Positions 1 through 64,000 of a DNA stretch of 64,000 bases are shown in pieces. The position numbers and the translations under genes are program-made. The DNA is taken from the NCBI RefSeq assembly GCF_000382365.1, contig NZ_KB908216.1, positions 124,675 to 188,674 of the forward strand, read 5' to 3'. The stretch is from Pannonibacter phragmitetus DSM 14782 (GTDB lineage Bacteria > Pseudomonadota > Alphaproteobacteria > Rhizobiales > Stappiaceae). Under the pieces are notes generated by a model, which saw only the letters and a program-made list of their open reading frames with translations, was not told the origin of the DNA and did not search any database. Each line of letters begins with the position of its first letter. The first letter of the stretch is position 1.

Positions 1-713
1 TGTGTCAGCTTCGAACCCCAGACACCCGTCCAGGACATGCCGGACAGAAGGAACAGCAGCAGGAAGGCGGAGAGATAAAAGCCGACGGTGCCATGCAGCG
101 TCTTCCAGAAGGCACGGCCCTTCTGATTGAAGCGCGGCAGCAGAACCGCGCCGAGCCCGCCCTCACGCGGCCACCACATGTAAAGGCCAGTGATGATCAG
201 GATGATGCCGAAACCGGCGGCGATCTCCAGCATCCGGTCGCCTGGCGTGCCCAGCAGCAGGTCGCTGTGGATGTTGTCGGCCATGTCATACCAGCCAGCG
301 CGGCGCCCCCAGGTCTCCACCACATCGCCCGTGTAGGGGTTGATGGCAACCATCTCCTGTCCGGCATCGGTGCGGATGCGGAAGACGCCCACCCGGTCTT
401 CAGCCTGCGGGCTGAGCCATTCCACCATGGTGCCGCCGCCAAGCGCGGCAACGGCCTTGTCCGCCTGTTCGGAAACAGCCAGCGCTACGGCGCCTTGCGG
501 CACGTTCACGCTGATGTTCTCGCCATCCCGGCCATCGAAGTAGCCGATGTACATCATCATCATGCCGGTGACGGCCAGAATGCAGAAGAAGGGCACGGCA
601 AACAGGCCCGCATAGAAATGCCAGCGCCAGGCGGCACGGTAGAAAGCTGCGAGAAGAGAAGCATCGGCGGCGCGGTCCGCGTCCTGCGCGGTGCCGGAAA
701 CAACATCGGTCAT
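1..713 (-). CDS. PepSY-associated TM domain protein, partial (C-terminus outside window)
   Basis: The reading frame is open from the ATG at 713 to the window edge, so the C-terminal end is missing. A GAGG motif sits about eight bases before the start. The visible ~237 residues start with a short cytoplasmic stretch, then a membrane helix (about residues 28-55, ending in a Met-rich MMMM run), a periplasmic PepSY-like part (NPYTGDVVETWG), a second helix followed by WWP, and a third helix near the window edge. This order is typical of the PepSY_TM family (PiuB-like), membrane proteins often linked to iron or siderophore uptake. It lies 84 bp downstream of a DUF2946 gene on the same strand, a common pairing. 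The substrate or partner cannot be told from sequence. Confidence 0.8.
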   Translation of the reverse strand, partial: MTDVVSGTAQDADRAADASLLAAFYRAAWRWHFYAGLFAVPFFCILAVTGMMMMYIGYFDGRDGENISVNVPQGAVALAVSEQADKAVAALGGGTMVEWLSPQAEDRVGVFRIRTDAGQEMVAINPYTGDVVETWGRRAGWYDMADNIHSDLLLGTPGDRMLEIAAGFGIILIITGLYMWWPREGGLGAVLLPRFNQKGRAFWKTLHGTVGFYLSAFLLLFLLSGMSWTGVWGSKLT

Positions 714-797
714 GGTCTGATCCTCATGGCCGGAGACGCGCGCTTCAAGGCACGCAGCATCAACCGGCAGGGTGTTCTGGAATGAAAGGTGAGGGGA

Positions 798-1247
798 TCA
801 GATCAGGACGGGCGGCGCGCGCGCCCCGGCACCGGCATATATGCCCGCCGTATGGCCTGCATTGTCGAATACGGAGAGAAGACGGCCCCCGGAGAGAACC
901 GGCAGAGGCAGGGCGGGAGAGGCTTCAGGCGTGGCCATTGCCAGAACGGCAGAGAAGGAACAGGGTGCAGCCTGCCCCTTGCCCTTGCGCTGGTCTTCCG
1001 GGCCTGCGGGCTTTTCCTCGCCAGATGCATCCATCGTCATGGTCTGCAGTCCTTCCATCATGGATGGAGAGCAGATGACGATCGTAAACTCGCCGCCACT
1101 GGAACGGCCGGGCATGAAACCCGCTGGGATGAGGGCATGAAACAGCACGGCGAGCAGTGCAATCCACACCGCCAGCACACGCGCATCATGGCGCAGATCT
1201 GTCCATAGGGAAGACAAACGCGTAAGCCCCCAGCCTGCCCGGTGCAA
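798..1247 (-). CDS. DUF2946 family protein
   Basis: A 149-residue protein with one N-terminal membrane helix (about residues 25-45, containing ALLAVLFHALIPAGFMPG) and a later Cys-containing segment (APCSFSAVLA) that corresponds to the small CPxxA-like motif of DUF2946. The start is a TTG, supported by an AGAGAGG ribosome binding site six bases upstream; no in-frame ATG lies before the helix. The C-terminal 40 residues are Gly/Ala/Pro-rich. The gene precedes the PepSY gene on the same strand, so the two may be cotranscribed. DUF2946 proteins often sit beside TonB-dependent receptor or metal-handling genes, but no biochemical function is established. Confidence 0.65.
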   Translation of the reverse strand: MHRAGWGLTRLSSLWTDLRHDARVLAVWIALLAVLFHALIPAGFMPGRSSGGEFTIVICSPSMMEGLQTMTMDASGEEKPAGPEDQRKGKGQAAPCSFSAVLAMATPEASPALPLPVLSGGRLLSVFDNAGHTAGIYAGAGARAPPVLI

Positions 1248-1883
1248 GCTTTCCTCTCTTGCTGTCTAGCCGATCACCTTCTTTGGAACAATAGGGGAAA
1301 CCCGGACCTTGCGAGGGCAGGATGGCTCAACTAGGGTCGGGCCTGACGGCGCGCGGCGGCTCTTGCGCGCTCCTTTTCCGGTGTGTGACCTATCCGGCGC
1401 GGCTTCTGGCAGCGCCCCGCCAGCAGGAGAGACTGACGTGAAGGGACTGGGAAGCGGGCATGACGATGGCGCTGATGGCTCCGGTCTGCCAGAGGGCGAA
1501 ACAGGCACCCTGCCATCCAGACGGCGGGCGGGCGTGTCTGCGCTTGCCAATCAGGCGGGGCCGCTGCCCCGGCAGGCTGCGCCCTCCCCCGCACCTGAAG
1601 CTCCGGCTCCCATGCGGTCCACCCGCAGCGCAGGAGCCGCGCCTCAAGGCGTGCCGGCAAGCAAGTCTGGCAACCCGAAGGGGCTGAGGTCCCTCGGTTT
1701 CCTGTCCCACGGCGGCTCAGCCTCCGGTGAGCCACCCCGCAGGGCACGGGGGCGCAAGATGCATACGCAGGTGGTCACGGCACCCCCCGCCCCCGACGAA
1801 GCCGCCAAACCCGGCGATCTTTCCATAAGGCACAAGCGCCTGCCTTCCCTGCGCGAGGAAAAGGCGCAGGACAAGCAGGACCC
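1248..1883. other. 636-bp stretch without a convincing gene
   Basis: Open frames exist on both strands here (the longest is 192 codons on the plus strand, ending in an ATGA overlap with cobE), but all translate to low-complexity Ala/Pro/Gly/Arg/Ser-rich sequence without a recognisable domain or membrane pattern, as expected for chance frames in GC-rich DNA. The stretch is the 5' leader and promoter region of cobE (plus) and the DUF2946 gene (minus). A weak resemblance to a cobalamin riboswitch around 1375-1440 is not convincing. Confidence 0.5.
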
Positions 1884-2321
1884 ATGACTGCCGGAGCCGC
1901 ATACGGGCACCAGCCACACGGCGCCCGGCTGGTGATTGTTGGAGCAGGCTGCAGCCAGGGCTGCGCTTCTGCGGAGCTGATCAGTCTGGCGGGCGCCGCA
2001 TTGGAGGAGGCAGGCCTTCCGGCGGAAGCTGTTGCCGCCATCGCCACGCTGGATCTCAAGGCCGGGGAGGCGGCCATCGGCGCGCTCGCGGCGCATTTCG
2101 GCGTGCCGCTGCTTGCTTTCGGCGCAACGCGGCTGGAGCAGGAAACGCCGCGTCTGGCCACCCCTTCGGCGCGTGTTTTTGCTGCTGTCGGCTGCCACAG
2201 CGTCTGCGAGGGCGCGGCGCTGGCCGCCGCAGGACCGGGCGGGCATCTGGTGCTTGCCAGACGCAAGTCAGAACGGGCGGCCATCGCTCTGGCTGCGGCC
2301 ATGGCATTGCCACAAGAATAG
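1884..2321 (+). CDS. cobE: cobalamin biosynthesis protein CobE / CbiG C-terminal domain
   Basis: A 145-residue protein matching the stand-alone form of the CbiG C-terminal domain (CobE): a GAGCSQGCASAELISL start (the glycine-rich segment seen in CbiG_C), a central IATLDLKAGEAAIGALA segment, the LLAFGATRLE strand, and a final VGCHSVCEGAALAAAG region followed by KSERAAIALA. CobE belongs to the aerobic vitamin B12 route and is linked to handling of the precorrin intermediates around the CbiG step. The remaining aerobic cob genes are not next to it; cobB and cobA lie on the other side of the cyo locus, 7-9 kb away. Length fits the family. Confidence 0.85.
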   Translation: MTAGAAYGHQPHGARLVIVGAGCSQGCASAELISLAGAALEEAGLPAEAVAAIATLDLKAGEAAIGALAAHFGVPLLAFGATRLEQETPRLATPSARVFAAVGCHSVCEGAALAAAGPGGHLVLARRKSERAAIALAAAMALPQE

Positions 2322-2371
2322 GCAAGAGAAGGACTGCAAGTCCCTGTCCAGAAGGACGGGACGCCTTGCGA

Positions 2372-2719
2372 ATGATGGGAACCTCAGACATGTCTGCGAC
2401 AAAATACGCCCTGATTGCCCTCACCCTCGCCTCTGGCGGCTGCGCCGCAACGACAGGCGAGAAGCGGGTGGAAGGCTCGGACCAGCCGGTTGCGATCACC
2501 AGCACTGCCTTCGACCGCCAGTGCCCTGCCAATGCCGGCGGCATCGTGATCCGCAACAACACGGCGCAGAAGCAGAGGGTGACCTACGAGCGCTCGGGCA
2601 ACCGCAAGAAACCGCTGCGGGTCGCCGTCAACATCGCGCAGGAGCCGGGCAGCAAGTGGATCGGCTGCGAGGACGATGGCTACAGCTACCGCGTTCTGCG
2701 CCACGCACCGCGCAAGTGA
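2372..2719 (+). CDS. small hypothetical lipoprotein-like secreted protein
   Basis: About 115 residues. It starts with a short hydrophobic segment (YALIALTLASGGC) that looks like a signal peptide with a borderline lipobox ending at Cys, then a polar mature part with two further cysteines (RQC and IGC), which could form a disulfide. I do not recognise the family. The start is uncertain: TTG 2366 has the best spaced AAGGA site, ATG 2372 and ATG 2390 are alternatives that keep the signal sequence. It lies 50 bp after cobE on the same strand and is convergent with the SURF1 gene. Real coding is supported by codon pattern and the clean signal sequence; no function is proposed. Confidence 0.6.
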   Translation: MMGTSDMSATKYALIALTLASGGCAATTGEKRVEGSDQPVAITSTAFDRQCPANAGGIVIRNNTAQKQRVTYERSGNRKKPLRVAVNIAQEPGSKWIGCEDDGYSYRVLRHAPRK

Positions 2720-2740
2720 GCCGCCACGGCAGGGGAAGCG

Positions 2741-3451
2741 TCAGTCTTCCCCGCTCCTGCGGAACGCCCAGAACAGCAGGAAGGCAAGGCCGCCGGAGAG
2801 GGCGAACCACGTCAGCGCATATTGCAGGTGATTGTTGGGGAAGCTGACGACGGTGAGCCCGCCAATGGGCAGGCTGTCAGCCGCCCCCTCCGTCTCACCC
2901 GCATCGAGGAAGTAAGGCGCGGCCTCACCAAGCCCGAGGCTTTGCGCCATCGCTGCCGTATCGCGCGAGAACCAGCGCCCGCCTTCAGGATCATTGGAGC
3001 GCAGGAAGGCGCCATCCGGCTGGCTGAGGCGCAGAAGGCCTGAAACCTCAACCGCTCCCTCGGGGCGGGGCCAGTCTTCCGGGTTTTGCCGGTCCTGCGG
3101 CACGAAGCCCCGGTTCACGAACAGCCGCCAGCCGTCCTGCGTCTCGAAGGGTGACATGACCCAGAAGCCGGGTCCGCGCGCCGTCACGGCCATCACCAGC
3201 AGGTCGGTTACCGGCAGGTAATGTCCATACACGGTGATGCGGCGGTATTCGGCGGTGTCGAAGGTGATTTGCGGCCAGTCCGCCGGACCGGGCGCGGCAA
3301 CGTGCTGCGCCGCAAGACCGGCCTCAACCCGCGCGATAAGCGCATTCTTCCAGCCAAGGCGCTGCACCTGCCAGATACCAAGGCCGGCCAAGAGCACCAC
3401 AGCCAGAAGGCCGGGGCCAAGAAGCAGCCATTTGCGCGTTCCGGCAGACAT
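2741..3451 (-). CDS. SURF1 family oxidase assembly protein
   Basis: A 236-residue SURF1 protein with the expected two membrane helices at the ends: residues about 8-28 followed by the family signature GIWQVQRLGWK, and a C-terminal helix after NNHLQYALTWFALS. The central periplasmic part has GPGFWVMSPF and VNRGFVP, typical SURF1 motifs. The open frame extends upstream, but ATG 3451 follows a strong AGGAGG site, so that start is chosen. SURF1 proteins help assemble heme-copper oxidases. Here it is the last gene after cyoD on the same strand, so the partner is probably the bo3 quinol oxidase rather than an aa3 enzyme. Confidence 0.93.
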   Translation of the reverse strand: MSAGTRKWLLLGPGLLAVVLLAGLGIWQVQRLGWKNALIARVEAGLAAQHVAAPGPADWPQITFDTAEYRRITVYGHYLPVTDLLVMAVTARGPGFWVMSPFETQDGWRLFVNRGFVPQDRQNPEDWPRPEGAVEVSGLLRLSQPDGAFLRSNDPEGGRWFSRDTAAMAQSLGLGEAAPYFLDAGETEGAADSLPIGGLTVVSFPNNHLQYALTWFALSGGLAFLLFWAFRRSGED

Positions 3452-3499
3452 CAAGCCTCCTCTGGCTGGAAGTCCGGCCACAACACAGCTGGCCGGAGG

Positions 3500-3518
3500 A
3501 AGGGGGCTGAGCCCCCTT
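3500..3518 (-). terminator. intercistronic hairpin between cyoD and the SURF1 gene
   Basis: Perfect 8-bp inverted repeat (AAGGGGGC / GCCCCCTT) with a 3-base loop in the 110-bp gap between cyoD and SURF1. There is no clear T-run on the minus strand, so it may act as an mRNA-stabilising or partial termination element rather than a full terminator. Confidence 0.4.
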
Positions 3519-3561
3519 TCCAAAAGCAATGCAGATGCGCTTTGCAGGCATCGGCCTGAGA

Positions 3562-3963
3562 TCAGGAGCCGAAGCCCTGCATCTGGGTGTGATCCATCTG
3601 CGGCATCATGTTGGTGTTGAGGTTGTACATCACCCACAGGGAGCCAGCGAGCATGATCACCACCACGATGACCGTGAAGATCATCGACAGCATGGTCCAG
3701 CCCTCATCCGAACGGCTGTTCATGTGCAGGAAGTAGACCATGTGCACGAGGATCTGCACGACGGCGAAGCCGATCACGATCACCGCCGTCACCGCGCGGC
3801 TTTCAAAGCCGCCGGTCATGACGATGGCAAAAGGGATAGCCGTCAGGATGACCGAGAGCACGAAGCCGATCAGATAGGACTTGTAGCTGCCGTGGTCATG
3901 GCCAACATTGCCCTGCCCATGATCGCCATGATGGCTGTGGGGTTTGATGGAATGTGCGGACAT
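3562..3963 (-). CDS. cyoD: cytochrome o ubiquinol oxidase subunit IV
   Basis: A 133-residue subunit IV with a His-rich N-terminus (HSHHGDHGQ, residues about 9-17), then three membrane helices: SYLIGFVLSVILTAIPFA, VTAVIVIGFAVVQILVHMVYFLHM and the C-terminal TMLSMIFTVIVVVIMLAGSLWVM. The segment QILVHMVYFLHM is a CyoD hallmark. It assists assembly of the CuB centre in the bo3 quinol oxidase of the inner membrane. The ATG at 3963 overlaps the cyoC stop codon (TGATG), showing translational coupling. The frame is open further upstream but that would run into cyoC. Confidence 0.96.
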   Translation of the reverse strand: MSAHSIKPHSHHGDHGQGNVGHDHGSYKSYLIGFVLSVILTAIPFAIVMTGGFESRAVTAVIVIGFAVVQILVHMVYFLHMNSRSDEGWTMLSMIFTVIVVVIMLAGSLWVMYNLNTNMMPQMDHTQMQGFGS

Positions 3964-4586
3964 CAGATCATCCCCAGAAGATAGACGAAGGTGAAGACAC
4001 CGATCCAGATCACGTCGAGGAAATGCCAGAACATGCTGAGGCATTCCATACGCCGGGTGTTGGCCGGAATGAGACCCTTGCGGTTCACCTGAACCATCAG
4101 CGTCACCAGCCAGATGGAGCCGAAGGCGACGTGCAGGCCGTGCGTGCCGACCAGCGCGAAGAAGGCCGACAGGAAGGCAGAGCGCTGCGGCCCGGCCCCC
4201 AGGTGGATCAGATGGTGGAACTCGTAGATTTCCAGCGCCAGGAACGCCAGACCAAGAGCCAGGGTCACCGCCAGCCACATCTGCATGCGGGCCTGACGGC
4301 CCTCATACATCGCCAGCATGGCAAAGCCGAAGGTGATGGACGACACGAGCAGGAAGCCCGTGTTGATCGCGATCAGGGTCAGGTCGAACAGGGCCTTGGG
4401 GCCGGGACCGGCCGCATAGCTCTGCCCCAGCACGCCGAAGCAGGCGAAGAGGACTGCGAACATCAGGCAGTCGCTCATCAGGTAGATCCAGAAGCCGAGC
4501 TTGGTCGACGCGCCGTCCGGATGATGATGCGGCTCGGTTTCCCAGTAGGTTGCGGCAGCGCCTGCCGAATGGGCCGTGGTGCTCAT
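3963..4586 (-). CDS. cyoC: cytochrome o ubiquinol oxidase subunit III
   Basis: A 207-residue heme-copper oxidase subunit III of the quinol oxidase type, with five membrane helices rather than the seven of aa3 subunit III. Recognisable motifs are WIYLMSDCLMFAVLFA at about residue 35, LALEIYEFHHLIH in the middle and VGTHGLHVAFGSIW near residue 145. The N-terminus carries a HHHPDG run like other CyoC proteins. It lies 5 bp after the cyoB stop and its own stop overlaps the cyoD start, so cyoB-cyoC-cyoD are transcribed as one unit. Confidence 0.97.
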   Translation of the reverse strand: MSTTAHSAGAAATYWETEPHHHPDGASTKLGFWIYLMSDCLMFAVLFACFGVLGQSYAAGPGPKALFDLTLIAINTGFLLVSSITFGFAMLAMYEGRQARMQMWLAVTLALGLAFLALEIYEFHHLIHLGAGPQRSAFLSAFFALVGTHGLHVAFGSIWLVTLMVQVNRKGLIPANTRRMECLSMFWHFLDVIWIGVFTFVYLLGMI

Positions 4587-4591
4587 CGGAT

Positions 4592-6595
4592 TCAGGCTCC
4601 AATCTTCGCAAGTTCGAGATCACGGGCACCTTCCACCCGCTCGACCTCATCGACCGGCACGTAATAGTCGCGGTCATAGTTGAACGTATGGGCAATCGCC
4701 ACGGCGATCAGCGCCAGGAAGGACAGTGCGGCCAGCCACCAGATGTACCAGACGAGGGCAAAGCCGCAGACCGTGGCCAGACCCGAGAGGATGACACCCG
4801 TGCCGGTGTAACGCGGCATGTGGATCGGCAGGAACGCTGCCTTCGGGCGCTTCTGTCCGGCCTGCTTCATGTCGTGCCAGGCATCGAGATCATGCACCAC
4901 CGGGGTAAAGGCGAAGTTGTAGGCCGGCGGGGGCGAAGAGGTTGCCCATTCCAGCGTACGGCCATCCCAGGGGTCGCCCGACAGGTCCATGTTTTCCTTC
5001 CGCTTCCAGATGGAAACGCCGATCTGGATGAAGAAGGCGGCGATACCGGCGGCGATCAGCGCAGCACCCGCGGCGGCGAGGATGAACCAGATCTGCAGGT
5101 CCGGATCATCGAACACCCGCATGCGGCGCGTCACGCCCATCAGGCCGAGGATGTAGAGCGGCATGAAGGCCAGCCAGAAGCCGACAACCCAGCACCAGAA
5201 CGACACCTTGCCCCAGAATACATTCAGCTTGAAGCCGAAGGCCTTGGGCCACCAGTAGGCGATGGCGGCAAAGCAGCCGAACAGCACGCCGCCGATGATG
5301 ACGTTATGGAAATGCGCCACGAGGAACAGCGAGTTGTGCAGCACGAAGTCAGCCGGGGGAACGGCCAGCAGAACGCCCGTCATGCCGCCGACCGTGAAGG
5401 TCAGCATGAAGGCGACGGTCCACATCATCGGCAGTTCGAAGCGCACCCGGCCCTTGTACATGGTGAAGAGCCAGTTGAAGATCTTCGCACCCGTCGGCAC
5501 GGAAATGATCATCGTGGTGATGCCGAAGAAGGCATTCACCGAGGCGCCCGAGCCCATGGTGAAGAAGTGGTGCAGCCAGACAAGGTAGCTGAGAACCGTG
5601 ATACACACCGTGGCATAGACCATGGAGCTGTAACCGAACAGCCGCTTGCCGGAGAAGGTGGAGGTGACTTCCGAGAAGACGCCGAACAGCGGCAGAATGA
5701 GGATGTACACTTCCGGGTGACCCCAGATCCAGATGAGGTTGATGTACATCATGGCGTTGCCGCCAAGGTCATTGGTGAAGAAATTTGTGCCGATGTAGCG
5801 GTCAAGCGTCAGCAGGATCAGCGTCATCGTCAGCACCGGGAAGGAAGCGACGATGAGCACGTTGGTGCAGAGCGAGGTCCAGGTGAACACGGGCATGCGC
5901 ATCAGGGTCATGCCGGGGGCGCGCATCTTGATGATGGTCACCAGCAGGTTGATGCCCGATAGCGTTGTTCCCACACCCGCGACCTGCAGGCCCCAGATGT
6001 AGTAATCGACACCCACCCATGGACTGTAGCCGATGCCCGACAGCGGCGGGAAGGCCAGCCAGCCGGTCTGCGCGAATTCACCCACGAAGAGCGAGGCCAT
6101 GACCAGCACCGCGCCGCCGACCGTCATCCAGAACGAGAAATTGTTCAGGAAGGGGAAGGAGACATCGCGCGCGCCGATCTGCAGCGGCACCACATAGTTC
6201 ATCAGGCCCGTGACGAACGGCATCGCCACGAAGAAGATCATGATGACGCCATGGGCCGTAAAGATCTGGTCGTAGTGGTGGGCGTTGAGATAGCCCTCCG
6301 AGCCGTTGAAGGCCCAGACTTGCTGGATGCGCATCATGATGGCGTCGGCAAAGCCGCGCACCAGCATGATCAGCGCAAGGATGATGTACATGATGCCGAT
6401 CTTCTTGTGATCGACGGTCGTAAACCATTCCTTCCAGAGATAGCCCCAGAGGCGGAAGTAGGTCAGGCCCGCAAGAAGCGCGATGCCGCCCACCGCCACA
6501 ACGGCGAAGGTTGCCCAGACGATTGGGTCCTGGGGGATTGCGCTCCAGTTGAGGCGCCCCAGAAGAAATGTGGTCGAGTGATCTATCGTGGCCAT
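4592..6595 (-). CDS. cyoB: cytochrome o ubiquinol oxidase subunit I
   Basis: A 667-residue subunit I, the catalytic core of the bo3 oxidase: it reduces O2 to water with electrons from ubiquinol and pumps protons. Heme and copper ligands are visible: the low-spin heme His in [11 protein letters not shown] (about residue 105), the CuB/tyrosine motif [12 protein letters not shown] (about 285), the HH pair in [11 protein letters not shown] (about 335) and the late HFHNVIIGG segment (about 420). Length matches Escherichia coli CyoB (663). It sits 12 bp downstream of cyoA. Confidence 0.98.
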
Positions 6596-6607
6596 GCCCG
6601 GATCCTG

Positions 6608-7813
6608 TCAGAGCTGGGGCGCAGAGCCGGAGAACGGCAGTGCGTAAGTGATGGAACGGTCATCGCGCTGACCGAAGAGCGAAGCAGGCTGGGAGAGCCC
6701 GTGGCCGCGCAGCGGGCCGGAGATGACGGGGCGTGCATCTGCCCAGGCCGGCTTCACCGACAGCATCTGCTGCAGTTCTTCGGTGGAGCAGAAGCCAACC
6801 ACCTGGAACGGCGCCCAGCCAAGAACCGGCTCACGGGTGCCGCGGCGGTCGTACTTGTCATAGATGAGCGAGGACATGTTGACGGTGCCGGCAAGACCGG
6901 TGCCGCCCTGCGCATCCAGCGCCATCATCTCGGCCATGCAGATCTTGCCGTTTTCGACGCACATGTTGACGATGCGCGGGAAAAGCTCCGGATCGACGCT
7001 GGCGAAGGTGGCCGGTGCCACGTTCTCGCTGGGGCGCTCAAGCTCCAGATAGGACGGGCGGTCAAGCGTCTGATCGCCTGCACGTGCGGCCTCGACCCAG
7101 GCCTCGAAACCGGCGGCATCGCTCGCCAGAGCCTTGAAGCGCATGCCGGAGAAACCGGCGCCGGAGTAGTGCGAGGCAAGACCCTGATAGGTGCCTTCCT
7201 CGTTGAAGACGCCATGCAGCGTCGTCTGCATGCCCGGCATCGCATAGATCATGCCGGCCATGGCGGGGATGTAGAAGGCATTCATCACTGAGGAAGACGT
7301 CAGCGTGAACTGGATCGGCCGGTCCACCGGCGCTGCCAGCTCGTTCACCGAAGCCACGCCATATTGCGGGTAGATGAAGAGCCACTTCCAGTCGAGCGCC
7401 ACCACCTGCACCTGCAGCGGCTCCACGTCCGGGCTCACCGGCTGGCCCTTGGCAATGCGGTCCAGCGGACGGTAGGGATCCAGAAGATGGGTGCCAACCC
7501 ATGTGATCGCACCCAGCGAGACGATGATCAGCAGCGGCACGGCCCAGATCACCAGTTCCAGCTTGGTGGAGTGCGACCACTCCGGCTTGTAGGCCGCTGC
7601 CTTGTTGGAGGAGCGGAAGTGCCAGGCGAACCAGCAGGTCAGCAGCATCACCGGGATGATGATGATCAGCATCAAGAGCGTGGAGATGACCAGCAGGTCG
7701 CGCTGCTGCGCTGCAACGTCACCGGACGGTGCAAGGACCTCGGCCTTGCATGCGGACAGCAGCAGAAAGGCGCCGCACGCAGCGAGTATTCTCGGGAGGC
7801 GAAGCTTCGACAT
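6608..7813 (-). CDS. cyoA: cytochrome o ubiquinol oxidase subunit II
   Basis: A 401-residue subunit II, a lipoprotein: the N-terminal signal ends in the lipobox LLLSAC (Cys about residue 21), followed by two membrane helices (about 40-65 and 85-105) and a periplasmic cupredoxin domain (VVALDWKWLFIYPQYG, SSVMNAFYIPAMAGMIYAMPGM). As expected for a quinol oxidase it lacks the CuA ligands of cytochrome c oxidases: the region reads EGTYQGLASHYSGAGFSGM without the Cys pair. The protein is longer than E. coli CyoA (315) because of a ~100-residue C-terminal tail. It is the first gene of the cyo operon. Confidence 0.97.
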   Translation of the reverse strand: MSKLRLPRILAACGAFLLLSACKAEVLAPSGDVAAQQRDLLVISTLLMLIIIIPVMLLTCWFAWHFRSSNKAAAYKPEWSHSTKLELVIWAVPLLIIVSLGAITWVGTHLLDPYRPLDRIAKGQPVSPDVEPLQVQVVALDWKWLFIYPQYGVASVNELAAPVDRPIQFTLTSSSVMNAFYIPAMAGMIYAMPGMQTTLHGVFNEEGTYQGLASHYSGAGFSGMRFKALASDAAGFEAWVEAARAGDQTLDRPSYLELERPSENVAPATFASVDPELFPRIVNMCVENGKICMAEMMALDAQGGTGLAGTVNMSSLIYDKYDRRGTREPVLGWAPFQVVGFCSTEELQQMLSVKPAWADARPVISGPLRGHGLSQPASLFGQRDDRSITYALPFSGSAPQL

Positions 7814-7876
7814 GGTTTACCCTGACAGTTTGCCGCACCCGTCAGCTGCCTCCCCCCGAACGCAAACTGACGCGAT

Positions 7877-7890
7877 TTGATCTTGCGCAA
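7877..7890. promoter_or_regulatory. candidate FNR/FixK-type box upstream of cyoA
   Basis: TTGATCTTGCGCAA matches the relaxed FixK/FnrN pattern TTG[A/C]-N6-[T/G]CAA. It is 64 bp upstream of the cyoA start, a plausible place for oxygen-responsive control of a terminal oxidase. The match is short and one half-site is imperfect for FNR, so this is a candidate only. Confidence 0.4.
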
Positions 7891-7924
7891 AGCACCTAGA
7901 GCGAATTTGTGCAGGCGCACATAC

Positions 7925-7935
7925 GACAATTTGTC
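7925..7935. promoter_or_regulatory. short palindrome in cyo/MFS divergent region
   Basis: GACAATTTGTC is an 11-bp odd palindrome (GACAA-T-TTGTC) in the 240-bp divergent intergenic region. It may be an operator; the binding protein is unknown. Confidence 0.3.
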
Positions 7936-7971
7936 ACCTGTAAAAAAATTTCGCACTGCGGCATTGAGCCC

Positions 7972-7985
7972 TAAATACGTATTTA
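7972..7985. promoter_or_regulatory. perfect 14-bp AT-rich palindrome in cyo/MFS divergent region
   Basis: TAAATACGTATTTA is perfectly self-complementary over 14 bases and stands out in a GC-rich genome. It lies roughly midway between the divergent cyoA and MFS starts (about 160 and 70 bp away), as expected of a shared operator. Confidence 0.45.
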
Positions 7986-8053
7986 CCGGTGCAGCAACAG
8001 GCCGCAGGCTTGCAGCCGCACTCCGTCAGTCCTCATGAAAGTGGCCGGATCCG

Positions 8054-9382
8054 ATGGCGAACACAGCCGATATCTCATCCACGAATTCCTCTTCGAGCGG
8101 GCGCGGCACGTCGGAGCATGATGTCTCCCCGTCCGATATCGCGGTCGGCGTGATCATCGGGCGCACGTCGGAGTTCTTCGACTTCTTCGTTTTCGCCATC
8201 GCCTCGGTCATCGTGTTTCCGGCCCGGATTTTCCCGTTCGTTGATCCGCTGACCGGCACGCTCTGGTCTTTCGCTCTCGTGGCGCTCGCTTTCGTCGCCC
8301 GTCCGCTGGGCACGGCGATGTTCATGGCGCTCGACCGGCGCCATGGCCGTGTCACCAAGCTGACGGTGGCGCTCTTCCTGCTCGGCACCTCCACGGTGGC
8401 CATGGGCCTCGTGCCGTCCTACGAGACCGCAGGCTGGTGGGCCGTCGGCATGCTGGTGCTGCTGCGCTTCGGCCAGGGCCTGGCTCTTGGCGGCACGTGG
8501 GACGGTCTTGCGCCGCTTCTGGCCATCACCGCCTCCAAGGACCGGCGCGGCTTTTACGCCATGGTCCCTCAGCTGGGCGCTGTTGCCGGCCTTGCCGTTG
8601 CGGCCGTGCTCTTTGCCTATCTGGTGCTGACGCTGTCCTCCGCCGACTTCCTCGACTGGGGCTGGCGCTATCCGTTCTTCGTGGCCTTCGCCATCAATGT
8701 GGTGGCGCTGTTTGCCCGCCTGCGCATTGTCGATACGCCGGAGTTCACCGAGCTGTTCAAGTCGAACGAGCTGACGCCGACGCGGCTTTCCACCACCCTG
8801 TCGCAGGATGGGCGCACCATGCTGGTCGGCATTTTCGTGCCTCTGGCCAGCTTTGCCATGTTCCACATGGTCACGGTTTTCCCGCTGTCGTGGATCTTCC
8901 TCTACACCGATGAAACCCTTGGCTCATTCCTGCTGATCGAGGCTGCCGGAGCCGGGATTGGCATCCTCGCCATGCTGTTCTCCGGCTGGCTGTCCGACCG
9001 TATCGGCCGACAGAAGATCCTCGTCTGGGGTGCCTGGGCCATTGCTGCCTTTGCCCTCAGCGCGCCGCTGCTGCTGAATGGCGGATCGGCCGGTGTCACG
9101 GCCTATCTGATGATCGGCTTCCTGATCCTCGGCTTCAACCTGGCCCAGTCCTCCGGCGCCGTGGCATCGCTGTTCGACCAGCGCAACCGCTACACGGGTT
9201 CGGCCTATGTTTCGGCCCTGTCGTGGATGTTCGGCGCAGGCTTTGCGCCGCTCTGCGCGCTGCTGCTCTCCACCTGGTTCGGCCTCTTTGCCGCTGGGCT
9301 CTATCTGCTCTCGGGTGCTGTCTGCACGCTGCTGTCGCTGGCCGTGGCCCGGCAGATCGCCCTGCAGCCGCCCGCCGGGTGA
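8054..9382 (+). CDS. MFS transporter, metabolite:H+ symporter-like
   Basis: A 442-residue major facilitator with twelve predicted membrane helices. The first helix region reads VGVIIGRTSEFFDFFVFAIAS, and the loop after helix 2/3 contains RPLGTAMFMALDRRHGR, the MFS loop 2-3 signature of the metabolite:H+ symporter family (related to sugar or organic-acid permeases such as ProP and KgtP). A second copy of the loop motif, GWLSDRIGRQK, occurs at the start of the C-terminal half. The ~35-residue Ser/Thr-rich N-terminus is cytoplasmic. It is divergent from cyoA, sharing its regulatory region, and ends before a strong terminator. The substrate cannot be told. Confidence 0.88.
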   Translation: MANTADISSTNSSSSGRGTSEHDVSPSDIAVGVIIGRTSEFFDFFVFAIASVIVFPARIFPFVDPLTGTLWSFALVALAFVARPLGTAMFMALDRRHGRVTKLTVALFLLGTSTVAMGLVPSYETAGWWAVGMLVLLRFGQGLALGGTWDGLAPLLAITASKDRRGFYAMVPQLGAVAGLAVAAVLFAYLVLTLSSADFLDWGWRYPFFVAFAINVVALFARLRIVDTPEFTELFKSNELTPTRLSTTLSQDGRTMLVGIFVPLASFAMFHMVTVFPLSWIFLYTDETLGSFLLIEAAGAGIGILAMLFSGWLSDRIGRQKILVWGAWAIAAFALSAPLLLNGGSAGVTAYLMIGFLILGFNLAQSSGAVASLFDQRNRYTGSAYVSALSWMFGAGFAPLCALLLSTWFGLFAAGLYLLSGAVCTLLSLAVARQIALQPPAG

Positions 9383-9402
9383 GAGCCTGGAACCACAAAA
9401 TC

Positions 9403-9439
9403 AAAGGCCACCGGTTCACGCCAGAACCGGTGGCCTTTT
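9403..9439. terminator. bidirectional rho-independent terminator between MFS gene and cobB
   Basis: A 15-bp perfect stem (AAAGGCCACCGGTTC paired with GAACCGGTGGCCTTT) with a 6-base loop, flanked by A and T runs on both sides, lies between the convergent MFS and cobB genes and can terminate both. Confidence 0.85.
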
Positions 9440-9469
9440 GCATGTCCAGGGGAGATCAGACGCGGGGGA

Positions 9470-10801
9470 TCAGACGCGGGCGATCAGATGGGCGTAGGAG
9501 CCCGAAACCGTTCCGCACCGCAGCCCCATTGCAGGCAGATCATCCCCCAGCGCATCACGGGCGGCAAACAACCGCTCCGCCTCGCCCTCATGGATGATGC
9601 TGGCATAGTGGAACTCGTGCCCGGCCAGCGCCGCACCTTTTTCCACTCCCGCAAAGGGCAGGCCGCCCAGCGCGGTCAGCCGCCGGTAGCCCAGATGCAG
9701 CTTGCGCGCGGCAAAGCTGGTGACGAGCGGCAGCAAACCCAGCATGGCATGCCTCTCGCCGCCAGCATCGATCAGCCCCTCGCCCAGCACCATGTAGCCG
9801 CCGCACTCGCCGTAAACCGCAGCGCCGCGTTCCACCGCCTGCTGCATCCCGGCCTTGAAGCCGGAGGCTGCCGCAAGCCGGCCTGCATGAAGCTCCGGAT
9901 AGCCGCCCGGCAGATAGACCGCATCTGCCCCTGCGTCCGGCGCCTCGTCCGCAAGGGGCGAGAAGGGCAGGATTTCAGCCCCCGCCGCCTGCCAGCCCCG
10001 CAGAAGGTGCGGATAGGCAAAGGCAAAGGCAACGTCACTGGCAACGGCAATGCGCTGCCCCGGAGGCGGCAGCAGGATGGGCCAGCCGGACGGCACGCCC
10101 TCAGCTGCCGCAAGCGGACGGGCGAGCGCGGCCAGCGCTGCAAGATCAACGGAGCGGGAAGCCGCATCCGCTGCTCCTTCAAGAAACTGCGTCAGATCCT
10201 CACGCTCGGAGGCCTGCACCAGCCCCAGATGCCGTTCGGCCAGAACCAGCGCCCCGCTGCGCGGCACCTCGCCCAGCACCGGCAGGCCAAGCGGGGCAAG
10301 CGCCGCCCTGAGCATGGCGCCATGCCGGGCAGAGCCCACCTTGTTAAGGATGACGCCCGCCACCTCCACATCGGCGCGGTGATCGCGGAAGCCGCGCACG
10401 ACGGCAGCAACCGACTGCGCCTGACGGCCGCAATCGATCACCAGCACCACGGGCACACCCAGCGCAGCCGCCACATCGGCCGCACTGCTGGAGCCATCGG
10501 AAGCACCATCGAAAAGGCCCATCGCCGCCTCGATCAGCAGCAGACCGGCCCCCTGCCCGGCCTGCGCTGCAAGCTGGCGCAGCACGGGCGGCGGCATGGA
10601 GAAGGGGTCAAGATTGACGGAAACCGCGCCTGCGGCTGCCTCATGGAACTTCGGATCGATGTAATCCGGCCCGCATTTGGCCCCGCGCGCGGCAAGGCCG
10701 TTGCGCCGCAGGGCGGCGAGCAGGGCAAGGGTCAGCACCGTCTTGCCAGAGCCGGAGGACGGCGCGGCCAGCATGAGTGCAGGCGGAAGAGACTGGCTCA
10801 T
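9470..10801 (-). CDS. cobB: cobyrinate / hydrogenobyrinate a,c-diamide synthase
   Basis: A 443-residue two-domain amidotransferase. The N-terminal half is a dethiobiotin-synthetase-like ATPase with the P-loop APSSGSGKTVLTLAL at residue ~13 and the KCGPDYIDPKFHE motif; the C-terminal half is a class-I-like glutamine amidotransferase with nucleophile Cys in YGECGGYMVLG (about residue 335) and His near the end (FHYASI region). It amidates the a and c carboxylates of (hydrogeno)byrinic acid in B12 synthesis. The start ATG overlaps the cobA stop by ATGA, so it is translationally coupled to cobA. Confidence 0.95.
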   Translation of the reverse strand: MSQSLPPALMLAAPSSGSGKTVLTLALLAALRRNGLAARGAKCGPDYIDPKFHEAAAGAVSVNLDPFSMPPPVLRQLAAQAGQGAGLLLIEAAMGLFDGASDGSSSAADVAAALGVPVVLVIDCGRQAQSVAAVVRGFRDHRADVEVAGVILNKVGSARHGAMLRAALAPLGLPVLGEVPRSGALVLAERHLGLVQASEREDLTQFLEGAADAASRSVDLAALAALARPLAAAEGVPSGWPILLPPPGQRIAVASDVAFAFAYPHLLRGWQAAGAEILPFSPLADEAPDAGADAVYLPGGYPELHAGRLAAASGFKAGMQQAVERGAAVYGECGGYMVLGEGLIDAGGERHAMLGLLPLVTSFAARKLHLGYRRLTALGGLPFAGVEKGAALAGHEFHYASIIHEGEAERLFAARDALGDDLPAMGLRCGTVSGSYAHLIARV

Positions 10802-11670
10802 GCGCCTGATCCTGCAGCCTGCTGCGGATCCCCGGACAGCCCCAGCGGATCGGACACCAGAACCCGCCCCGCCATGGCGCCAATCCAGTCGAGCCCGTCA
10901 CGCAGGCGCACCACCTCGCCGACACAGACGATGGCGGGCGGCTCAAGCCCCGCCGCTTCGGTATCCTGCGCGCAGCTGCCCAGTGCCGTCACCAGCACTT
11001 TCTGGTCCGGCTGCGACGCATTGCACACGATAGCCACAGGCTCATCCACAGGACGTCCACAGGTTATCAGCGCCTGCGAAATCTCCGGAAGATGCTTCAT
11101 CGCCATATACATGATGATCACCGGCGAGCCTTCCGCGATGCCCTTCCAGTTGATCGCCTCCGGCGCAAGGCCAGACTGGTCGTGCCCGGTCAAGAAAGTG
11201 ACTGCCTGATTGGTGTCGCGGTGCGTGGCCGGGATGCCCGCATAGGCCAGGCCGCCGATGCCGGCGGTGATGCCGGGAATGATGCGGAAGGGCACATGTG
11301 CGCCGGCAAGGCCCAGCGCCTCCTCCCCGCCCCGGCCAAAGACGAAGGGATCGCCGCCCTTCAGCCGCAGCACCCGCTGGCCCTCTTGCGCCAGCTCGAT
11401 CAGCCGCAGGGTGATGTCGCGCTGCTTCGGGCTCGGCTTGCCGCCGCGCTTGCCTGCATATTCCAGCAAGGTGCCGGGCCGGGCGAAATCGAGGATGCTG
11501 GTATCGACCAGCGCGTCATAAACCACCGCATCCGCCTGCTGCAGCCCGTTGAGGGCGTGAAGCGTCAGGAGCCCCGGATCGCCGGGGCCGGCACCCGCCA
11601 GCCACACCCAGCCGGGCTCGAAGACCGGAAGGGCAAGGGGCAGCGCAAGAGATGTGGCAGAACGTGTCAT
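10798..11670 (-). CDS. cobA: uroporphyrinogen-III C-methyltransferase
   Basis: A 290-residue SUMT. Family motifs are all present: VWLAGAGPGDPGLLTLHAL (SAM-binding N-terminus, about residue 22), VYDALVD, EYAGKRGGKPSPKQ, LKGGDPFVFGRGGEE and PGITAGIGGLAYAGIPATHR. It methylates uroporphyrinogen III twice to precorrin-2, the entry to the corrin branch (and to siroheme). There is no fused CysG dehydrogenase/ferrochelatase part. It is the first of a two-gene operon with cobB. Confidence 0.95.
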   Translation of the reverse strand: MTRSATSLALPLALPVFEPGWVWLAGAGPGDPGLLTLHALNGLQQADAVVYDALVDTSILDFARPGTLLEYAGKRGGKPSPKQRDITLRLIELAQEGQRVLRLKGGDPFVFGRGGEEALGLAGAHVPFRIIPGITAGIGGLAYAGIPATHRDTNQAVTFLTGHDQSGLAPEAINWKGIAEGSPVIIMYMAMKHLPEISQALITCGRPVDEPVAIVCNASQPDQKVLVTALGSCAQDTEAAGLEPPAIVCVGEVVRLRDGLDWIGAMAGRVLVSDPLGLSGDPQQAAGSGA

Positions 11671-11799
11671 GCCCCCGTTCTACCCGCCTTGCCGCCAGCG
11701 GCCAAGCCGGATGCACCGGCCTCCGCCGAATGTCTGATGCGGCGGCCACAGATGGCCGTGTGCCGGACCTTGCAGTCCGGGGTGAGACCGGAACGGGCG

Positions 11800-12603
11800 T
11801 TACAGCAGGGGCATGGCGCGGCCACCCGGCCGGGCACGGCGGGCCTCGGCGCGCAGGCGCAAGACGGCAGCAAGGAACCGGTAGATGCCGACCGTGTAGC
11901 GCTTGCCCAGGCGGCGCGGCTCCTGCATCAGGCGGAAAAGCCACTCGAGGCCAGCGGCCTGCAGGAAGCGCGGCGCCCGCACCACTTCCCCGGACAGGAA
12001 ATCGAACAGCGCTCCAACGCCGATGCAGAGCGTCGGATTCAGTTTGTCCCGGTTCTCGACAATGAAACGTTCCTGAGCGGGATTGCCCATGCCGACGAGC
12101 AACAGATCCACATTGGCTGCATTGATCCGCGCAATGATGGAATCCTTGTCCTCGCGGGCAAAGTAGCCGTCATGGAATCCTGCGACCTGATGCTGCGGGT
12201 AATGCGCACCAATAAACTCTGCCGCACCTGCGACCGAACCCGGCCTTGCCCCCAGCAGATAGATCCGCAAGGGCAGCCCAATGTTCTCCAGAATCGCAGG
12301 CACAAGGTCAGTGCCATTCAGATTTGCCGGAAACGCCTTGCCCGTGATGGCACGCGCGGCAATATCTACGCCGATCCCATCGTTGAACAGTGTCATGCGG
12401 GACAGTGTTTCCGCATATTCCGGATGATCAAGCGCCAGGAGGACCGTATGCGCGTTGCAGATGGCGACATCCATCTTGATCCGCAACAACTGGGATGTGC
12501 GCAGCATATCGATGGCCTGCGCACGCGATAACCTGTTGATACCGAGCGGACCAATTTGCGCGACCCCGGCCCCTAAAGGCATTCCCAAGGTCAATTCAGG
12601 CAT
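11800..12603 (-). CDS. WecG/TagA/CpsF (GT26) glycosyltransferase, GumM-like
   Basis: About 267 residues of the GT26 family. Diagnostic segments are NAHTVLLALDHPEY and NDGIGVDIAARAI (which hold the Thr and Asp implicated in catalysis in this family), LLGARPGSV, VGMGNPAQERFI and GVGALFDFLSGEVVRAP. The C-terminus (EWLFRLMQEPRRLGKR) is the membrane-association tail. ATG 12609 and ATG 12603 are both possible; GAGG is six bases before 12603, which I prefer. These enzymes add the second sugar to a lipid-linked primer; in xanthan and acetan assembly this is GumM/AceK. It opens the exopolysaccharide region, divergent from the GumC-like gene. Confidence 0.9.
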   Translation of the reverse strand: MPELTLGMPLGAGVAQIGPLGINRLSRAQAIDMLRTSQLLRIKMDVAICNAHTVLLALDHPEYAETLSRMTLFNDGIGVDIAARAITGKAFPANLNGTDLVPAILENIGLPLRIYLLGARPGSVAGAAEFIGAHYPQHQVAGFHDGYFAREDKDSIIARINAANVDLLLVGMGNPAQERFIVENRDKLNPTLCIGVGALFDFLSGEVVRAPRFLQAAGLEWLFRLMQEPRRLGKRYTVGIYRFLAAVLRLRAEARRARPGGRAMPLL

Positions 12604-12939
12604 CAACATCCTCAGCGCCCCACTTCAACACTCTTTTGACTGAGGGAAATTGGTCAAAACAGATCAACAACGCCTTAATTTCCAAGAGAAAGGCACTCTA
12701 TAGATTATACATCCTCAACGCCATACCAAGAATTCTTACATTGTTGTCATGATTTCATTTACCATGGCAAATGCCGTCCTTTTGCAAACGCTAGGGCAGT
12801 CTGAAGCTGGCATAGCACCCCATTTTCCAATTGTTAATCATATCTCTTCATCTTTCCTAACACTACGGCGCGGGCATGCCCGCCGCCCCGGTCAGCTCCA
12901 GAGGTTTGCCGCCCATCGCCTCGCCAACGGTTTTCAGTC
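12604..12939. promoter_or_regulatory. AT-rich divergent promoter region of the exopolysaccharide cluster
   Basis: This 336-bp region between the GT26 gene (minus) and the GumC-like gene (plus) holds no supportable gene. From about 12620 to 12860 it is strikingly AT-richer than its surroundings. It has a TTTGAC...GTCAAA interrupted inverted repeat near 12634-12657 and several TA-rich hexamers that could be -10 elements, but I cannot assign a promoter with confidence. Confidence 0.5.
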
Positions 12940-14952
12940 ATGGTTGAAGTTTCTGACATTCCGGCAATTCTCGCGCGCCGCCTGCGGTGGATCATTGTTG
13001 TTCCCGCGCTGCTGACCGGCTTGGCTGTGCTTTTCGCGCTGACGCGTGCCCCCGCCTACACGGCGTCGGCTGAACTTCTCGTGGAGCCGCCGAGCCTGCA
13101 GATCCTTGGGCGGGAATTCTCCGGCCGGGAAGGTGCATCGCCTCTCGAAGGCTTCGATGTGGACAGCCAGGCCTTCGTGCTGATGTCCACCCCGGTTCTG
13201 GACCGGGTAGTGACTTCGCTTGAGCTGGAGAATGATCCGGCCTTCTCCGGCAAGGGATTGCGGCAGACCTTGCTGCCTTTCCTGTTTTCCGCGCCCGATC
13301 CGGCCGGACGGCGGATGGCGGTGATCGAGGCGCTGCGCAAGCGGCTGCAGGTGCAGCGGATCGAAAAGACCTTCATCTTCCAGATCGCCGCGACACATCC
13401 CAACCGGGACCGGGCCGCCGATATAGCCAATGCCACAGCTGCGGCCTATCTGGCGGAAGCCGCCAAAGCCCGCTCGGAAGGCTTCCAGCGCACCAGCCAG
13501 TCGCTGAAGACGCAGGCCGACCAGCTGCAGGCGCAGGTGCAGCAGGCCGAGGCTGCGGTGGAGAAATACCGCGCCGACAATGGCCTGATCTCCACCACAC
13601 AGGGTGGCCTTGTGGTGAACCAGCAGCTGCAGGACCTCAACACCCAGCTGACACAGGCGCGAGTGGACCTGGAAAAGGCCAAGAACACCTTCGAGCTGAT
13701 CCGCCGCCTGAGCCCGTCCGATATCGAGGCCGGAGCGATCCCGGTAGACGTGGCCAACACGGTACTGAGTTCGCTTCGGGTGCAATATGCGAACCTGGCC
13801 GAGCAGGAGGCCCGCGCTTCCACCACGCTTGGCGCCAATCATCCGCAGATGCGTGAGATTGCAGCGCAGATGCAGAACACCCGCCGCCAGATCTCGGATG
13901 AGCTCTCCCGCGTCCAGCGCAACATCCGCAGCGACTTCGAGCGGGCACAGGCCAATCTTGCCGGTCTGGAAAGCCGGATCGACCAGCTGAAGTCCGCCAA
14001 TTCCACGCAGAGCCAGGCGCAGATCGAGTTGCGGCAGCTGGAGGCTGAGGCCGACACGCGCCGGGGCGTCTATCAGCTCTTCATGAAGCGTGCGCAGGAA
14101 CTGGCCGAACAGCAGAATGTGACCGCCACCAATTCCCGCATCCTTTCCGCTGCACAGCCGCCGCTTTCGGCGAACGGACCGTCTTCCGTGCTCATCATCG
14201 CTGCGGCTGCCATTTTCGGCCTGGCAACGGCCGCAGGTGGCGCCGTTGCGGCCGAGATCGTCAGCGGGCGGCTCAACTCCGAGCGGGACCTCGTGGACTG
14301 GACCGGCGCTCCCGTCCTCACAAACCTGCCGGTTCTGGCAGCCGCCCCCGCACGCAAGCTTCTGGGCCGTAAAGGTGGCAGCACGCCACCCGCCTTGCGC
14401 AACGAGGCGCAAATGGGCATGACCCGTGTTGCCTATGCCCTGCGCTATGCCCTGTCGGAAGAGCTTCCCGCCAATATTCTCATTCTTCGCACCTCTGACA
14501 TGCTGGACACCCGGCCTGTTGCCCGGGGCATCGCCGAGGCGCTGCATGAGATGAACGAGGATGTGCTGCTGGCTCAGGCCCTGCCGCAGTCAGAACAGGG
14601 CACGCCGGAAGACCGGCCCATACCGCGCAAGGGCGAGCTGGCCAGGACAACCGGTGAGGCGCCGGAGCGCAATGCCGCCCTGTCGCGCTATCTCAGCGTC
14701 GAACGGGTCAATGAACGGCGCAAATACGCCGGCCCCGCCTCGCTGATGGACGAAGGCCAGGATTTCCTGCTGATCGACTGCGGCCCGTCCGAAAGCAATC
14801 CGATCCTGCCGGTGCTGCTGAAGAACTGCGATGCCATCGTGCTGGTGAGCCAGCTGGGCGCCACGCGGATGGCGGATCTCGACCGGGTGCTGGCCTATAT
14901 CCAGCCCTGGCAGGACCGGGTGATCGGCAATGTCGTCCTTGAAGCAGCCTGA
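12940..14952 (+). CDS. GumC-like polysaccharide co-polymerase (Wzz domain) with degenerate kinase-like C-terminus
   Basis: A 670-residue PCP-2a-like inner-membrane protein. Residues ~1-90 are a Wzz domain with the first helix (WIIVVPALLTGLAVLFAL); residues ~160-390 are periplasmic coiled coil rich in Gln and Ala; a second helix follows (SVLIIAAAAIFGLATAAGG, about 415-435). The ~200-residue cytoplasmic end has the layout of a BY-kinase (TRVAYALRYAL, then NILILRTSDML where the Walker A should be, DFLLIDCGP as Walker B position, NCDAIVLVSQLGATR), but there is no GxxGxGK[ST] and no C-terminal Tyr cluster. It controls chain length and export of a Wzy-made polymer. No good Shine-Dalgarno precedes the ATG. 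Its 3' end overlaps the next gene by 23 bp. Confidence 0.9.
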   Translation: MVEVSDIPAILARRLRWIIVVPALLTGLAVLFALTRAPAYTASAELLVEPPSLQILGREFSGREGASPLEGFDVDSQAFVLMSTPVLDRVVTSLELENDPAFSGKGLRQTLLPFLFSAPDPAGRRMAVIEALRKRLQVQRIEKTFIFQIAATHPNRDRAADIANATAAAYLAEAAKARSEGFQRTSQSLKTQADQLQAQVQQAEAAVEKYRADNGLISTTQGGLVVNQQLQDLNTQLTQARVDLEKAKNTFELIRRLSPSDIEAGAIPVDVANTVLSSLRVQYANLAEQEARASTTLGANHPQMREIAAQMQNTRRQISDELSRVQRNIRSDFERAQANLAGLESRIDQLKSANSTQSQAQIELRQLEAEADTRRGVYQLFMKRAQELAEQQNVTATNSRILSAAQPPLSANGPSSVLIIAAAAIFGLATAAGGAVAAEIVSGRLNSERDLVDWTGAPVLTNLPVLAAAPARKLLGRKGGSTPPALRNEAQMGMTRVAYALRYALSEELPANILILRTSDMLDTRPVARGIAEALHEMNEDVLLAQALPQSEQGTPEDRPIPRKGELARTTGEAPERNAALSRYLSVERVNERRKYAGPASLMDEGQDFLLIDCGPSESNPILPVLLKNCDAIVLVSQLGATRMADLDRVLAYIQPWQDRVIGNVVLEAA

Positions 14953-16303
14953 CGGAACGGCCCACGGCCGTTTCCGCCTGCCCCCGGCCGGCGCAAGGGT
15001 GCAGCCCGCATGTCCGCAGGAGCGCAGTCCCGCCTGGCTGATGGCGGTTTATGCGATCATCTTTGGCACGCTGATCTTCAACCTCGGCCTTGCCTTCGTC
15101 AACACGAGGGTGATGGGCATCTCGCAGAACCATGTAGTGCTGAGCGAGCTGCTGCTGACCGCCTGCGCCCTGCTGCTGGCCATGACGCGCCGGGCGAACC
15201 TCTATGTGGTCATCGGCATCTATCTGGCCTACATGCTGATGATCATGGCCCTGCGCGGGGTCATTGACCCCAAATCGGTGCGCGATGCGCTGGTGCCGGT
15301 GATCTTCTATTTTCTGGGCCGCCAGATCCATGACATCCGGCAGGTAGACCGGCTGGTGCTCTGGTCGGCGCTGCTCGTCATAGCCACCGGCCTGATCGAG
15401 TACCTGTTCCTCGACCTGTTTCTCCAGAACATCAATATCTTCGACTATTACGTCGCCCGAGGCACGATCACGGCAGACAGCAATTTCCTCGGCGAGGACA
15501 GCCCCCTGTTCCACAGCGGCGTGCGGCTGGGCGGGCGCAATTTCTTTGCCTTTCTTGGTGCCCACCGTGTTTCGTCGGTGTTCCTGGAGCCGGTGTCGAT
15601 GGGCAACTTCGGTGCGTTTCTCGTCATGTGGGCGGTGTTCCGGCAGGACATGCAGGGCCGCCTGCTGCTGTTCGCGCTGGCCTTTGCGGTGATCATTCTG
15701 GGCGACGCCCGCTTCGGCATGTTCGTGTCGCTGAGCTTCTTCCTCATTGCCCCGCTCAACCGCATCACCCCGCGCGCCGTGCTGGTGGCAGCGCCCATCC
15801 TGATCGTGCTGCTGCTCATCATTTATGCCGCTGCCAGCAACAGGCTCGGCTGGGACGACACGCTGACAGGCCGCTGGCTCTACTCTGGCCAGTTGCTGAT
15901 GAAGCTGGACTGGAAGGGCATTCTCGGCATTTCCACCATGGAGACCTATCTGTCCGACAGCGGCTATGCCTTTGCCCTGTTCCAGACGGGGGCCATCGGC
16001 CTTCTGGGCCTTTGGGTGCTCTATGTCTACGCTCCGGCGGCATCGGATGCCGGCTGGCGCTTCAAGGTGCTGATGGTCGCCTACATCTGCCTGCTGATGA
16101 TCGTGTCCTACTCGCTGTCGACCATCAAGACCGGCGGCCTGCTCTGGCTCTGCGCCGGGGCCGCCGATGCCTGGAACGGCAAGCACCCTGCCGGAGCCAG
16201 CCGCCTTGCTCTGCCCGCCCTGTTCCGCCGCAAGCGGCCTCAGCCCGCCGTCACCAGCCGCTGGAGGCTTCCACCCGGCTTCGAGAGAGGCCGCAAGGCC
16301 TGA
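14930..16303 (+). CDS. Wzy-like O-antigen/exopolysaccharide polymerase family membrane protein
   Basis: A 457-residue membrane protein with about ten to eleven helices and one large periplasmic loop between about residues 155 and 205 (containing LGEDSPLFHSGVRLGGRNFF), the architecture of Wzy polymerases. Wzy proteins are poorly conserved in sequence, so the call rests on topology, the loop and context: it overlaps the GumC-like gene and is followed by transferases and a flippase. The N-terminal ~35 residues and the C-terminal ~45 Arg/Pro-rich residues are cytoplasmic. The ATG at 14930 lies inside the upstream gene; an in-frame start nearer residue 35 cannot be excluded. Confidence 0.75.
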   Translation: MSSLKQPDGTAHGRFRLPPAGARVQPACPQERSPAWLMAVYAIIFGTLIFNLGLAFVNTRVMGISQNHVVLSELLLTACALLLAMTRRANLYVVIGIYLAYMLMIMALRGVIDPKSVRDALVPVIFYFLGRQIHDIRQVDRLVLWSALLVIATGLIEYLFLDLFLQNINIFDYYVARGTITADSNFLGEDSPLFHSGVRLGGRNFFAFLGAHRVSSVFLEPVSMGNFGAFLVMWAVFRQDMQGRLLLFALAFAVIILGDARFGMFVSLSFFLIAPLNRITPRAVLVAAPILIVLLLIIYAAASNRLGWDDTLTGRWLYSGQLLMKLDWKGILGISTMETYLSDSGYAFALFQTGAIGLLGLWVLYVYAPAASDAGWRFKVLMVAYICLLMIVSYSLSTIKTGGLLWLCAGAADAWNGKHPAGASRLALPALFRRKRPQPAVTSRWRLPPGFERGRKA

Positions 16304-16317
16304 GCGGCCTTACATCA

Positions 16318-17475
16318 TCAAGCAAGTTTCAAGGCATCCGCATAGAGCCGTTCATAGGCGGCTGCCGTTCCGGCCCAGCCGTGCTGTGCCGCCGAGGCAA
16401 TAGCGGCCTGACGCTGAGCCAAAGGATCGGCCATCAGCACCGCCCATACCTCTTCCACAGCCTGCGCCGCCTTGACCGGATCGCCAAAACCTGCGAGGCG
16501 GACCATCGGATGCTTGCGGGCAAGAGAGACAAAAGCCGTGTTGGGCTCCACCACCGGCAGGAGACCGGCACTCAGCCCCTCGATCATGGCAACGCCGAAG
16601 CCCTCGTAATTCGAGGCGCTGACGAACAGGCTGCAACGGCCCATCACCTCGCGGATACGGGTGTTGGACGGATTGCAGTGCAGCGACACTGCAGCTTCAA
16701 GCCCGCGCTCCGCGATCATGCCGCGCACATCCGCCTCGCTCCAGTCCGAGCCGCTGCCCGCGATGTGCAGATGCCACGCACCGTCTTTTGCAAGCAGCAC
16801 CTTCATCATGTCGAGCAGCGCATCGAGCCGCTTGTTGTGAGAGAAGCGGCCGATGGTCATCAGCCCCTTCACCGGCACGGGCGAGGCTGCGCCGCCGAAT
16901 TTTTCCAGATCTGCCGCATTCTCGATCAGCCGCACCCGCGAGGGCGCAATGCGGGAGAAGGTCGCCAGATCACTTTCGCTGCAGCAGGCAATGCCCCGGT
17001 AACGGCTGGCGGAAAGCCGCGTGACGGTGTTGAACCAGAGCGTCTTCAGCCGCTTGTGATCGGCAGTATGGAAGAAGCCGCCATGCGTGGTCGCCACCAT
17101 CGGCGTGCGGCGGAAAGGCGATGTCCAGGCAAGGCTGTCGAAGAAGAAATCGACCGCATGCACGTGGATGAGATCGGCTCCCGCAATCTCAGCGAAAACG
17201 GACGGTGCCAGCGGATAGCGCGGCGAGCCCCGGAACGGAATGCGCCGCACCTCGAAGCCGTCGATCGTCTCCTGCGCAGGCAGCAGACGGTCCGGTTCGA
17301 TGAACAGGCGGTTCAGCGTCACCACCTTCACCCGGCCAAAGCGCCCGGTCTGACGGCCTGCGAGATTGCGCACCACATCCTCCAGCCCGCCGATCATCGG
17401 GTAGAACTGGCGCACCACGTGCACGATGGTCTTGCCTGCGAAAGGCGGGACAGGCTCGGGAAGCTGTGCCGTCAT
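16318..17475 (-). CDS. glycosyltransferase family 4, GumH-like
   Basis: A 385-residue GT-B retaining transferase. N-terminal HVVRQFYPMIGGLEDVVRNLA is the acceptor-side glycine-rich loop of GumH/AceC-like alpha-1,3-mannosyltransferases; THGGFFHT (about 130) and the donor-site segment ASNYEGFGVAMIEGLSAG (about 290, the EX7E motif with both Glu) follow. GIACCSESD lies between. Such enzymes add mannose from GDP-mannose to the lipid-linked disaccharide in xanthan-type polymers; the exact sugar is inferred. The start codon overlaps the stop of the deacetylase gene (ATGA). Confidence 0.88.
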   Translation of the reverse strand: MTAQLPEPVPPFAGKTIVHVVRQFYPMIGGLEDVVRNLAGRQTGRFGRVKVVTLNRLFIEPDRLLPAQETIDGFEVRRIPFRGSPRYPLAPSVFAEIAGADLIHVHAVDFFFDSLAWTSPFRRTPMVATTHGGFFHTADHKRLKTLWFNTVTRLSASRYRGIACCSESDLATFSRIAPSRVRLIENAADLEKFGGAASPVPVKGLMTIGRFSHNKRLDALLDMMKVLLAKDGAWHLHIAGSGSDWSEADVRGMIAERGLEAAVSLHCNPSNTRIREVMGRCSLFVSASNYEGFGVAMIEGLSAGLLPVVEPNTAFVSLARKHPMVRLAGFGDPVKAAQAVEEVWAVLMADPLAQRQAAIASAAQHGWAGTAAAYERLYADALKLA

Positions 17476-18557
17476 GAAGAAGGTCCTGAGGTTGGGCGCG
17501 TATTGACGGCAGGCTCGCCCCAGCCACTGCGCAGGGCACGGAAGACACCATGAGCGCCGCTAAGCGCCTGCGGCACGGCATGAGCGGCGAACTCGCCATT
17601 CTGCCGTGGCCAGAGCCAGCGCGCTTGCGCATGTTGCGGGAAGAGGCAGCCCGGCTCGGTGGTTACCGCGCCACGGAAGCCAAGCCTGCGCAGGATCTCC
17701 GCCTCCCGGGTGCCGCTGATTGACGGCGCGCCATAGGGATAGGCGAACCAGCGGACCTCACGGCCGAGCAAGGCTTCGAGATAGGTCTTGTTGGCGGCGA
17801 TGTCCGCCTCCGCTTCAGGCCCTGAAAGCAGCGCAAGCGCCCGGTGTGTGGTGGTATGGGCACCGATCTCGACAAGCGGGTGCCGGTCGATGGCCTTCAC
17901 CTCTTCCGCTGTCATCGCCAGTCTGTCCACGAGACCCGGCATGTCCAGCCCATGGGCAGCAAAGACATCCGGCAGCAGGGCGGCTCTGGCAAAGTCAGCC
18001 CAGACCCAGGCGGTCATATGCTCCAGCGCCGCCGCCTTCTCAGCGCGGGTACGGCTCTCGATGATCTGGCCCATGGGCTCAATGGCGAGCCTGTCATGAT
18101 GCAATGCCAGTTCGCGCAGGCCCAGCCACCAGGCATTGATGGACCGGTTGAGCATGTCCGTTGGCACGAAGATGGTGGCAGGCGCGCCGTGGCGCTCCAT
18201 CACCGGCAGGGCCAGGTCCACGTTGGAGCGGTAGCCATCATCAAAGGTCAGCGCGGCGAAGGGGCGCGTATCGCCAGCCTCAAGCCGCCGCTGCGCCTCG
18301 TCCAGCGTAACAAACTCCCGGCCCTGGCGCTGAAGTCCGGTCAGGATGGCTTCGAAATCATCGATCCGGCAGCCCTGCCCCAGCGTCTGGGCACTGTCGC
18401 GGACGAACTCGTGGAACATCAGCACCGCGCCGCTGCCGCCATAGCGCCGCCCCACAACGGCATCCAGACCAAGGCCATGCAGAAGGCGCGCGGTTCCCGA
18501 AAGAACCGACGCCCTGATCCTTGCTTTCAGGGGAATGCCGGGCACGACTGGTGTCAT
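17472..18557 (-). CDS. polysaccharide deacetylase (NodB homology) family protein
   Basis: A 361-residue CE4-type protein. The NodB motifs are visible: motif 1 TFDDGYRSN (about residue 103, with the catalytic base and metal Asp), motif 2 GAHTTTHRAL (about 233, the two metal-binding His), and motif 3-like WFAYPYGAPS (about 270). These enzymes remove N- or O-acetyl groups from polysaccharides. No cleavable signal peptide is evident, so it may act on the lipid-linked unit in the cytoplasm or be membrane-tethered. It is upstream of and coupled to the GumH-like gene. Confidence 0.88.
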   Translation of the reverse strand: MTPVVPGIPLKARIRASVLSGTARLLHGLGLDAVVGRRYGGSGAVLMFHEFVRDSAQTLGQGCRIDDFEAILTGLQRQGREFVTLDEAQRRLEAGDTRPFAALTFDDGYRSNVDLALPVMERHGAPATIFVPTDMLNRSINAWWLGLRELALHHDRLAIEPMGQIIESRTRAEKAAALEHMTAWVWADFARAALLPDVFAAHGLDMPGLVDRLAMTAEEVKAIDRHPLVEIGAHTTTHRALALLSGPEAEADIAANKTYLEALLGREVRWFAYPYGAPSISGTREAEILRRLGFRGAVTTEPGCLFPQHAQARWLWPRQNGEFAAHAVPQALSGAHGVFRALRSGWGEPAVNTRPTSGPSS

Positions 18558-18639
18558 GAGGGCCTGTTTCCGTTTCCGATCTGCCGCTGCCAGCTGCTGC
18601 CGTCATCTGAAGGCGACAATGGCATAGCTCTTTTAACAA

Positions 18640-18655
18640 GGGCTTGATCAAGCCC
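18640..18655. promoter_or_regulatory. perfect 16-bp palindrome between divergent exopolysaccharide genes
   Basis: GGGCTTGATCAAGCCC is fully self-complementary over 16 bases. It lies in the ~230-bp region between the deacetylase gene (minus) and the next GT4 gene (plus), preceded by CTTTTAA and followed by a repeated TTTACCGG, and could be a shared operator. Confidence 0.45.
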
Positions 18656-18787
18656 GCATTTACCGGAGCGTCAGATCCGGCCTTTACCGGTTGCGTATTC
18701 GTGTCTGCTATGTGGCCGGCCGACCTTACGTTTCCTCAAGACTCCTCAGCTATCAAGGACGAACCGCAACGACGACGAGCCCAGACT

Positions 18788-20020
18788 ATGCGCATCCTGA
18801 TGGCCTGTGCCGCCTTCCCCCCCAACCTGCCCGGAGGAGCCCAGACGTCCTCCTTCATGCTGGCGAAGATGCTGCAGTCGCAGGGAGCGGATCTGACCGT
18901 CGTCAATGTGGGCGACACGGATGCGGAGGAAGAGGTGTCCGGCATCCGGGTGCACCGGATTGCCAGCCCGAATGTCTATTGGGACTACATGAAGCGCAAG
19001 GCTGGCTGGAAAAAGCCGGTCTGGCATGCTCTGGAGAACGGCAACCCCTTCGCCTTTTCGGCCATGCGCCGGCAGATTGCGCGCACGCAGCCGGATCTGT
19101 TTCTGACCGTCAGTATCGAGAACATCAATGTGGCGAGCTGGGCAGCGGCGAAAATGGCAGGCCTGCCTGTGGTGCATACGGCCTTCAATTCCTTCCTCAT
19201 CTGCTGGAACTCGGTGATGCAGAAGCGGTCGGAGAATTGCGCGCGCCAGTGTACCAGCTGCAAGCTGACCTCTCTGGGCAAGCGCGGCTTCACCCGCTTT
19301 GTCGACGGGGTGGTGGGCGAATCCCAGGACGTGCTGGACCGCCACCGGCTGGAGGGCTATTTCCCCAACGCCGAGATGCGCCGCATCCCCGCAGTCCTGC
19401 CCGGACTGCAGGCCTCTGCGCCGCGCCCCTTCCCGCAAGGACGGCCGCTGCGGGTTGGCTTTCTGGGGCTGCACAGCCACTTCAAGGGACTTGCCCATCT
19501 CGCCGGTGCCGCCCGCCTGCTGGCGGATGACCGCAGCATCGAGTTCCACATCGCCGGAGAAGGCGCCTCGCGGGACAACTACGCCGAAGAGGTCCGCGCC
19601 CGCTTTCCTCAGCACAATACGGTGTTTCACGGTTGGGTGAAGGCGGACGAGTTCCTTGCAGGCATCGACGTTCTGGCCTATCCGTCCATCGGGCGCGAGG
19701 CCTTCGGCCGGTCATCGATCGAAGCCTTTGCCCATGCCATTCCTGTCATTTCGACCAATATAGGCGGCGTGGCCGAAAACATCGTAGATGGGGTCAATGG
19801 GTTCCATGTTCCGCCGGCCGATGCGGCCGCCCTCAAGGAGGCAATCCTGAAAACTGCTGCTTGTGCAGACCGCTATGCCGCGCTGAGTGCAGGCGCGCTG
19901 GCTTCTGCCCGGACCTATCTGCCTGAGGTGATCGGACCGCAGTTCAGCGGCTTCCTGGACCATGTCCGCAGGCGCAAAATGGCGGCCCTTCCGGTGCTGA
20001 CAGAGGCCGACGCAGAATGA
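18788..20020 (+). CDS. glycosyltransferase family 4 with Cys-rich insertion
   Basis: About 410 residues. ATG 18788 is chosen because the protein then begins with MRILMACAAFPPNLPGGAQ, the normal start of this GT-B subfamily; upstream in-frame codons do not look coding. A cysteine-rich insertion (CWNSVMQ, then ENCARQCTSC, about residues 137-158) could bind a metal and is seen in some exopolysaccharide GT4 enzymes. The donor domain has FHIAGEG, VLAYPSIGREAFGRSSIEAFA (EX7E) and GGVAENIVDGVNGF. The stop overlaps the flippase start (ATGA). Confidence 0.87.
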   Translation: MRILMACAAFPPNLPGGAQTSSFMLAKMLQSQGADLTVVNVGDTDAEEEVSGIRVHRIASPNVYWDYMKRKAGWKKPVWHALENGNPFAFSAMRRQIARTQPDLFLTVSIENINVASWAAAKMAGLPVVHTAFNSFLICWNSVMQKRSENCARQCTSCKLTSLGKRGFTRFVDGVVGESQDVLDRHRLEGYFPNAEMRRIPAVLPGLQASAPRPFPQGRPLRVGFLGLHSHFKGLAHLAGAARLLADDRSIEFHIAGEGASRDNYAEEVRARFPQHNTVFHGWVKADEFLAGIDVLAYPSIGREAFGRSSIEAFAHAIPVISTNIGGVAENIVDGVNGFHVPPADAAALKEAILKTAACADRYAALSAGALASARTYLPEVIGPQFSGFLDHVRRRKMAALPVLTEADAE

Positions 20021-21393
20021 ATGCGCTTCGCCAGCTGCTGTCCCGCGTCAATGTGAAGGAATTTCTCTGGTCGCTGGTCAGCCGGCTGGCCTCGCCCGTG
20101 CTCAGCTTTTCCGTTCTGCTGATGGCCAGCCGCATGCTGACCATCGAGGAATACGGTCTCTACAACTTCCTCTTCTCTGTTGGTTCGTCGCTGGGCCTTG
20201 TTCTGGTGCTCGGCCAGAACGTGCTGCTGCTCAAGCATTACCGCAACGCCGGCAATCCGGAGGATGCGCCCGGCAACGCGGCCCTCTTGCGGATGAATGC
20301 GGTCTGGCTTGCCTGCGGCGCCCTGTTCCTGGCGGCCGCCACGGCCCTCATCTATCCGTTCCGGCAGGGTCTTGAGCTGCATTATCAGGCCCTGCATGTG
20401 GCCTTCGTGTTCGCTGCGGTTTTTTCCGTCAGCGAGTACATGCAGTATTATTTCCGGGTGAAGGGCAATGTCGGGCTGGCGCTGACGCCGCGCGAGAACA
20501 TCTGGCGCATCCTGACGCTTCTCTGCTTCCCGTTCTTCACCTGGACCGGCTTCATGGATTCCGGTGCCAGGGCGATGGAGATCACCACGGTGCTTCTGGT
20601 GCTGGTGGTTGGCTATCAGGTGCTTCGCATGCTGGCTCTGGAAGGCCGGGGCTTCCTGCGGCAGACGCACATGGCAGGCGGCAGCAGCCAGAAGCGGGAA
20701 TGGACGCAGGAAAGCCTGTTCTTCACCGCCAACAGCTTCTTCGTCTCGGCCTCGCTCTATCTGGAAACCATCCTCATCGGCATCTTCCTGAGCCTTGAGG
20801 CCGCCGCATTCTATTTCGTAGCCTTCCGCCTTGCCGCGCTGCTGATGCTGCCCGTCACCATCATCGACACCGTCGGCGTGCCCATGGTTTCTGCAAAGCT
20901 GCAGGAGCGGAACACCGCCGGAGCGCAGTATCTGATCTCCATCCTCTCCGCCGCCAGCTTCACCGGAACCCTGCTCGCCTATGTGTTCATGATGCTGATC
21001 GGCAAGTTTGCGCTCGGATTGTTCGAGCCGAGCTTTGCCGGGCATTTCAATGTTCTGGCAATCCTGTGCCTGCTGCCGGTGCTGCATGCCTTCTTCGGGC
21101 CCGGCACCAACCTCATGATGATCGGCGGCGGCGAGCGTTACTTTCTGGCCATGCGGTCGGTCGCCTTTGCCGTCTATATCGGCGCGCTTGTACTGGCCGC
21201 CCCGGTCTATGGCATGGCCGGGATTGCGGCCATCGGCACGCTGCACAGCGTTGCCGTGCTCTATCTCTGCCGCAACTGGTCGCTGAAGCACATGGGGGTG
21301 GACAATATGGCCAGCACCATCATCACCGTGCTGCGCAACTGGCGGCAGGGCAGCGTGGCAGGCGCGCCCCCTGGCCGCAAGGACGGGCAGTGA
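20017..21393 (+). CDS. Wzx-like polysaccharide flippase / oligosaccharide transporter
   Basis: A 458-residue membrane protein of the MVF/PST superfamily with about twelve helices. It begins with a short amphipathic segment and LWSLVSRLASPVLSFSVLLMASRMLTIEEYGLYNFLFSVG, where LTIEEYGLYNF is the typical post-helix-1 motif of Wzx proteins. It would flip the lipid-linked repeat unit to the periplasm for the Wzy-like protein. Its start overlaps the upstream transferase gene by ATGA and its stop overlaps the GH5 start by TGATG, so the three are translationally coupled. Confidence 0.88.
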   Translation: MNALRQLLSRVNVKEFLWSLVSRLASPVLSFSVLLMASRMLTIEEYGLYNFLFSVGSSLGLVLVLGQNVLLLKHYRNAGNPEDAPGNAALLRMNAVWLACGALFLAAATALIYPFRQGLELHYQALHVAFVFAAVFSVSEYMQYYFRVKGNVGLALTPRENIWRILTLLCFPFFTWTGFMDSGARAMEITTVLLVLVVGYQVLRMLALEGRGFLRQTHMAGGSSQKREWTQESLFFTANSFFVSASLYLETILIGIFLSLEAAAFYFVAFRLAALLMLPVTIIDTVGVPMVSAKLQERNTAGAQYLISILSAASFTGTLLAYVFMMLIGKFALGLFEPSFAGHFNVLAILCLLPVLHAFFGPGTNLMMIGGGERYFLAMRSVAFAVYIGALVLAAPVYGMAGIAAIGTLHSVAVLYLCRNWSLKHMGVDNMASTIITVLRNWRQGSVAGAPPGRKDGQ

Positions 21394-22547
21394 TGGCAGG
21401 GCGCGCAGCGGCCGGGCCTGCGCCCGCAAGGCTCATTGCCGGACTTCTGTCCGCCCTCTTGTGCCTGCCTGCGGCCGCCCCCGCATCAGCCCAGACCCTC
21501 GCCTGCCTGCGCGGCGCCAATGTGGCCGGGGCAGAGTTTGGCGATACGGTCGGCAAGCTCGGCACCACCCATTTCTATCCGACGCAGAAGACCCTCACCT
21601 ATCTGGCCGGCAAGGGCATGAACATCGTCCGCTTCCCCTTCAAATGGGAGCGGCTGCAGCCAGAGCTTTACGGGCCGCTTGATGACCGGGAACTGACGCC
21701 GCTGCTGGCAAGCGTTGCCATGGCCCGGCAGATGGGCTTCACCGTCATTCTCGACCCGCACACCAACGCCCGCTTTGCCGGCAAGCAGATCGGCTCGCCG
21801 GAGGTGCCAGCCGCCGCCTTCGTGGATTTCTGGCGCCGCATGTCCGCCTTTCATGCGGGCGACCCACAGGTGATGTTCGAGCTGCAGAACGAGCCGGACT
21901 ATATGGATGCCGCCTTCTGGCTGCCCTCCGTCAATGCGGCCATCGCGGCGATCCGGGAAAACGGCGCGGACAACATGATCCTCGTGCCCGGCACCATCTG
22001 GACCAGTGCCTATCACTGGTTCGCGGAGCAGAACGGCGGCAGCAATGCTGAGGTGATGACCGGCGTCATTGATCCTCTGAACAATTTCGCCTTCGACATC
22101 CACCAGTATCCCGACCACGATTTTTCCGGCACCAACCGCACCTGCCCGGCAACGGACATGGCGATTGAATCCCTCAGCCGGGTGACGGACTGGCTGAAGG
22201 CCACCGGCAGCCGGGCGCTGCTGGGCGAATTCGGCGGCACCGCCAGCCCGGACTGTCTCGACGCCATCGGCCGCATGGCCGGTTTCGTCAATGACAACCC
22301 GGACACCTGGATCGGCTGGACCTACTGGGCCGCCGGTGACTGGTGGGGCGACTATCCGCTCTCCATCCAGCCCGATGACAATGGCATCGAGCGGCCGCAG
22401 ATGCGGGTGGTGCAGCGCTATATCCTTGATCCCGTGACCGGGAAGATCCCGGCCTGCGCCTCCCTCGCCCCGGCAGGCGCGTGGCAGCTGCGCGGCCCGG
22501 ACGGGAACCAGAAAGGGGCTGGTTCCGCCGATGCCCCCGCACGCTGA
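21393..22547 (+). CDS. secreted glycoside hydrolase family 5 (cellulase-like) protein
   Basis: A 384-residue secreted protein. A signal peptide (residues 1-33, ending PASA) precedes LACLRGANVAGAEFGD. GH5 hallmarks are GMNIVRFPFKWERLQPE (about 72), VMFELQNEPDYMD (about 165; Glu of NEP is the acid/base), DIHQYPDHDFSGTNRTC and RALLGEFGG (about 275; Glu is the nucleophile), then IGWTYWAAGDWWGDY. GH5 enzymes in export clusters trim or edit the beta-1,4 polymer in the periplasm, as BcsZ does for cellulose. An ATG inside TGATG with the flippase stop sets the start. Confidence 0.92.
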   Translation: MAGRAAAGPAPARLIAGLLSALLCLPAAAPASAQTLACLRGANVAGAEFGDTVGKLGTTHFYPTQKTLTYLAGKGMNIVRFPFKWERLQPELYGPLDDRELTPLLASVAMARQMGFTVILDPHTNARFAGKQIGSPEVPAAAFVDFWRRMSAFHAGDPQVMFELQNEPDYMDAAFWLPSVNAAIAAIRENGADNMILVPGTIWTSAYHWFAEQNGGSNAEVMTGVIDPLNNFAFDIHQYPDHDFSGTNRTCPATDMAIESLSRVTDWLKATGSRALLGEFGGTASPDCLDAIGRMAGFVNDNPDTWIGWTYWAAGDWWGDYPLSIQPDDNGIERPQMRVVQRYILDPVTGKIPACASLAPAGAWQLRGPDGNQKGAGSADAPAR

Positions 22548-24285
22548 AACTGTGACCACGCAGGCACCGGTTGCGCTGACGCATGAACCCGCGCTGGTCA
22601 TGGGACCACCCGCACGCACCGGTGTGATCCTGATCGAAGACTGGGGCTACACTGGCCTTTGCGCCCGGCGCAGCATGCGGCTTCTGGCCGAGCGGCTGGC
22701 GGCTGCCGGCTATCCGGTGCTGCGGTTCGATCTGCCCGGCATGGGCGCTTCCTTGCACAATCCGGAAGAGATCGATGGACTGGAACAGGCCGCAACCGCC
22801 CTTGATGAAGCCGCCGAAGCTCTGAGCGCTGCCCGCGCGTGCGACCGGTTCATCTTTGCAGGCCTTGGCCTCGGCGCGCTTCTGGCGCTGGACCGGGTGG
22901 CCCGTCAGCCGCAGAGTGCCACCGCACTGATCCTCATGGCCCCGCCCGTTTCGGGCCGCAGCTGGCTGCGGGAGAACCAGCTGAATGCCGCCATGATCGC
23001 AGAGCGAACGGGCATTTCCACGCCGCCGGTGCCGGGCATCGCCTTTCATGTGGCCGGGATCGCCATGACCGAAGGGCTGGCGGGCGCCATCCGCTCACGC
23101 CGGATGACTGCGCAGGACATCCCGGCCAGCTTGCCCGTCCTCGTCATGCCCCGTCCCGGACGAACCTCCGAAGTGGACTTTGCCTCGGACCTTGCCGCCA
23201 TGCACCCCAAGGCAACACGGCTCGATTTTTCCGGCTATGACGCCATGGTCACCGATCCGACCCTGTCGCAAGCGCCGCTGGATGATCTGGCCGGGCTGGC
23301 CCTCTGGCTTGATAGGGCCTTGCCTCCCTCCGTCCCGGCCGGCGCCGCAGCTCCGGCAAAGCCAGCCATCCTGTCTGCCGCCAGCTTCACCGAGGAAACC
23401 GTCATGCTGGGCCGGTACGGTCAGATGGCCGGAACCTGGTGCAAGCCCGTGAACCCGCCGGAAGCCCCCCTCCCCGTGGTTCTGGCCTTTTCCGCGGGCG
23501 GCACGCCGCGCACCGGCTGGGCCCATGGCATGCGGGACATGGCGCGGGCACTGGCCGCGCAAGGCATCGCCTCGCTGCGGGTCGATGCTTCCGACATTGG
23601 CGACAGCGTGGCCGCACCGGAAGGGCTCTATCCTGTCCACTACAGCGCCCCGCAGATGCAGGACGTGACGGATGCGCTCGACTGGCTGGGCGCGCGCGGC
23701 CACCGCACTGTCATCGCAACGGGAGCCTGCAGCGGTGCCTATCTGGCGCTCCGTGGCGCAGTCGCAGATACGCGGATCAAGGCGGCGGTCTGCGTCAACC
23801 TGCAGCGGCTGCTGTGGGACCGGCGCGAGGATATCGCCGATCTGCTGCATTTCGGCCATGACGATGCCGCCGGCTATGCGGGCAAGCTGCTGGATCCGGA
23901 CAAGCTGCGCAAACTGCTTTCCGGCGGCGTGCCGGTGCTGCGGCTCCTGAAATATATGGCCGGACGGGCGCTGCAAAAGGCCGAAGAGAAAACGGCGCCC
24001 TGGGCTATGGGCCTGACGCCTTCATCCCGCCTGCAACGGCAGATCGCCGCCGATCTGGCGCTTGTCTCCGGACGCGATCAGACCATCGACCTGATCTACA
24101 GCCCCGATGACCCCGGCCTGCCCTATCTGGAACAGGCACTTGGCCCCAGTGGTGCGAAGGCGTCCGGTCTTCCCGGCGTGTCCGTCACCTTCCTCGAAAA
24201 GGCCGATCACAATCTGACACCGCCCGCAGCGCGGGCCGTCTGGTTCGATCATCTGCTGAAGGCGGCTCATACCAACGCTCGATGA
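22531..24285 (+). CDS. tandem alpha/beta-hydrolase domain protein
   Basis: A 584-residue protein with two alpha/beta-hydrolase-like halves. Domain 1 (about 28-270) has LRFDLPGMGAS and a nucleophile elbow reading GLGLG, where the catalytic Ser is replaced by Gly, so this half is probably inactive. Domain 2 (about 290-584) has SLRVDASDIGDS and an elbow GACSG with Cys at the nucleophile position, plus YSPDDPG and a late KADHNLTP His. Cys elbows occur in dienelactone hydrolases. It overlaps the GH5 gene by 17 bp and could be an acyl-group editing enzyme of the polymer (inference). The last codons and TGA stop lie within a dispersed repeat element. Confidence 0.75.
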   Translation: MPPHAETVTTQAPVALTHEPALVMGPPARTGVILIEDWGYTGLCARRSMRLLAERLAAAGYPVLRFDLPGMGASLHNPEEIDGLEQAATALDEAAEALSAARACDRFIFAGLGLGALLALDRVARQPQSATALILMAPPVSGRSWLRENQLNAAMIAERTGISTPPVPGIAFHVAGIAMTEGLAGAIRSRRMTAQDIPASLPVLVMPRPGRTSEVDFASDLAAMHPKATRLDFSGYDAMVTDPTLSQAPLDDLAGLALWLDRALPPSVPAGAAAPAKPAILSAASFTEETVMLGRYGQMAGTWCKPVNPPEAPLPVVLAFSAGGTPRTGWAHGMRDMARALAAQGIASLRVDASDIGDSVAAPEGLYPVHYSAPQMQDVTDALDWLGARGHRTVIATGACSGAYLALRGAVADTRIKAAVCVNLQRLLWDRREDIADLLHFGHDDAAGYAGKLLDPDKLRKLLSGGVPVLRLLKYMAGRALQKAEEKTAPWAMGLTPSSRLQRQIAADLALVSGRDQTIDLIYSPDDPGLPYLEQALGPSGAKASGLPGVSVTFLEKADHNLTPPAARAVWFDHLLKAAHTNAR

Positions 24286-24369
24286 GCTTAACTCGTCGAG
24301 CGTTGGTATGAGCCCGTGCGGCGCTTGAGCCTTTTCAAGGCGTGATGCGCCAGCATCTCAGAGCCTTGA
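24266..24369 (+). repeat. dispersed intergenic element, copy A
   Basis: The element begins with a perfect 17-bp inverted repeat (24266-24282 and 24296-24312), followed by a conserved tail AGCCCGTGCGGCGCTTGAG (from 24312) and GGCGTGATGCGCCAGCATC. The same sequence occurs at 57050-57146, in a shortened form at 32338-32415 on the other strand, and decayed at 31376-31437. This copy lies between the convergent hydrolase and GH2 genes, and its first arm encodes the hydrolase's last residues (NAR) and stop codon. Confidence 0.85.
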
Positions 24370-24371
24370 TA

Positions 24372-26819
24372 TCAAGTCTCGTAGCCCACACCTGCCAGCG
24401 CATTGACCGCCGAGACCAGACCGCGCGGTGCCGCATCACCCGGTGCAGAGGCTCTGCGCCTGAGGCGAATGCGGCGTGGCTCACCGGGGGAAAGGTGGAA
24501 CCAGTTGTCTTCCGCGATGAAGCACGGATCCTCCACATGCAGGCTTTCGGCAAAGCGGCTCGCCGTCACCTCCAGCACCCAGCTGCCGTCCTCGCATCTC
24601 TCTACCGCCACCGTCAGACCCAGATCCTGCGGCGGCAAATTGCGGCCTGCGGGGAATTGGAACGCCTCGCTGAGGCATTCGCCCGTCTCCGCATCTGTGA
24701 GGCGCAGCACCGTGACCGAATGCGGCAGCGGGCCGAAGCGGTAGGCATAGGTGATGTCGAAGAAACTGCCGATGAGATCAACCGCAGGAATGATCTGCCC
24801 TGACCGGGCGGCAAGTTCCATCTCGCGGGCGGCACTCAGCACTGGCACATGGCCATCCCGCAGCGCCTGCAAGGTGAGCTTCACCCGGCGCGGCTCTGCC
24901 GTCTCATTGAGAAGATGAACATCAAGGCCGTTGGTGCCCTCATCCAGCGCCAGCACCTGAAGGGGGCGCAGCACATGGGCCAGGGCCTGCAACGCAGGCT
25001 TGGGCTCACCGCCCGCCGCGATCAGACCCCAGCCGCAGCCGGGGGCAAGATCGCTCAGCGCCAGAACCAGCGCTCCCCGGCAGGAAGAACCAATCCTCCG
25101 CCACTCGGCAAAGGTCTCTGCCATCACTGCGCCGCTGACCGCGCGGGACAACATGAGGTAGCGCGCCGGGTCTTCCGCCGCGAGTGCCTGTGGGTCAACC
25201 CGGTAAAGCTCCCTGACATAATGATCCCGCACATCCGCGAAATCCCAGTCTGCACCCCGGTCTTTGGGAGCCATCGCCTTCCAGTCCGCATCTGACGGTT
25301 TGCGGCCTGCAAGGCCCGCGTCATCCGGCAGATTGGCGAAGGCAAGGCACTCTCCGGCAAAGCGCACATTGGCACGGCGGGCATCTTCCAGCGGGCGGCG
25401 GTAAGCCCCGACGCCATAATAATGGCCGATGCCCTCCCCCGGATAGAACGGCAGGCTGCCGCCGGAGGGGGAGTTGCGCACGAAGGGAATGCGCGGCGCC
25501 TCTTCCGCCGCAAGGCGCGGCAGCAACTCTCCCGAAAGCGGGCAGGCGCGCCGCTCTGCGGGCAAGCCCATCATCGCCGCCTGCTGATGCATTTCGCTGC
25601 CGCCGCACAACACGGTGAGGCAGGGATGCGGGCTGAGACGGGCCAGCGCCTGCCGCGCCTCCACCTCGACGGATGCAGCAAAGGCCTCATCAGCCATCGG
25701 ATAATCGAAATTGGCGAACTGGAAATCCTGCCAGAGCATCAGCCCCAGTTCATCGCACAGATCAAGCAGATCATCGCTAGCATAAACGCCCAAGCCCGGC
25801 ACGCGGATCATGTTGAACCCGGCAGCCACGGCTGCTTCCAGATGCGGGCGGCAGGCCTCGCGGTCATCACGCAGCGCCAACAGGTCAGCACTCGTCCAGA
25901 CCGCGCCACGGGCAAAGACCGGCACGCCATTGAGGACCAGGCCGAAGCCCTTGCCATCCGCCCCCCGGTCCGCCCCGATGCGGCGGAAGCCGGTGCGGCC
26001 AAGCCGGGTCTCAAGGCCGTCCTGCTCCAGCACCACGTCATGCAGAGCCGGGGTGCCATGGGTGGCGGGCCACCAGGGGGCCACGCCGGGCAGGTGGAGA
26101 TCGGCCGTGAATCTGCCAGAGCCGGTTTGCTTCAGCTCCGCAGTGTGACCGGCGCAGCGGATCATAGCCCCCGCCATCTCCGCCAGTCCCCGCAGACTGA
26201 CTGTCAGATGACCGGCGCCATCTTCATCGAGCAGCGCAGAGATGGCTTCCACCTGCGGCGCATCTGCATCCACCTTTTGGATCCAGACCGGCTTCCACGG
26301 CCCCACGGCCTCAATCTCCGGGCACCAGCCGGGCATGTGGCCAAGCAGCGTCGTGCGGATGCCACGCAGCGCGGGCTCATCAATGAGCATGGTTTTCCAG
26401 CGGGCGCGCGGCAGCTTGCGGGCAAGCCGCCCGGTCAGCGCCCGGAAGACGAGAACGAGCGTGTTCTGCGCCTGCGCCTCCACCTCAACGGCGTAGCTTC
26501 GGAACATGTTGTCCGTCTCCAGCACGCAAGTGCCGTTCCACCAGACCTCGCAGAGCGTTGCCAGCCCTTCGAAGATCAGCTGGTGACGGCCGGGTTGGAC
26601 GGTGACCTCGGCGCTGTAACAGATATCCCGGTCCTGCAGCGGAGTGGGGGCCGCCGGATCAAACCGCCCTGCCTGCGCAAGGGATTCCGCCGCCGTTCCG
26701 GGCACGGGCGCGGGAATGCTCTCCAGCTCCGCCAGTCCCTCAAGCGTTGCAACGGTCCCAACCGGCAGCACCACCATGCGCCAGTCTGCGGTGAGAAGCT
26801 TGCGCCCTGCCATCTTCAT
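24372..26819 (-). CDS. glycoside hydrolase family 2, beta-mannosidase-like
   Basis: An 815-residue GH2 protein: N-terminal jelly-roll (ICYSAEVTVQPGRHQLIFEGL, VWWNGTCVLETDNMF, about 65-110), a beta-sandwich, then a TIM barrel starting near VFARGAVWTSADLL and GFNMIRVPGLGVYASDDLLDLCDELGL. WQDFQFANFDYP is typical of exo-beta-mannosidases. The acid/base site reads CGGSEMHQQ, with Ser before Glu where most clan GH-A enzymes have Asn; the nucleophile segment reads FAGECLAF. No signal peptide, so it is cytoplasmic. It probably acts on mannose-containing oligosaccharides, possibly linked to the adjacent exopolysaccharide genes. Confidence 0.82.
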   Translation of the reverse strand: MKMAGRKLLTADWRMVVLPVGTVATLEGLAELESIPAPVPGTAAESLAQAGRFDPAAPTPLQDRDICYSAEVTVQPGRHQLIFEGLATLCEVWWNGTCVLETDNMFRSYAVEVEAQAQNTLVLVFRALTGRLARKLPRARWKTMLIDEPALRGIRTTLLGHMPGWCPEIEAVGPWKPVWIQKVDADAPQVEAISALLDEDGAGHLTVSLRGLAEMAGAMIRCAGHTAELKQTGSGRFTADLHLPGVAPWWPATHGTPALHDVVLEQDGLETRLGRTGFRRIGADRGADGKGFGLVLNGVPVFARGAVWTSADLLALRDDREACRPHLEAAVAAGFNMIRVPGLGVYASDDLLDLCDELGLMLWQDFQFANFDYPMADEAFAASVEVEARQALARLSPHPCLTVLCGGSEMHQQAAMMGLPAERRACPLSGELLPRLAAEEAPRIPFVRNSPSGGSLPFYPGEGIGHYYGVGAYRRPLEDARRANVRFAGECLAFANLPDDAGLAGRKPSDADWKAMAPKDRGADWDFADVRDHYVRELYRVDPQALAAEDPARYLMLSRAVSGAVMAETFAEWRRIGSSCRGALVLALSDLAPGCGWGLIAAGGEPKPALQALAHVLRPLQVLALDEGTNGLDVHLLNETAEPRRVKLTLQALRDGHVPVLSAAREMELAARSGQIIPAVDLIGSFFDITYAYRFGPLPHSVTVLRLTDAETGECLSEAFQFPAGRNLPPQDLGLTVAVERCEDGSWVLEVTASRFAESLHVEDPCFIAEDNWFHLSPGEPRRIRLRRRASAPGDAAPRGLVSAVNALAGVGYET

Positions 26820-26862
26820 GCGCCCGGGCCTTCATGGGCAGCCTGCAGTTTCGCTCCCCTTC

Positions 26863-26910
26863 CTCTCCCCCCTTGAGGGGGAGATGCCCCCGTCAGGGGG
26901 CAGAGGGGGG
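26863..26910 (+). repeat. rhizobial-type intergenic palindromic element, left copy
   Basis: A GC-rich palindromic unit: CTCTCCCCCCTTGAGGGGG, GAGATG, then a CCCCCGTCAGGGGG hairpin and CAGAGGGGGG. The same unit occurs inverted at 26961-27011. Elements of this look are frequent in intergenic DNA of rhizobial genomes. Confidence 0.7.
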
Positions 26911-26960
26911 TAAACAGTCTACCGGCTTGATACGGCAGGCATTCGTTTGAGGAAACGCTG

Positions 26961-27011
26961 CTCCCCCCCTCTGTCTGCTGGCGCAGACATCTCCCCCTCA
27001 AGGGGGGAGAG
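26961..27011 (-). repeat. rhizobial-type intergenic palindromic element, right copy (inverted)
   Basis: Read on the minus strand it begins CTCTCCCCCCTTGAGGGGG and GAGATG like the left copy, but its inner hairpin is GTCTGCGCCAGCAGAC instead of CCCCCGTCAGGGGG, so the pair differ only in the variable loop stem. Together the two units fill the gap between the DUF1839 and GH2 genes. Confidence 0.7.
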
Positions 27012-27029
27012 GGGCGCTGCGGCCAAACG

Positions 27030-28040
27030 TTATGCAACTTCGTCACCCGCATCACCACAAACCGCCGCCAGCCCCGCCGCCAGCTCATCCCAGGCATCTG
27101 CGGCAGGTGCCAGGGCTGGCGTCAGCCGGTCGAAGGACTTGCGCATCACCGCGCGGGCGAGCTGGAACTGGACGGATTTGGCGCAGGAGGAGATGGCCTT
27201 CGCGTGAGCCGAAAGCGGCGCCAGCCCGCCAAGCTGCGCGTGGTTGGCGGAAAGCCAGTCAAGATGCGCTGCGAACAGCTCGAAATTCGCACCCAGCTGG
27301 CGCAGGGTATTGAAGGCATAGAGGTGGAAGAAGCCGAAAGGCCGTTCCGCAATCGCCTCAACCTGCCCGGCAAAGATAGCCGCAAAGCCACGCACCGGGT
27401 TGGCCTCGGGCCGGGCTGCAACATGGCGGGCAAGGATCTTCGCGGCGCGCCGCGCAATCTCCGGCTTCTGCGGCAACGCAGCCGGGAACTTGACGAATTC
27501 GGTATAGGGCAGCAGCGGCAGGGCGTCCGGTGCGGCGTTGCGATGGAAGATGCCGTCGAAATCCTCTCCCTCCAGCCGGTGCAGGCCAAGGTTATGGAAA
27601 TAGTCCATCTGCCGGGCTTCAAGGTCGAGCCGGTTGATGGCCACCGTCGTCTTGCCATGCTCCTTGCGGTAGGCGGTGCCCTGCGTGTCCGGCAGGAAGA
27701 AGCTGTCCAGCTCGACAAGGCACAGGCGCCCGCGGCGGATCTGCTCTGCCACATGCAGCTCCACCCGGTCGTAGATGGCGAGTTCCGTCACCCGCAGACC
27801 GAAGAGCGCCTCCAGATCCTCCAGCGGCACCTTGAAGAAGGTGAACTGGTCGCCCTCGAAGTCCTGCGTGATGGCAAAGCCCAGCGCGGCCTCCGGCGGC
27901 AGGCCCAAAGAGGCCAGAACCTCGATCCATATGTCGAGATAGCAGTTGGTTTCCGGCCAGTCGCGCGACAGGTCATGCAAGGCATGGCGCTGATAGGTCT
28001 CGGGCGAAAGCGCCGGAAACACCTTGTCCGTTACGGCCAT
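27030..28040 (-). CDS. DUF1839 family protein, putative aminoacyl-carrier-protein acyltransferase
   Basis: A 336-residue DUF1839 protein. The frame is open upstream but ATG 28040 starts one base after the stop of the ligase gene, so that start is chosen. No biochemical function is established. I see a Cys33 in PETNCYLD at the start of a helix, then DSFFLPDT (about 112), His128 in RKEHGKTTVAINRLD, and Asn136/Asp139, an order matching papain-like folds such as the BtrH N-terminal domain, which moves an aminoacyl group from a carrier protein. The C-terminal ~120 residues look helical. It is the last gene of the carrier-protein operon. The transferase role is my inference. Confidence 0.82.
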   Translation of the reverse strand: MAVTDKVFPALSPETYQRHALHDLSRDWPETNCYLDIWIEVLASLGLPPEAALGFAITQDFEGDQFTFFKVPLEDLEALFGLRVTELAIYDRVELHVAEQIRRGRLCLVELDSFFLPDTQGTAYRKEHGKTTVAINRLDLEARQMDYFHNLGLHRLEGEDFDGIFHRNAAPDALPLLPYTEFVKFPAALPQKPEIARRAAKILARHVAARPEANPVRGFAAIFAGQVEAIAERPFGFFHLYAFNTLRQLGANFELFAAHLDWLSANHAQLGGLAPLSAHAKAISSCAKSVQFQLARAVMRKSFDRLTPALAPAADAWDELAAGLAAVCGDAGDEVA

Positions 28041-28041
28041 C

Positions 28042-28950
28042 TCAGCCCCACAGCACCTTGCGCACCCCGGCCGGCCAGCTGCCGGTGTCGAGGCCGTGGT
28101 GAGCAAACAGCGCCAGCGCCACACGCTCAAGGCCAAAGCCGACGCAGGCCGTATGCGCCACTTCGCCGTCCGCCGTGGTCAGGCCCCAGGTCTTGCCGAA
28201 ATGGTCCTGATGGTAGTTGAAGGACAGGCACGCGGTCGGCTTCTCGGTGGAGGTCACCGGCACCAGCAGCTCGAACTTCAGGTTCTGGTCGCGCTGGTTG
28301 TTGGAGAGCATGCGCCCGGCCCGGCCAAAGAACGGGTCATTGGCCACATCGATGGCGACCGGCAGGCCGACGCTGGCAATCAGCTCCTGCCCGCGCTCCA
28401 TCCACGACTGGCGGAAGGCCATTACTTCGTCCGGCGTGCCCATGCGCACATATTCGCGCATGCGGAACAGCTGCATGCGCGCCGGATCCTTCGACGGCTC
28501 ATGACGGAAGCAATAGGACTGAAGATCGAAGATGCCGCCGCGCTCCGGCAGCTGCCCGCGCCGCGCCACGGTGGGATAAAGCGGATAGCAGGCGGCCGGC
28601 GTCAGCACGATATCCGTTGCCGCCTGCCCCCTGGTCCAGTCGCCGCCCTCAGTCATGCATTGCAGCAGGTTCACATGGTCCAGCTCGCAGCCGCAGAAAC
28701 TGTGCACGGTTCCAGCCAGCTGCGGGAAGCTTTTCATGTAGCCCGAGCCCTCGAAGTGAGCCCGGTTCATGCCGGGCGGAAACCGGATGGCTTCGGCATG
28801 CTGGTCCGCACCGAAGGCCGACACAAGCGCGTCAAAGCGCTGGATTACATCCTCGAACACCCCGCCCCGGCCATAAAGGCCGTCAACGCCCGTGTCGATG
28901 AGATGACCGGCGGCAAACAGCCGGTCGAGAAGGGAAGCCTGCATGTCCAT
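28042..28950 (-). CDS. amino acid--[acyl-carrier-protein] ligase (class II aaRS-like)
   Basis: A 302-residue homolog of the catalytic domain of atypical seryl-tRNA synthetase that lacks the tRNA-binding arm. Class II motif 2 is [25 protein letters not shown]-like at about residue 150-175, and motif 3 is [12 protein letters not shown] (about 275). The Cys before motif 2, the Glu within it and the Cys in HTACVGFG match the zinc ligands of this family. Characterised rhizobial homologs activate glycine or alanine and load it on a dedicated carrier protein, not tRNA. A GGGGG site precedes ATG 28950. The operon supplies the carrier protein. Confidence 0.92.
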
Positions 28951-28981
28951 GTATCCCCCGGAAATCGCTTTTTGAAATGTC

Positions 28982-30166
28982 TCAGCCGAGAAGGCTGGTG
29001 TCCTGCCGGTTCATCAGCAGAAGCGTGGATGTGTTGCCGAGAATGCGGTCGTTGGAAATCATCAGCTGCGCCGAATGGGCATCGCGCAAGTGACGGCCAA
29101 GGCTGTAAGGCGTACCATTCTTGTAGCCCATGATGCCGCAGACCAGCAGGCAGTGATTGATGATGTCGAGGATCGTCTGCGAAGAGGCGATCTTCACATT
29201 GTTCATGGAGACGGCAAAGCTGATGGAGGACAGCCGCGTCTCGTCCTCCCGCGCCGCCTCATACTGCTGCAGCGCCGCCAGAATGTTGGACTTCACCAGC
29301 TGCAGCAGGTTGGACGCTTCGGCCAGGCGCAAGGCGCCGGGCGGCACGGTGCCGGGGCTCTTGCGCGCTGCGGCCTTCACGAAGGCCTGTGCCCGCGCAA
29401 AGGCATCGGCTGCAATGCCGAACCACACGCCGCTCCACAGGATGTGCGAATAGACCAGCATCGACTGGGCCGCGATCTCGGCAAAGGGCTTGGGCAGGAT
29501 CTGACAGGCCGGTGCCTCGCCCTTGAACAGGAACCCGTCCGAGCGGGTGCCGCGCATGCCCAGCGTGTCCCAGTCATGGGTCTTGTCGAGGCTGTACTGG
29601 CCTTTCAGAAACACGGTCATCACCTGGTCGGACGGCGCGCTGTCGGCCTTTGCCCGCGAGGTGACAAGGATGGCATCCGCTGCCTCCGCATAGGAGATGA
29701 CCGTCGCGTCCTTCTCAAGCCGGCAGATCCCGTCTGCCACCTCAATGGCGCAGATGGAGTTGCGCAGGTTGCCGCCAATGCCACCTTCGGTGGTGGCGGA
29801 GGCGAGCAGAAGCTGTTCATCCGCGATCCGGCGCATGAAGCCTTCGTGCCACGCATCGCCCTGTCCGTGCGCCACAAGGCTCGACACCTTGATCTGGTGC
29901 ATGGCGAAGATCATGCCCGAAGCCGAACAGGCCTGACCGAGAACGGAGCAGACTTCCGCCAGTTCTGCGGTGGAGGCGCCTTCGCCGCCGAGGGCTACCG
30001 GAATCTGCAGACCCAGCAGACGCTCCGCCCGCATGGCATCCAGCGCCTCCTGCGGGAAGCGGCCGGAAGCGTCCACATCATCCGCATGGGCGCCAGCCAC
30101 GGCCGCAGCGCGCCTTGCACGCTCAGCCAGGGCAAGGGCACGAACCGGCCGCAACTCGTTCATCAC
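28982..30166 (-). CDS. acyl-CoA dehydrogenase family protein of the aminoacyl-carrier-protein operon
   Basis: A 394-residue flavoprotein of the acyl-CoA dehydrogenase superfamily: an N-terminal helical domain ([23 protein letters not shown]), the central beta domain ([18 protein letters not shown] at about 115, the flavin-contact segment) and a C-terminal helical bundle ending [23 protein letters not shown]. Its place between a carrier protein and an aminoacyl-carrier-protein ligase suggests that the substrate is a carrier-bound aminoacyl group rather than acyl-CoA (inference). The start overlaps the carrier-protein stop by ATGA. Confidence 0.88.
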
Positions 30167-30411
30167 GCCACCTGTCCGGCTGTCAGCGAAGCAACAGCCG
30201 CTGAAATCGCCGCGATCGAGGCGAAGGTCTTGCGGTTCAGCAGGGTCTCGGGAAATTCGATATCGAAGGCATCTTCCAGCCCCAGCATCAGCTGCACGGA
30301 AGCAAAGGACGACAGGCCCGCTTCGTAAAGGTCGTCCTCATCGCGCAGCGTATCGACGGGCACAGGCAATCCGCCATGCCGGGAAATCAGGTCACGGATC
30401 GTAGCAGTCAT
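30163..30411 (-). CDS. acyl carrier protein (aminoacyl carrier protein)
   Basis: An 82-residue four-helix carrier protein. The phosphopantetheine site is in DLYEAGLSSFASVQLM, with the modified serine most likely Ser35 (GLSS in place of the usual GxDS). The following LGLEDAFDIEFPETLLNR is the normal recognition helix and loop. ATG 30411 is chosen by alignment to family length; the frame is open farther upstream. It is the first gene of the four-gene operon and overlaps the dehydrogenase gene by ATGA. Upstream (30412-30662) is the promoter region, AT-rich around 30515-30600. Confidence 0.92.
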   Translation of the reverse strand: MTATIRDLISRHGGLPVPVDTLRDEDDLYEAGLSSFASVQLMLGLEDAFDIEFPETLLNRKTFASIAAISAAVASLTAGQVA

Positions 30412-30662
30412 TGAATTATCAACCCCAAACAACGCCAGCCATACCCTCTCGCACCGGGCCAGTGATGGAACTTTGCGGCGAGGATAGGCAATCGCAGGGA
30501 TCATGGCACGCGCAAAGATACAATACAGTTAAATCAAGACTGCAATTCATCCGTTTTCATTAACCCGCGATAAACTTACTCTGCGTTCTTAGGGTCTTTT
30601 CCCTTAGGAACCCGCCAAGGCAGCATGCCCGCATGGGCTTGCGGGCAGAAGGCCGGCATGCC

Positions 30663-31196
30663 TCATCCCAGCATCCGGCGCAGCGTGTCATCCCGCAGCA
30701 CGAAATGATGATGCAGCGCCGCTGCGATGTGCAGGAAGACGAGGGCGGTGAAGGCCAGCCCCATCGCCATATGCAGGCGGAAGAGACTGGCCGCCAGTTC
30801 CCGGTCCTGCCCTGTCAGCGGCGGCAGGGTGAAGAGGCCGAAAACCTCGATAGACGCGCCATAGGCGGAGGTCGCCACCCAGCCGATCAGCGGATTGAGC
30901 AGCACAAACCCATAAAGCAGACCATGGACGATGCCCGCCGCCCGGCGCTGCCAGGCAGGCATGGCATCTGGTAGAGGCTGCGGCGTGTGACGCAGCCGCC
31001 AGACGAGGCGCGCCAGCGTCAGCAGCATCAGCACCACACCCACCGAGCGGTGAAAGTCGAACAGGCTGTTCTGCAGGCTGCCGGGACCAACACGGATCAT
31101 GACAAACCCGGCCGGCACCATCGCCAGCACGAAGCCAGCCGTCACCCAGTGAAACAGGCGCGCCGTGCCGCCATAGCGGAATGCGTCATCGCTCAT
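30663..31196 (-). CDS. cytochrome b561
   Basis: A 177-residue four-helix membrane cytochrome b of the bacterial CybB family. Heme ligands are expected in ARLFHWVTAGFVLAM (His about 16), LFDFHRSVGVVLMLL (about 50), and LFRLHMAMGLAFTALVFLHIAAALHHHF (about 140-155). It would shuttle electrons between quinol and a periplasmic acceptor such as superoxide. ATG 31196 has a GAGAGG site; the longer open frame upstream is not coding. It is divergent from the RibD-C gene and appears monocistronic. Confidence 0.9.
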   Translation of the reverse strand: MSDDAFRYGGTARLFHWVTAGFVLAMVPAGFVMIRVGPGSLQNSLFDFHRSVGVVLMLLTLARLVWRLRHTPQPLPDAMPAWQRRAAGIVHGLLYGFVLLNPLIGWVATSAYGASIEVFGLFTLPPLTGQDRELAASLFRLHMAMGLAFTALVFLHIAAALHHHFVLRDDTLRRMLG

Positions 31197-31375
31197 CGCA
31201 GCCTCTCCCTCTTCCCTTGCGTCACAGGATTGCACACCTGCCGCCGAAGTCAAAGGACTGTCACGATTACGTGAGACAGGCATCGAACTGCCACTCCCGC
31301 GCGTACAGTCGACAAACGTAAGGTAAACCCTATTTATCTCTGCTAAAACTGTTTCGGGGGCGTACTTCGAAACGG

Positions 31376-31437
31376 ATCAGGCCCGTAAAAGTGCCTGAAC
31401 AGTATCAGGGTGTGATGCACCAGCGTCAAAAGCCTTG
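31376..31437 (+). repeat. dispersed intergenic element, decayed copy D
   Basis: Its tail (CAGGCCCGTAAAAGTGCCTG ... GGTGTGATGCACCAGCGTC ... AAAGCCTTGA) aligns with the tails of copies A and C at reduced identity. A 6-bp hairpin (GTTTCG / CGAAAC) just upstream, about 31350-31373, stands where the large hairpin of the others is. It lies in the leader of the RibD-C gene. Confidence 0.5.
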
Positions 31438-31461
31438 AAGACACCGGGAGGAACGGTACAG

Positions 31462-32337
31462 GTGAGGCCGACACAAACGCCATTGCCCCTGGCAGCCGGG
31501 GAAAGGCCGCATGCGGCCCCCCCCTCTCTCCAGCGCAAGTCTTCCCTGCGCGATCCAGCCCTCCGCATTGCGCCCCTTGCCGATGACGGAGAATGGAGCA
31601 TGGTTCTGGCTGCCGCCCGGACACCAGCAAAGCCCCTGCCGCAGCGGTGGGAGAGCCTCTTCGGGCCGCTGATCCGCATTAACCCGGGGGAGACCCGCGT
31701 GGTCGGCCAGCTCGGCCAGTCACTTGACGGGCGCATCGCTACGGTGAGCGGCGATTCCAAATACATCAACGGTTCGGGCTGCCTGTCGCATCTGCACCGG
31801 TTGCGCGCGGTCTGTGATGTGGTGGTGGTTGGCGCCGGAACGGCCATTGCCGATGATCCGCAGCTGAACGTGCGCCTTGTGGAAGGGCCAAACCCGGCCC
31901 GTGCCATCATTGATCCGAGTGGCCGCGTACCGCGTGAGCTGCGCCTGTTCGAGGACGACGGCACCCGCCGTCTTGTCATCACGGCGGCAGAGACGCGTGG
32001 GGACTGGCCCGAAGGGGTTGAGGTGCTTCGGCTGGAGCGGCTCACGTGCGGCGGGCTTTGCCCCTCGGCCATCGTGCAGGCACTGGCAAAGGCGGGCCTG
32101 CGCCGCATCCTTATCGAAGGCGGCAGCCAGACGATTTCCCGCTTCATCGCAGCCCGCACTCTCGACCGGCTGCACCTGCTTATCGCACCGATGATCATCG
32201 GTGCGGGGAAGATGGGGCTTGAGCTTTCACCGATCCAGACCCTGCAGGAGGCCCTGCGTCCGCGCATGACGCCGCATCAGGCCGGTGACGAGGTGCTGCT
32301 CGACTGCGACCTGCGGTCCTGCCCGGTTTATTCCTGA
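31462..32337 (+). CDS. RibD C-terminal (reductase) domain protein without deaminase domain
   Basis: About 291 residues; the last ~230 form a dihydrofolate-reductase-like RibD_C domain: GQLGQSLDGRIATVSGDSKYI (about 82), HRLRAVCDVVVVGAGTAIADDPQLNVR, ARAIIDPSGRVP and RILIEGGSQTISRFI (about 215), all NADPH- and substrate-site motifs of the riboflavin-pathway reductase. The zinc deaminase half of RibD is absent, so it is a stand-alone reductase of a ribosylated pyrimidine or similar compound. GTG 31462 is preferred because GGGAGGAA lies nine bases upstream. The ~65-residue N-terminal part is unlike RibD. It is convergent with the methyltransferase gene and probably belongs to the same pathway. Confidence 0.85.
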   Translation: MRPTQTPLPLAAGERPHAAPPSLQRKSSLRDPALRIAPLADDGEWSMVLAAARTPAKPLPQRWESLFGPLIRINPGETRVVGQLGQSLDGRIATVSGDSKYINGSGCLSHLHRLRAVCDVVVVGAGTAIADDPQLNVRLVEGPNPARAIIDPSGRVPRELRLFEDDGTRRLVITAAETRGDWPEGVEVLRLERLTCGGLCPSAIVQALAKAGLRRILIEGGSQTISRFIAARTLDRLHLLIAPMIIGAGKMGLELSPIQTLQEALRPRMTPHQAGDEVLLDCDLRSCPVYS

Positions 32338-32415
32338 TACCAGGGCTTTCGATGCTCGCGCATGCGCCGCACGGGCTTGACCAGCTCTCAATGAGACAAG
32401 CTCATCGAGAGCTGG
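32338..32415 (-). repeat. dispersed intergenic element, short copy B
   Basis: On the minus strand it starts with inverted arms (32401-32415 and 32381-32395, 14 of 15 positions paired), then AAGCCCGTGCGGCGC and GAGCATCGAAAGCC. It lacks the ~25-base middle part present in copies A and C. It lies between the convergent RibD-C and methyltransferase genes, and its first arm encodes the methyltransferase C-terminus (SSR) and its TGA stop. Confidence 0.8.
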
Positions 32416-33214
32416 AATGGGACAAGGCGGCGATGTCGAGATGCCCGACCTGAAGGGTTGAGCGGCCGGCGGCAATCTCCGCCAGACGGTAGGCAAGCCA
32501 GCCCGCAATGCCCGCAGCATCGACGCCCATCTCGCCGGCGGCATCCGCCCAGCCGCGCACAAGCGCTTCCTGAAATGCACCATGCTCCGGCCCGGCCTGC
32601 CAGTCGGATGTGCCCTGCACCACCCGGTAGCCAGCTCTCTCGAAAGCACGCGCAGTATAAGGCGCAGCATCCGGGCCCAGCGCCGGGCCAAAGCCCTTGT
32701 CCGTCTGCTGATGCGCATTCATCGCAAGACGCACGGTTTCATCCAGCGGATGGGGCGGAAAACAGGCGGCCCGGCCATCATAGGTGAGACTGGCGAGAAA
32801 AGGCTTGCCCGCAGCGCTGACCGCAGCAGCAAGAGCATCGGCAAATCCGGCCGTGACCAGATCCAGAAAGGCTGATGTGGTCACCCCATCCGTGGCCGTC
32901 AGATCAAGACCTCCGAAACCTGTGGCAAGATCGGTTTCCCGGTACTCGATGGCAACGCCCGCCAGACCCGAAAGCCTGGCCCTGGCCTGTGCCAGCAGGG
33001 CCGGATCATGGTCGGTCAGAAGCCAGCGCTGTCCCTCGCCCAGCCTGGGCGCAAACGCAGCAACGGTTGCGCCGGTGCCGCTGGCCAGATCCGTCAAATG
33101 CGGCAGCCGCCCCTCAGGCAGGGCGTCAAGGAACACCCCTTCTACTGCGGCATTGCGCGCCGCCTCATCCACGGGGGAGCGCAATGCCAGCCACTCAGCC
33201 GAAAATCCCGCCAT
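32402..33214 (-). CDS. class I SAM-dependent methyltransferase
   Basis: A 270-residue Rossmann methyltransferase: motif I is TDLASGTGATVAAFAPRL (about 41), the acidic ribose-binding end of strand 2 is LLTDHDPALLAQAR, and later strands read TATDGVTTSAFLDLV and FLASLTYDGRAACFPP. The last part is variable. The acceptor is unknown. It lies 20 bp downstream of the GT4 gene on the same strand, with an AGGAAAG site before ATG 33214, so it is the last gene of the MDR-PTPS-GT4-methyltransferase operon. The C-terminal residues come from a dispersed repeat. Confidence 0.85.
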   Translation of the reverse strand: MAGFSAEWLALRSPVDEAARNAAVEGVFLDALPEGRLPHLTDLASGTGATVAAFAPRLGEGQRWLLTDHDPALLAQARARLSGLAGVAIEYRETDLATGFGGLDLTATDGVTTSAFLDLVTAGFADALAAAVSAAGKPFLASLTYDGRAACFPPHPLDETVRLAMNAHQQTDKGFGPALGPDAAPYTARAFERAGYRVVQGTSDWQAGPEHGAFQEALVRGWADAAGEMGVDAAGIAGWLAYRLAEIAAGRSTLQVGHLDIAALSHSSSR

Positions 33215-33234
33215 CCGTCTTTCCTTTCTCCTGA

Positions 33235-34320
33235 TCAGGCCGGAATGCGGATCGCAGCTGCGTCGAGCGCAGCCGAGAACCGGCGCGCAGCCTCCGTCCA
33301 GTCCGGCATCCGGTCGACCGCAGCACGCGCTTCTGCCGCCAATTGCCGGCGCAAGGCGCTGTCCGTCATCAGCCTGCGCAAAGCCGCACGCAAATCCTCT
33401 ACGCTGCCGGGCTGCACATAGATCCCGCCGCCGCCGGACAGGCTTCGCTCCACCGCAAGACCGCCGCTGCCGATGACCGGCAGCCCGCGGGCCAGCGCCT
33501 CGGTGAAGGCCATGCCGAAGCCCTCGTAGTGGCTGGCGAGCACGAAAAGGTCTGCCGCTGCATAGGCGGCCTCCAGCACGGTGCCGGGCAGCGCCCCATG
33601 CAGGGTGATCCGCCGCTCCAGCCCATATGCCGCAATCTGCTGAAGGAGCGCTGTGTGGCAGGCTTCGTCCAGAAAGCCGCCCGCCACTTCCAGCTGCCAG
33701 TCAAATTCCGTCAGACCCGCCAGCGCCTCCACCAGCACGTCATGCCCCTTGCGCGGCACGATGGAGCCAACGGACAGGAGACGCAGGCCCGGCCCGCCGC
33801 TGCCCAGCGCCTGCGGCGCCCGGTCCGTGCCCGGCTCCACCACATGCAGATGTGCAGACGGTACGGCGAAAAGCTCACGCACCCGTGCCGCCGTTGCGTG
33901 GCTTGTCACGATCACTTCATGGGCATGGCGCAGGGCCTCGCGTTCAGCGGCTTCCAGATGGCGGGCGCGCTGCGGGTCCAGACCGTTTTCAAGGCACAGC
34001 GGATGATGCAGCAGGCAGACGAGCGTCATCCGTGGCGCGAGGCGCGCCGCCACAGCCCCCAGCAGCGCATAGGCAAGGCCATCCACCACCAGCAGCGTGC
34101 CATCCGGCAGGGCCTCAAGGGCCGTTTCGGCTCTGCGCAGCACCTCCGGTTCAGGGCAGGGAAACCCCTCCCCCAGTTCCAGCAGCTCCACCTCCCGCCC
34201 AAGTCCCTTCAGCCCGGCGATGATGCGCCGGTCATAACCGTATCCGCCGGTCGGCATGTCGAGATTGCCTGGAAAGGCAAAGACGGCCGGTGTGGACTGC
34301 GATGCCGTGTCCAGTGTCAT
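33235..34320 (-). CDS. glycosyltransferase family 4
   Basis: A 361-residue GT-B transferase. N-terminal AFPGNLDMPTGGYGYDRRI has the flexible glycine-rich acceptor loop; LLSVGSIVPRKGHDVLVEAL (about 180) starts the donor domain; LASHYEGFGMAFTEALARGLPVI (about 258) is the EX7E signature. The substrate is unknown. Because it sits in an operon with a pterin-synthase-like protein, a dehydrogenase and a methyltransferase, it may glycosylate a small molecule rather than extend a polysaccharide (inference). Its ATG overlaps the stop of the upstream gene by ATGA. Confidence 0.88.
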   Translation of the reverse strand: MTLDTASQSTPAVFAFPGNLDMPTGGYGYDRRIIAGLKGLGREVELLELGEGFPCPEPEVLRRAETALEALPDGTLLVVDGLAYALLGAVAARLAPRMTLVCLLHHPLCLENGLDPQRARHLEAAEREALRHAHEVIVTSHATAARVRELFAVPSAHLHVVEPGTDRAPQALGSGGPGLRLLSVGSIVPRKGHDVLVEALAGLTEFDWQLEVAGGFLDEACHTALLQQIAAYGLERRITLHGALPGTVLEAAYAAADLFVLASHYEGFGMAFTEALARGLPVIGSGGLAVERSLSGGGGIYVQPGSVEDLRAALRRLMTDSALRRQLAAEARAAVDRMPDWTEAARRFSAALDAAAIRIPA

Positions 34321-34718
34321 GCCACAGGCGCCTCATACCAGGCACGGGCCACATGCGACTCGGAGATGGTCACCCGGATCGCCCGGATTTCGGAGCCGGG
34401 ACGGCCCAGCCGGTTGTCCCTTGCTGCCTGCGCAAGATGGTCATGCACGTGCTTGGTCAGAAACTCCGTCGTCGTGTTGATCCCGGCGAACTCCGGCACC
34501 TCATCGAGGTTGCGGTAGTTCAGCGGTGACAGCACTTCCTTCAGTGCCTCATGGGCGCGGCCGATGTCGATGACAACGCCATTGACATCCAGGCGGTCAG
34601 CCAGAAAGGCAGCATCGACCACGAAAGTCGCCCCATGCAGCGCCTGCGCCGGGCCGAACAGCTCCCCCTTGAAGGAGTGGGCAATCATCACATGGTCGCG
34701 GACTTCAACGGCAAACAT
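34317..34718 (-). CDS. diverged 6-pyruvoyl-tetrahydropterin synthase / QueD family protein
   Basis: A 133-residue T-fold protein of the PTPS/6-carboxytetrahydropterin synthase family. Kept features: N-terminal His in IAHSF, the LHG turn, GVVIDIGRAHEAL strand-helix, NTTTEFLTKHV helix and the pterin-anchoring Glu in ISESHVARAWYE. Lost features: the catalytic Cys before LHG is Ala, the third zinc ligand is gone (LHGATF instead of LHGHxx), and the Asp-His pair before the LN turn reads LNYRNLDE. It is therefore unlikely to be a normal QueD. It lies 4 bp after the dehydrogenase gene and overlaps the GT4 gene. Confidence 0.87.
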   Translation of the reverse strand: MFAVEVRDHVMIAHSFKGELFGPAQALHGATFVVDAAFLADRLDVNGVVIDIGRAHEALKEVLSPLNYRNLDEVPEFAGINTTTEFLTKHVHDHLAQAARDNRLGRPGSEIRAIRVTISESHVARAWYEAPVA

Positions 34719-34722
34719 TCAC

Positions 34723-35733
34723 TCACTCCGGTTGGTCGTAGATAACAAGCGGTGCCAGAGCCGAACGGTCATGCAGAAGCACCTGCGGCAGGCGCCCGGG
34801 CAGGCTGGCGAAGGGAAGGCGCGGGTGCAGCAGCGCATCGAGGCGGTCATCAGCCAGCAGCGACAGCGCCGTTTCCAGCCTGCGGCGGAAGGTCCAGCGG
34901 TTGCGGCGCTGCGCCGGAATGCGCCCGACCTGCGTTGATTTCAGCACCAGACGGCGGCTGTGAAAGTCAGCCCCCAGCGGCACGGATACCGGCTTTGCGC
35001 CATACCAGCTCAGCTCCAGCACGGTGGCTTCATCCCCGGCGCAGGTGAGCGCGGCCGCAAGCCCTTCGGGCGAGGCACTGGCGTGGATGACGAGATCCTG
35101 CTCCCCCGGCGCCTCAGTGGGCAAGGCAAAGCCGGCCCCAAAGGACGCAGCAATCTCTGCCCGGGAGGGATCGATGTCCACAAGCGTCACGCGGGTGCCG
35201 GGAATGCCTGCCGCCAGAAACACGCAGAGCAGACCCAGAACGCCGCCGCCCACCACGCAGATGTGGTCACCGGGGGCGGGCGCACCGTCCCACAGGGCGT
35301 TAAGCGCGGTTTCCATGTTGGCTGCCAGAATGGCCCGCTCCGCCGGAATGCCCTGCGGCACCGGCACCAGCATCTCCAGCGGCGCATCAAACAGATCCTG
35401 ATGGGGATGCAGGCAGAAGACGGTCTGGCCAAGCAGCTCCGGCGGGCCTTCCTCGACCCGTCCCACGGCGGCATAGCCATACTTGACCGGATAAGGAAAA
35501 GCGCCCTCCTGAAGCGGCGCGCGCATGCGCTGCCATTCAGCCTCCGGCACCAGCCCGCTCAGCACCAGCCGCTCCGTGCCCCGGCTGACACCGCTTGCCA
35601 GCGTGCGCAACCGTGCGCGGCCGGGCGCAAGCGGCGGCAGCTCCCCGGAGCGCAATTGGCAAGCTCCGCCCTCCACATACCAGAGCGCCGTGGCTGTCTG
35701 CTGTCCGTGCCCGGCATCCTGTTCGGCGGTCAT
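34723..35733 (-). CDS. MDR-superfamily dehydrogenase, BchC-like, non-zinc
   Basis: A 336-residue medium-chain dehydrogenase/reductase. The N-terminal catalytic domain has SGVSRGTERLVLSG where zinc enzymes carry a Cys, resembling the bacteriochlorophyllide dehydrogenase BchC and relatives that lack catalytic zinc; KYGYAAVGRVEEG follows. The Rossmann part has HICVVGGGVLGLLCVFLA (about 165) and VTLVDIDPSRAE, whose acidic residue favours NAD(H). It is the first gene of a compact minus-strand operon with the PTPS homolog, GT4 and methyltransferase. Confidence 0.85.
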   Translation of the reverse strand: MTAEQDAGHGQQTATALWYVEGGACQLRSGELPPLAPGRARLRTLASGVSRGTERLVLSGLVPEAEWQRMRAPLQEGAFPYPVKYGYAAVGRVEEGPPELLGQTVFCLHPHQDLFDAPLEMLVPVPQGIPAERAILAANMETALNALWDGAPAPGDHICVVGGGVLGLLCVFLAAGIPGTRVTLVDIDPSRAEIAASFGAGFALPTEAPGEQDLVIHASASPEGLAAALTCAGDEATVLELSWYGAKPVSVPLGADFHSRRLVLKSTQVGRIPAQRRNRWTFRRRLETALSLLADDRLDALLHPRLPFASLPGRLPQVLLHDRSALAPLVIYDQPE

Positions 35734-35849
35734 CCGGCTTGTCCTGCAAATGGCGTGTCTGACCTCTTATACGCAAGGTGGCACAGACTGGAGCAACACG
35801 AACAGGCCCGAATGGCGGAAAATGTGCCTGGGCGTGAAGTTCAGACGAA

Positions 35850-35881
35850 AACACCCTGCCGGGGAGGCCCGGCAGGGTGTT
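35850..35881 (-). terminator. rho-independent terminator after ptsN
   Basis: A perfect 14-bp stem (AACACCCTGCCGGG paired with CCCGGCAGGGTGTT) with a 4-base loop, followed on the minus strand by TTTTCG, 44 bp beyond the ptsN stop. It separates the rpoN-hpf-ptsN block from the MDR operon. Confidence 0.85.
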
Positions 35882-35924
35882 CCAAAACTCAGTCATTCTG
35901 GCGCCTGGCGCGCCCGCCGCCAGT

Positions 35925-36395
35925 TCAGGCCGCGTTCGAAGACGACTGCGGCTGGGTCAGAAGCGCGAAAGCGGCTTGGGAATCAACGGCCGTACGCAGG
36001 CCGCTTGCAACCTTGGTGTCGCGCAGCTGGCGGGCGATCCGTGCCAGCGCCTTGAGATGGTCCGCGCCTGCCCCTTCCGGGGCCAGCAGCAGGAAAATGA
36101 GATCGACCGGCTGGTCGTCCAGCGCATCGAAGTCGATCGGCTTCTCCATCCTTGCGAAGAATCCAACCAGCTTGTCGAGTTTCACCAGCTTGCCATGGGG
36201 AATGGCCACGCCATGCCCGACGCCGGTGGACCCAAGCCGCTCACGCTGCAGCAGCGTGTCGAAGATCTCGCGCTCGGACAGGCCGGTCAGTTCCGCGGCC
36301 TTCGTGGCCAGCTCCTGAATAGCCTGCTTCTTGCTGCTCGCCTTCAAACCGACGACAACCGCTTCCTGAGATATCAGATCGCTCAGATCCATCAT
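35925..36395 (-). CDS. ptsN: PTS IIA-like nitrogen-regulatory protein PtsN
   Basis: A 156-residue EIIA-Ntr. The phosphorylated His is in GHGVAIPHGKL (about residue 67-75); RERLGSTGVGHG and LIFLLLAPEGAGADHLKALARIARQL are standard for the family. PtsN is the end of the nitrogen phosphotransfer chain (PtsP-NPr-EIIANtr) and controls potassium, carbon and stress regulators. MM starts at 36395; a longer frame upstream has no support. It follows hpf across a terminator-like hairpin in the usual rpoN-hpf-ptsN order. Confidence 0.96.
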   Translation of the reverse strand: MMDLSDLISQEAVVVGLKASSKKQAIQELATKAAELTGLSEREIFDTLLQRERLGSTGVGHGVAIPHGKLVKLDKLVGFFARMEKPIDFDALDDQPVDLIFLLLAPEGAGADHLKALARIARQLRDTKVASGLRTAVDSQAAFALLTQPQSSSNAA

Positions 36396-36413
36396 TCTTT
36401 TCCGTTTGGTCCT

Positions 36414-36447
36414 CAAAAACGCTCCCGGCAGGTTGCCCCGCCGGGAG
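36414..36447 (-). terminator. hairpin terminator/attenuator between hpf and ptsN
   Basis: Stem CTCCCGGC / GCCGGGAG with a 10-base loop, followed on the minus strand by CGTTTTTG, in the ~75-bp gap between hpf and ptsN. It probably reduces read-through from hpf into ptsN. Confidence 0.75.
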
Positions 36448-36471
36448 TGCAGAACTTGAGGACAAGATGGC

Positions 36472-37062
36472 CTAGTTGGCCGCCTGCTGTCCAATCAAGG
36501 CTGGGTCAATCCAGCCGATGTTTCCGTCCGGGCGCCGGTAGACGACGTTCACGCCGCCATTCGCGGCGCTCTTGAAGACGACGACCGGGGCTTCGGACAG
36601 ATCCAGTTCCATGACCGCCATGCCGACGGTGAGGGTCTTGATCCGGGCCGAGGTCTCGGCGATGACCAGCGGATTGAAATCCGCCGGCACTTCCTCTTCC
36701 TCCTCAGGCAACGCCAGTACGTAGGACGCTGCATCATAGAATTCACGCGGCGTGCCATTTGCAGCACTGTGATGCGCCTTGAGCTTGCGCTTGTAGCGGC
36801 GCAGCCGCTTTTCGATGCGGTCCGCTGCGCGGTCAAAGCTCGCGCGCGGATCATGGTCCTCTCCGGACACCTGCAACACGATCCCCGTGTCGAGATGCAG
36901 CGAGCATTCCGTCCTGAAGCCCGCGCCTTCGCGCGTCAGCGTGACGTGCCCGTTAAACCCCCCGTCGAAATACTTCGACAGGGCGTCGGCGATCCGGTCG
37001 TTGACATGGACGCGCATTGCATCGCCAACATCAACGTTCTTACCCGAAATCCGCAGTGTCAT
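36472..37062 (-). CDS. hpf: ribosome hibernation-promoting factor, long form
   Basis: A 196-residue long HPF. The N-terminal S30AE domain (about 1-105) starts MTLRISGKNVDVGDAMRVHV and contains ADALSKYFDGGF and YKRKLKAHHS; the C-terminal dimerisation domain (about 135-190) has VIAETSARIKTLTVGMAVMELDLS and VVYRRPDGNIGWIDP. It joins two 70S ribosomes into 100S dimers in resting cells. ATG 37062 has an AGAGG site; the longer frame is not needed. The 283-bp region between it and rpoN (37063-37345) holds no gene and is likely the hpf promoter. Confidence 0.95.
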   Translation of the reverse strand: MTLRISGKNVDVGDAMRVHVNDRIADALSKYFDGGFNGHVTLTREGAGFRTECSLHLDTGIVLQVSGEDHDPRASFDRAADRIEKRLRRYKRKLKAHHSAANGTPREFYDAASYVLALPEEEEEVPADFNPLVIAETSARIKTLTVGMAVMELDLSEAPVVVFKSAANGGVNVVYRRPDGNIGWIDPALIGQQAAN

Positions 37063-37345
37063 GGGGACCTCTTCTTGTTCCATGGACCGTTTCCTGCCGG
37101 CCGGAGCCGGCTCACGGGGCTTTTACCCCCGGACGGTACAGCATGACCCAGTTGGCACTTCGGCGCCACACCCCTGACATTGCTTTCGCGGCCGGTGCTA
37201 TAGGCGGCACTGCCCGTAAAGTCAATTGGCGGCTCTGGCAGCCTCAGTGGCCGGGCGGATCAAACCTCCCGTCCAAAACATATAGGATCACAATTTGGCT
37301 TTGTGAGCACCTACTGGACGAGAGTGCGATTAATTTTTGCTGTCT

Positions 37346-38914
37346 TTAGGACAAGCCCTTCTTTTCCCTGCGTCTTTGCACGGAAGAACCGAGGTTCATC
37401 GCCTCGCGGTATTTGGCCACAGTGCGGCGGGCGATGTCCACGCCATCGTCCTTGAGGCGCTTCACGATCGTGTCGTCGGAAAGAATATCGTCCGGCGATT
37501 CGGCATCGATCATCTGCTTGATGCGGTGGCGCACGGCCTCTGCCGAATGGGCATCGCCCCCTTCCGTCGCAGAAATGGCGGAGGAGAAGAAATACTTCAG
37601 CTCGAAGATGCCGCGCGGGGTTGCCATGTACTTGTTTGAGGTGACACGGCTGATCGTGGATTCATGCATGCCGATGGCATCGGCAATGGTCTTGAGGTTC
37701 AGCGGCCGCAGGTGCTCGATGCCATAAGTCAGGAAGCCGTCCTGCTGGCGCACGATTTCGGTCGCCACCTTCAGGATGGTCTTGGCCCGCTGGTCGAGGC
37801 TTTTCACCAGCCAGTTCGCTGTCTGCAGGCAATCGGTCAGATAGCTGCGCTCGGTCTCGTTGCGGGCGTTGCGGGTGATGGAGGCGAAGTAGGTCTGGTT
37901 GACCAGCACACGTGGCAAGGTGTCGGTGTTCAGCTCCACCGTCCAGCCGCCGTCAGAGGCAGGGCGCACCAGCACGTCCGGCACCATCGTCTGCACGATG
38001 GACGAGCCATAGGCCCGGCCCGGCCTAGGGTCCAGCGCCTTGATCTCGGCGATCATGTCGGCAAGGTCTTCCTCGTCCACCCCGCAGATGCGGCGCAGCG
38101 CCGGATAATCATGGCGCGCCAGCAACTCGATATGCGCGATCATGGCTTCCATCGCCGGGTCGAAGCGGTTGCGCTCCTTCAGCTGGAGGGCCAGGCACTC
38201 GGCCAGCGAACGGGCAAAGACGCCGGAGGGCTCGAACCCCTGCATCACGGCAAGAACGGCCTCGATGCGGGCAGCAGGAATGCCGAGCTGCGCAGCGGCT
38301 TCCTCCAGATCGAGCTGCAGATAGCCGTTCTCGTCGAGGCTGTTGATCAGGTGCTGGCCGATGATCTTGTCCACCGGATCGGCGAAAGCCAGATGCATCT
38401 GGTCCATCAGCACCTGAATGAGGGATTCTTCCTCAGCCACGAAGGCTTCGAGATTATAGTCCTCGGAGGAAGCCGAGCTGCTGGCCCTGTGGCTGTCGAT
38501 GCCCAGAAGCGAGGCCGGTTCCGGCGCTGCGGACACGCCGGGCTCATCGGGAAAAACGTTGCCGAGATCGGTGTCCATCTGCGACGCGATGCTCTCGGCC
38601 TGCGGCTCCAGATCGTTCTTAAGCCATTCGGAAGGGGCGCCGTCACTGCTGCTGAATTCACCGCTGCCAGGCTCGAAACCGTCACCGCCGGGCGTATCCT
38701 GCGCACCGTCATGGTCGCTGCCCTGCCCGTCTGCCACCCCCGTGCCGTCGCCACCTTCCGTGCGCTCCAGCAAGGGGTTACGCTCCAGCTCCGCCTCCAC
38801 ATAGGCAACCAGATCGAGATTGGACATTTGCAGCAGCTTGATCGCCTGCATGAGCTGCGGCGTCATGATCAGCGACTGGCTTTGCCGCATCTCAAGCTTG
38901 GTCGAGATTGCCAT
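37346..38914 (-). CDS. rpoN: RNA polymerase sigma-54 factor
   Basis: A 522-residue sigma-54. Region I is KLEMRQSQSLIMTPQLMQAIKLLQMSNLDL-like at the N-terminus (activator-responsive Gln/Leu-rich part), region II is a long acidic variable linker (about 60-160), then the core-binding domain and DNA-binding domain with MHESTISRVTSNKYMATPRGIFELKYFF and the RpoN box ARRTVAKYRE near residue 505. It directs transcription of nitrogen, motility and other genes with bacterial enhancer-binding proteins. It follows lptB on the same strand. Confidence 0.97.
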   Translation of the reverse strand: MAISTKLEMRQSQSLIMTPQLMQAIKLLQMSNLDLVAYVEAELERNPLLERTEGGDGTGVADGQGSDHDGAQDTPGGDGFEPGSGEFSSSDGAPSEWLKNDLEPQAESIASQMDTDLGNVFPDEPGVSAAPEPASLLGIDSHRASSSASSEDYNLEAFVAEEESLIQVLMDQMHLAFADPVDKIIGQHLINSLDENGYLQLDLEEAAAQLGIPAARIEAVLAVMQGFEPSGVFARSLAECLALQLKERNRFDPAMEAMIAHIELLARHDYPALRRICGVDEEDLADMIAEIKALDPRPGRAYGSSIVQTMVPDVLVRPASDGGWTVELNTDTLPRVLVNQTYFASITRNARNETERSYLTDCLQTANWLVKSLDQRAKTILKVATEIVRQQDGFLTYGIEHLRPLNLKTIADAIGMHESTISRVTSNKYMATPRGIFELKYFFSSAISATEGGDAHSAEAVRHRIKQMIDAESPDDILSDDTIVKRLKDDGVDIARRTVAKYREAMNLGSSVQRRREKKGLS

Positions 38915-38986
38915 GGGCGGGGGGCGTTTCCTATCCTGGTGCTTTTTGGTCCGTTTCTTGCTTATAACCCAGCACCAGCGCCCTGT

Positions 38987-39778
38987 TCAAAGCGTAAATT
39001 GCTCTCCGAGATAAAGACGGCGCACATCCGGGTCCGCCACGATGTCATGCGGAGCGCCTTCGGTCAGCACTTCGCCTGAGGCAATGATATAGGCGCGGTC
39101 GATCAGGCCAAGCGTTTCTCGGACATTGTGGTCGGTGATCAGAACGCCGATGCCGCGCTGGGTGAGATGGCGGACCAGCTGCTGGATATCGCCCACGGCG
39201 ATGGGATCGATACCGGCAAAGGGCTCGTCCAGCAGCATGAAGGACGGGCGGGTTGCCAGCGCGCGGGCGATTTCCACACGGCGGCGCTCGCCGCCCGACA
39301 GGGCGATCGAGGGAGACTTGCGCAGATGGGTGAGGCCGAACTCAGCCAGAAGCTCATCCAGATCGGCTTCGCGCTGGCGCTTGTCCGGTTCCACCACTTC
39401 CAGCACGGCGCGGATGTTGTCTTCCACGTTGAGGCCGCGGAAGATCGAGGCCTCCTGCGGCAGGTAGCCGATGCCGAGGCGGGCGCGGCGGTACATGGGC
39501 AGGCTGGTGATGTCGAAGCCGGAGAGGGTAATCTGCCCCTGATCCGGGCGGATCAGGCCCGTGATCATGTAGAACGTGGTCGTCTTGCCCGCCCCGTTCG
39601 GCCCGAGCAGCCCGACGGACTCGCCCGGATTGACCGTCAGCGAGACATATTTGACCACCTGGCGCTTGCGGTAGCTTTTGCCGATGCCTTCGACCGTCAA
39701 TGCGCCGCCGGCATAGGCTTCGTCGGATTCGGGTCCGGCGGCGTCACGGCCGGAAAAGGGGAAGGGCAACCATTTCAC
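38987..39778 (-). CDS. lptB: LPS export ABC transporter ATP-binding protein
   Basis: About 263 residues. ABC ATPase motifs are GLLGPNGAGKTTTFYMITGL (Walker A, ~residue 53), Q-loop YLPQEASIFRGL, LSGGERRRVEIARAL signature, FMLLDEPFAGIDP (Walker B) and ITDHNVRETL H-loop, with the LptB-typical SIFRGLNVEDNI. It powers lipopolysaccharide transport with LptFG and the LptC-LptA bridge. GTG 39778 is preferred over GTG 39820 because only the former has a GAGG-type site; the exact N-terminus remains uncertain. It follows lptA. Confidence 0.94.
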   Translation of the reverse strand: MKWLPFPFSGRDAAGPESDEAYAGGALTVEGIGKSYRKRQVVKYVSLTVNPGESVGLLGPNGAGKTTTFYMITGLIRPDQGQITLSGFDITSLPMYRRARLGIGYLPQEASIFRGLNVEDNIRAVLEVVEPDKRQREADLDELLAEFGLTHLRKSPSIALSGGERRRVEIARALATRPSFMLLDEPFAGIDPIAVGDIQQLVRHLTQRGIGVLITDHNVRETLGLIDRAYIIASGEVLTEGAPHDIVADPDVRRLYLGEQFTL

Positions 39779-39865
39779 GCGGGAAGCATCCTCACGGTAA
39801 GAGACAGCTCTTGCACACACGCTGGGCCAACCAGCCGCCGCTCTCCCTTGCGGCGGATGATGGAC

Positions 39866-40411
39866 TCAGTTTCCGGCAGGCGGAGTGTTATTCAGGCTGT
39901 TGGGCTGAATGAGGACCTTCACACGGCCGGATTTGGGCGCTTCGAGATCCGCCTGACCCGTGGTCAGATTGACCGTCAGCTTGTTGCCGACAACCACATT
40001 CGGCCCCTGGCTGAGCACGACCTCACGGCCGGTCATCACCATCATGTTGGTAGCCATGTCGAAGTTGGCTTCATCGCCCGTAGCCGTCTGGTCTTTCGAG
40101 GTGATGAAAACACGTCCCGAAGCCTCGAGGCGCGAGATATCCTGCTGAGCGCCCTGAGCGGCGGAGCCATCGTAGAAGACCTTCAGGCGCTGGGTCTTCA
40201 GCGTGGTTTCGCCCTGCACCACGACCACGTCGCCGGTGAAGGTTGCCACCTTGGAATTATCCTCGACCTGAAGCTCACGGGCTTCGATCTGGATCGGCTG
40301 CTCATTGTCCTGGCCGAAGCCCTGGAACGCGTTGTTGAAGGTCTGGGCGGAGGCCCCGACGGGTACAATCGCCAGTGCGGCGAGGGTCAGCAAAGTCCTG
40401 ATACCCTTCAT
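39866..40411 (-). CDS. lptA: LPS transport periplasmic protein LptA
   Basis: A 181-residue OstA-like protein: signal peptide (LLTLAALAIVPVGASA, residues ~6-22), then the beta-jellyroll repeat with IQIEARELQVEDNSKVATFTGDVVVVQG and ANFDMATNMMVMTGREVVLSQGPNVVVGNKL. It forms the periplasmic bridge carrying lipopolysaccharide from LptC to LptD. Its start overlaps the lptC stop by ATGA and lptB follows after about 90 bp, matching the conserved lptC-lptA-lptB-rpoN order. Confidence 0.94.
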   Translation of the reverse strand: MKGIRTLLTLAALAIVPVGASAQTFNNAFQGFGQDNEQPIQIEARELQVEDNSKVATFTGDVVVVQGETTLKTQRLKVFYDGSAAQGAQQDISRLEASGRVFITSKDQTATGDEANFDMATNMMVMTGREVVLSQGPNVVVGNKLTVNLTTGQADLEAPKSGRVKVLIQPNSLNNTPPAGN

Positions 40412-41067
40412 TGCGGGTTCTCCGTTTTGTCGGCGCCGGGTCGCAGCACCATCTTGATACCATCAGTGAAACGGGCAATGCCATTTTCCTGATCATATGT
40501 GAAGCCATTGGCCTGAATATCGCCGCCTTTCGACTGCACCTGCATCGACCTGTCCGTCACGACCGCGCCCGTCTTCATGTCCACATCAACGCGCTGGAAC
40601 TCGATGGCATATTTGCCGCTCCAGTTGATCCTGACATTCTCGAACAGCTGCAGCGTCTCGGCGCTGCTGTCATAGGTGCCCTTGTCGGACGTGATCTGCG
40701 CTTTTTCTTCCGGATTGGAGACGATCTCGGCCGTGATCATTTCCAGATCGATGATGCGCGGATTGGTCAGACGCTGGATGGCACGCTCTGCCAGAACCCG
40801 ATAGGTGCGGTCACCGTCATTGCCCGACAGTTCCGGCCGGTCCATGACCAGCCCCTCGGAAGTCAGGGTCACATTGCCAATGCCCAGGCTGTTCAGGAGA
40901 TTGAAGACGAAGATCAGCCCGCCCATGCCCAGCAGAACGACCAGTCCGAGCACCGGCAGCAGGATGCGAAGGGCGCGCACGCGGCCTGAGTGGCGGCGCG
41001 CGTTGACACGGGCCTTGTTGACCCGTCCGTCTGCCACATCCCCGGAGCGCTGTGTCGTCTGATCCAT
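40408..41067 (-). CDS. lptC: LPS export protein LptC
   Basis: A 219-residue bitopic inner-membrane protein: cytoplasmic N-terminus rich in Arg, one membrane helix (ILLPVLGLVVLLGMGGLIFVF, about residues 36-56), then a periplasmic jelly-roll (GLVMDRPELSG, YDSSAETLQLFENVRINW, VVTDRSMQVQSKGGDIQANGF). It hands lipopolysaccharide to LptA. It is the first gene of the lpt-rpoN run; the 251-bp gap to the RNase D-like gene (41068-41318) contains no gene and probably the promoter. Confidence 0.93.
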   Translation of the reverse strand: MDQTTQRSGDVADGRVNKARVNARRHSGRVRALRILLPVLGLVVLLGMGGLIFVFNLLNSLGIGNVTLTSEGLVMDRPELSGNDGDRTYRVLAERAIQRLTNPRIIDLEMITAEIVSNPEEKAQITSDKGTYDSSAETLQLFENVRINWSGKYAIEFQRVDVDMKTGAVVTDRSMQVQSKGGDIQANGFTYDQENGIARFTDGIKMVLRPGADKTENPQ

Positions 41068-41318
41068 CTTTTCTCCCGGCTCGCGGCCGCGTCACACTGT
41101 CATGCGGGCCCCGCAAGAGGGCCTGGCACATTCACCTGACGCAGACTTGCGCCGGATTCGTGGCCGCACACACAGACTCACCACTTGGTGATCGCACAAC
41201 TGCACGCCATGCGGGAGTCATGTCATTCTGCCGTCCAAACACGCAACCGCATATGGGGTATGCGACGAACGTTAAAAAGATGCAACGCAGTGCCGGCCAA
41301 GCTGACGGAAGCGCCTGT

Positions 41319-41939
41319 TCAGCTATGTGCAAAAATATCCTGTTCCTCCCAGCCGAGCAGATCAAGCCTTGCACGGGTGGGCAGAAACTCAAAACAGGCT
41401 TGCGCGAAGCCGGTTCGCTCTTCACGCTCCAGCATCATCTGCAGCTGGGCACGCAGCGCATGAAGGTGCAGCACGTCGGACGCAGCATAGGCAAGCTGCG
41501 CATCCGTCAGCGTTTCAGCCGCCCAGTCCGAGCTCTGCTGCTGCTTCGACAGGTCGACACCCACCAGTTCGCGGGTGATGTCCTTCAGGCCGTGCCGGTC
41601 CGTGTAGGTGCGCACCAGCTTGGAGGCAATCTTGGTGCACCAGACCGGTGACACGGTGATGCCGAGATACTGGTAGAGCACCGCCAGATCGAACCGGGCG
41701 AAGTGGAAGATCTTCACCTTGGCGGGGTCGGTGAACAGACGGGCGAGATTCGGGGCCGACTTCTGGCCGCGGGCGATCTGCACAACATCCGCCGTGCCAT
41801 CGCCCGGCGACAGCTGAACCACGCAGAGCCGGTCGCGGTGCGGGTTGAGACCCAGGGTTTCCGTGTCCACAGCCACGGCCTCCACACCCTCATAGTGGGA
41901 CAGATCGGGCAGGTCGTTCTTGTGGTAACGGATGGTCAT
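41319..41939 (-). CDS. ribonuclease D-like 3'-5' exonuclease (short, no HRDC)
   Basis: A 206-residue DEDDy exonuclease. Exo I is AVAVDTETLGLNPHRDRLCVVQL (about 21), Exo II is KIFHFARFDLAVLYQYLG (about 75) and Exo III is YAASDVLHLHALRAQL (about 152; DEDDy-type Tyr before ASD). Full-length E. coli RNase D (375 aa) has two HRDC domains that are absent here; such short versions (RndA/NrnC-like) are common in alphaproteobacteria, where NrnC degrades short oligoribonucleotides. ATG 41939 is chosen by homology of the N-terminus. It may therefore be nrnC rather than rnd. Confidence 0.9.
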   Translation of the reverse strand: MTIRYHKNDLPDLSHYEGVEAVAVDTETLGLNPHRDRLCVVQLSPGDGTADVVQIARGQKSAPNLARLFTDPAKVKIFHFARFDLAVLYQYLGITVSPVWCTKIASKLVRTYTDRHGLKDITRELVGVDLSKQQQSSDWAAETLTDAQLAYAASDVLHLHALRAQLQMMLEREERTGFAQACFEFLPTRARLDLLGWEEQDIFAHS

Positions 41940-42031
41940 CGGCGGAAATCCTGAAGTTGCGTCGGGTTCTTTCAGCACATTCCCTCGCAGCGGGCAAGAT
42001 CCGGCGCAGTCATTGGGAGGGCCTGAAAGCG

Positions 42032-42058
42032 AAAAAGGCCCGCTTTCGCGGACCTTTT
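42032..42058 (-). terminator. terminator downstream of tRNA-Leu
   Basis: Imperfect hairpin AAAAGG-CCGC / GCGG-CCTTTT with a GAAA loop about 30 bp beyond the 3' end of the tRNA, with a T-run on the minus strand. Confidence 0.75.
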
Positions 42059-42089
42059 CGATCTGGACCTTGGTAGTGATCCAGAAATT

Positions 42090-42175
<86 letters not shown>

Positions 42176-42350
42176 TGTGAGGAGGGCTTTTAGGGGTGCT
42201 CTGAGGGCTTGTCAATCGTCCTTTTGAGAGAAAAATGCATTTGCACACATGCCGCCTTCACAGGCGGGGATCAAAGGGCTAAGAACCCTAGGTGCGCCGC
42301 CATCCGGGCGGCCCATTGCTTCAAGTGACGCGACTAAGGAGCCGGCCGCA

Positions 42351-43325
42351 ATGCATTCGGCGCTCAATGGAAAACTCGTTACCGTCTTCGGTGCTTCCGG
42401 CTTTCTCGGCCGCCATGTGGTGCTTGCACTGGCACGCCGCGGCTACAGGATTCGCGCGGCCGTGCGCCGTCCGGATCTGGCCGAGCACCTGCAGCCGCTG
42501 GGCGGCGTTGGCCAGATCATGCCGGTTCAGGCGAACCTGCGTTACCGCTGGTCTGTAGACCGCGCCGTCGAGGGGGCGGATGCGGTCGTCAATCTGGTGG
42601 GGATTCTCTATCAGTCCGGCCGCCAGAGCTTTGATGCCGTGCAGGGCTTCGGTCCGCGCGCCATTGCGGAAGCAGCCCGCGCTGCAGGCCTGAACGGCAT
42701 CGTCCACGTCTCGGCCATCGGCGCTGACGCGGCATCTCCCGCCGCCTATGCCCGCACAAAGGCGGCCGGCGAGGCTGGCGTTCTGGAAACGCTGCCGGAC
42801 AGCGTCATCCTGCGCCCGTCCATCGTGTTCGGCCCGGAAGATGACTTCTTCAACCGCTTTGCTGCCATGGCGCGCATGTCCCCGGTCCTGCCGCTGGTCG
42901 GCGGCGGGGTCACGAAGTTCCAGCCGGTCTATGTCGGTGATGTTGCCGCTGCGGTTGCCAAGGCTGTGGATGGCGGCTGCAAGCCGGGCGCTGTCTATGA
43001 ACTGGGCGGCCCGGAAGTGAAGAGCTTCAAGGAATGCCTTGAGCTGATGCTGGAGATCACCCGCCGGAAGTGCCTGCTGCTGCCGCTGCCCTTTGGCGCG
43101 GCCACAATGCAGGCACGCGTGCTGCAGCTGCTGCCCAAGCCGCTGCTGACCGTGGACCAGGTGAAGATGCTGCGTGTGGACAACGTTGTTTCGGCAGATG
43201 CCGAAGCCGAAGGCCGCACGCTGGCTGGTCTCGGCATCAACCCGTCCTCGCTGGCAGCCATTCTGCCGTCCTACCTGACCCGCTTCCGCGAGCACGGGCA
43301 GTATGATGCCCACCGCGTGGCCTGA
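42351..43325 (+). CDS. NAD(P)-binding protein, complex I NDUFA9-like family
   Basis: A 324-residue atypical short-chain dehydrogenase. It begins KLVTVFGASGFLGRHVVLALARRG (Rossmann GxxGxxG), then AVVNLVGILYQSGRQSFDAVQGFG, VHVSAIGADAASPAAYARTKAAGE (YxxxK) and ILRPSIVFGPEDDFFNRFA, which are standard in the NDUFA9-like group. In alphaproteobacteria this protein may be an accessory of NADH:quinone oxidoreductase. ATG 42351 is 17 bases after AAGGAG; the longer frame is not supported. Its final codons lie within a tandem repeat. Confidence 0.88.
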   Translation: MHSALNGKLVTVFGASGFLGRHVVLALARRGYRIRAAVRRPDLAEHLQPLGGVGQIMPVQANLRYRWSVDRAVEGADAVVNLVGILYQSGRQSFDAVQGFGPRAIAEAARAAGLNGIVHVSAIGADAASPAAYARTKAAGEAGVLETLPDSVILRPSIVFGPEDDFFNRFAAMARMSPVLPLVGGGVTKFQPVYVGDVAAAVAKAVDGGCKPGAVYELGGPEVKSFKECLELMLEITRRKCLLLPLPFGAATMQARVLQLLPKPLLTVDQVKMLRVDNVVSADAEAEGRTLAGLGINPSSLAAILPSYLTRFREHGQYDAHRVA

Positions 43326-43400
43326 AGGGCCACGCAGGGAAAGGATCTGGGTGGCCTGAAAGGCCACGCAGGGAAAGGATCTGGGGCCTGAACGGCCACG
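43317..43400 (+). repeat. 34-bp tandem repeat spanning the 3' end of the NDUFA9-like gene
   Basis: Unit 1 (43317-43350) starts GTGGCCTGAAGGGCCACGCA, unit 2 (43351-43384) is nearly identical, and a third partial unit (43385-43400) follows. The first unit includes the last two sense codons (Val-Ala) and the TGA stop of the upstream gene. Each unit contains a small palindrome (GTGGCC / GGCCAC). Confidence 0.9.
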
Positions 43401-43417
43401 GAACACGGTTGAGTTTG

Positions 43418-43446
43418 CAGGGGCGTCATTTGACGCCCCTGTGCTT
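43418..43446 (+). terminator. terminator of the NDUFA9-like gene, overlapping DUF1127 3' end
   Basis: An 11-bp perfect stem (CAGGGGCGTCA / TGACGCCCCTG) with a 2-base gap, followed by TGCTTTTTC. The first arm includes the stop codon of the convergent DUF1127 gene, so the terminator is partly coding on the other strand. Confidence 0.85.
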
Positions 43447-43656
43447 TTTCGGCCGCGGCTCAACCCAGTGGCCCGATGGTGTCAGCCCGACGTCCTTGAG
43501 CAGCCGCTCGTCCAGATGGGCGATGTTGCGGCGGCGTATGCGGCGCAGGCGCTCTTCATGCAGCCAGCTGCCAATATGCGCCATGAGGCCTGCCAGAAAT
43601 GGCAAGAACCCTGATGCTGCCGGTGCCTTGCGGTCTGATGTGCCGTTTCCATTCAT
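43426..43656 (-). CDS. DUF1127 domain small protein
   Basis: A 76-residue basic protein. Its C-terminal half holds the DUF1127 signature: RLRRIRRRNIAHLDERLLKDVGL followed by TPSG. The N-terminal half is a short hydrophobic segment (FLPFLAGLMAHIGSW). AGGAGG stands seven bases before ATG 43656, which fixes the start. DUF1127 small proteins in alphaproteobacteria have been linked to RNA binding and phosphate or stress responses. It is divergent from the WYL regulator. Confidence 0.82.
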   Translation of the reverse strand: MNGNGTSDRKAPAASGFLPFLAGLMAHIGSWLHEERLRRIRRRNIAHLDERLLKDVGLTPSGHWVEPRPKKHRGVK

Positions 43657-43798
43657 GATCCTGCCTCCTTGCATTCGCCCTCTGCGGGGCCAGTGAAAGC
43701 AAGGATGCCAGCCCAAACCTGACAGCTGCGAGTCAGGTTTGATCCTGTTATGTTCTCATTCTGATTCTTTTTTGTTTCCTGAGAACCGGCAGGCCGAC

Positions 43799-44803
43799 AT
43801 GAACCCGATCGAACGTGCCCTTGGCATCCTGCTGCTGCTTGGCAGCGGCAAGCTGGTGACGGCCACCGCCCTGTCGGAGCGGTTCCAGGTGTCGCTGCGC
43901 ACCATATACCGGGATGTGGACCGGCTCATTGCGCTTGGCGTGCCGGTGGAGGCAGAGCGCGGGGCGGAGGGCGGTTACCGCCTTGCCAAGGGCTATATCC
44001 AGCCGCCCGTCGCCCTGACGCGCCGCGAGACGGCGGCGCTGCTGATCGTGCTGTCGGTGGCGCGGGGCCTGCGCACCACGCCGCTGGCGGCTGATCTTGA
44101 AACGGCGGAGCGCAAGCTCATCGCTTCCCTGCCCCGCCCGGCACAGGAGCTGCTGACAAACGGCGAGCGAATCGTCGGGGTCGAGCCGCTGCCGCCGGAC
44201 ATTTTCCATGATTCGCCCTCGATCGAGCCCAATGCAGGCTGGCAGGAGGCGCTGGACCGGTTCATGGAAGGGCTGCTGGAAGGCCGCCGCGTGCGCTTCG
44301 AGCATCATAACCCCAGCCGGACGGAACCGCGCGCCCATGAGGTGGAGCCGCTGGGCGTCATCTTCGACCGGGATCTGTGGTATCTGGCGGGCCGCTCCGT
44401 CGAGGCGGATGACCTCAGGATCTACCGGGCCGACCGCATCTTCAACATGGAGGTGAGCGGCCTGCGCTTCCGTCCGCCGAAGGAGTTTTCGGTGCAAGCC
44501 CTGCTGAATGGTGCCTGGCTGTCCCGCGCCATGCGGCGCTGGCAGTCGGAAGACCCGTCCGGCATCATTCTGGTGAGTGATGAGCAGGCGCGCACGCTGG
44601 CGCGGGACTGGTACTACCGGCATGCGGTGTTTTCACCGGCGGGAAACGGCAAGGTGAGAATCACCCTGACGGACACAACGCAGGCCCGGCTGTTCCCGCT
44701 GCTGCGCTGGCTGGGCCCGGGCGCCGAGCTCATCGAGCCCAGCGCCCTCCGGCCTCTTTTCGCGGCGGAACTCGCCGCGATGTCCGCGGCCCATCAGGGA
44801 TGA
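43799..44803 (+). CDS. YafY-family HTH/WYL-domain transcriptional regulator
   Basis: A 334-residue regulator: HTH_11 winged helix at the N-terminus (RALGILLLLGSGKLVTATALSERFQVSLRTIYRDVDRLIALGVPV), a GAEGGYRLAKGY wing, and a WYL domain (about 140-225: VRFEHHNPSRTEPRAHEVEPLGVIF, DLWYLAGRS) followed by a WCX-like C-terminal extension. WYL proteins sense ligands, often nucleic-acid related, and control neighbouring or stress genes. ATG 43799 lies ~140 bp from the DUF1127 start on the other strand. Confidence 0.9.
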   Translation: MNPIERALGILLLLGSGKLVTATALSERFQVSLRTIYRDVDRLIALGVPVEAERGAEGGYRLAKGYIQPPVALTRRETAALLIVLSVARGLRTTPLAADLETAERKLIASLPRPAQELLTNGERIVGVEPLPPDIFHDSPSIEPNAGWQEALDRFMEGLLEGRRVRFEHHNPSRTEPRAHEVEPLGVIFDRDLWYLAGRSVEADDLRIYRADRIFNMEVSGLRFRPPKEFSVQALLNGAWLSRAMRRWQSEDPSGIILVSDEQARTLARDWYYRHAVFSPAGNGKVRITLTDTTQARLFPLLRWLGPGAELIEPSALRPLFAAELAAMSAAHQG

Positions 44804-44907
44804 GCGGCGGCTTCCTCCCAGAAGCTGTTTGCCTGGCGGGCTTTAGCCAAGGCCCGGGGATGCTGCTGCATCCGGCCCTGGCAAGGCTCAGGCGCCACGC
44901 GGGCTTG

Positions 44908-45201
44908 TCAGCAGCCGCCCTCGGCGCGAATCAGCATTGCCACCGCGTGAATGCGGTTCTTGGCGCGCATGCGGCGCACGGCGGCGGCAATGTGGGTCTT
45001 CACGGTGGCGACGCTGATGTCGAGGCGGTGCGCGATCTGCTTGTTGATCAGACCGTCGGCCAGCATGCGCATCACGTCCTTCTGGCGCTCGGTGAGCAGG
45101 GCGACCCGCTCCTGCGATACCGTGAGCCCGGCAACAGGCTTCGGCATCACCGGATGCAGTTCGACCGGATGGTGCCAGCTCTCCACGACTTGATCCAGCA
45201 T
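44908..45201 (-). CDS. LuxR-type HTH protein without receiver domain
   Basis: A ~97-residue protein made almost entirely of a LuxR/NarL HTH: LTERQKDVMRMLADGLINKQIAHRLDISVATVKTHIAAAVRRMRAKNR. The ~30 N-terminal residues (LDQVVESWHHPVELHPVMPKP) do not match a receiver or autoinducer domain. An AAAGGGAG site precedes ATG 45201; the frame extends further but that part is Arg-rich and unlike protein. It is a single-domain DNA-binding regulator (GerE-like) of unknown target, divergent from the ScfR gene. Confidence 0.82.
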   Translation of the reverse strand: MLDQVVESWHHPVELHPVMPKPVAGLTVSQERVALLTERQKDVMRMLADGLINKQIAHRLDISVATVKTHIAAAVRRMRAKNRIHAVAMLIRAEGGC

Positions 45202-45330
45202 GTGCGCTCCCTTTCGTTGCAGGCCCGTCCGGCGGCGCCTCCCGGGCAACCACCTCCTCCCGGGCCTGTGTGATGCAAGGACCATAGCCATTTGGTGGGC
45301 CTTCTGCGATATGCAAAAGTGTGTCATGTT

Positions 45331-45353
45331 AAATTGTAAAATCTTCGCAATTT
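45331..45353. promoter_or_regulatory. candidate operator upstream of the ScfR gene
   Basis: Inverted repeat AAATTG-N11-CAATTT ten bases upstream of the ScfR start and between divergent regulators. A site so close to the start codon would fit autorepression. The protein that binds is not known. Confidence 0.35.
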
Positions 45354-45362
45354 GAGAAACCG

Positions 45363-46799
45363 ATGGCCAGAAAGCTTTTCGCCGGACATGTGCTGCGCAA
45401 GCTGCGCGAACGGGCAGGTCTCACGCAGGTGGCCTTTGCCAGCCGGCTGGATCTGTCGCCCTCCTATGTGAATCAGCTGGAGAGCAACATCCGCCCGGTC
45501 TCCGCCTCGGTGCTGATCGCCGTCAGCCGCGAGTTCGGTGCCGATCTTGCCAGTTTCGAGGCGAGCGACCTTGACCGGCTGGTGGCCGACCTTGGCGAGG
45601 CGCTGGCGGACACCCGCTTTCATGACGGCAGCGTCGGGTTGCAGGACCTGAAGAGCGTTGCCACCCACACGCCGGACTTCGCCCGCGCCTTTCTGGATCT
45701 CTACGGCACCCTCAGGCGCATGAGTGAGCAGCAGGCCTCGCTGGACGACGCCATTGATGCCCATGGGGAGACCAGCGGCCGCGCCCCGCGCATGACCCCG
45801 CCCTATGATCAGGTGCGCGACCATTTCCACTACATCGACAACTATGTCGATGCGCTGGATGTGAGCGCCGAGGAGCTGGCCAGCAAACTGAGCCTAGCCT
45901 GGACGCCGGACCGTTTCGGCCGGCTCAGCGCCTGGCTGCGGGACACCCACGGCGTGCGGGTGGACGTCACGGAACGGCAGGCAGCAGATGGCGCCATCGT
46001 CGCCTTTGATGCCCGCGCAAGGCTCGTGACGCTGGACCGGGGCCTGCCGCGCCCGGCCATGGAATTCCAGCTCGGCTGTATCGTCGCGGATCTGACGGCG
46101 GAAAAGCTCATTTCCAGTCATGTGGAGAAGGCCGGTTTCTCGACGCTGGCGGCACGGGAGATCTGCCGCCTCGCCTTACGCAACTATTTCGCGGGCGCCC
46201 TGCTGCTGCCTTACGGCGCCTTCCTGTCCCTCGCCAAGTCCTACCGGCATGACCTCGACCGGCTGATGGTGACGACGGGGGCAAGCCTTGAGCAGATCTG
46301 CCACCGGCTCTCCAGCCTGCAGCGGTCGGGGGAAAAGGGTGTGCCCTTCTATTTCCTCAAGGTGGACAGGGCGGGCAATGTCATCAAACGGCACAGCGCC
46401 ACCCGCTTCCAGTTCGCCCGCTATGGCGGCTCCTGCCCGGTGTGGAACGTGCATGAGGCCTTTGAGCTGAACGAGGGCCGCGTCTCGGCGCAGGTGGGCG
46501 AGATGCCGGACGGCACGCAGTATCTCTGCCTGGCCCGCAGCATTTCCAAGCCCGCCACCCGTTTCGGTGAGCGCGAGCGGCGCTATGCCCTTGGCCTTGG
46601 CTGCGAACTGAAATATGCGGACATGCTGGTCTATGGCGACGAGCTGGGCCTGACAGACCGGGTCAACCCGGCCCGCATCGGCATCAACTGCCGTATCTGC
46701 CCGCGCGCCAGCTGCCCGGAACGGGCCTTCCCCGCCCTCGACAAGGAAATCCAGGTGGAACGGGATTCGCGTGGGATCGTGCCGTTTTCATTGCGGTGA
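45363..46799 (+). CDS. ScfR/RamB-family short-chain fatty-acid transcriptional regulator
   Basis: A 478-residue XRE-type regulator. N-terminal HTH: LRERAGLTQVAFASRLDLSPSYVNQLESNIRPVSASVL (about 13-50); a middle ImmA/IrrE-like region; and the C-terminal DUF2083 domain with NCRICPRASCPERAFP (about 440), a cysteine motif typical of ScfR and RamB. These proteins control acetate, propionate or glyoxylate-cycle genes, responding to acyl-CoA; their usual targets (aceA, propionyl-CoA carboxylase) are not next to it here. It starts about 160 bp from the LuxR-type gene. Confidence 0.87.
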   Translation: MARKLFAGHVLRKLRERAGLTQVAFASRLDLSPSYVNQLESNIRPVSASVLIAVSREFGADLASFEASDLDRLVADLGEALADTRFHDGSVGLQDLKSVATHTPDFARAFLDLYGTLRRMSEQQASLDDAIDAHGETSGRAPRMTPPYDQVRDHFHYIDNYVDALDVSAEELASKLSLAWTPDRFGRLSAWLRDTHGVRVDVTERQAADGAIVAFDARARLVTLDRGLPRPAMEFQLGCIVADLTAEKLISSHVEKAGFSTLAAREICRLALRNYFAGALLLPYGAFLSLAKSYRHDLDRLMVTTGASLEQICHRLSSLQRSGEKGVPFYFLKVDRAGNVIKRHSATRFQFARYGGSCPVWNVHEAFELNEGRVSAQVGEMPDGTQYLCLARSISKPATRFGERERRYALGLGCELKYADMLVYGDELGLTDRVNPARIGINCRICPRASCPERAFPALDKEIQVERDSRGIVPFSLR

Positions 46800-46855
46800 A
46801 GCGGGAAGAGAGGTGAAAGGCCGGTACTGTGAAGCACACACTGGCAGCAGACACC

Positions 46856-47033
46856 GAGCCGCCCCGGCCAAGCGGAGCGCGAGCCGGGGTCTACTCGTTT
46901 GCAGAGAGCTTCCGTTGTCTCAAGCCGCAGTGCAGAGCGAACTTAAGTTAGCCCCTGCGCCGCGCTTCAGTTTCACCGCTCTGGAAGCGAGTGGCCCCCG
47001 GATCTCCGCTCCGCTGCGTCCGGGGCGACGCCG
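46856..47033. repeat. pair of inverted GC-rich palindromic elements
   Basis: The 283-bp gap between the ScfR and GntR genes (46800-47082) has no gene. It contains two related palindromes in opposite orientation: GCCCCGG...AAGCGGAGCG...CCGGGG followed by CTACTCG at about 46861-46899, and, read on the minus strand, GCCCCGGACGCAGCGGAGCG followed by CCGGGGGCCACTCG at about 46989-47027. Such elements are frequent in intergenic DNA of related genomes. Confidence 0.65.
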
Positions 47034-47082
47034 AGTCTGTGGCGGGGCAATTCCGTCTCATCCCCCCTGAAACCGCTTCCCC

Positions 47083-47790
47083 TCAAGACTCCCCCGTCTC
47101 GTGGGCGAAATATTTCATGTGGCCGGCGCGGATGCGTTCCAGTTGCTGGCGGATGCGGGCAAGGTGGCTGCGCATCTGGGCAACCGCCGCATCGGCGTCG
47201 CGCTGGCGGATGGCCTCCAGCACCCGGCAATGATCGTCAAAGGCATCCTGCGAGGCGAAGGCCAGCGACAGGAAGCGCACCCGGTCCATATGCGCCTTGT
47301 TCTCGCGGATCATTTCCCAGGCATGGGCGTGACCGGAGCGTTCGCAGATCTCCTTGTGGAAGAGATCATCCAGCGCATGAAAATCCAGCGGCCGCTGGCC
47401 TGTGACGGCTTCGCGCTGCTGCTCGATGATATCCACCAGCGCCTGATGATCTGCCTCCGTCAGCTGGGTGCAGGCCACGCGCACGGTTTCCGCCTCGATG
47501 GCGGTGCGGATGAACTGCGCCTGAAACACGGCACGCTCGGAAATCACCGACACGGATGTGGCCCGCTGCGGCCGGATATGCAGGAAGCCGAGCTTGGACA
47601 GACGGTAGAAGGCATCGCGCACCGGCTGGCGCGAAACACCCATGGCCCTGGCCACGTCGATCTCCGAAATCTTGGCGCCGGGCGGCAGTTCCAGCGACAG
47701 GATCTGCCGGTGGAGCTGCTCGAAAACCGCATCGGCGACGAGCGGCCGCCCGACAGGCTCCAGCGCTTGCAGGTGTAGCGAATCCGGCAT
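47083..47790 (-). CDS. GntR family (FadR subfamily) regulator of the hexuronate operon
   Basis: A 235-residue regulator. The winged HTH reads VFEQLHRQILSLELPPGAKISEIDVARAMGVSRQPVRDAFYRLSKLGFL (about 22-70), followed by a helical FCD ligand domain with metal ligands visible in FHALDDLFHKEICERSGHAHAWEMI and FDDHCRVLEAI. AGGAGG stands close before ATG 47790. It is divergent from uxaC with a ~104-bp intergenic region, so it is the likely local repressor of uronate use, like UxuR or ExuR (inference). Confidence 0.9.
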   Translation of the reverse strand: MPDSLHLQALEPVGRPLVADAVFEQLHRQILSLELPPGAKISEIDVARAMGVSRQPVRDAFYRLSKLGFLHIRPQRATSVSVISERAVFQAQFIRTAIEAETVRVACTQLTEADHQALVDIIEQQREAVTGQRPLDFHALDDLFHKEICERSGHAHAWEMIRENKAHMDRVRFLSLAFASQDAFDDHCRVLEAIRQRDADAAVAQMRSHLARIRQQLERIRAGHMKYFAHETGES

Positions 47791-47802
47791 TTTTTCCTCC
47801 CA

Positions 47803-47831
47803 TTGACTCCTTTTGGATACTAGCATATTAG
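47803..47831 (+). promoter_or_regulatory. sigma-70-like promoter of the hexuronate operon
   Basis: TTGACT and TATTAG are separated by exactly 17 bases, ending 63 bases before the uxaC GTG. A partly palindromic CTAGCATATTAG overlaps the -10 element and could be the GntR operator, which would explain repression. Confidence 0.6.
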
Positions 47832-47894
47832 CTGAAATACGCGAAGAAAAGAGCCGTTCTCCGGCTTAAGTCATCACTCGGGAGGAGAGCAAAC

Positions 47895-49304
47895 GTGGCG
47901 CTGCTGGATTCTGACAGATTGTTCCCCGTTGAACCCGGCGTTCGCAGCATTGCGCGCGGCCTTTACGAAGGCGTGAAAAATCTGCCGATCATCAGCCCGC
48001 ATGGTCATACGGACCCGTGCTGGTTTGCAGAAAACAATCCCTTCCCGGACCCGGCCCAGCTCTTCGTCACCCCGGATCACTACGTCTTCCGCATGCTCTG
48101 CTCGCAGGGCATAAAGCTGGAAAGCCTCGGCGTGCCGCGCGCTGACGGCGGCTGGACGGAGACCGACGGCCGCAAGATCTGGCGCATCTTTGCCTCCAAT
48201 TATCACCTGTTCCGCGCCACTCCGTCGCGCATGTGGCTGGATCATGCTTTCCAAGACGTGTTCGGCGTGACCAAGCGCCTGTCGGCCGAAACGGCAGACG
48301 AAACCTATGACCAGATCGCCGATTGCCTGCAGCGTCCCGAGTTCCGCCCCCGCGCCCTGTTCGAGCGTTTCGGCATCGAGGTGATCGCCACCACGGAAGG
48401 CGCGCTGGACGATCTGAAGTGGCACCGCATGATCCGCGAAAGCGGCTGGAAGGGCCGTGTCGTCACCGCCTACCGGCCGGATCAAGCCGTTGACCCCGAA
48501 TATGCCGGCTTCACCGAGACCGTCGAGAAGCTGGGCGAATTGTGCGGCACCGATGCCACGACGTGGTCCGGCTATCTGGAAGCGCACCGCATCCGCCGCG
48601 CCTATTTCAAGGAGCAGGGCGGCGCCACCTCGAGTGATCATGGCCATGCCACGGCCCGCACCGAGAATCTGAGCGAAGCTGAGGCGGCTCATCTTTTCGA
48701 CAAGGCGCTGCGCGGCGCATGCACTGCGGAGGAGGCAGATGCATTCCGTGGCCAGATGCTGACCGAGATGGCCCGCATGAGCATTGACGATGGCCTCGTC
48801 ATGCAGATCCACTGCGGCAGCTCGCGCAACCATTCCGGCCCGGTGCTGAGCACCTTCGGCCGCGACAAGGGCTTCGATATCCCGAGCCGCACCGACTATG
48901 TGCGCTCGCTCAAGCCGCTGCTCGATGCAGTCGGCATGCGGGACGATGTGTCCATCATCGCCTTCACGCTGGATGAAACCACCTACTCGCGCGAGCTTGC
49001 ACCGCTCGCCGGCGTTTATCCGGCCCTGAAGCTGGGGCCCGCCTGGTGGTTCTTCGACAGCCCGGAAGGGATGATGCGCTACCGTCAGCAGGTTACGGAA
49101 ACTGCGGGTTTCTATAACACCGTCGGCTTCAACGACGACACCCGTGCTTTCTGTTCCATCCCCGCCCGCCACGATGTGGCCCGGCGCGTGGATTGCGCTT
49201 ACCTCGCCCATCTGGTCGCCACAGGGCGGCTGGATCAGGACGAGGCGGGTGAGGTCGCCTATGACCTCACCTACAGGCTTGCCAAGCAAGCCTACCGGCT
49301 CTGA
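47895..49304 (+). CDS. uxaC: glucuronate (uronate) isomerase
   Basis: A 469-residue amidohydrolase-superfamily uronate isomerase. Typical stretches are NLPIISPHGHTDPCWFAEN (His-x-His metal ligands, about 35), VTPDHYVFRMLCSQG, LVMQIHCGSSRNHS (about 297) and GFNDDTRAFCSIPARHD (about 416). It interconverts D-glucuronate/D-fructuronate and D-galacturonate/D-tagaturonate. Start is a GTG with GGGAGGAG eight bases before it. It is the first gene of a nine-gene plus-strand operon. Confidence 0.96.
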   Translation: MALLDSDRLFPVEPGVRSIARGLYEGVKNLPIISPHGHTDPCWFAENNPFPDPAQLFVTPDHYVFRMLCSQGIKLESLGVPRADGGWTETDGRKIWRIFASNYHLFRATPSRMWLDHAFQDVFGVTKRLSAETADETYDQIADCLQRPEFRPRALFERFGIEVIATTEGALDDLKWHRMIRESGWKGRVVTAYRPDQAVDPEYAGFTETVEKLGELCGTDATTWSGYLEAHRIRRAYFKEQGGATSSDHGHATARTENLSEAEAAHLFDKALRGACTAEEADAFRGQMLTEMARMSIDDGLVMQIHCGSSRNHSGPVLSTFGRDKGFDIPSRTDYVRSLKPLLDAVGMRDDVSIIAFTLDETTYSRELAPLAGVYPALKLGPAWWFFDSPEGMMRYRQQVTETAGFYNTVGFNDDTRAFCSIPARHDVARRVDCAYLAHLVATGRLDQDEAGEVAYDLTYRLAKQAYRL

Positions 49305-49334
49305 GGAGGGCCGTTCACTTGGGAGGAGAACCAA

Positions 49335-50315
49335 ATGACATTCATGAAGATTGCGAAGGCCGCTCTGCTGGCCAGTGTGATGATGACCGGGGCTGCAACG
49401 GCCTGCGAGACGACGCTCCGGTCATCTGATACCCACCCGGACGGCTATCCGACCGTCGAGGCCGTCAAGGCCATGGGCAAGCTGCTTGAGGAGCGCACCG
49501 GCGGCAAGCTCTGCATCGAAGTGTTCCACTCGGCCCAGCTCGGCCAGGAGAAGGACACCATCGAGCAGACGAAGTTCGGCGTCATCGACATGAACCGCGT
49601 CTCGATGGGCCCCTTCAACAACCTCGTTGAAGAAACCAAGGTTGTCTCGCTGCCCTATATCTTCCGTTCGGTCGATCACATGCACAAGGTGATGGATGGC
49701 CCGATCGGCGAGGAAATCCTCACCGCATTTGAACCGCATGGCTATGTCGGCCTCGCCTTCTACGACGGCGGCTCGCGCAGCTTCTACAATGCCAAGAAGC
49801 CGATCGAGACCATCGACGACCTGAAGGGCATGAAGGTCCGCGTCATGCAGTCGGACATCTTCGTCGACATGATGTCCGCACTCGGCGCCAATGCCACCCC
49901 GATGCCCTATGGCGAGGTCTATTCCTCGATCCAGACCGGCGTCATCGACGGGGCAGAGAACAACTGGCCGTCCTATGAATCCTCCGGCCACTTCGAGGTC
50001 GCAGGCTACTACACGCTGGATGAGCATCTGATCGTTCCGGAAGTGCTGGTGATGTCCAAGGCATCCTGGGACAAGCTCAGCGCCGAAGACCAGGCCACCG
50101 TCCGCCAGGCCGCCAAGGATTCCGTGCCGATGATGCGCGAGATGTGGCAGGCCCGTGAAAAGGCCTCCGAGGAGAAGGTGCGCGCTGCCGGTGCCACTGT
50201 CGTCACGGACATCGACAAGCAGCCCTTCATCGACGCGATGAAGCCGGTCTACGAAAAGCACGTGACCTCTGAAAAGCTGAAGGATCTCGTTGCCCGCATT
50301 CAGGCAACCGAGTGA
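49335..50315 (+). CDS. dctP: TRAP transporter substrate-binding protein (DctP family), uronate-type
   Basis: A 326-residue periplasmic receptor with signal peptide (residues 1-23, ending ATA) and DctP domain: [48 protein letters not shown], the [13 protein letters not shown] segment whose Arg binds the substrate carboxylate, and [18 protein letters not shown]. Several TRAP receptors of this group bind D-glucuronate or D-galacturonate, and its place directly after uxaC supports that. GGGAGGAG precedes ATG 49335. A hairpin after its stop likely lowers expression of the membrane genes. Confidence 0.93.
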
Positions 50316-50328
50316 TGTGAAGCCCAAA

Positions 50329-50361
50329 CCCGTGCCGCACCCAGCGGCACGGGCCTTCTTT
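50329..50361 (+). terminator. intercistronic hairpin after the TRAP receptor gene
   Basis: Stem CCCGTGCCG / CGGCACGGG followed by CCTTCTTTT between dctP and dctQ. It would end part of the transcripts so that the binding protein is made in excess over the permease. Confidence 0.75.
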
Positions 50362-50377
50362 TGCGTGGAGACGTCAG

Positions 50378-50902
50378 GTGCAGGACACCATGAAATCAAT
50401 CGCGCAGGCTTTGGGCCTCATCGCTCGCCTCGCTCTCTGGCTGGCTGGCGCCGGTCTCGTTCTGATGACCGCCATCATTTCGGCTCAGGTTTTTTTCCGC
50501 TACGTTCTGAACGACAGCCTCATCTGGAGTGAACCGCTCGCGGTCATTCTCATGGGCTGGTTCATCTTCTTCGGCGCCGCAGTCGGCATCCGGGAAGGCT
50601 ATCACCTCAGCTTCGACGTGCTGCTCTACGTCATTCCGGTGAAAGCCAAACTGGTTCTCTACACGGTGTCGGATTCCCTCGTCGCCCTCTTCGGGGCAGG
50701 CATGTTCTGGTACGGGCTGCAGCTTGCCCTGTCTGCCTGGAACGTGAAGCTGCCGTCCATCGGCATCTCCGGTGCCTATGATTTCGCCCCGCTGATCGGC
50801 GGCGGCATTCTCATCTTCCTGTTCTCGCTGGAGCGCATCGCCCGCCGGGCCGCAGGGCTGCCAACCGCCCGCTTCGGCGAAACCGACATGCAGGAGGCCT
50901 GA
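50378..50902 (+). CDS. dctQ: TRAP transporter small permease (DctQ family)
   Basis: A 174-residue membrane protein with four helices (LALWLAGAGLVLMTAIISAQVFFRYVL, WSEPLAVILMGWFIFFGAAVGIREG, VLYTVSDSLVALFGAGMFW, FAPLIGGGILIFLF). FRYVLNDSLIWSEPLAVILMGW is the classic DctQ motif. GTG 50378 has a GGAG site seven bases before; ATG 50390 is an alternative start. It is the small subunit of the uronate TRAP transporter. Confidence 0.92.
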   Translation: MQDTMKSIAQALGLIARLALWLAGAGLVLMTAIISAQVFFRYVLNDSLIWSEPLAVILMGWFIFFGAAVGIREGYHLSFDVLLYVIPVKAKLVLYTVSDSLVALFGAGMFWYGLQLALSAWNVKLPSIGISGAYDFAPLIGGGILIFLFSLERIARRAAGLPTARFGETDMQEA

Positions 50903-50903
50903 G

Positions 50904-52184
50904 ATGGAACTCTGGATTCTGTTCGGCTCCTTTGCCGTTCTGCTGCTCATCGGCACGCCGGTGGCCTTCTGCCTCGGCATTTCCTCGCTGATGACGGTGC
51001 TCTATCTCGGCATGCCGCCGGTCATCGTGTTTCAGCGGCTGAATTCGGGTGTCTCCGTCTTCGCGCTGATGGCCATCCCCTTCTTCATCTTCGCCGGCGA
51101 ACTGATGGTGCGCGGTGACATTGCCCGCCGTCTCGTAGCCCTCGCGGGGGCCGCTGTCGGCCATCTTCGCGGCGGCCTTGGCCAGGTGAACATCACCGCC
51201 TCCGTCATGTTCGGCGGCATCTCCGGCTCCGCAGCGGCAGATGCGTCGGCCATCGGCGGACTGATGATCCCGCAGATGAAGGAGCGCGGCTACGGCGTCG
51301 ACTATGCGGTCAATGTCACGGTGGTGTCCTCGATCATCGCCCTGATGATCCCGCCTTCGCACAACATGATCATCTATTCGATCTCGGCAGGCGGGCGCAT
51401 TTCCATCGCGGACCTGTTCACGGCAGGCATCATCCCCGGCTTCCTTCTGGCACTCAGCCTGATGATGGCGGCCTGGTGGGTGGCGCGCAGCCGCGGCTAT
51501 CCGACGGAAGCCTTCCCCGGCTGGGCGGCCCTTGGCTGGCTCTTCGCCAATGCCATTCCCGGCCTGCTGCTCATCGGCATCATCTTCTTCGGCGTGCGCT
51601 CGGGCGTCTTCACCGCCTCCGAAAGCTCGTGCATCGCTGCGGTCTATGCGCTGGTGGTGACGGTTCTGGCCTACCGGACCATGACCTGGGAGAATTTCAC
51701 CGCCTCCACTTTCGCGGCGGTGCGCACCACGGCCATGGTGCTGCTGGTCATCGGCTGCGCAGCCTCCTTCGGCTGGCTGATGGCCTTCCTGAAGGTGCCA
51801 GCGGAAATGGTCGCCCTGCTGCGCGGCGTCTCCGACAACCCCATCGTCATCCTGCTGCTGATCAACGTCGCCCTGCTGTTCCTCGGCACCTTCATGGACA
51901 TGTCGCCGCTGATCGTCATCACCACGCCGATCTTCCTCCCCGTGGCCACCGCTTTCGGTGTCGATCCGGTGCATTTCGGCGTGATCCTGATCCTCAACCT
52001 CGGCATCGGCCTGTGCACCCCGCCCGTGGGCGCCGTGCTCTTCGTCGGCTGTGCCGTGGGGCGGATCTCCGTCTGGGATGCCATCAAGACCATCTGGCCC
52101 TTCTACGGGGCGGCCATGGCCGTGCTGATGCTGGTCACCTATGTGCCGGCATTCTCGCTCTGGCTCCCTTCACTCTTCCATTGA
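50904..52184 (+). CDS. dctM: TRAP transporter large permease (DctM family)
   Basis: A 426-residue permease of about twelve helices. DctM features: GTPVAFCLGISSLMTVLYLGMPPVIVFQRL, FFIFAGELMVRGDIARRLVALA, VNITASVMFGGISGSAAADASAIGGLMIPQMKERGY and the late ILNLGIGLCTPPVGAVLF. It forms the sodium-coupled transport channel. AGGAGG lies in the end of dctQ, 1 bp apart, so both are translated together. Confidence 0.96.
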   Translation: MELWILFGSFAVLLLIGTPVAFCLGISSLMTVLYLGMPPVIVFQRLNSGVSVFALMAIPFFIFAGELMVRGDIARRLVALAGAAVGHLRGGLGQVNITASVMFGGISGSAAADASAIGGLMIPQMKERGYGVDYAVNVTVVSSIIALMIPPSHNMIIYSISAGGRISIADLFTAGIIPGFLLALSLMMAAWWVARSRGYPTEAFPGWAALGWLFANAIPGLLLIGIIFFGVRSGVFTASESSCIAAVYALVVTVLAYRTMTWENFTASTFAAVRTTAMVLLVIGCAASFGWLMAFLKVPAEMVALLRGVSDNPIVILLLINVALLFLGTFMDMSPLIVITTPIFLPVATAFGVDPVHFGVILILNLGIGLCTPPVGAVLFVGCAVGRISVWDAIKTIWPFYGAAMAVLMLVTYVPAFSLWLPSLFH

Positions 52185-52197
52185 GGCTGACTGTCCC

Positions 52198-52512
52198 ATG
52201 CTGAAGACCTATCCCGCTGTCCCTGCAGATCCTGGCGTCACCCGCCAGGTTCTGTCCGAAAGCCCGGAACTCATGGTCGTTGCCTTCCGCTTCGGCCACG
52301 AGGGGGCCGAGGGCAAGCTGCACAACCACCCGCATATCCAGTCCACCTATGTGGAAAGCGGCCGCTTTCTGTTTCAGGTGGACGGCAAGGAGACCGAGGT
52401 GGGGCCGGGCGACAGTTTCGTCATCCCCTCCATGGCCATCCACGGTTGCCGCTGCCTTGAGCCCGGCACCCTGATCGACACCTTCACGCCCCGCCGTGAC
52501 GATTTTCTCTGA
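52198..52512 (+). CDS. kdgF: cupin, KdgF-like unsaturated uronate linearisation protein
   Basis: A 104-residue single-domain cupin. Metal ligands are in KLHNHPHIQSTYVESGRF (about residues 41-58; His, His, and Gln-Glu part) and IHGCR (about 81). The fold and neighbours match KdgF, which catalyses ring opening of 4,5-unsaturated uronates (from pectin or alginate) to 5-keto-4-deoxyuronate, the substrate of KduI encoded next. The start is ATG 52198, 13 bp after dctM. Confidence 0.88.
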   Translation: MLKTYPAVPADPGVTRQVLSESPELMVVAFRFGHEGAEGKLHNHPHIQSTYVESGRFLFQVDGKETEVGPGDSFVIPSMAIHGCRCLEPGTLIDTFTPRRDDFL

Positions 52513-52539
52513 GTTTGAAGTCAACGAAGGACCCATTCC

Positions 52540-53364
52540 ATGCTGACCGTCGAAACCCGCCACGCCATTGATCCGCAGACCGCAAAGCGGATGGACACGG
52601 AAGAGCTGCGCAAGCATTTCCACATGGGCAGCCTGTTTGCTGCCGGGGAAATCCGCCTCGTCTACACCCACTATGACCGCATGATCGTCGGCGCCGCCGT
52701 GCCTTCGGGCGCGCCGCTGGTGCTGGATCAGGTCAAGGAATGCGGCACCGCCAGCATCCTCGACCGCCGCGAGATGGCCGTCGTCAACGTCGGCGCCAGC
52801 GGCAAGGTCTCTGCAGCGGGCGAAACCTACGCCATGGAACGCGGCGACGTGCTGTATCTGCCGCTGGGCTCCGGCAAGGTGACCTTCGAGGGCGAAGGCC
52901 GCTTCTACATTCTCTCCGCGCCCGCACATGCCGCCTATCCGGCGCGCCTGATCCGCATCGGCGAGGCCGAAAAGGTCAAGCTCGGCTCGGCCGAGACCTC
53001 CAACGACCGCACCATCTACCAGTTAGTGCATCCGGCGGTGATGACTTCCTGCCAGCTCGTCGTCGGCTACACCCAGCTGCACAACGGCTCTGTCTGGAAC
53101 ACCATGCCCGCCCACGTGCATGACCGCCGCATGGAAGCCTATCTCTATTTCGACATGAAGCCGGAGCAGCGCGTGTTCCACTTCATGGGCGAGCCGCAGG
53201 AAACCCGCCATCTGGTGATGAAGAACGAGGATGCGGTGGTCTCCCCGCCCTGGTCCATCCACTGCGGCGCAGGCACCGGCAGCTACACCTTCATCTGGGC
53301 CATGGCCGGCGACAACGTCGATTACAAGGACGTGGAAATGGTCGCCATGGAGGACCTGCGGTGA
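52540..53364 (+). CDS. kduI: 5-dehydro-4-deoxy-D-glucuronate isomerase
   Basis: A 274-residue KduI bicupin. Signature parts: ETRHAIDPQTAKRMDTEELRKHFHM, YTHYDRMIVGAAVPSG, CGTASILDRREMAVVNVG, and the metal site NTMPAHVHDRRMEAYLYFDM (about 185) with VVSPPWSIHCGAG. It isomerises 5-keto-4-deoxyuronate to 2,5-diketo-3-deoxygluconate. The stop overlaps the kduD GTG start (GTGA), so the two enzymes of consecutive steps are translated together. Confidence 0.97.
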   Translation: MLTVETRHAIDPQTAKRMDTEELRKHFHMGSLFAAGEIRLVYTHYDRMIVGAAVPSGAPLVLDQVKECGTASILDRREMAVVNVGASGKVSAAGETYAMERGDVLYLPLGSGKVTFEGEGRFYILSAPAHAAYPARLIRIGEAEKVKLGSAETSNDRTIYQLVHPAVMTSCQLVVGYTQLHNGSVWNTMPAHVHDRRMEAYLYFDMKPEQRVFHFMGEPQETRHLVMKNEDAVVSPPWSIHCGAGTGSYTFIWAMAGDNVDYKDVEMVAMEDLR

Positions 53365-54101
53365 ACCCCTTCTCGCTTGAGGGCAAGACGGCTCTGGTGA
53401 CCGGTGCCAACACGGGCATCGGTCAGGCCATCGCCATGGCGCTTGGCCGCGCCGGGGCGGACGTCATCTGCGCGGGACGCTCGTCCTGTGCAGAGACCGT
53501 TGGTCTCATTGCTGGCAGCAAGGGCAAGGCGCGCGAACTGGTGCTCGATTTCGCCGACCCGATGGCCGCCCGTGACGTGTTCTCCGCCGAACCGGTGGAC
53601 ATCCTCGTCAACAACGCGGGCATCATCCGGCGCGCCGATGCAGTGGATTTCACCGAGGCCGACTGGGATGAGGTGATGGACGTGAATCTGAAGGCCGTGT
53701 TCTTCACCTGCCAGGCCTTCGGCAAGGCCGTTCTTGGCCGTGGAGGAAATGGCAAGATCGTCAACATTGCCTCGCTCCTGTCATTCCAGGGTGGTATCCG
53801 GGTGCCGTCCTACACGGCCTCGAAGCATGGTGTTGCAGGCATCACCAAGCTTCTGGCCAACGAATGGGCGGCGAAGGGCATCAATGTGAATGCCATCGCC
53901 CCCGGTTACATCGAAACGAACAATACCGAAGCACTGCGGGCGGACCCGGTGCGCAACAAGGCCATCCTTGAGCGTATCCCTGCCGGCCGCTGGGGCCAGG
54001 CCTCGGACATCGGCGAAGCCGCCGTATTCCTTGCCTCTCCGGCTGCCAATTACATCCATGGTGCAGTGCTGAATGTTGACGGAGGCTGGCTTGCCCGCTG
54101 A
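53361..54101 (+). CDS. kduD: 2-deoxy-D-gluconate 3-dehydrogenase (KduD-like SDR)
   Basis: A 246-residue classical short-chain dehydrogenase: TGANTGIGQAIAMAL (TGxxxGIG, about 12), NNAGIIRRADAVDF (NNAG, about 83), the catalytic Ser in NIASLLSFQGG and the Tyr-Lys pair in PSYTASKHGVAG (about 150). It reduces 2,5-diketo-3-deoxygluconate to 2-keto-3-deoxygluconate. Start is a GTG overlapping the kduI stop; its 3' end overlaps the next gene by 29 bp. Confidence 0.94.
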   Translation: MNPFSLEGKTALVTGANTGIGQAIAMALGRAGADVICAGRSSCAETVGLIAGSKGKARELVLDFADPMAARDVFSAEPVDILVNNAGIIRRADAVDFTEADWDEVMDVNLKAVFFTCQAFGKAVLGRGGNGKIVNIASLLSFQGGIRVPSYTASKHGVAGITKLLANEWAAKGINVNAIAPGYIETNNTEALRADPVRNKAILERIPAGRWGQASDIGEAAVFLASPAANYIHGAVLNVDGGWLAR

Positions 54102-55512
54102 TCTGGAAATCGAACGTGTCGTGAATGCCAAGGTGGGCATCGTCCACCTGGGGCTTGGTGCCTTCTACCGTGCCCATGGTGCCATTTTCATCGAGGAAGC
54201 CGTTGCCCGCTCCGGCGGCAACTGGGCCATTGCCGGCGTTTCGCTGCAGAGCCCGACGACGCGCGACCGCATGGCGCCGCGCAATTTCGAATACACCGCC
54301 GTGGAACTGGGCCCCGATGGGGAAACCCGCCGTGACGTGCGCATCATCCGTGATGTGCTGGTGGCCCCGGAAAGCCCGGACGCCGTGCTTGCCGCCATGG
54401 CCAGCCCCGATGTGAAGATCGTCACCCTGACGGTCACCGAGAAGGGCTATTGCCACGAGCCGAGCACCGGCCGCCTGAACCAGTCCCACCCGGACATTCA
54501 GAAGGATCTGGAAAACGGACTCCCGGTTTCCGCGCCGGGCTATCTGGTGCGTGCCCTGCAGCGCCGCTTTGCCGCCGGTCTTGCGCCCTTCACCGTCATG
54601 ACCTGCGATAACCTGCCCCACAACGGCAAGGTGGTGCGCGGAGTGGTGCTGGACCTCGCCCGCCTCATCGATCCGGCCCTTGCGGACTGGATCGAGCGCG
54701 AAGGCCGCTTCCCCTCCACCATGGTGGACCGCATCGTCCCTGCGACCAAGCCGGAAGACATCGAGCGCCTCTCAGCCATCACCGGCCGCAATGAAGACGG
54801 CCTCGTGGTGCATGAGCCGTTCCGCCAGTGGGTGGTCGAGGATGACTTCGTGGGCGGCGAGCGCCCGGACCTCGGCGCCGTTGGCGTCGAGCTGGTGTCC
54901 GATGTGGCCGTCTACGAGCACATGAAGCTGCGTATGCTCAACGGCGCGCATTCCTCGCTCGCCTATCTGGGCTACCTCTCGGGTCACAAGACGATCGCCG
55001 ACACCATGGCCGATGAGGCTCTGGCCGGTTTCGTCACCCGCCTGTGGAGCGAAGAGATCATCCCCGCCCTGACCCCGCCGCCGGGCGTGGATCTTGCCGG
55101 CTATGCGGCAGCCCTCAAGGCACGCTTTGCCAACACCGGCATCCGCCACCTCACCTGGCAGATCGCCATGGACGGCAGCCAGAAACTGCCGCAGCGCATT
55201 CTCTCCACCCTTGGCGAGAACCTGAAGGCCGGCCGCAGCAGCCCGCGCCTGATGCTCGCCGTGGCCGCATGGATGCGCTATGTGGGCGGCGTGGACGAAA
55301 CGGGGGCGCCGATCGAGGTGAAGGACCCGCTGGCCGCACGCCTGCGTGAACTCTTCGACAGCGCCGCAACGGCGGAAGGCAAGGCCGCAGCCCTTCTGGG
55401 CGTGCGCGAGATCTTTGATCCTGCCCTTGCCAGCCAGTTGCAGGCCCCGGTGGCAGAGGCCCTTGGCCTGCTGCTGAGCCAGGGCGCCCGCAAGACCTTG
55501 CAGTCCCTGTAA
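54073..55512 (+). CDS. mannitol dehydrogenase family hexuronate reductase (fructuronate or tagaturonate reductase)
   Basis: A 479-residue long-chain polyol dehydrogenase. N-terminal Rossmann GIVHLGLGAFYRAHGAIFIEEA (about 25), VIRDVL, TVTEKGYCHEP, FTVMTCDNLPHNGKVVRGVV and the catalytic MKLRMLNGAHSSLAYLG (Lys-x5-Asn-x2-His). The family includes UxuB and UxaB. Presence of altronate dehydratase and absence of mannonate dehydratase in the window favours tagaturonate reductase, but overall the sequence also fits UxuB; it may do both. The start overlaps kduD by 29 bp; TTG 54091 after GGAGG is an alternative. Confidence 0.9.
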   Translation: MLTEAGLPADLEIERVVNAKVGIVHLGLGAFYRAHGAIFIEEAVARSGGNWAIAGVSLQSPTTRDRMAPRNFEYTAVELGPDGETRRDVRIIRDVLVAPESPDAVLAAMASPDVKIVTLTVTEKGYCHEPSTGRLNQSHPDIQKDLENGLPVSAPGYLVRALQRRFAAGLAPFTVMTCDNLPHNGKVVRGVVLDLARLIDPALADWIEREGRFPSTMVDRIVPATKPEDIERLSAITGRNEDGLVVHEPFRQWVVEDDFVGGERPDLGAVGVELVSDVAVYEHMKLRMLNGAHSSLAYLGYLSGHKTIADTMADEALAGFVTRLWSEEIIPALTPPPGVDLAGYAAALKARFANTGIRHLTWQIAMDGSQKLPQRILSTLGENLKAGRSSPRLMLAVAAWMRYVGGVDETGAPIEVKDPLAARLRELFDSAATAEGKAAALLGVREIFDPALASQLQAPVAEALGLLLSQGARKTLQSL

Positions 55513-55524
55513 CCGAGGCAAGCC

Positions 55525-57048
55525 ATGAGCCAGCTGATCGTTCTTCATCCCGACGACAATGTGGGTATCGTGAAGGAGCGCCTTGCCGCAGGCAGCGATC
55601 CTCTCGGGTTGGGTGTGGCTCTCGCCACACCCCTCACTCCGGGCCACAAGGTGGCCCTGACCGCAATCCCCACAGGAGCGGAAATCCTCAAGTTCGGCCA
55701 GATCATCGGCCGGGCCAGCAGGGACATTGCCGCCGGGGAGCATGTGCACACCCAGAACTGCGCCTTCGGGGACCACGATCAGCAGTATCAGACCGGTGCC
55801 GATCTGGAGCGGGCGAAGGCCGCCGTGCCCTCGCCCGCTCCGCGTACCTTTGACGGCTATCTGCGCAAGGATGGCCGGGTGGGCACCCGCAACTTCATCG
55901 CCCTCTGCGCCACGGTGAACTGCTCTGCCACCGTGATCCGCCGGGCGGCCTTCGAGCTGGAAAACTCCGGCGTGCTCGAAGACTATCCGAATGTGGACGG
56001 CATCGTCGCCTTTGCCCATGGCACCGGCTGCGGCATGGCCTCCGAGGGGCGCGGCTTTGACATCCTTCAGCGCGTGCTGTGGGGCCATGCCACCCACCCC
56101 AACGTCGGCGCGGCCGTCTTCGTCGGCCTCGGCTGTGAGGTGATGCAGATCGCCCGCATGAAGCACACCTTCGGGGCGGAAGGCGCTGACCATTTCCACG
56201 GCCTGACCATTCAGGACACCGGCGGCACCCGTGCCACCATCGCGGCCATCAAGGCCAAGGTGCTGGAGATCCTGCCCGAGGTGAACAAGGCACAGCGCCA
56301 GCCCTGCCCTGTCTCGGCCCTGCGCATCGGCTTGCAGTGCGGCGGCTCGGACGGCCTGTCCGGCATCACCGCAAACCCGGCCCTTGGCAAGGCGTCGGAC
56401 ATGATTGTCGGCCTTGGCGGCACGGTGATCCTGTCGGAAACGCCGGAAATCTACGGTGCCGAACAGCTTCTGCTGCGCCGTGCTGCCTCGCAGAAGGTGG
56501 CGGATGATCTCATCGGCTGCATCCGCTGGTGGGAGCATTACACCGAGATGAACGGCGGCAGCATGGACAACAACCCGAGCCCCGGCAACAAGGCGGGCGG
56601 GCTGACGACCATTCTGGAAAAGTCGCTGGGCGCCGTTGCAAAGGCGGGCTCCACGCCGCTGACCGCCTTCTACGACTATGCCGCACAGGTGACGGAACCC
56701 GGCCTCGTCTTCATGGACACGCCCGGCTATGACCCTGTGTCAGCGACGGGCCAGATTGCGGGCGGTGCGCAGCTGGTGGTCTTCACCACGGGCCGCGGCT
56801 CCGCCTTCGGCTCCAAGCCGGCTCCCACCATCAAGGTGGCCACCAACGACATCCTGTTCAACGCCATGCCGGAAGACATGGACCTGAACACCGGTGACGT
56901 GTTGTCGAAAGGCATCAGCCTGGAAGACAAGGGCGAGGAAATCCTCGGCATGATCCTCGCCGTCGCCTCGGGCCAGAAGAGCAAATCCGAAGCCCTCGGC
57001 CTCGGCGACAACGAGTTCGTGCCCTGGCAGGTTGGTGCCGTGATGTAA
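55525..57048 (+). CDS. uxaA: altronate dehydratase
   Basis: A 507-residue UxaA. It has the N-terminal SAF domain (LHPDDNVGIVKERLAAGSD, HKVALTAIPTG, about 1-95), then the long dehydratase domain: DGYLRKDGRVGTRNFIALCATVNCSATV (about 109), AHGTGCGMASEGRG and LGCEVMQIARM, IGLQCGGSDGLSGITANPALG (about 272), and NNPSPGNKAGGLTTILEKS, with Cys residues typical of an Fe-dependent enzyme. It makes 2-keto-3-deoxygluconate from altronate. It is the last gene of the operon; kdgK and eda are not in this window. Confidence 0.96.
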   Translation: MSQLIVLHPDDNVGIVKERLAAGSDPLGLGVALATPLTPGHKVALTAIPTGAEILKFGQIIGRASRDIAAGEHVHTQNCAFGDHDQQYQTGADLERAKAAVPSPAPRTFDGYLRKDGRVGTRNFIALCATVNCSATVIRRAAFELENSGVLEDYPNVDGIVAFAHGTGCGMASEGRGFDILQRVLWGHATHPNVGAAVFVGLGCEVMQIARMKHTFGAEGADHFHGLTIQDTGGTRATIAAIKAKVLEILPEVNKAQRQPCPVSALRIGLQCGGSDGLSGITANPALGKASDMIVGLGGTVILSETPEIYGAEQLLLRRAASQKVADDLIGCIRWWEHYTEMNGGSMDNNPSPGNKAGGLTTILEKSLGAVAKAGSTPLTAFYDYAAQVTEPGLVFMDTPGYDPVSATGQIAGGAQLVVFTTGRGSAFGSKPAPTIKVATNDILFNAMPEDMDLNTGDVLSKGISLEDKGEEILGMILAVASGQKSKSEALGLGDNEFVPWQVGAVM

Positions 57049-57049
57049 T

Positions 57050-57146
57050 ACCAACTCTCGATGAGCTTGACTTATCGAGAGTTGGTCAAGCCCGTCCGGC
57101 GCTTGAGCCTTTTCAAGGCGTGATGCGTCAGCATCGAAAGCCTTGG
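57050..57146 (+). repeat. dispersed intergenic element, copy C
   Basis: It starts two bases after the uxaA stop with a 13-bp inverted repeat (ACCAACTCTCGAT / ATCGAGAGTTGGT), then the tail AAGCCCGTCCGGCGCTTGAG and GGCGTGATGCGTCAGCATC, nearly identical to copy A. It is followed by an independent hairpin AAGGCATGGCG / CGCCATGCCTT (57157-57182). It lies between the convergent uxaA and lepA genes. Confidence 0.85.
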
Positions 57147-57205
57147 TACAATGAAAAAGGCATGGCGCTGGCGCCATGCCTTGGCAGATCCTTGCGGACT
57201 GAAAC

Positions 57206-57245
57206 AATACCCGGCGGGGCAGGCTCGCCGGGTATTTTGTTTTAC
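57206..57245. terminator. bidirectional terminator between uxaA and lepA
   Basis: Stem AATACCCGGCG / CGCCGGGTATT with a 9-base loop, followed by TTGTTTTA on the plus strand. It lies immediately at the lepA stop and can end both uxaA-side and lepA transcripts. Confidence 0.8.
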
Positions 57246-59047
57246 TCGTCCATCTTCAGGGCCTTGATAAAGGCTTCCTGCGGGATCTCGACCTTGCCGA
57301 ACTGGCGCATCCGCTTCTTGCCTTCCTTCTGCTTTTCCAGAAGCTTGCGCTTGCGGGTGGCGTCACCGCCGTAGCACTTGGCGGTCACGTCCTTGCGCAA
57401 GGCAGCGAGGGTTTCACGGGCGATCACCCGGGCGCCGATGGCGGCCTGGATCGGGATCTTGAACATGTGCCGGGGAATCAGATCCTTCAGCTTCTCGCAC
57501 ATGGCACGGCCACGGCGCTCGGATTGAGAGCGATGGATCAGCATCGACAAGGCGTCGACCGGCTCCTCGTTGACGAGGATCGACATCTTGACGAGGTCAC
57601 CCTCGCGGTAGTCCGACAAGGAATAGTCGAAGGACGCATAGCCCTTGGAGATGGACTTGAGGCGGTCGTAGAAGTCGAAGACGACTTCGTTCAGCGGCAG
57701 GTCATAGGTGACCATGGCACGCGAGCCGACATAGGCCAGATCCACCTGCACGCCGCGCCGCTCCTGGCACAGCTTCAGGATGGCACCGAGATATTCGTCC
57801 GGCGTCATGATGTTGGCGCGGATCCACGGCTCGCGGATTTCGCTGATCTTCACCACATCCGGCATGTCCGCCGGGTTGTGCAGTTCCACTTCCGAGCCAT
57901 CTGTCAGCGTCATCTGGTAGACCACCGAGGGCGCGGTGGCGATGAGGTCGAGGTCGAACTCGCGCGAGAGGCGCTCCTGGATGATTTCCAGATGCAGGAG
58001 ACCGAGGAAGCCGCAGCGGAAGCCGAAGCCCAGCGCCGCAGAGGTTTCCATCTCGAAGGAGAAGCTGGCGTCGTTGAGGCGCAGCTTGCCGACGGCAGCG
58101 CGCAGATCCTCAAAGTCCCCCGCATCCACCGGGAAGAGACCGCAGAAAACCACCGGCTGCGCCGGCTTGAAGCCCGGCAGCGCCTCGGCGCAGGGCTTGC
58201 GCTCGTCGGTGATCGTGTCACCCACGCGGGTATCGGCGACTTCCTTGATGGAACCGGTCAGAACGCCGATCTCGCCGGGGCCGATCTGGTCCACCTGCAG
58301 GAACTTCGGCGTCATCACGCCGACGCGGTCCACTTCATAGGACGCATTCGTGCCCATCATGCGGATGCGCTGGCCGCGCTTCAGCGTGCCGTCGATGATG
58401 CGCACCAGCACCATCACGCCCAGATAGGGATCGTACCAGCTGTCCACCAGCATGGCCTTCAGCGGCCCGTCCCTGTCGCCCTTCGGCGCCGGCAGACGGG
58501 TGACGATGGCTTCCAGCACATCTTCGATGCCAAGGCCGGTCTTGGCGGAGATCATCACCGCATCGGTGGCATCGATGCCGATCACTTCCTCGATCTGCTC
58601 CTTCACCCGGTCCGGCTCGGCGGCGGGCAGGTCGATCTTGTTGAGGACGGTGACGATCTCGTGGTTGTTGTCGATGGCCTGATAGACGTTGGCCAGCGTC
58701 TGGGCTTCCACGCCCTGGCTGGCATCGACCACCAGCAGCGAGCCCTCACAGGCCGCCAGCGAGCGCGAGACTTCATAGGCGAAGTCGACGTGGCCCGGCG
58801 TGTCGATCAGGTTCAGGATATATTGCTGCCCGTCCTTGGCATTATAGACGAGGCGCACGGTCTGCGCCTTGATCGTGATGCCGCGTTCCCGCTCGATGTC
58901 CATCGAGTCAAGAACCTGATCGGTCATCTCCCGGTCCGTCAGCGTGCCCGTCATCTGGATGAGACGGTCCGCAAGCGTGGACTTGCCGTGGTCGATGTGG
59001 GCCACGATGGAGAAGTTGCGAATATTGGAAATGGGCTGGCTCGTCAT
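57242..59047 (-). CDS. lepA: elongation factor 4 (LepA)
   Basis: A 601-residue translational GTPase of the standard LepA length. GTP motifs: [13 protein letters not shown] (G1, about 14), DTPGHVDF (G3, about 80), NKIDLP (G4, about 134). The C-terminal domain shows [34 protein letters not shown] and ending [29 protein letters not shown]. It back-translocates or rescues stalled ribosomes. ATG 59047 corresponds to [17 protein letters not shown]; the open frame extends upstream but that part is not LepA. Confidence 0.97.
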
Positions 59048-59148
59048 GCTTGCCCGTTTACCACTCCGTTTGGCTTCCGCAAAGGGGATTGCAGTGGTTG
59101 AAGCATGGGTTTCCGGCGTATTTTTTAACCCTGATGCGAAGACTTGAC

Positions 59149-60075
59149 TCAAATCCCGGGCCGGGGCGGCAAATCACGGCGCAGGATGGTGCCGAACCGG
59201 GCTGCTTCGTCCGCAATTTCGAGGGCAAAGTCGAGCAGCATTTCCTGCTCAAGTGATTTGCGCGACTGCACCACCAGCGCAATGTCACGGGTCAAAGGCT
59301 CGAAGTCGGCGGGGCGGATTTCGACGAGACGCCCCGCCGCCAGCGATGCCTCGACGGATGAGCGGACAAAGAAGCCGATCCCCTCGCCCGCCTCCACCAG
59401 ATAGCGGCCCGGCTCGGTTGGAAGCTCCACACAGGAGGGGGCCGCAAGCGTCAGCGACGTCATCCGTGCCGGTGCGATCTGCCACCAGCGCAGATTGAAG
59501 AAGCGCGGCGCAAGGCGCAAAGCCTCCTGCATGTCCGGTGCCTCGCCGATCCGCTCCGCGACGGCAGGCGCCGCCACCAGCGGCAGATCCTCGCGCAGCA
59601 CGAACAGCGGCTCCACATGGGTCAGCAGCGGATCGATGTTGGGCCAGCACATGACGGCCAGATCCACCTCGCGCTCATGCAGCATGGTGGCCACATGTGT
59701 GTGGCGGCCATCGCGCACGATCACATCCACCCCGGCATGACGGCGCTGAAACCGCAGCAGCGCGCGGCTGACCAGCGGCATGATCATGGTGCTGAGCGTA
59801 CCGATGGCGACACGTCCGCGCTCGGCGCGCTTGAGCGCCTCGCGCGCCTCCTGCATCACACCCAGCATGCGCCGGCAATAGGGCAGGAAGCTGATGCCCA
59901 CATCCGTCAGGCGCACATTGCGCCCGCGCAGGAACAATGACCCGCCCACCGCATCTTCCAGCGCCTTGATGCGCATGGAAACGGTCGCCTGCGTGACATT
60001 GAGCCGGGCAGCGGCGCGGGTGAAGCTGCCATCGCGGACCACACGGTCGAAGGTGTGGAGTTGATCGAAGTCCAT
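59149..60075 (-). CDS. LysR family transcriptional regulator
   Basis: A 308-residue LysR protein. The HTH is [47 protein letters not shown] (about 4-50), followed by [17 protein letters not shown] and the type-2 periplasmic-like effector domain ([25 protein letters not shown]). ATG 60075 is set by the normal LysR start MDFDQLHTF. The target is unknown; the neighbours are lepA (same strand, ~100 bp on) and the divergent GNAT gene, which LysR proteins often control. Confidence 0.93.
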
Positions 60076-60163
60076 CGATTGAATTTTCTTATGGAAGGGA
60101 TAATTTCTTTTGCGTTGAGAGGGTATAGAAGACGAAAATCTAATGCAATCCGGAACCCGAGCC

Positions 60164-60691
60164 ATGCAGCTGCGCCCCGCCACTCACGAAGATCTACCCG
60201 CCCTTCTCGACCTGCACAACACCGCCGTGCGGGAGCTTCGGGCCATCTGGACCGACCGCCTCGACACTCTGGAAGACAGGCGCAAATGGCTGGAGGGACG
60301 GCAGTCCGCGGGCCTGCCGGTAATCGTCGCCGTTGATGAGAATGGCGGGTTTATGGGCTACGCCAGCTACGGCCCCTTCCGGGCCAAGGAGGGCTATAAC
60401 CTGACCATGGAGCACTCGATCTATGTCAGCAAGGCGGCGCAGGGCAAAGGCACCGGCAAGGCGCTTCTGGCAGAGCTGATCGAACGGGCCAAGGCCGCCG
60501 GGCTGCATGCGCTGGTGGGCGCAGTGGATGCGGACAATGCCGCCTCCCTCGCCCTGCATAGCCGTTTCGGCTTCACCGAAACAGGCCGCCTGCCGCAGAT
60601 CGGCTTCAAGTTCGGCCAGTGGATGGACCTGATCTTCGTGGTCAAGGTGCTGTCAGACCAAGCCGCACCGCCGGCTGGCTCTGCGGTCTGA
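60164..60691 (+). CDS. GNAT family N-acetyltransferase, phosphinothricin-acetyltransferase-like
   Basis: A ~175-residue acetyltransferase beginning MQLRPATHEDLPALLDLHN, the usual GNAT opening; ATG 60143 upstream is a possible alternative start. VAVDENGGFMGYASYGPFR, the acetyl-CoA loop VSKAAQGKGTGKALLAELIERA (Q/RxxGxG/A, about 90) and ALHSRFGFTETGRL show the Pat/YwnH-type fold. Members acetylate phosphinothricin, methionine sulfone or similar amino compounds. It is divergent from the LysR gene (89 bp), a probable regulator-target pair. Confidence 0.88.
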   Translation: MQLRPATHEDLPALLDLHNTAVRELRAIWTDRLDTLEDRRKWLEGRQSAGLPVIVAVDENGGFMGYASYGPFRAKEGYNLTMEHSIYVSKAAQGKGTGKALLAELIERAKAAGLHALVGAVDADNAASLALHSRFGFTETGRLPQIGFKFGQWMDLIFVVKVLSDQAAPPAGSAV

Positions 60692-60698
60692 TACGGCC

Positions 60699-60726
60699 CC
60701 CGGTGAGGCTACCTCACCGGGATTTT
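60699..60726. terminator. bidirectional terminator between GNAT gene and phnE
   Basis: A 10-bp perfect stem (CCCGGTGAGG / CCTCACCGGG) with a CTA loop, followed by ATTTTA on the plus strand, between the convergent GNAT and phnE genes. Confidence 0.8.
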
Positions 60727-60743
60727 ATATTATTCGCCCCAGC

Positions 60744-62075
60744 TCACTCGCCCTTGATCAGCTTCTTGCGCAGCCAGCCGGACAGGCTGTCCATGGCCAT
60801 GACCATCAGCACGATCAGCGTCATGTAATAGGCCACCTCTTCCCAGTCGCGCTGGGTCTGGATGGCCTGCGTCAGCAGCAGGCCGATGCCGCCACCCACG
60901 ATGGCACCGATGACCGTGGCACTGCGGGTGTTGGATTCAAGGAAGTAGAGCGCCTGGCTGAGCAGCACCGGCATCACCTGCGGGATGACGCCGAAGCGGG
61001 CGCGCTGCACCGCATTGGCGCCGGTGGAGCGCACACCCTCCACCTGCTTCTCGTCGATGTTTTCCAGCGCTTCGGAGAAGAGCTTGCCGAAGCTGCCCGT
61101 GTCCGTGATCATGATGGCGAGGGCACCGGTCATCGGGCCGGGGCCGAAGGCGCGTGACAGGATGATGGTCCAGATCAGGCCATCCACACCGCGGATGAAG
61201 TCGAACACGCGGCGGGCGGCAAAGCGGAACGGCCCCAGCGGGTTGAAGTTACGGGCCGCAAGGAAGCTGAGCGGGAAGGCAATCAGCGCAGCACCGGCCG
61301 TGCCGAGGAAAGCCATCAGCATGGTTTCAAACATGGCCCACATAACATCCCCATGCCGCCACATCCGGTTGGTCCAGAAGTCATGCAGCATGGCCGGCGC
61401 ATTGGCCAGCTCCGGATTGAGCCGCTCGCCCCAGAGCGCAAGGTTCATCAGCTCCAGCGGGCCCTTGCCGTAGAAGGGGCTGTCGAGGGTGAAGAAGAAC
61501 AGCTCCCAGCCAGGGAAGTAACGGAAGGTATCCACCTTGGAGCGGGTGTAGGTAAAGCGGCCAGCCTTGGTCGTCACGGACACGCGGGAATCCGAAGCGT
61601 TGATCCAATCCGGCAGTGGCTGCGGGGCTGTCAGCTTCAGGCTGTTACCTTCCGGCTTGATATCGATCAGCCCATAACCCGGCACATCATAACGCGCACC
61701 AGTTGCGTCATAGGTGACGACGTGGCCATCCCCCAGATCGACCACGGTGGTGGTGCCGTCGCTGGTCACCCAGTCCGGCAGCATGCCCTCCGGATAGGTA
61801 CCCTTGTTTTCACCTTCGACAGCGACAGTCAGCCCGCCGTTGCGGTTGTCGCGCGTCACATGCACCTTGTAGGACCAGAAGTCCGCCAGAAGGATGGCCG
61901 CATTGTCCAGTCTTGCCCGCTGCGCAAGGCCCGCCAGATCGAAGGCAAAGGCCGCATAGGCGAGATAGGCCAGGATCAGCCCCGGCACCGCGAAGGCTGC
62001 GATACGGCGGTTGCGGAAGCGGGTGAGGATGGTGCTGTTGAGATCCGCCGTCTGCGGCATGTCCATGGTGGCCAT
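60744..62075 (-). CDS. phnE: phosphonate ABC transporter permease PhnE (long form)
   Basis: A 443-residue permease. After an N-terminal helix (FAVPGLILAYLAYAAFAFDLAGL, about 32-55) comes a ~150-residue extracytoplasmic insert with WVTSDGTTTVVDLGDGHVVTYD, then the ABC permease core with ETMLMAFLGTAGAALIAFPLSFLAARNF, RAFGPGPMTGALAIMITDTGSFGKLFSEALENIDEKQ (EAA-like loop, about 320-360) and a C-terminal helix. The insert is long compared with E. coli PhnE. It follows the second phnE by 1 bp. Confidence 0.92.
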   Translation of the reverse strand: MATMDMPQTADLNSTILTRFRNRRIAAFAVPGLILAYLAYAAFAFDLAGLAQRARLDNAAILLADFWSYKVHVTRDNRNGGLTVAVEGENKGTYPEGMLPDWVTSDGTTTVVDLGDGHVVTYDATGARYDVPGYGLIDIKPEGNSLKLTAPQPLPDWINASDSRVSVTTKAGRFTYTRSKVDTFRYFPGWELFFFTLDSPFYGKGPLELMNLALWGERLNPELANAPAMLHDFWTNRMWRHGDVMWAMFETMLMAFLGTAGAALIAFPLSFLAARNFNPLGPFRFAARRVFDFIRGVDGLIWTIILSRAFGPGPMTGALAIMITDTGSFGKLFSEALENIDEKQVEGVRSTGANAVQRARFGVIPQVMPVLLSQALYFLESNTRSATVIGAIVGGGIGLLLTQAIQTQRDWEEVAYYMTLIVLMVMAMDSLSGWLRKKLIKGE

Positions 62076-62076
62076 G

Positions 62077-62955
62077 TCAGTGTCCTTTCACCAGCCTGTG
62101 ACGGGCATGGTCCGACAGCCGGTCGATCAGCACGATTGTGATGAAGAGCATCAGGAAGATGGCCACCACCTCGTCGTAGCGGCCCTGGCCCCATTGCATG
62201 GCGATCTTCAGGTCATAGCCGATGCCGCCGGAGCCGACGAAGCCCAGAATGGCGGAAGCGCGCACGTTGATCTCGAAGCGCATCAGCGCATAGGAAAGCC
62301 AGTTCGGCGACACCTGCGGAATGACGCCGAGCCACATCTTCTGCATCCAGGAGGCGCCCACAGAGGCGAGGCCTTCGACCGGCTTCAGATCGGCGTTCTC
62401 CGCCACTTCCGAGAAGAGCTTGCCAAGCGCGCCCGCCGTGTGAAGGGCAATGGCGATGACGGCCGGCACCGGACCGCCGCCGAGAATGAAGACAAGCATC
62501 AGCGCCACGACGATCTCCGGAATGGCGCGCAGGGCGTCCATCATCCGGCGGAACAGCGGCACAAGGCGGGGCCAGCGGGCAAGGCTGCGGGTGGCCAGCA
62601 GCGCCAGCAGCATGGCGGCCAGCGCGCCCATGAGTGTTGCCGTGGCGGCGATGTTCACCGTTTCGATCAGCGAGGCAAAATGATCGGCCATCAGGCCGGG
62701 CAGGACCGCCCGCTTGGCCCAGGCTTCAGAGAGCACTTCGGAGGGAAAGTCGAAAACCTGCGACAGGCCATTCCAGAAGCCGCCGGCATTGCGCCCGTCG
62801 GCCATGATCCAGCCGGAGGAGAACAGCATGATGAAGAACAGCAGCAGCACGCCGCCATAAAGGCGCTTGCGCCGCGTCATCTCCAGATAGGCTTCATGAT
62901 GCGAGGCAACGCCCTTGCGGCTGCCGCCATCAGCTCCGTACGCGAGATTGGTCAT
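62077..62955 (-). CDS. phnE: phosphonate ABC transporter permease PhnE (short form)
   Basis: A 292-residue PhnE: helix LYGGVLLLFFIMLFSSGWI (about 33), then permease core IETVNIAATATLMGALAAMLLALLATRSLARWP, RAIPEIVVALMLVFILGGGPVPAVIAIALHTAGALGKLFSEVAENADLKPVEGL with EAA loop, and INVRASAILGFVGSGGIGYDL. It pairs with the long PhnE as a heterodimeric channel for phosphonates or related phosphorus compounds. The ATP-binding gene phnC is expected beyond the window edge. Confidence 0.94.
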   Translation of the reverse strand: MTNLAYGADGGSRKGVASHHEAYLEMTRRKRLYGGVLLLFFIMLFSSGWIMADGRNAGGFWNGLSQVFDFPSEVLSEAWAKRAVLPGLMADHFASLIETVNIAATATLMGALAAMLLALLATRSLARWPRLVPLFRRMMDALRAIPEIVVALMLVFILGGGPVPAVIAIALHTAGALGKLFSEVAENADLKPVEGLASVGASWMQKMWLGVIPQVSPNWLSYALMRFEINVRASAILGFVGSGGIGYDLKIAMQWGQGRYDEVVAIFLMLFITIVLIDRLSDHARHRLVKGH

Positions 62956-62989
62956 GGTGCCCTGAAATGGTGCCCTGAAAAATGCGAGT

Positions 62990-63015
62990 GCCGGGCTCCA
63001 TCACTGGAGCCCGGC
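62990..63015 (-). terminator. intercistronic hairpin between phnD and phnE
   Basis: An 11-bp perfect stem (GCCGGGCTCCA / TGGAGCCCGGC) with a TCAC loop. On the minus strand a CATTTTTC run follows nine bases later. It likely limits read-through from the abundant phnD message into the permease genes. Confidence 0.75.
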
Positions 63016-63032
63016 ATGGATATGCGGAAGGC

Positions 63033-63932
63033 TTACTTGGCTTCCTGCAGCTTGCGGGCTGCGATGATGCCGAGGTAGGCATCATGGGTCACCGGGACCA
63101 GATCCTTGGCATCGCCATGCGACAGGGCATAGGCGCACTTGGGATCATCCTGCCACATGGTGTCGGCGATGGCGGTGACCTTGGCCTTCACGTCGTCCGG
63201 CAGAGCCTTGCGGATCACGAAGGGGCCTTCCGGGATCAGCTTGGACTTCCAGATCTCGACGAGATCGTTCATGTCCACGATGCCGGCGTCAGCTGCCTTG
63301 CGGAAGGCACCCGAGTTGTAGCCGTCTTCCCATTCGCCAAGGCCGTCAGACCAGCTTACAGCGGCGTCAAAGTCGCCGTTGGCGACGCCAACGATGGACT
63401 GCTCATGGCCGCCGGAGAACTTCACTTCGCTGAAGTACTGGTCCAGCTTGCCATAGGTGTCCTGCAGCTCCGCGCCGGGAACCAGATAACCCGAGGTGGA
63501 GTTCGGATCAGCAAAGGCAAAGCGCTTGCCCTTGGCGTCTTCCATCGAGGTGATGCCGCTGTCCTTGCGGGCAAAACCGATGGCGTAATAACCGGTGGAG
63601 CCATCAAGGTTCTGCTTGGTCAGAACCGGCTCAACGGCTTCAGCGTTGGTCAGGTAGATCTTGGCATAGGCCGAAGCGCCGAGGCCGGCGAAGTCGATCG
63701 AACCGCCGAGCATGCCCTGGATCACGCCGTCGTAGTCGGCCGGGGTGAAGAGCTTGACCGGCACGCCGAGGGCTTCTTCCACCTTGACGCGGAAGCACTC
63801 GTTCGAGGTCATGCGGTCCTGGGCGTTTTCACCGCCGAGGATGCCGATGTTGAACTGGGTGATCTTTTCCTGCGCACCGGCAACGGTGGTGCAGGCAAGC
63901 GAGAGGGCAGTCGCCAGAAGCAGCTTCTTCAT
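63033..63932 (-). CDS. phnD: phosphonate ABC transporter substrate-binding protein PhnD
   Basis: A 299-residue periplasmic binding protein with signal peptide (KKLLLATALSLACTTVAGAQ, residues 1-21). The PhnD fold is shown by ITQFNIGILGGENAQDRM, VKLFTPADYDGVIQGMLGGSIDFAGLGASAYAKIY (about 57), FADPNSTSGYLVPGAELQ (about 138; Ser/Thr residues that hold the phosphonate group) and IPEGPFVIRKALPDDVK. It delivers phosphonate, phosphite or a similar anion to PhnE. It is followed by an intercistronic hairpin. Confidence 0.95.
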   Translation of the reverse strand: MKKLLLATALSLACTTVAGAQEKITQFNIGILGGENAQDRMTSNECFRVKVEEALGVPVKLFTPADYDGVIQGMLGGSIDFAGLGASAYAKIYLTNAEAVEPVLTKQNLDGSTGYYAIGFARKDSGITSMEDAKGKRFAFADPNSTSGYLVPGAELQDTYGKLDQYFSEVKFSGGHEQSIVGVANGDFDAAVSWSDGLGEWEDGYNSGAFRKAADAGIVDMNDLVEIWKSKLIPEGPFVIRKALPDDVKAKVTAIADTMWQDDPKCAYALSHGDAKDLVPVTHDAYLGIIAARKLQEAK

Positions 63933-63957
63933 GAGAACTCCATTTTCACAGAATAGG

Positions 63958-63989
63958 GGCCTGAACCGGCTTGGGTCCGGATTCAGGCC
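63958..63989 (-). other. hairpin upstream of phnD
   Basis: Inverted repeat GGCCTGAA / TTCAGGCC, 16-base spacer that can pair further, in the leader of phnD on the minus strand, probably an intercistronic element between phnC (outside the window) and phnD. Confidence 0.35.
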
Positions 63990-64000
63990 GGGACCGTCAG

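Follow-up and report, generated by a model that had tools for sequence, protein, structure and literature searches.

Homologues of the amino acid:[carrier protein] ligase encoded at this locus have been reported to load the phosphopantetheine of a carrier protein with an amino acid, and the purpose of this attachment is described as still unknown in a 2022 review (PMC9437257). The 64,000-nucleotide stretch of Pannonibacter phragmitetus DNA analysed here (the window) holds such a ligase in a short run of genes; the question is where the loaded amino acid goes and whether the adjoining protein of the DUF1839 family is the enzyme that hands it over. The unit and its neighbours comprise the following genes.

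30163..30411, minus strand: carrier protein, 82 aa, a stand-alone aminoacyl carrier with its predicted phosphopantetheine site at Ser35 in AGLSSF
28982..30163, minus strand: ACAD-fold flavoenzyme, 393 aa (PF02771, 41 bits)
28042..28950, minus strand: amino acid:[carrier protein] ligase, class 1, 302 aa (NF005479, 516.4 bits, cut-off 357)
27030..28040, minus strand: DUF1839, predicted aminoacyl transferase (PF08893, 425.3 bits, cut-off 22.5)
24372..26819, minus strand: GH2 beta-mannosidase-like protein, 815 aa (PF22666, 58 bits)
22531..24285, plus strand: tandem alpha/beta hydrolase, accessory member (TIGR03100 and TIGR03101 matches, below cut-off)
21336..22547, plus strand: GH5 cellulase-family protein, occasional neighbour (PF00150, 148 bits)

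The gene cluster and its two ligase classes

The first four genes had been described in a first-pass annotation as a carrier protein, an acyl-CoA dehydrogenase (ACAD) homologue, a ligase and DUF1839; they lie where it placed them, profile scores confirm the families, and Ser35 is in place. The ATG of the flavoenzyme gene overlaps the stop of the carrier-protein gene, the DUF1839 gene starts immediately after the ligase stop and the GH2-like gene lies 210 bases beyond the DUF1839 gene; a scan of positions 26600-30700 for promoters and terminators gave no signal beyond chance. The carrier protein is a member of the PP-binding family (PF00550, 34 bits; NF005480, 112 bits against a cut-off of 72) with the attachment-motif Ser kept in 90/90 carrier sequences, and its nearest solved structures are the aminoacyl carrier protein 4h2w_C and Atu2571 (2jq4), each at E ~4e-29. 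Solved relatives of the ligase are 4h2w_A (E 5e-102) and Bll0957 (3mey_A, E 3e-97).

Carrier protein, flavoenzyme, ligase, DUF1839 and GH2 occur together in 88 of 92 loci, and for that reason their grouping is not due to chance. The exceptions are Roseibium denhamense (L022), in whose whole genome a search found no ligase match, L095, near whose DUF1839 gene no GH2 was found, and L027, where the carrier protein is missing and the contig begins within the ACAD gene; L096 is a second, unlinked DUF1839 gene. GH2 is present in 90/92 loci, the tandem hydrolase in 59/92 and the GH5 gene in 20/92. The cluster is a larger unit than four genes, nearly always with GH2 and often with the tandem hydrolase added, and the “complete small pathway” of four genes drawn up earlier leaves out these members. 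As to the make-up of the samples, the 80 loci contributed by a contig profile search are the best 80 of 562 and mostly from Rhizobiales, the phylum and order samples overlap in genomes, two loci (L075 and L100) look like one genome, and some open reading frames were called mechanically, spurious frames included.

Among 297 genomes, DUF1839 was found in 49 and the class-1 ligase in the identical 49, the two genes being adjacent and on one strand in 49/49; a second ligase class occurs in 15 genomes of this sample, none with DUF1839. The expected co-occurrence of the families is thus borne out, with DUF1839 strictly tracking one ligase class. The earlier suggestion that DUF1839 is the missing transferase gains from this linkage, and from the fold described below, for the class-1 ligase but fails for the class-2 ligase, and a role as transferase for every ligase of this kind was rejected on the class-2 genomes lacking DUF1839. 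Carrier protein, flavoenzyme and ligase would form a core common to class-1 and class-2 units, with DUF1839 and GH2 as a class-1 delivery module; this division belongs to the pathway set out below and shares its nearly even standing. The two ligase classes indicate where DUF1839 ought to matter and where it ought not.

The flavoenzyme and the glycan-gene surroundings

Profile and fold comparison place the flavoenzyme in the ACAD fold, and its PDB relatives comprise ACADs and the nitrososynthases DnmZ and KijD3. Its description as a dehydrogenase stands as far as ACAD homology is concerned, but the catalytic Glu is absent from all 91 aligned rows at positions 376 and 239, which we take to be the two known ACAD base sites: position 376 is Gly in 81 rows, Ala in 6, Ser in 2, Leu in 1 and Thr in 1, and position 239 is Ser in 87, Ala in 3 and Cys in 1. 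HMMER alignments instead put Ile369, likewise not a Glu, at the base site; in Escherichia coli CaiA, used as a yardstick, a Glu occupies the 239 place (here Ser) and none the 376 place. His240, Asn371, Arg373 and Asn377 are invariant in the 91 rows. With the ACAD Glu base missing, the alignment makes dehydrogenation doubtful and oxygenation at least as likely. An ordinary dehydrogenase that uses another base, and makes a carrier-bound dehydroamino acid or imine, is a serious contender that falls somewhat short of an even chance. All 91 class-1 rows carry Asp or Glu at residue 372, and 7/8 class-2 rows carry Asp there (His in L141); the acid in every class-1 row makes a displaced base possible; dehydrogenases and monooxygenases score level in the Foldseek comparison, and the best profile-search match is an ACAD, 7p98. 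Set against this alternative are the two base positions without Glu and the nitrososynthases, which rank alongside the ACADs.

The GH2 protein, whose PDB relatives are beta-mannosidases (best E 4e-36), has the catalytic residues of its family, Glu409 and Glu490, placed by alignment to 5n6u, in 91/91 rows (89 loci, the window counted twice); no signal peptide was obvious by eye. The tandem hydrolase, whose profile relatives TIGR03100 and TIGR03101 are exosortase-A-associated hydrolases, is encoded on the converging strand in the window and co-directionally behind GH2 on three Azospirillum replicons and one Mycetohabitans replicon. Neighbours were tallied for 14 loci chosen from the 92 of class 1 (106 proteins; top 25 of 128 families) and for nine class-2 loci (64 proteins; top 25 of 70 families). 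Polysaccharide genes adjoin the unit in the window and in part of the class-1 sample, while on Azospirillum, Mycetohabitans and Caballeronia replicons the class-1 unit has hardly any such neighbours or none. Of the nine class-2 units, three (L140, L143 and L144) also have Wzz proteins nearby, and polysaccharide neighbours were on this count rejected as a hallmark of class 1 against class 2.

These surroundings bear on the acceptor. Instead of a surface polysaccharide, a soluble amine or glycoside of small size might serve, with a product that is secreted as a metabolite, and the polysaccharide linkage would then be local history of some lineages; we regard this as plausible though less likely than not. 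The six-gene runs of Mycetohabitans and A. lipoferum, which are without annotated adjoining polysaccharide assembly genes, are consistent with it, as is the product of CcbD, an antibiotic, whereas the near-constant GH2, the glycan biosynthesis genes near the unit in the window and the class-1 sample, and the Wzz proteins near class-2 units argue against it.

Predicted fold and probable catalytic residues of DUF1839

Structure prediction, proposed earlier as a check, gave a confident DUF1839 model (pLDDT 88.7, pTM 0.89), for which Foldseek finds 19 PDB matches at E <= 0.001, eight to CtaG, eight to CcbD and three to AziU3/U2, spanning 327-371 alignment columns. AziU3/U2 of azinomycin biosynthesis ranks first; the CcbD and CtaG matches (E 8.5e-6 to 1e-3, query-normalised TM 0.53-0.58) run over the full length and place DUF1839 in the same overall fold, the TM-scores of the matches being only 0.53-0.59 and the rmsd ~6-7 A. 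As in the CcbD/CtaG class of papain-like amide synthases that depend on a carrier, the conserved Cys, here Cys33, sits at the N-terminus of a helix (33-44). Membership of the BtrH family was dropped, as the PF14399 (BtrH_N) profile gave no match at E <= 0.01; the 50 fold matches listed include no BtrH. The DUF1839 sequence profile has a single weak match in the PDB, 5hu4 (E 0.039), and a below-cut-off match to PF07400 IL11 (E 3.5e-4) is regarded as chance.

The residues singled out earlier, Cys33, His128, Asn136 and Asp139, are all present. In an alignment of 93 rows, Cys33 (92/93) and His128 (93/93) are conserved, in line with the transferase idea, but Asn136 was rejected as a triad member on its conservation (87/93) and its strand position. 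The conserved set consists of Cys33, Thr131 (Thr or Ser in 92/93 rows) and His149, together with His128; Arg296 is likewise invariant and Arg300 nearly so. In the model, Thr131 is found at the start of a strand and His149 at the end of the following one; the CcbD/CtaG order, His and then an acid, is replaced, judged by position and spacing, by Thr131 and His149. Residue position, fold and a 2023 paper (PMC10318531) favour Cys33-Thr131-His149 as the likely triad, rather than Cys33-His128-Asn136, and the model supports DUF1839 as a transferase.

Cys33 is lost from the in-cassette DUF1839 of four genomes, three Cupriavidus records and one other, all of which also hold an intact copy. The Cys-less copies are under purifying selection, by ratios that are rough, with synonymous sites near saturation. 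This selection, with an intact copy alongside, suggests that the two forms may pair as a heteromer, and the Cys-less Cupriavidus partner is a natural variant allowing a test of the catalytic model.

DUF1839 could instead be a hydrolase (thioesterase or amidase) that frees or edits a carrier- or glycan-bound amino acid without transferring it, which we consider unlikely. The papain-like superfamily is rich in peptidases and amidases, according to an excerpt of PMC10318531, and the GH2 and alpha/beta hydrolase partners appear degradative; however, the 19 significant fold matches include neither proteases nor amidases, and the carrier protein and strictly linked ligase are biosynthetic. Very unlikely is a reaction other than acyl transfer (cyclisation or elimination) on the oxidised aminoacyl group, for which speak the aziridine formation of AziU3/U2 through sulfate displacement and the role that the selected Cys-less copies would retain without Cys33, but against which stand the near-invariance of Cys33, the intact copy that accompanies the Cys-less one in all four genomes and a unit without a sulfotransferase.

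Proposed pathway and known systems

The preferred reading, transfer by DUF1839, makes the unit a carrier-protein-based acylation pathway acting on a sugar-containing acceptor, in which a group is loaded, oxidised and transferred; we put it forward tentatively, as a nearly even call. By analogy with proven homologues, the ligase would adenylate a small amino acid and load it onto the phosphopantetheine of Ser35. The flavoenzyme may then oxidise the carrier-bound aminoacyl group; given the missing Glu base, oxygenation at N or C-alpha is somewhat likelier than ordinary dehydrogenation. Cys33 of DUF1839, as its fold suggests, would accept the acyl group and deliver it to an amine in the manner of CcbD, with Thr131 orienting His149. 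In the weakest step, GH2 and the tandem hydrolase might act on the glycoside acceptor or on the product by preparing, trimming or recycling it. The pathway draws on the CcbD/CtaG fold matches, the 93-row conservation, the 49/49 ligase linkage, GH2 in 90/92 loci and the polysaccharide neighbours; counted against it are AziU3/U2 as top match, the low TM-scores, a residue order unlike CcbD/CtaG, polysaccharide genes that are not class-1-specific, L095 without GH2, L022 without a ligase, the four Cys-less genomes, a flavoenzyme fold inseparable from dehydrogenases, and the acidic residue 372. A more specific and rather unlikely version has an oxidised aminoacyl group (e.g., N-hydroxy or imino glycyl or alanyl) installed by an oligomeric family of transferases in which the Cys-Thr-His triad is swapped, the Cupriavidus oligomer being an obligate pair of Cys-bearing and Cys-less subunits; we know of no oxidised aminoacyl group of this kind in bacterial glycoconjugates.

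In the AlmE-AlmF-AlmG and Dlt systems, a ligase likewise charges a carrier with an amino acid and a transferase decorates the cell surface, but the acyltransferases are membrane proteins of other folds and no flavoenzyme is known to take part. The transferase idea itself is not new: a note added in proof in Biol Direct in 2010, known here in excerpt, predicted that Atu2574 of Agrobacterium tumefaciens amidates a cell-surface sugar amine and that a neighbouring redox enzyme works probably via monooxygenation (PMC2922099). The neighbourhood given in that excerpt resembles the present one (aminoacyl ligase paralogue, ACP, redox enzyme, uncharacterised conserved protein, glycosidase and liposaccharide genes), and from gene order and the Atu2571 carrier-protein tag we infer that Atu2574 is DUF1839. 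Fold, triad, genome count, ligase classes and Cys-less copies do not appear in the excerpt; the present comparisons support the hand-over step and amend several details. No experimental test of the transferase prediction was found in the literature, nor, in the excerpted literature, a phenotype for Atu2571-2576. A 2023 article in J Biol Chem, likewise in excerpt, gives DUF1839 a papain-like fold with a C-(T/S)-H triad and suggests acyl-CoA-dependent glycan processing at the cell wall (PMC10318531); fold class and triad are shared with our model, and the excerpt does not mention the ligase/carrier link.

AziU3/U2, although the best fold match, is a two-protein complex that synthesises an aziridine through displacement of sulfate and is no acyltransferase (PMC12559475); its fold is termed novel in an excerpt of PMC11168924. 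CtaG of closthioamide biosynthesis, with a proposed acyl transfer between two carriers (PMC6772006), has the same fold as DUF1839 but differs in its carrier-bound acceptor and in the residues of its PDB variants, by title C11A, H128A and D144N. CcbD couples a carrier-bound amino acid with an amino sugar via a Cys ping-pong mechanism, as excerpted from PMC12945683. The lincosamide condensing enzymes CcbD and LmbD resemble DUF1839 in the full-length CcbD fold match and the Cys nucleophile, with a carrier-bound donor and an amino sugar acceptor in CcbD, and differ in their Cys-His-Glu triad, in an identity of 11-13% in structural alignment, and in that a tRNA-synthetase-like ligase is not mentioned in the excerpted text. 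The fold link to CcbD-type enzymes supplies a concrete reaction, residues and an assay for DUF1839.

The gene unit and its surroundings

The four minus-strand genes (27030-30411) proposed in the first-pass annotation to load, modify and transfer an aminoacyl group are confirmed in existence and order by gene calls and profile matches. The unit they belong to is, however, larger than that pathway, the GH2-like gene being nearly constant and all five genes being present in 88 of 92 loci. The elements in the window are:

30163-30411, minus strand: carrier protein
28982-30163, minus strand: flavoenzyme of acyl-CoA dehydrogenase (ACAD) fold
28042-28950, minus strand: ligase
27030-28040, minus strand: DUF1839 protein
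26872-27002: strongly self-complementary element
24372-26819, minus strand: GH2-like protein
22531-24285, plus strand: tandem alpha/beta hydrolase
12940-22547, both strands: polysaccharide locus (Pfam), with Wzz/GNVR, two glycosyltransferases, a polysaccharide deacetylase, a polysaccharide biosynthesis (flippase-type) protein and a GH5 protein (21336-22547, plus strand)

In PDB sequence comparisons, the carrier protein resembles that of 4h2w, an aminoacyl carrier protein, and Atu2571, an Agrobacterium protein of solved structure; the ligase scores over the threshold as an amino acid--[acyl-carrier-protein] ligase and is near 4h2w_A and Bll0957. The DUF1839 gene starts directly at the ligase stop, and the GH2-like gene lies 210 bases beyond it. 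The self-complementary element between these two carries a 15-base motif, CTTGAGGGGGAGATG, with 117 copies genome-wide (58 forward, 59 reverse), most of which, among the matches listed, form inverted pairs with a spacing of about 115 bases. The element thus has the look of an interspersed palindromic repeat that entered the operon. In the polysaccharide locus, which immediately adjoins the unit, the protein at 14930-16303 has no Pfam match. The tandem hydrolase looks like hydrolases 1 and 2 from exosortase-A systems joined in one protein, with a score below the cut-off, a likeness that may hint at chemistry common to both kinds of loci.

Across 92 loci (the best 80 of 562 and 12 more), tblastn with the window proteins recovered DUF1839 in 92, the ACAD homologue in 91 and the carrier protein, ligase and GH2-like protein in 90 each; 59 loci also matched the tandem hydrolase and 20 the GH5 protein. 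The top match is in Pannonibacter indicus, at 93%, in keeping with an origin of the window in Pannonibacter or a near relative. Six genes lie on one strand in the order carrier protein, ACAD homologue, ligase, DUF1839, GH2 and hydrolase on three replicons of Azospirillum and one of Mycetohabitans, and a Caballeronia plasmid carries the run as far as GH2. Among 72,556 plasmid records, 59 contain DUF1839 (tblastn).

Co-occurrence with the ligase and the two ligase classes

DUF1839 is found in 49 of 297 genomes of the order, and the ligase (E <= 1e-50) in 64, at 63-100% identity in 49 and at 47-52% in 15. The 49 high-identity genomes are exactly the 49 DUF1839 genomes, with both genes adjacent on the same strand in every one (31-458 bases between matches); none of the other 15 has DUF1839. 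A partly overlapping phylum sample of 299 genomes agrees: the ligase (E <= 1e-20) occurs in 36, at 60% identity or above in 12, at 47-50% in 9 and at 27-36% in 15, and the first 12 are precisely the 12 genomes with DUF1839. In the class sample, DUF1839 occurs in 2 of 240 genomes. One locus departs from this pairing the other way round: Roseibium denhamense (8756-13524 of its locus) has the carrier protein, ACAD homologue, DUF1839 and GH2 and lacks the ligase between ACAD homologue and DUF1839, and a search of that genome, run without a positive control in it, did not find the ligase; in genome G704 (C1 2515620-2516545), DUF1839 is matched as two pieces, owing to gene disruption or to an error in sequencing.

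Ligases adjacent to DUF1839 (class 1) and those of the 47-52% identity group, which lack it (class 2), share a common core. In nine fetched class-2 regions, the ACAD homologue adjoins the ligase in all nine (42-48% identity to that of the window), and tblastn gave no match to DUF1839, GH2 or the tandem hydrolase. What both classes share is therefore the flavoenzyme with the ligase, in most cases together with the carrier protein (matched in five regions, with a small unmatched frame seen by eye in two more), and DUF1839 and GH2 are a class-1 addition. Neighbour families do not separate the classes cleanly. The top families listed around class 1 (106 proteins, 14 loci), namely alpha/beta hydrolases, glycosyltransferases, GNVR/Wzz, polysaccharide biosynthesis and GH5, are not among the 25 listed around class 2 (64 proteins, 9 loci), but direct scanning places Wzz proteins close to three of the class-2 units (L140, 1051-2493; L143, 2160-4349; L144, 15687-17858), so that polysaccharides may be involved in the class-2 pathway as well. 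A further ligase group is more distant (27-36% identity), and many of its members are about 400 aa long; in its six fetched regions (L147-L152), tblastn did not find ACAD, DUF1839 or GH2.

The flavoenzyme

By sequence, the PDB relatives of the flavoenzyme are of two kinds, ACADs and nitrososynthases (DnmZ, KijD3), and the fold matches of its model (pLDDT 79.7; residues 370-393 under 50) are level between ACADs, DnmZ, KijD3, TdsC, DszC and MsuC. The usual ACAD Glu is absent at both places checked, 376 (369 by another alignment) and 239, throughout 91 rows, which comprise 89 loci and two entries of the window. His240, Asn371, Arg373 and Asn377 are invariant, and every row has an acidic residue at 372, so the base may be displaced. 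For the presumptive oxidation, we lean slightly towards oxygenation, in line with a 2010 note added in proof which, in its accessible part, has the redox enzyme probably acting by monooxygenation (PMC2922099).

DUF1839, its Cys-less twin and related enzymes

The same note lists this gene neighbourhood and predicts that Atu2574 forms an amide with a sugar amine of the cell surface (PMC2922099); in 2023, the DUF1839 fold and triad were given and glycan processing suggested (PMC10318531, accessible part), beyond which our DUF1839 literature search found nothing. Searches on the ligase, carrier protein and Atu2571-2576, like the one on DUF1839 with subscription journals mostly outside their reach, brought up no experimental test among the matches listed. 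The core interpretation is supported, but its prediction predates this analysis, which adds the exact match between DUF1839 and class-1 ligase genomes, the division of the ligases into two classes, the near-constancy of GH2, the likeness of fold to CcbD and CtaG, and the DUF1839 twin that lacks Cys33. Gene order, co-occurrence, fold class and residue conservation are shown by computation, and the reaction, the oxidation, the acceptor and the roles of GH2 and the hydrolase are putative.

In 93 aligned rows (92 loci and the window), Cys33 is kept in 92 and His128 in 93, as are Thr131 in 91 (the remaining two having Ser and Ala), Thr132 in 92, Asn136 in 87, Asp139 in 91, His149 in 93, Arg296 in 93 and Arg300 in 92. 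In a model built by AlphaFold2 from 38 aligned sequences (pLDDT 88.7, pTM 0.89), Cys33 lies at a helix start, Thr131 at the start of strand 130-139 and His149 at the end of strand 144-149. So placed, Thr131 and His149 with Cys33 agree with the published C-(T/S)-H triad, Thr/Ser and His being exchanged (PMC10318531); the invariant His128 could still assist. CtaG variants named in PDB titles (C11A, H128A, D144N) give a His-Asp spacing of 16, and the Thr131-His149 spacing is 18.

In four genomes, Cupriavidus metallidurans CH34, Cupriavidus sp. EM10, C. campinensis and G477, the in-unit DUF1839 lacks Cys33 and has NRHIDLW in place of the usual NCYxDLW; Arg replaces Lys130, position 131 holds Ser in two and Ala in two, and position 132 Cys in three and Ala in one, while His128 and His149 are kept. 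Each has a second DUF1839 with NCY and HVKT, which in the three Cupriavidus records lies on the opposite strand at a distance of 3.8-7.5 kb and in G477 on a different contig (loci L155, L158, L159, L101 and L096 for the pairs). All four Cupriavidus plasmid records have two DUF1839 places by tblastn, the sequences being read for three. Cys-less copies form one clade (100/100) and intact copies a second (100/99), and the two clades branch alike internally; dN/dS is 0.07-0.27 and 0.13-0.49, respectively, values that are rough at a dS of 0.5-1.2. The Cys-less copy appears to encode a protein that is being kept rather than to be a gene in decay.

Foldseek against the PDB returned 19 matches at E <= 0.001 (327-371 columns, TM 0.53-0.59 by query length): three rows of AziU3/U2 (best 1.1e-7), eight of CtaG and eight of CcbD. 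The CcbD/CtaG match supports the core of the transferase idea, which had already been predicted in 2010 and several details of which have changed. In the accessible parts of the respective papers, CcbD forms the amide of carrier-bound proline and an amino sugar via an acyl-cysteine (PMC12945683), transfer between carriers is proposed for CtaG (PMC6772006), and AziU3/U2 forms an aziridine by sulfate displacement (PMC12559475); given this last chemistry, the fold alone is no proof of acyl transfer, and both the reaction of DUF1839 and its acceptor are putative. Because the CcbD active site takes residues from the adjacent monomer (PMC12945683) and AziU3/U2 is a two-protein complex, it is a fair inference that the Cys-less and Cys-bearing DUF1839 proteins would likewise form a heteromer.
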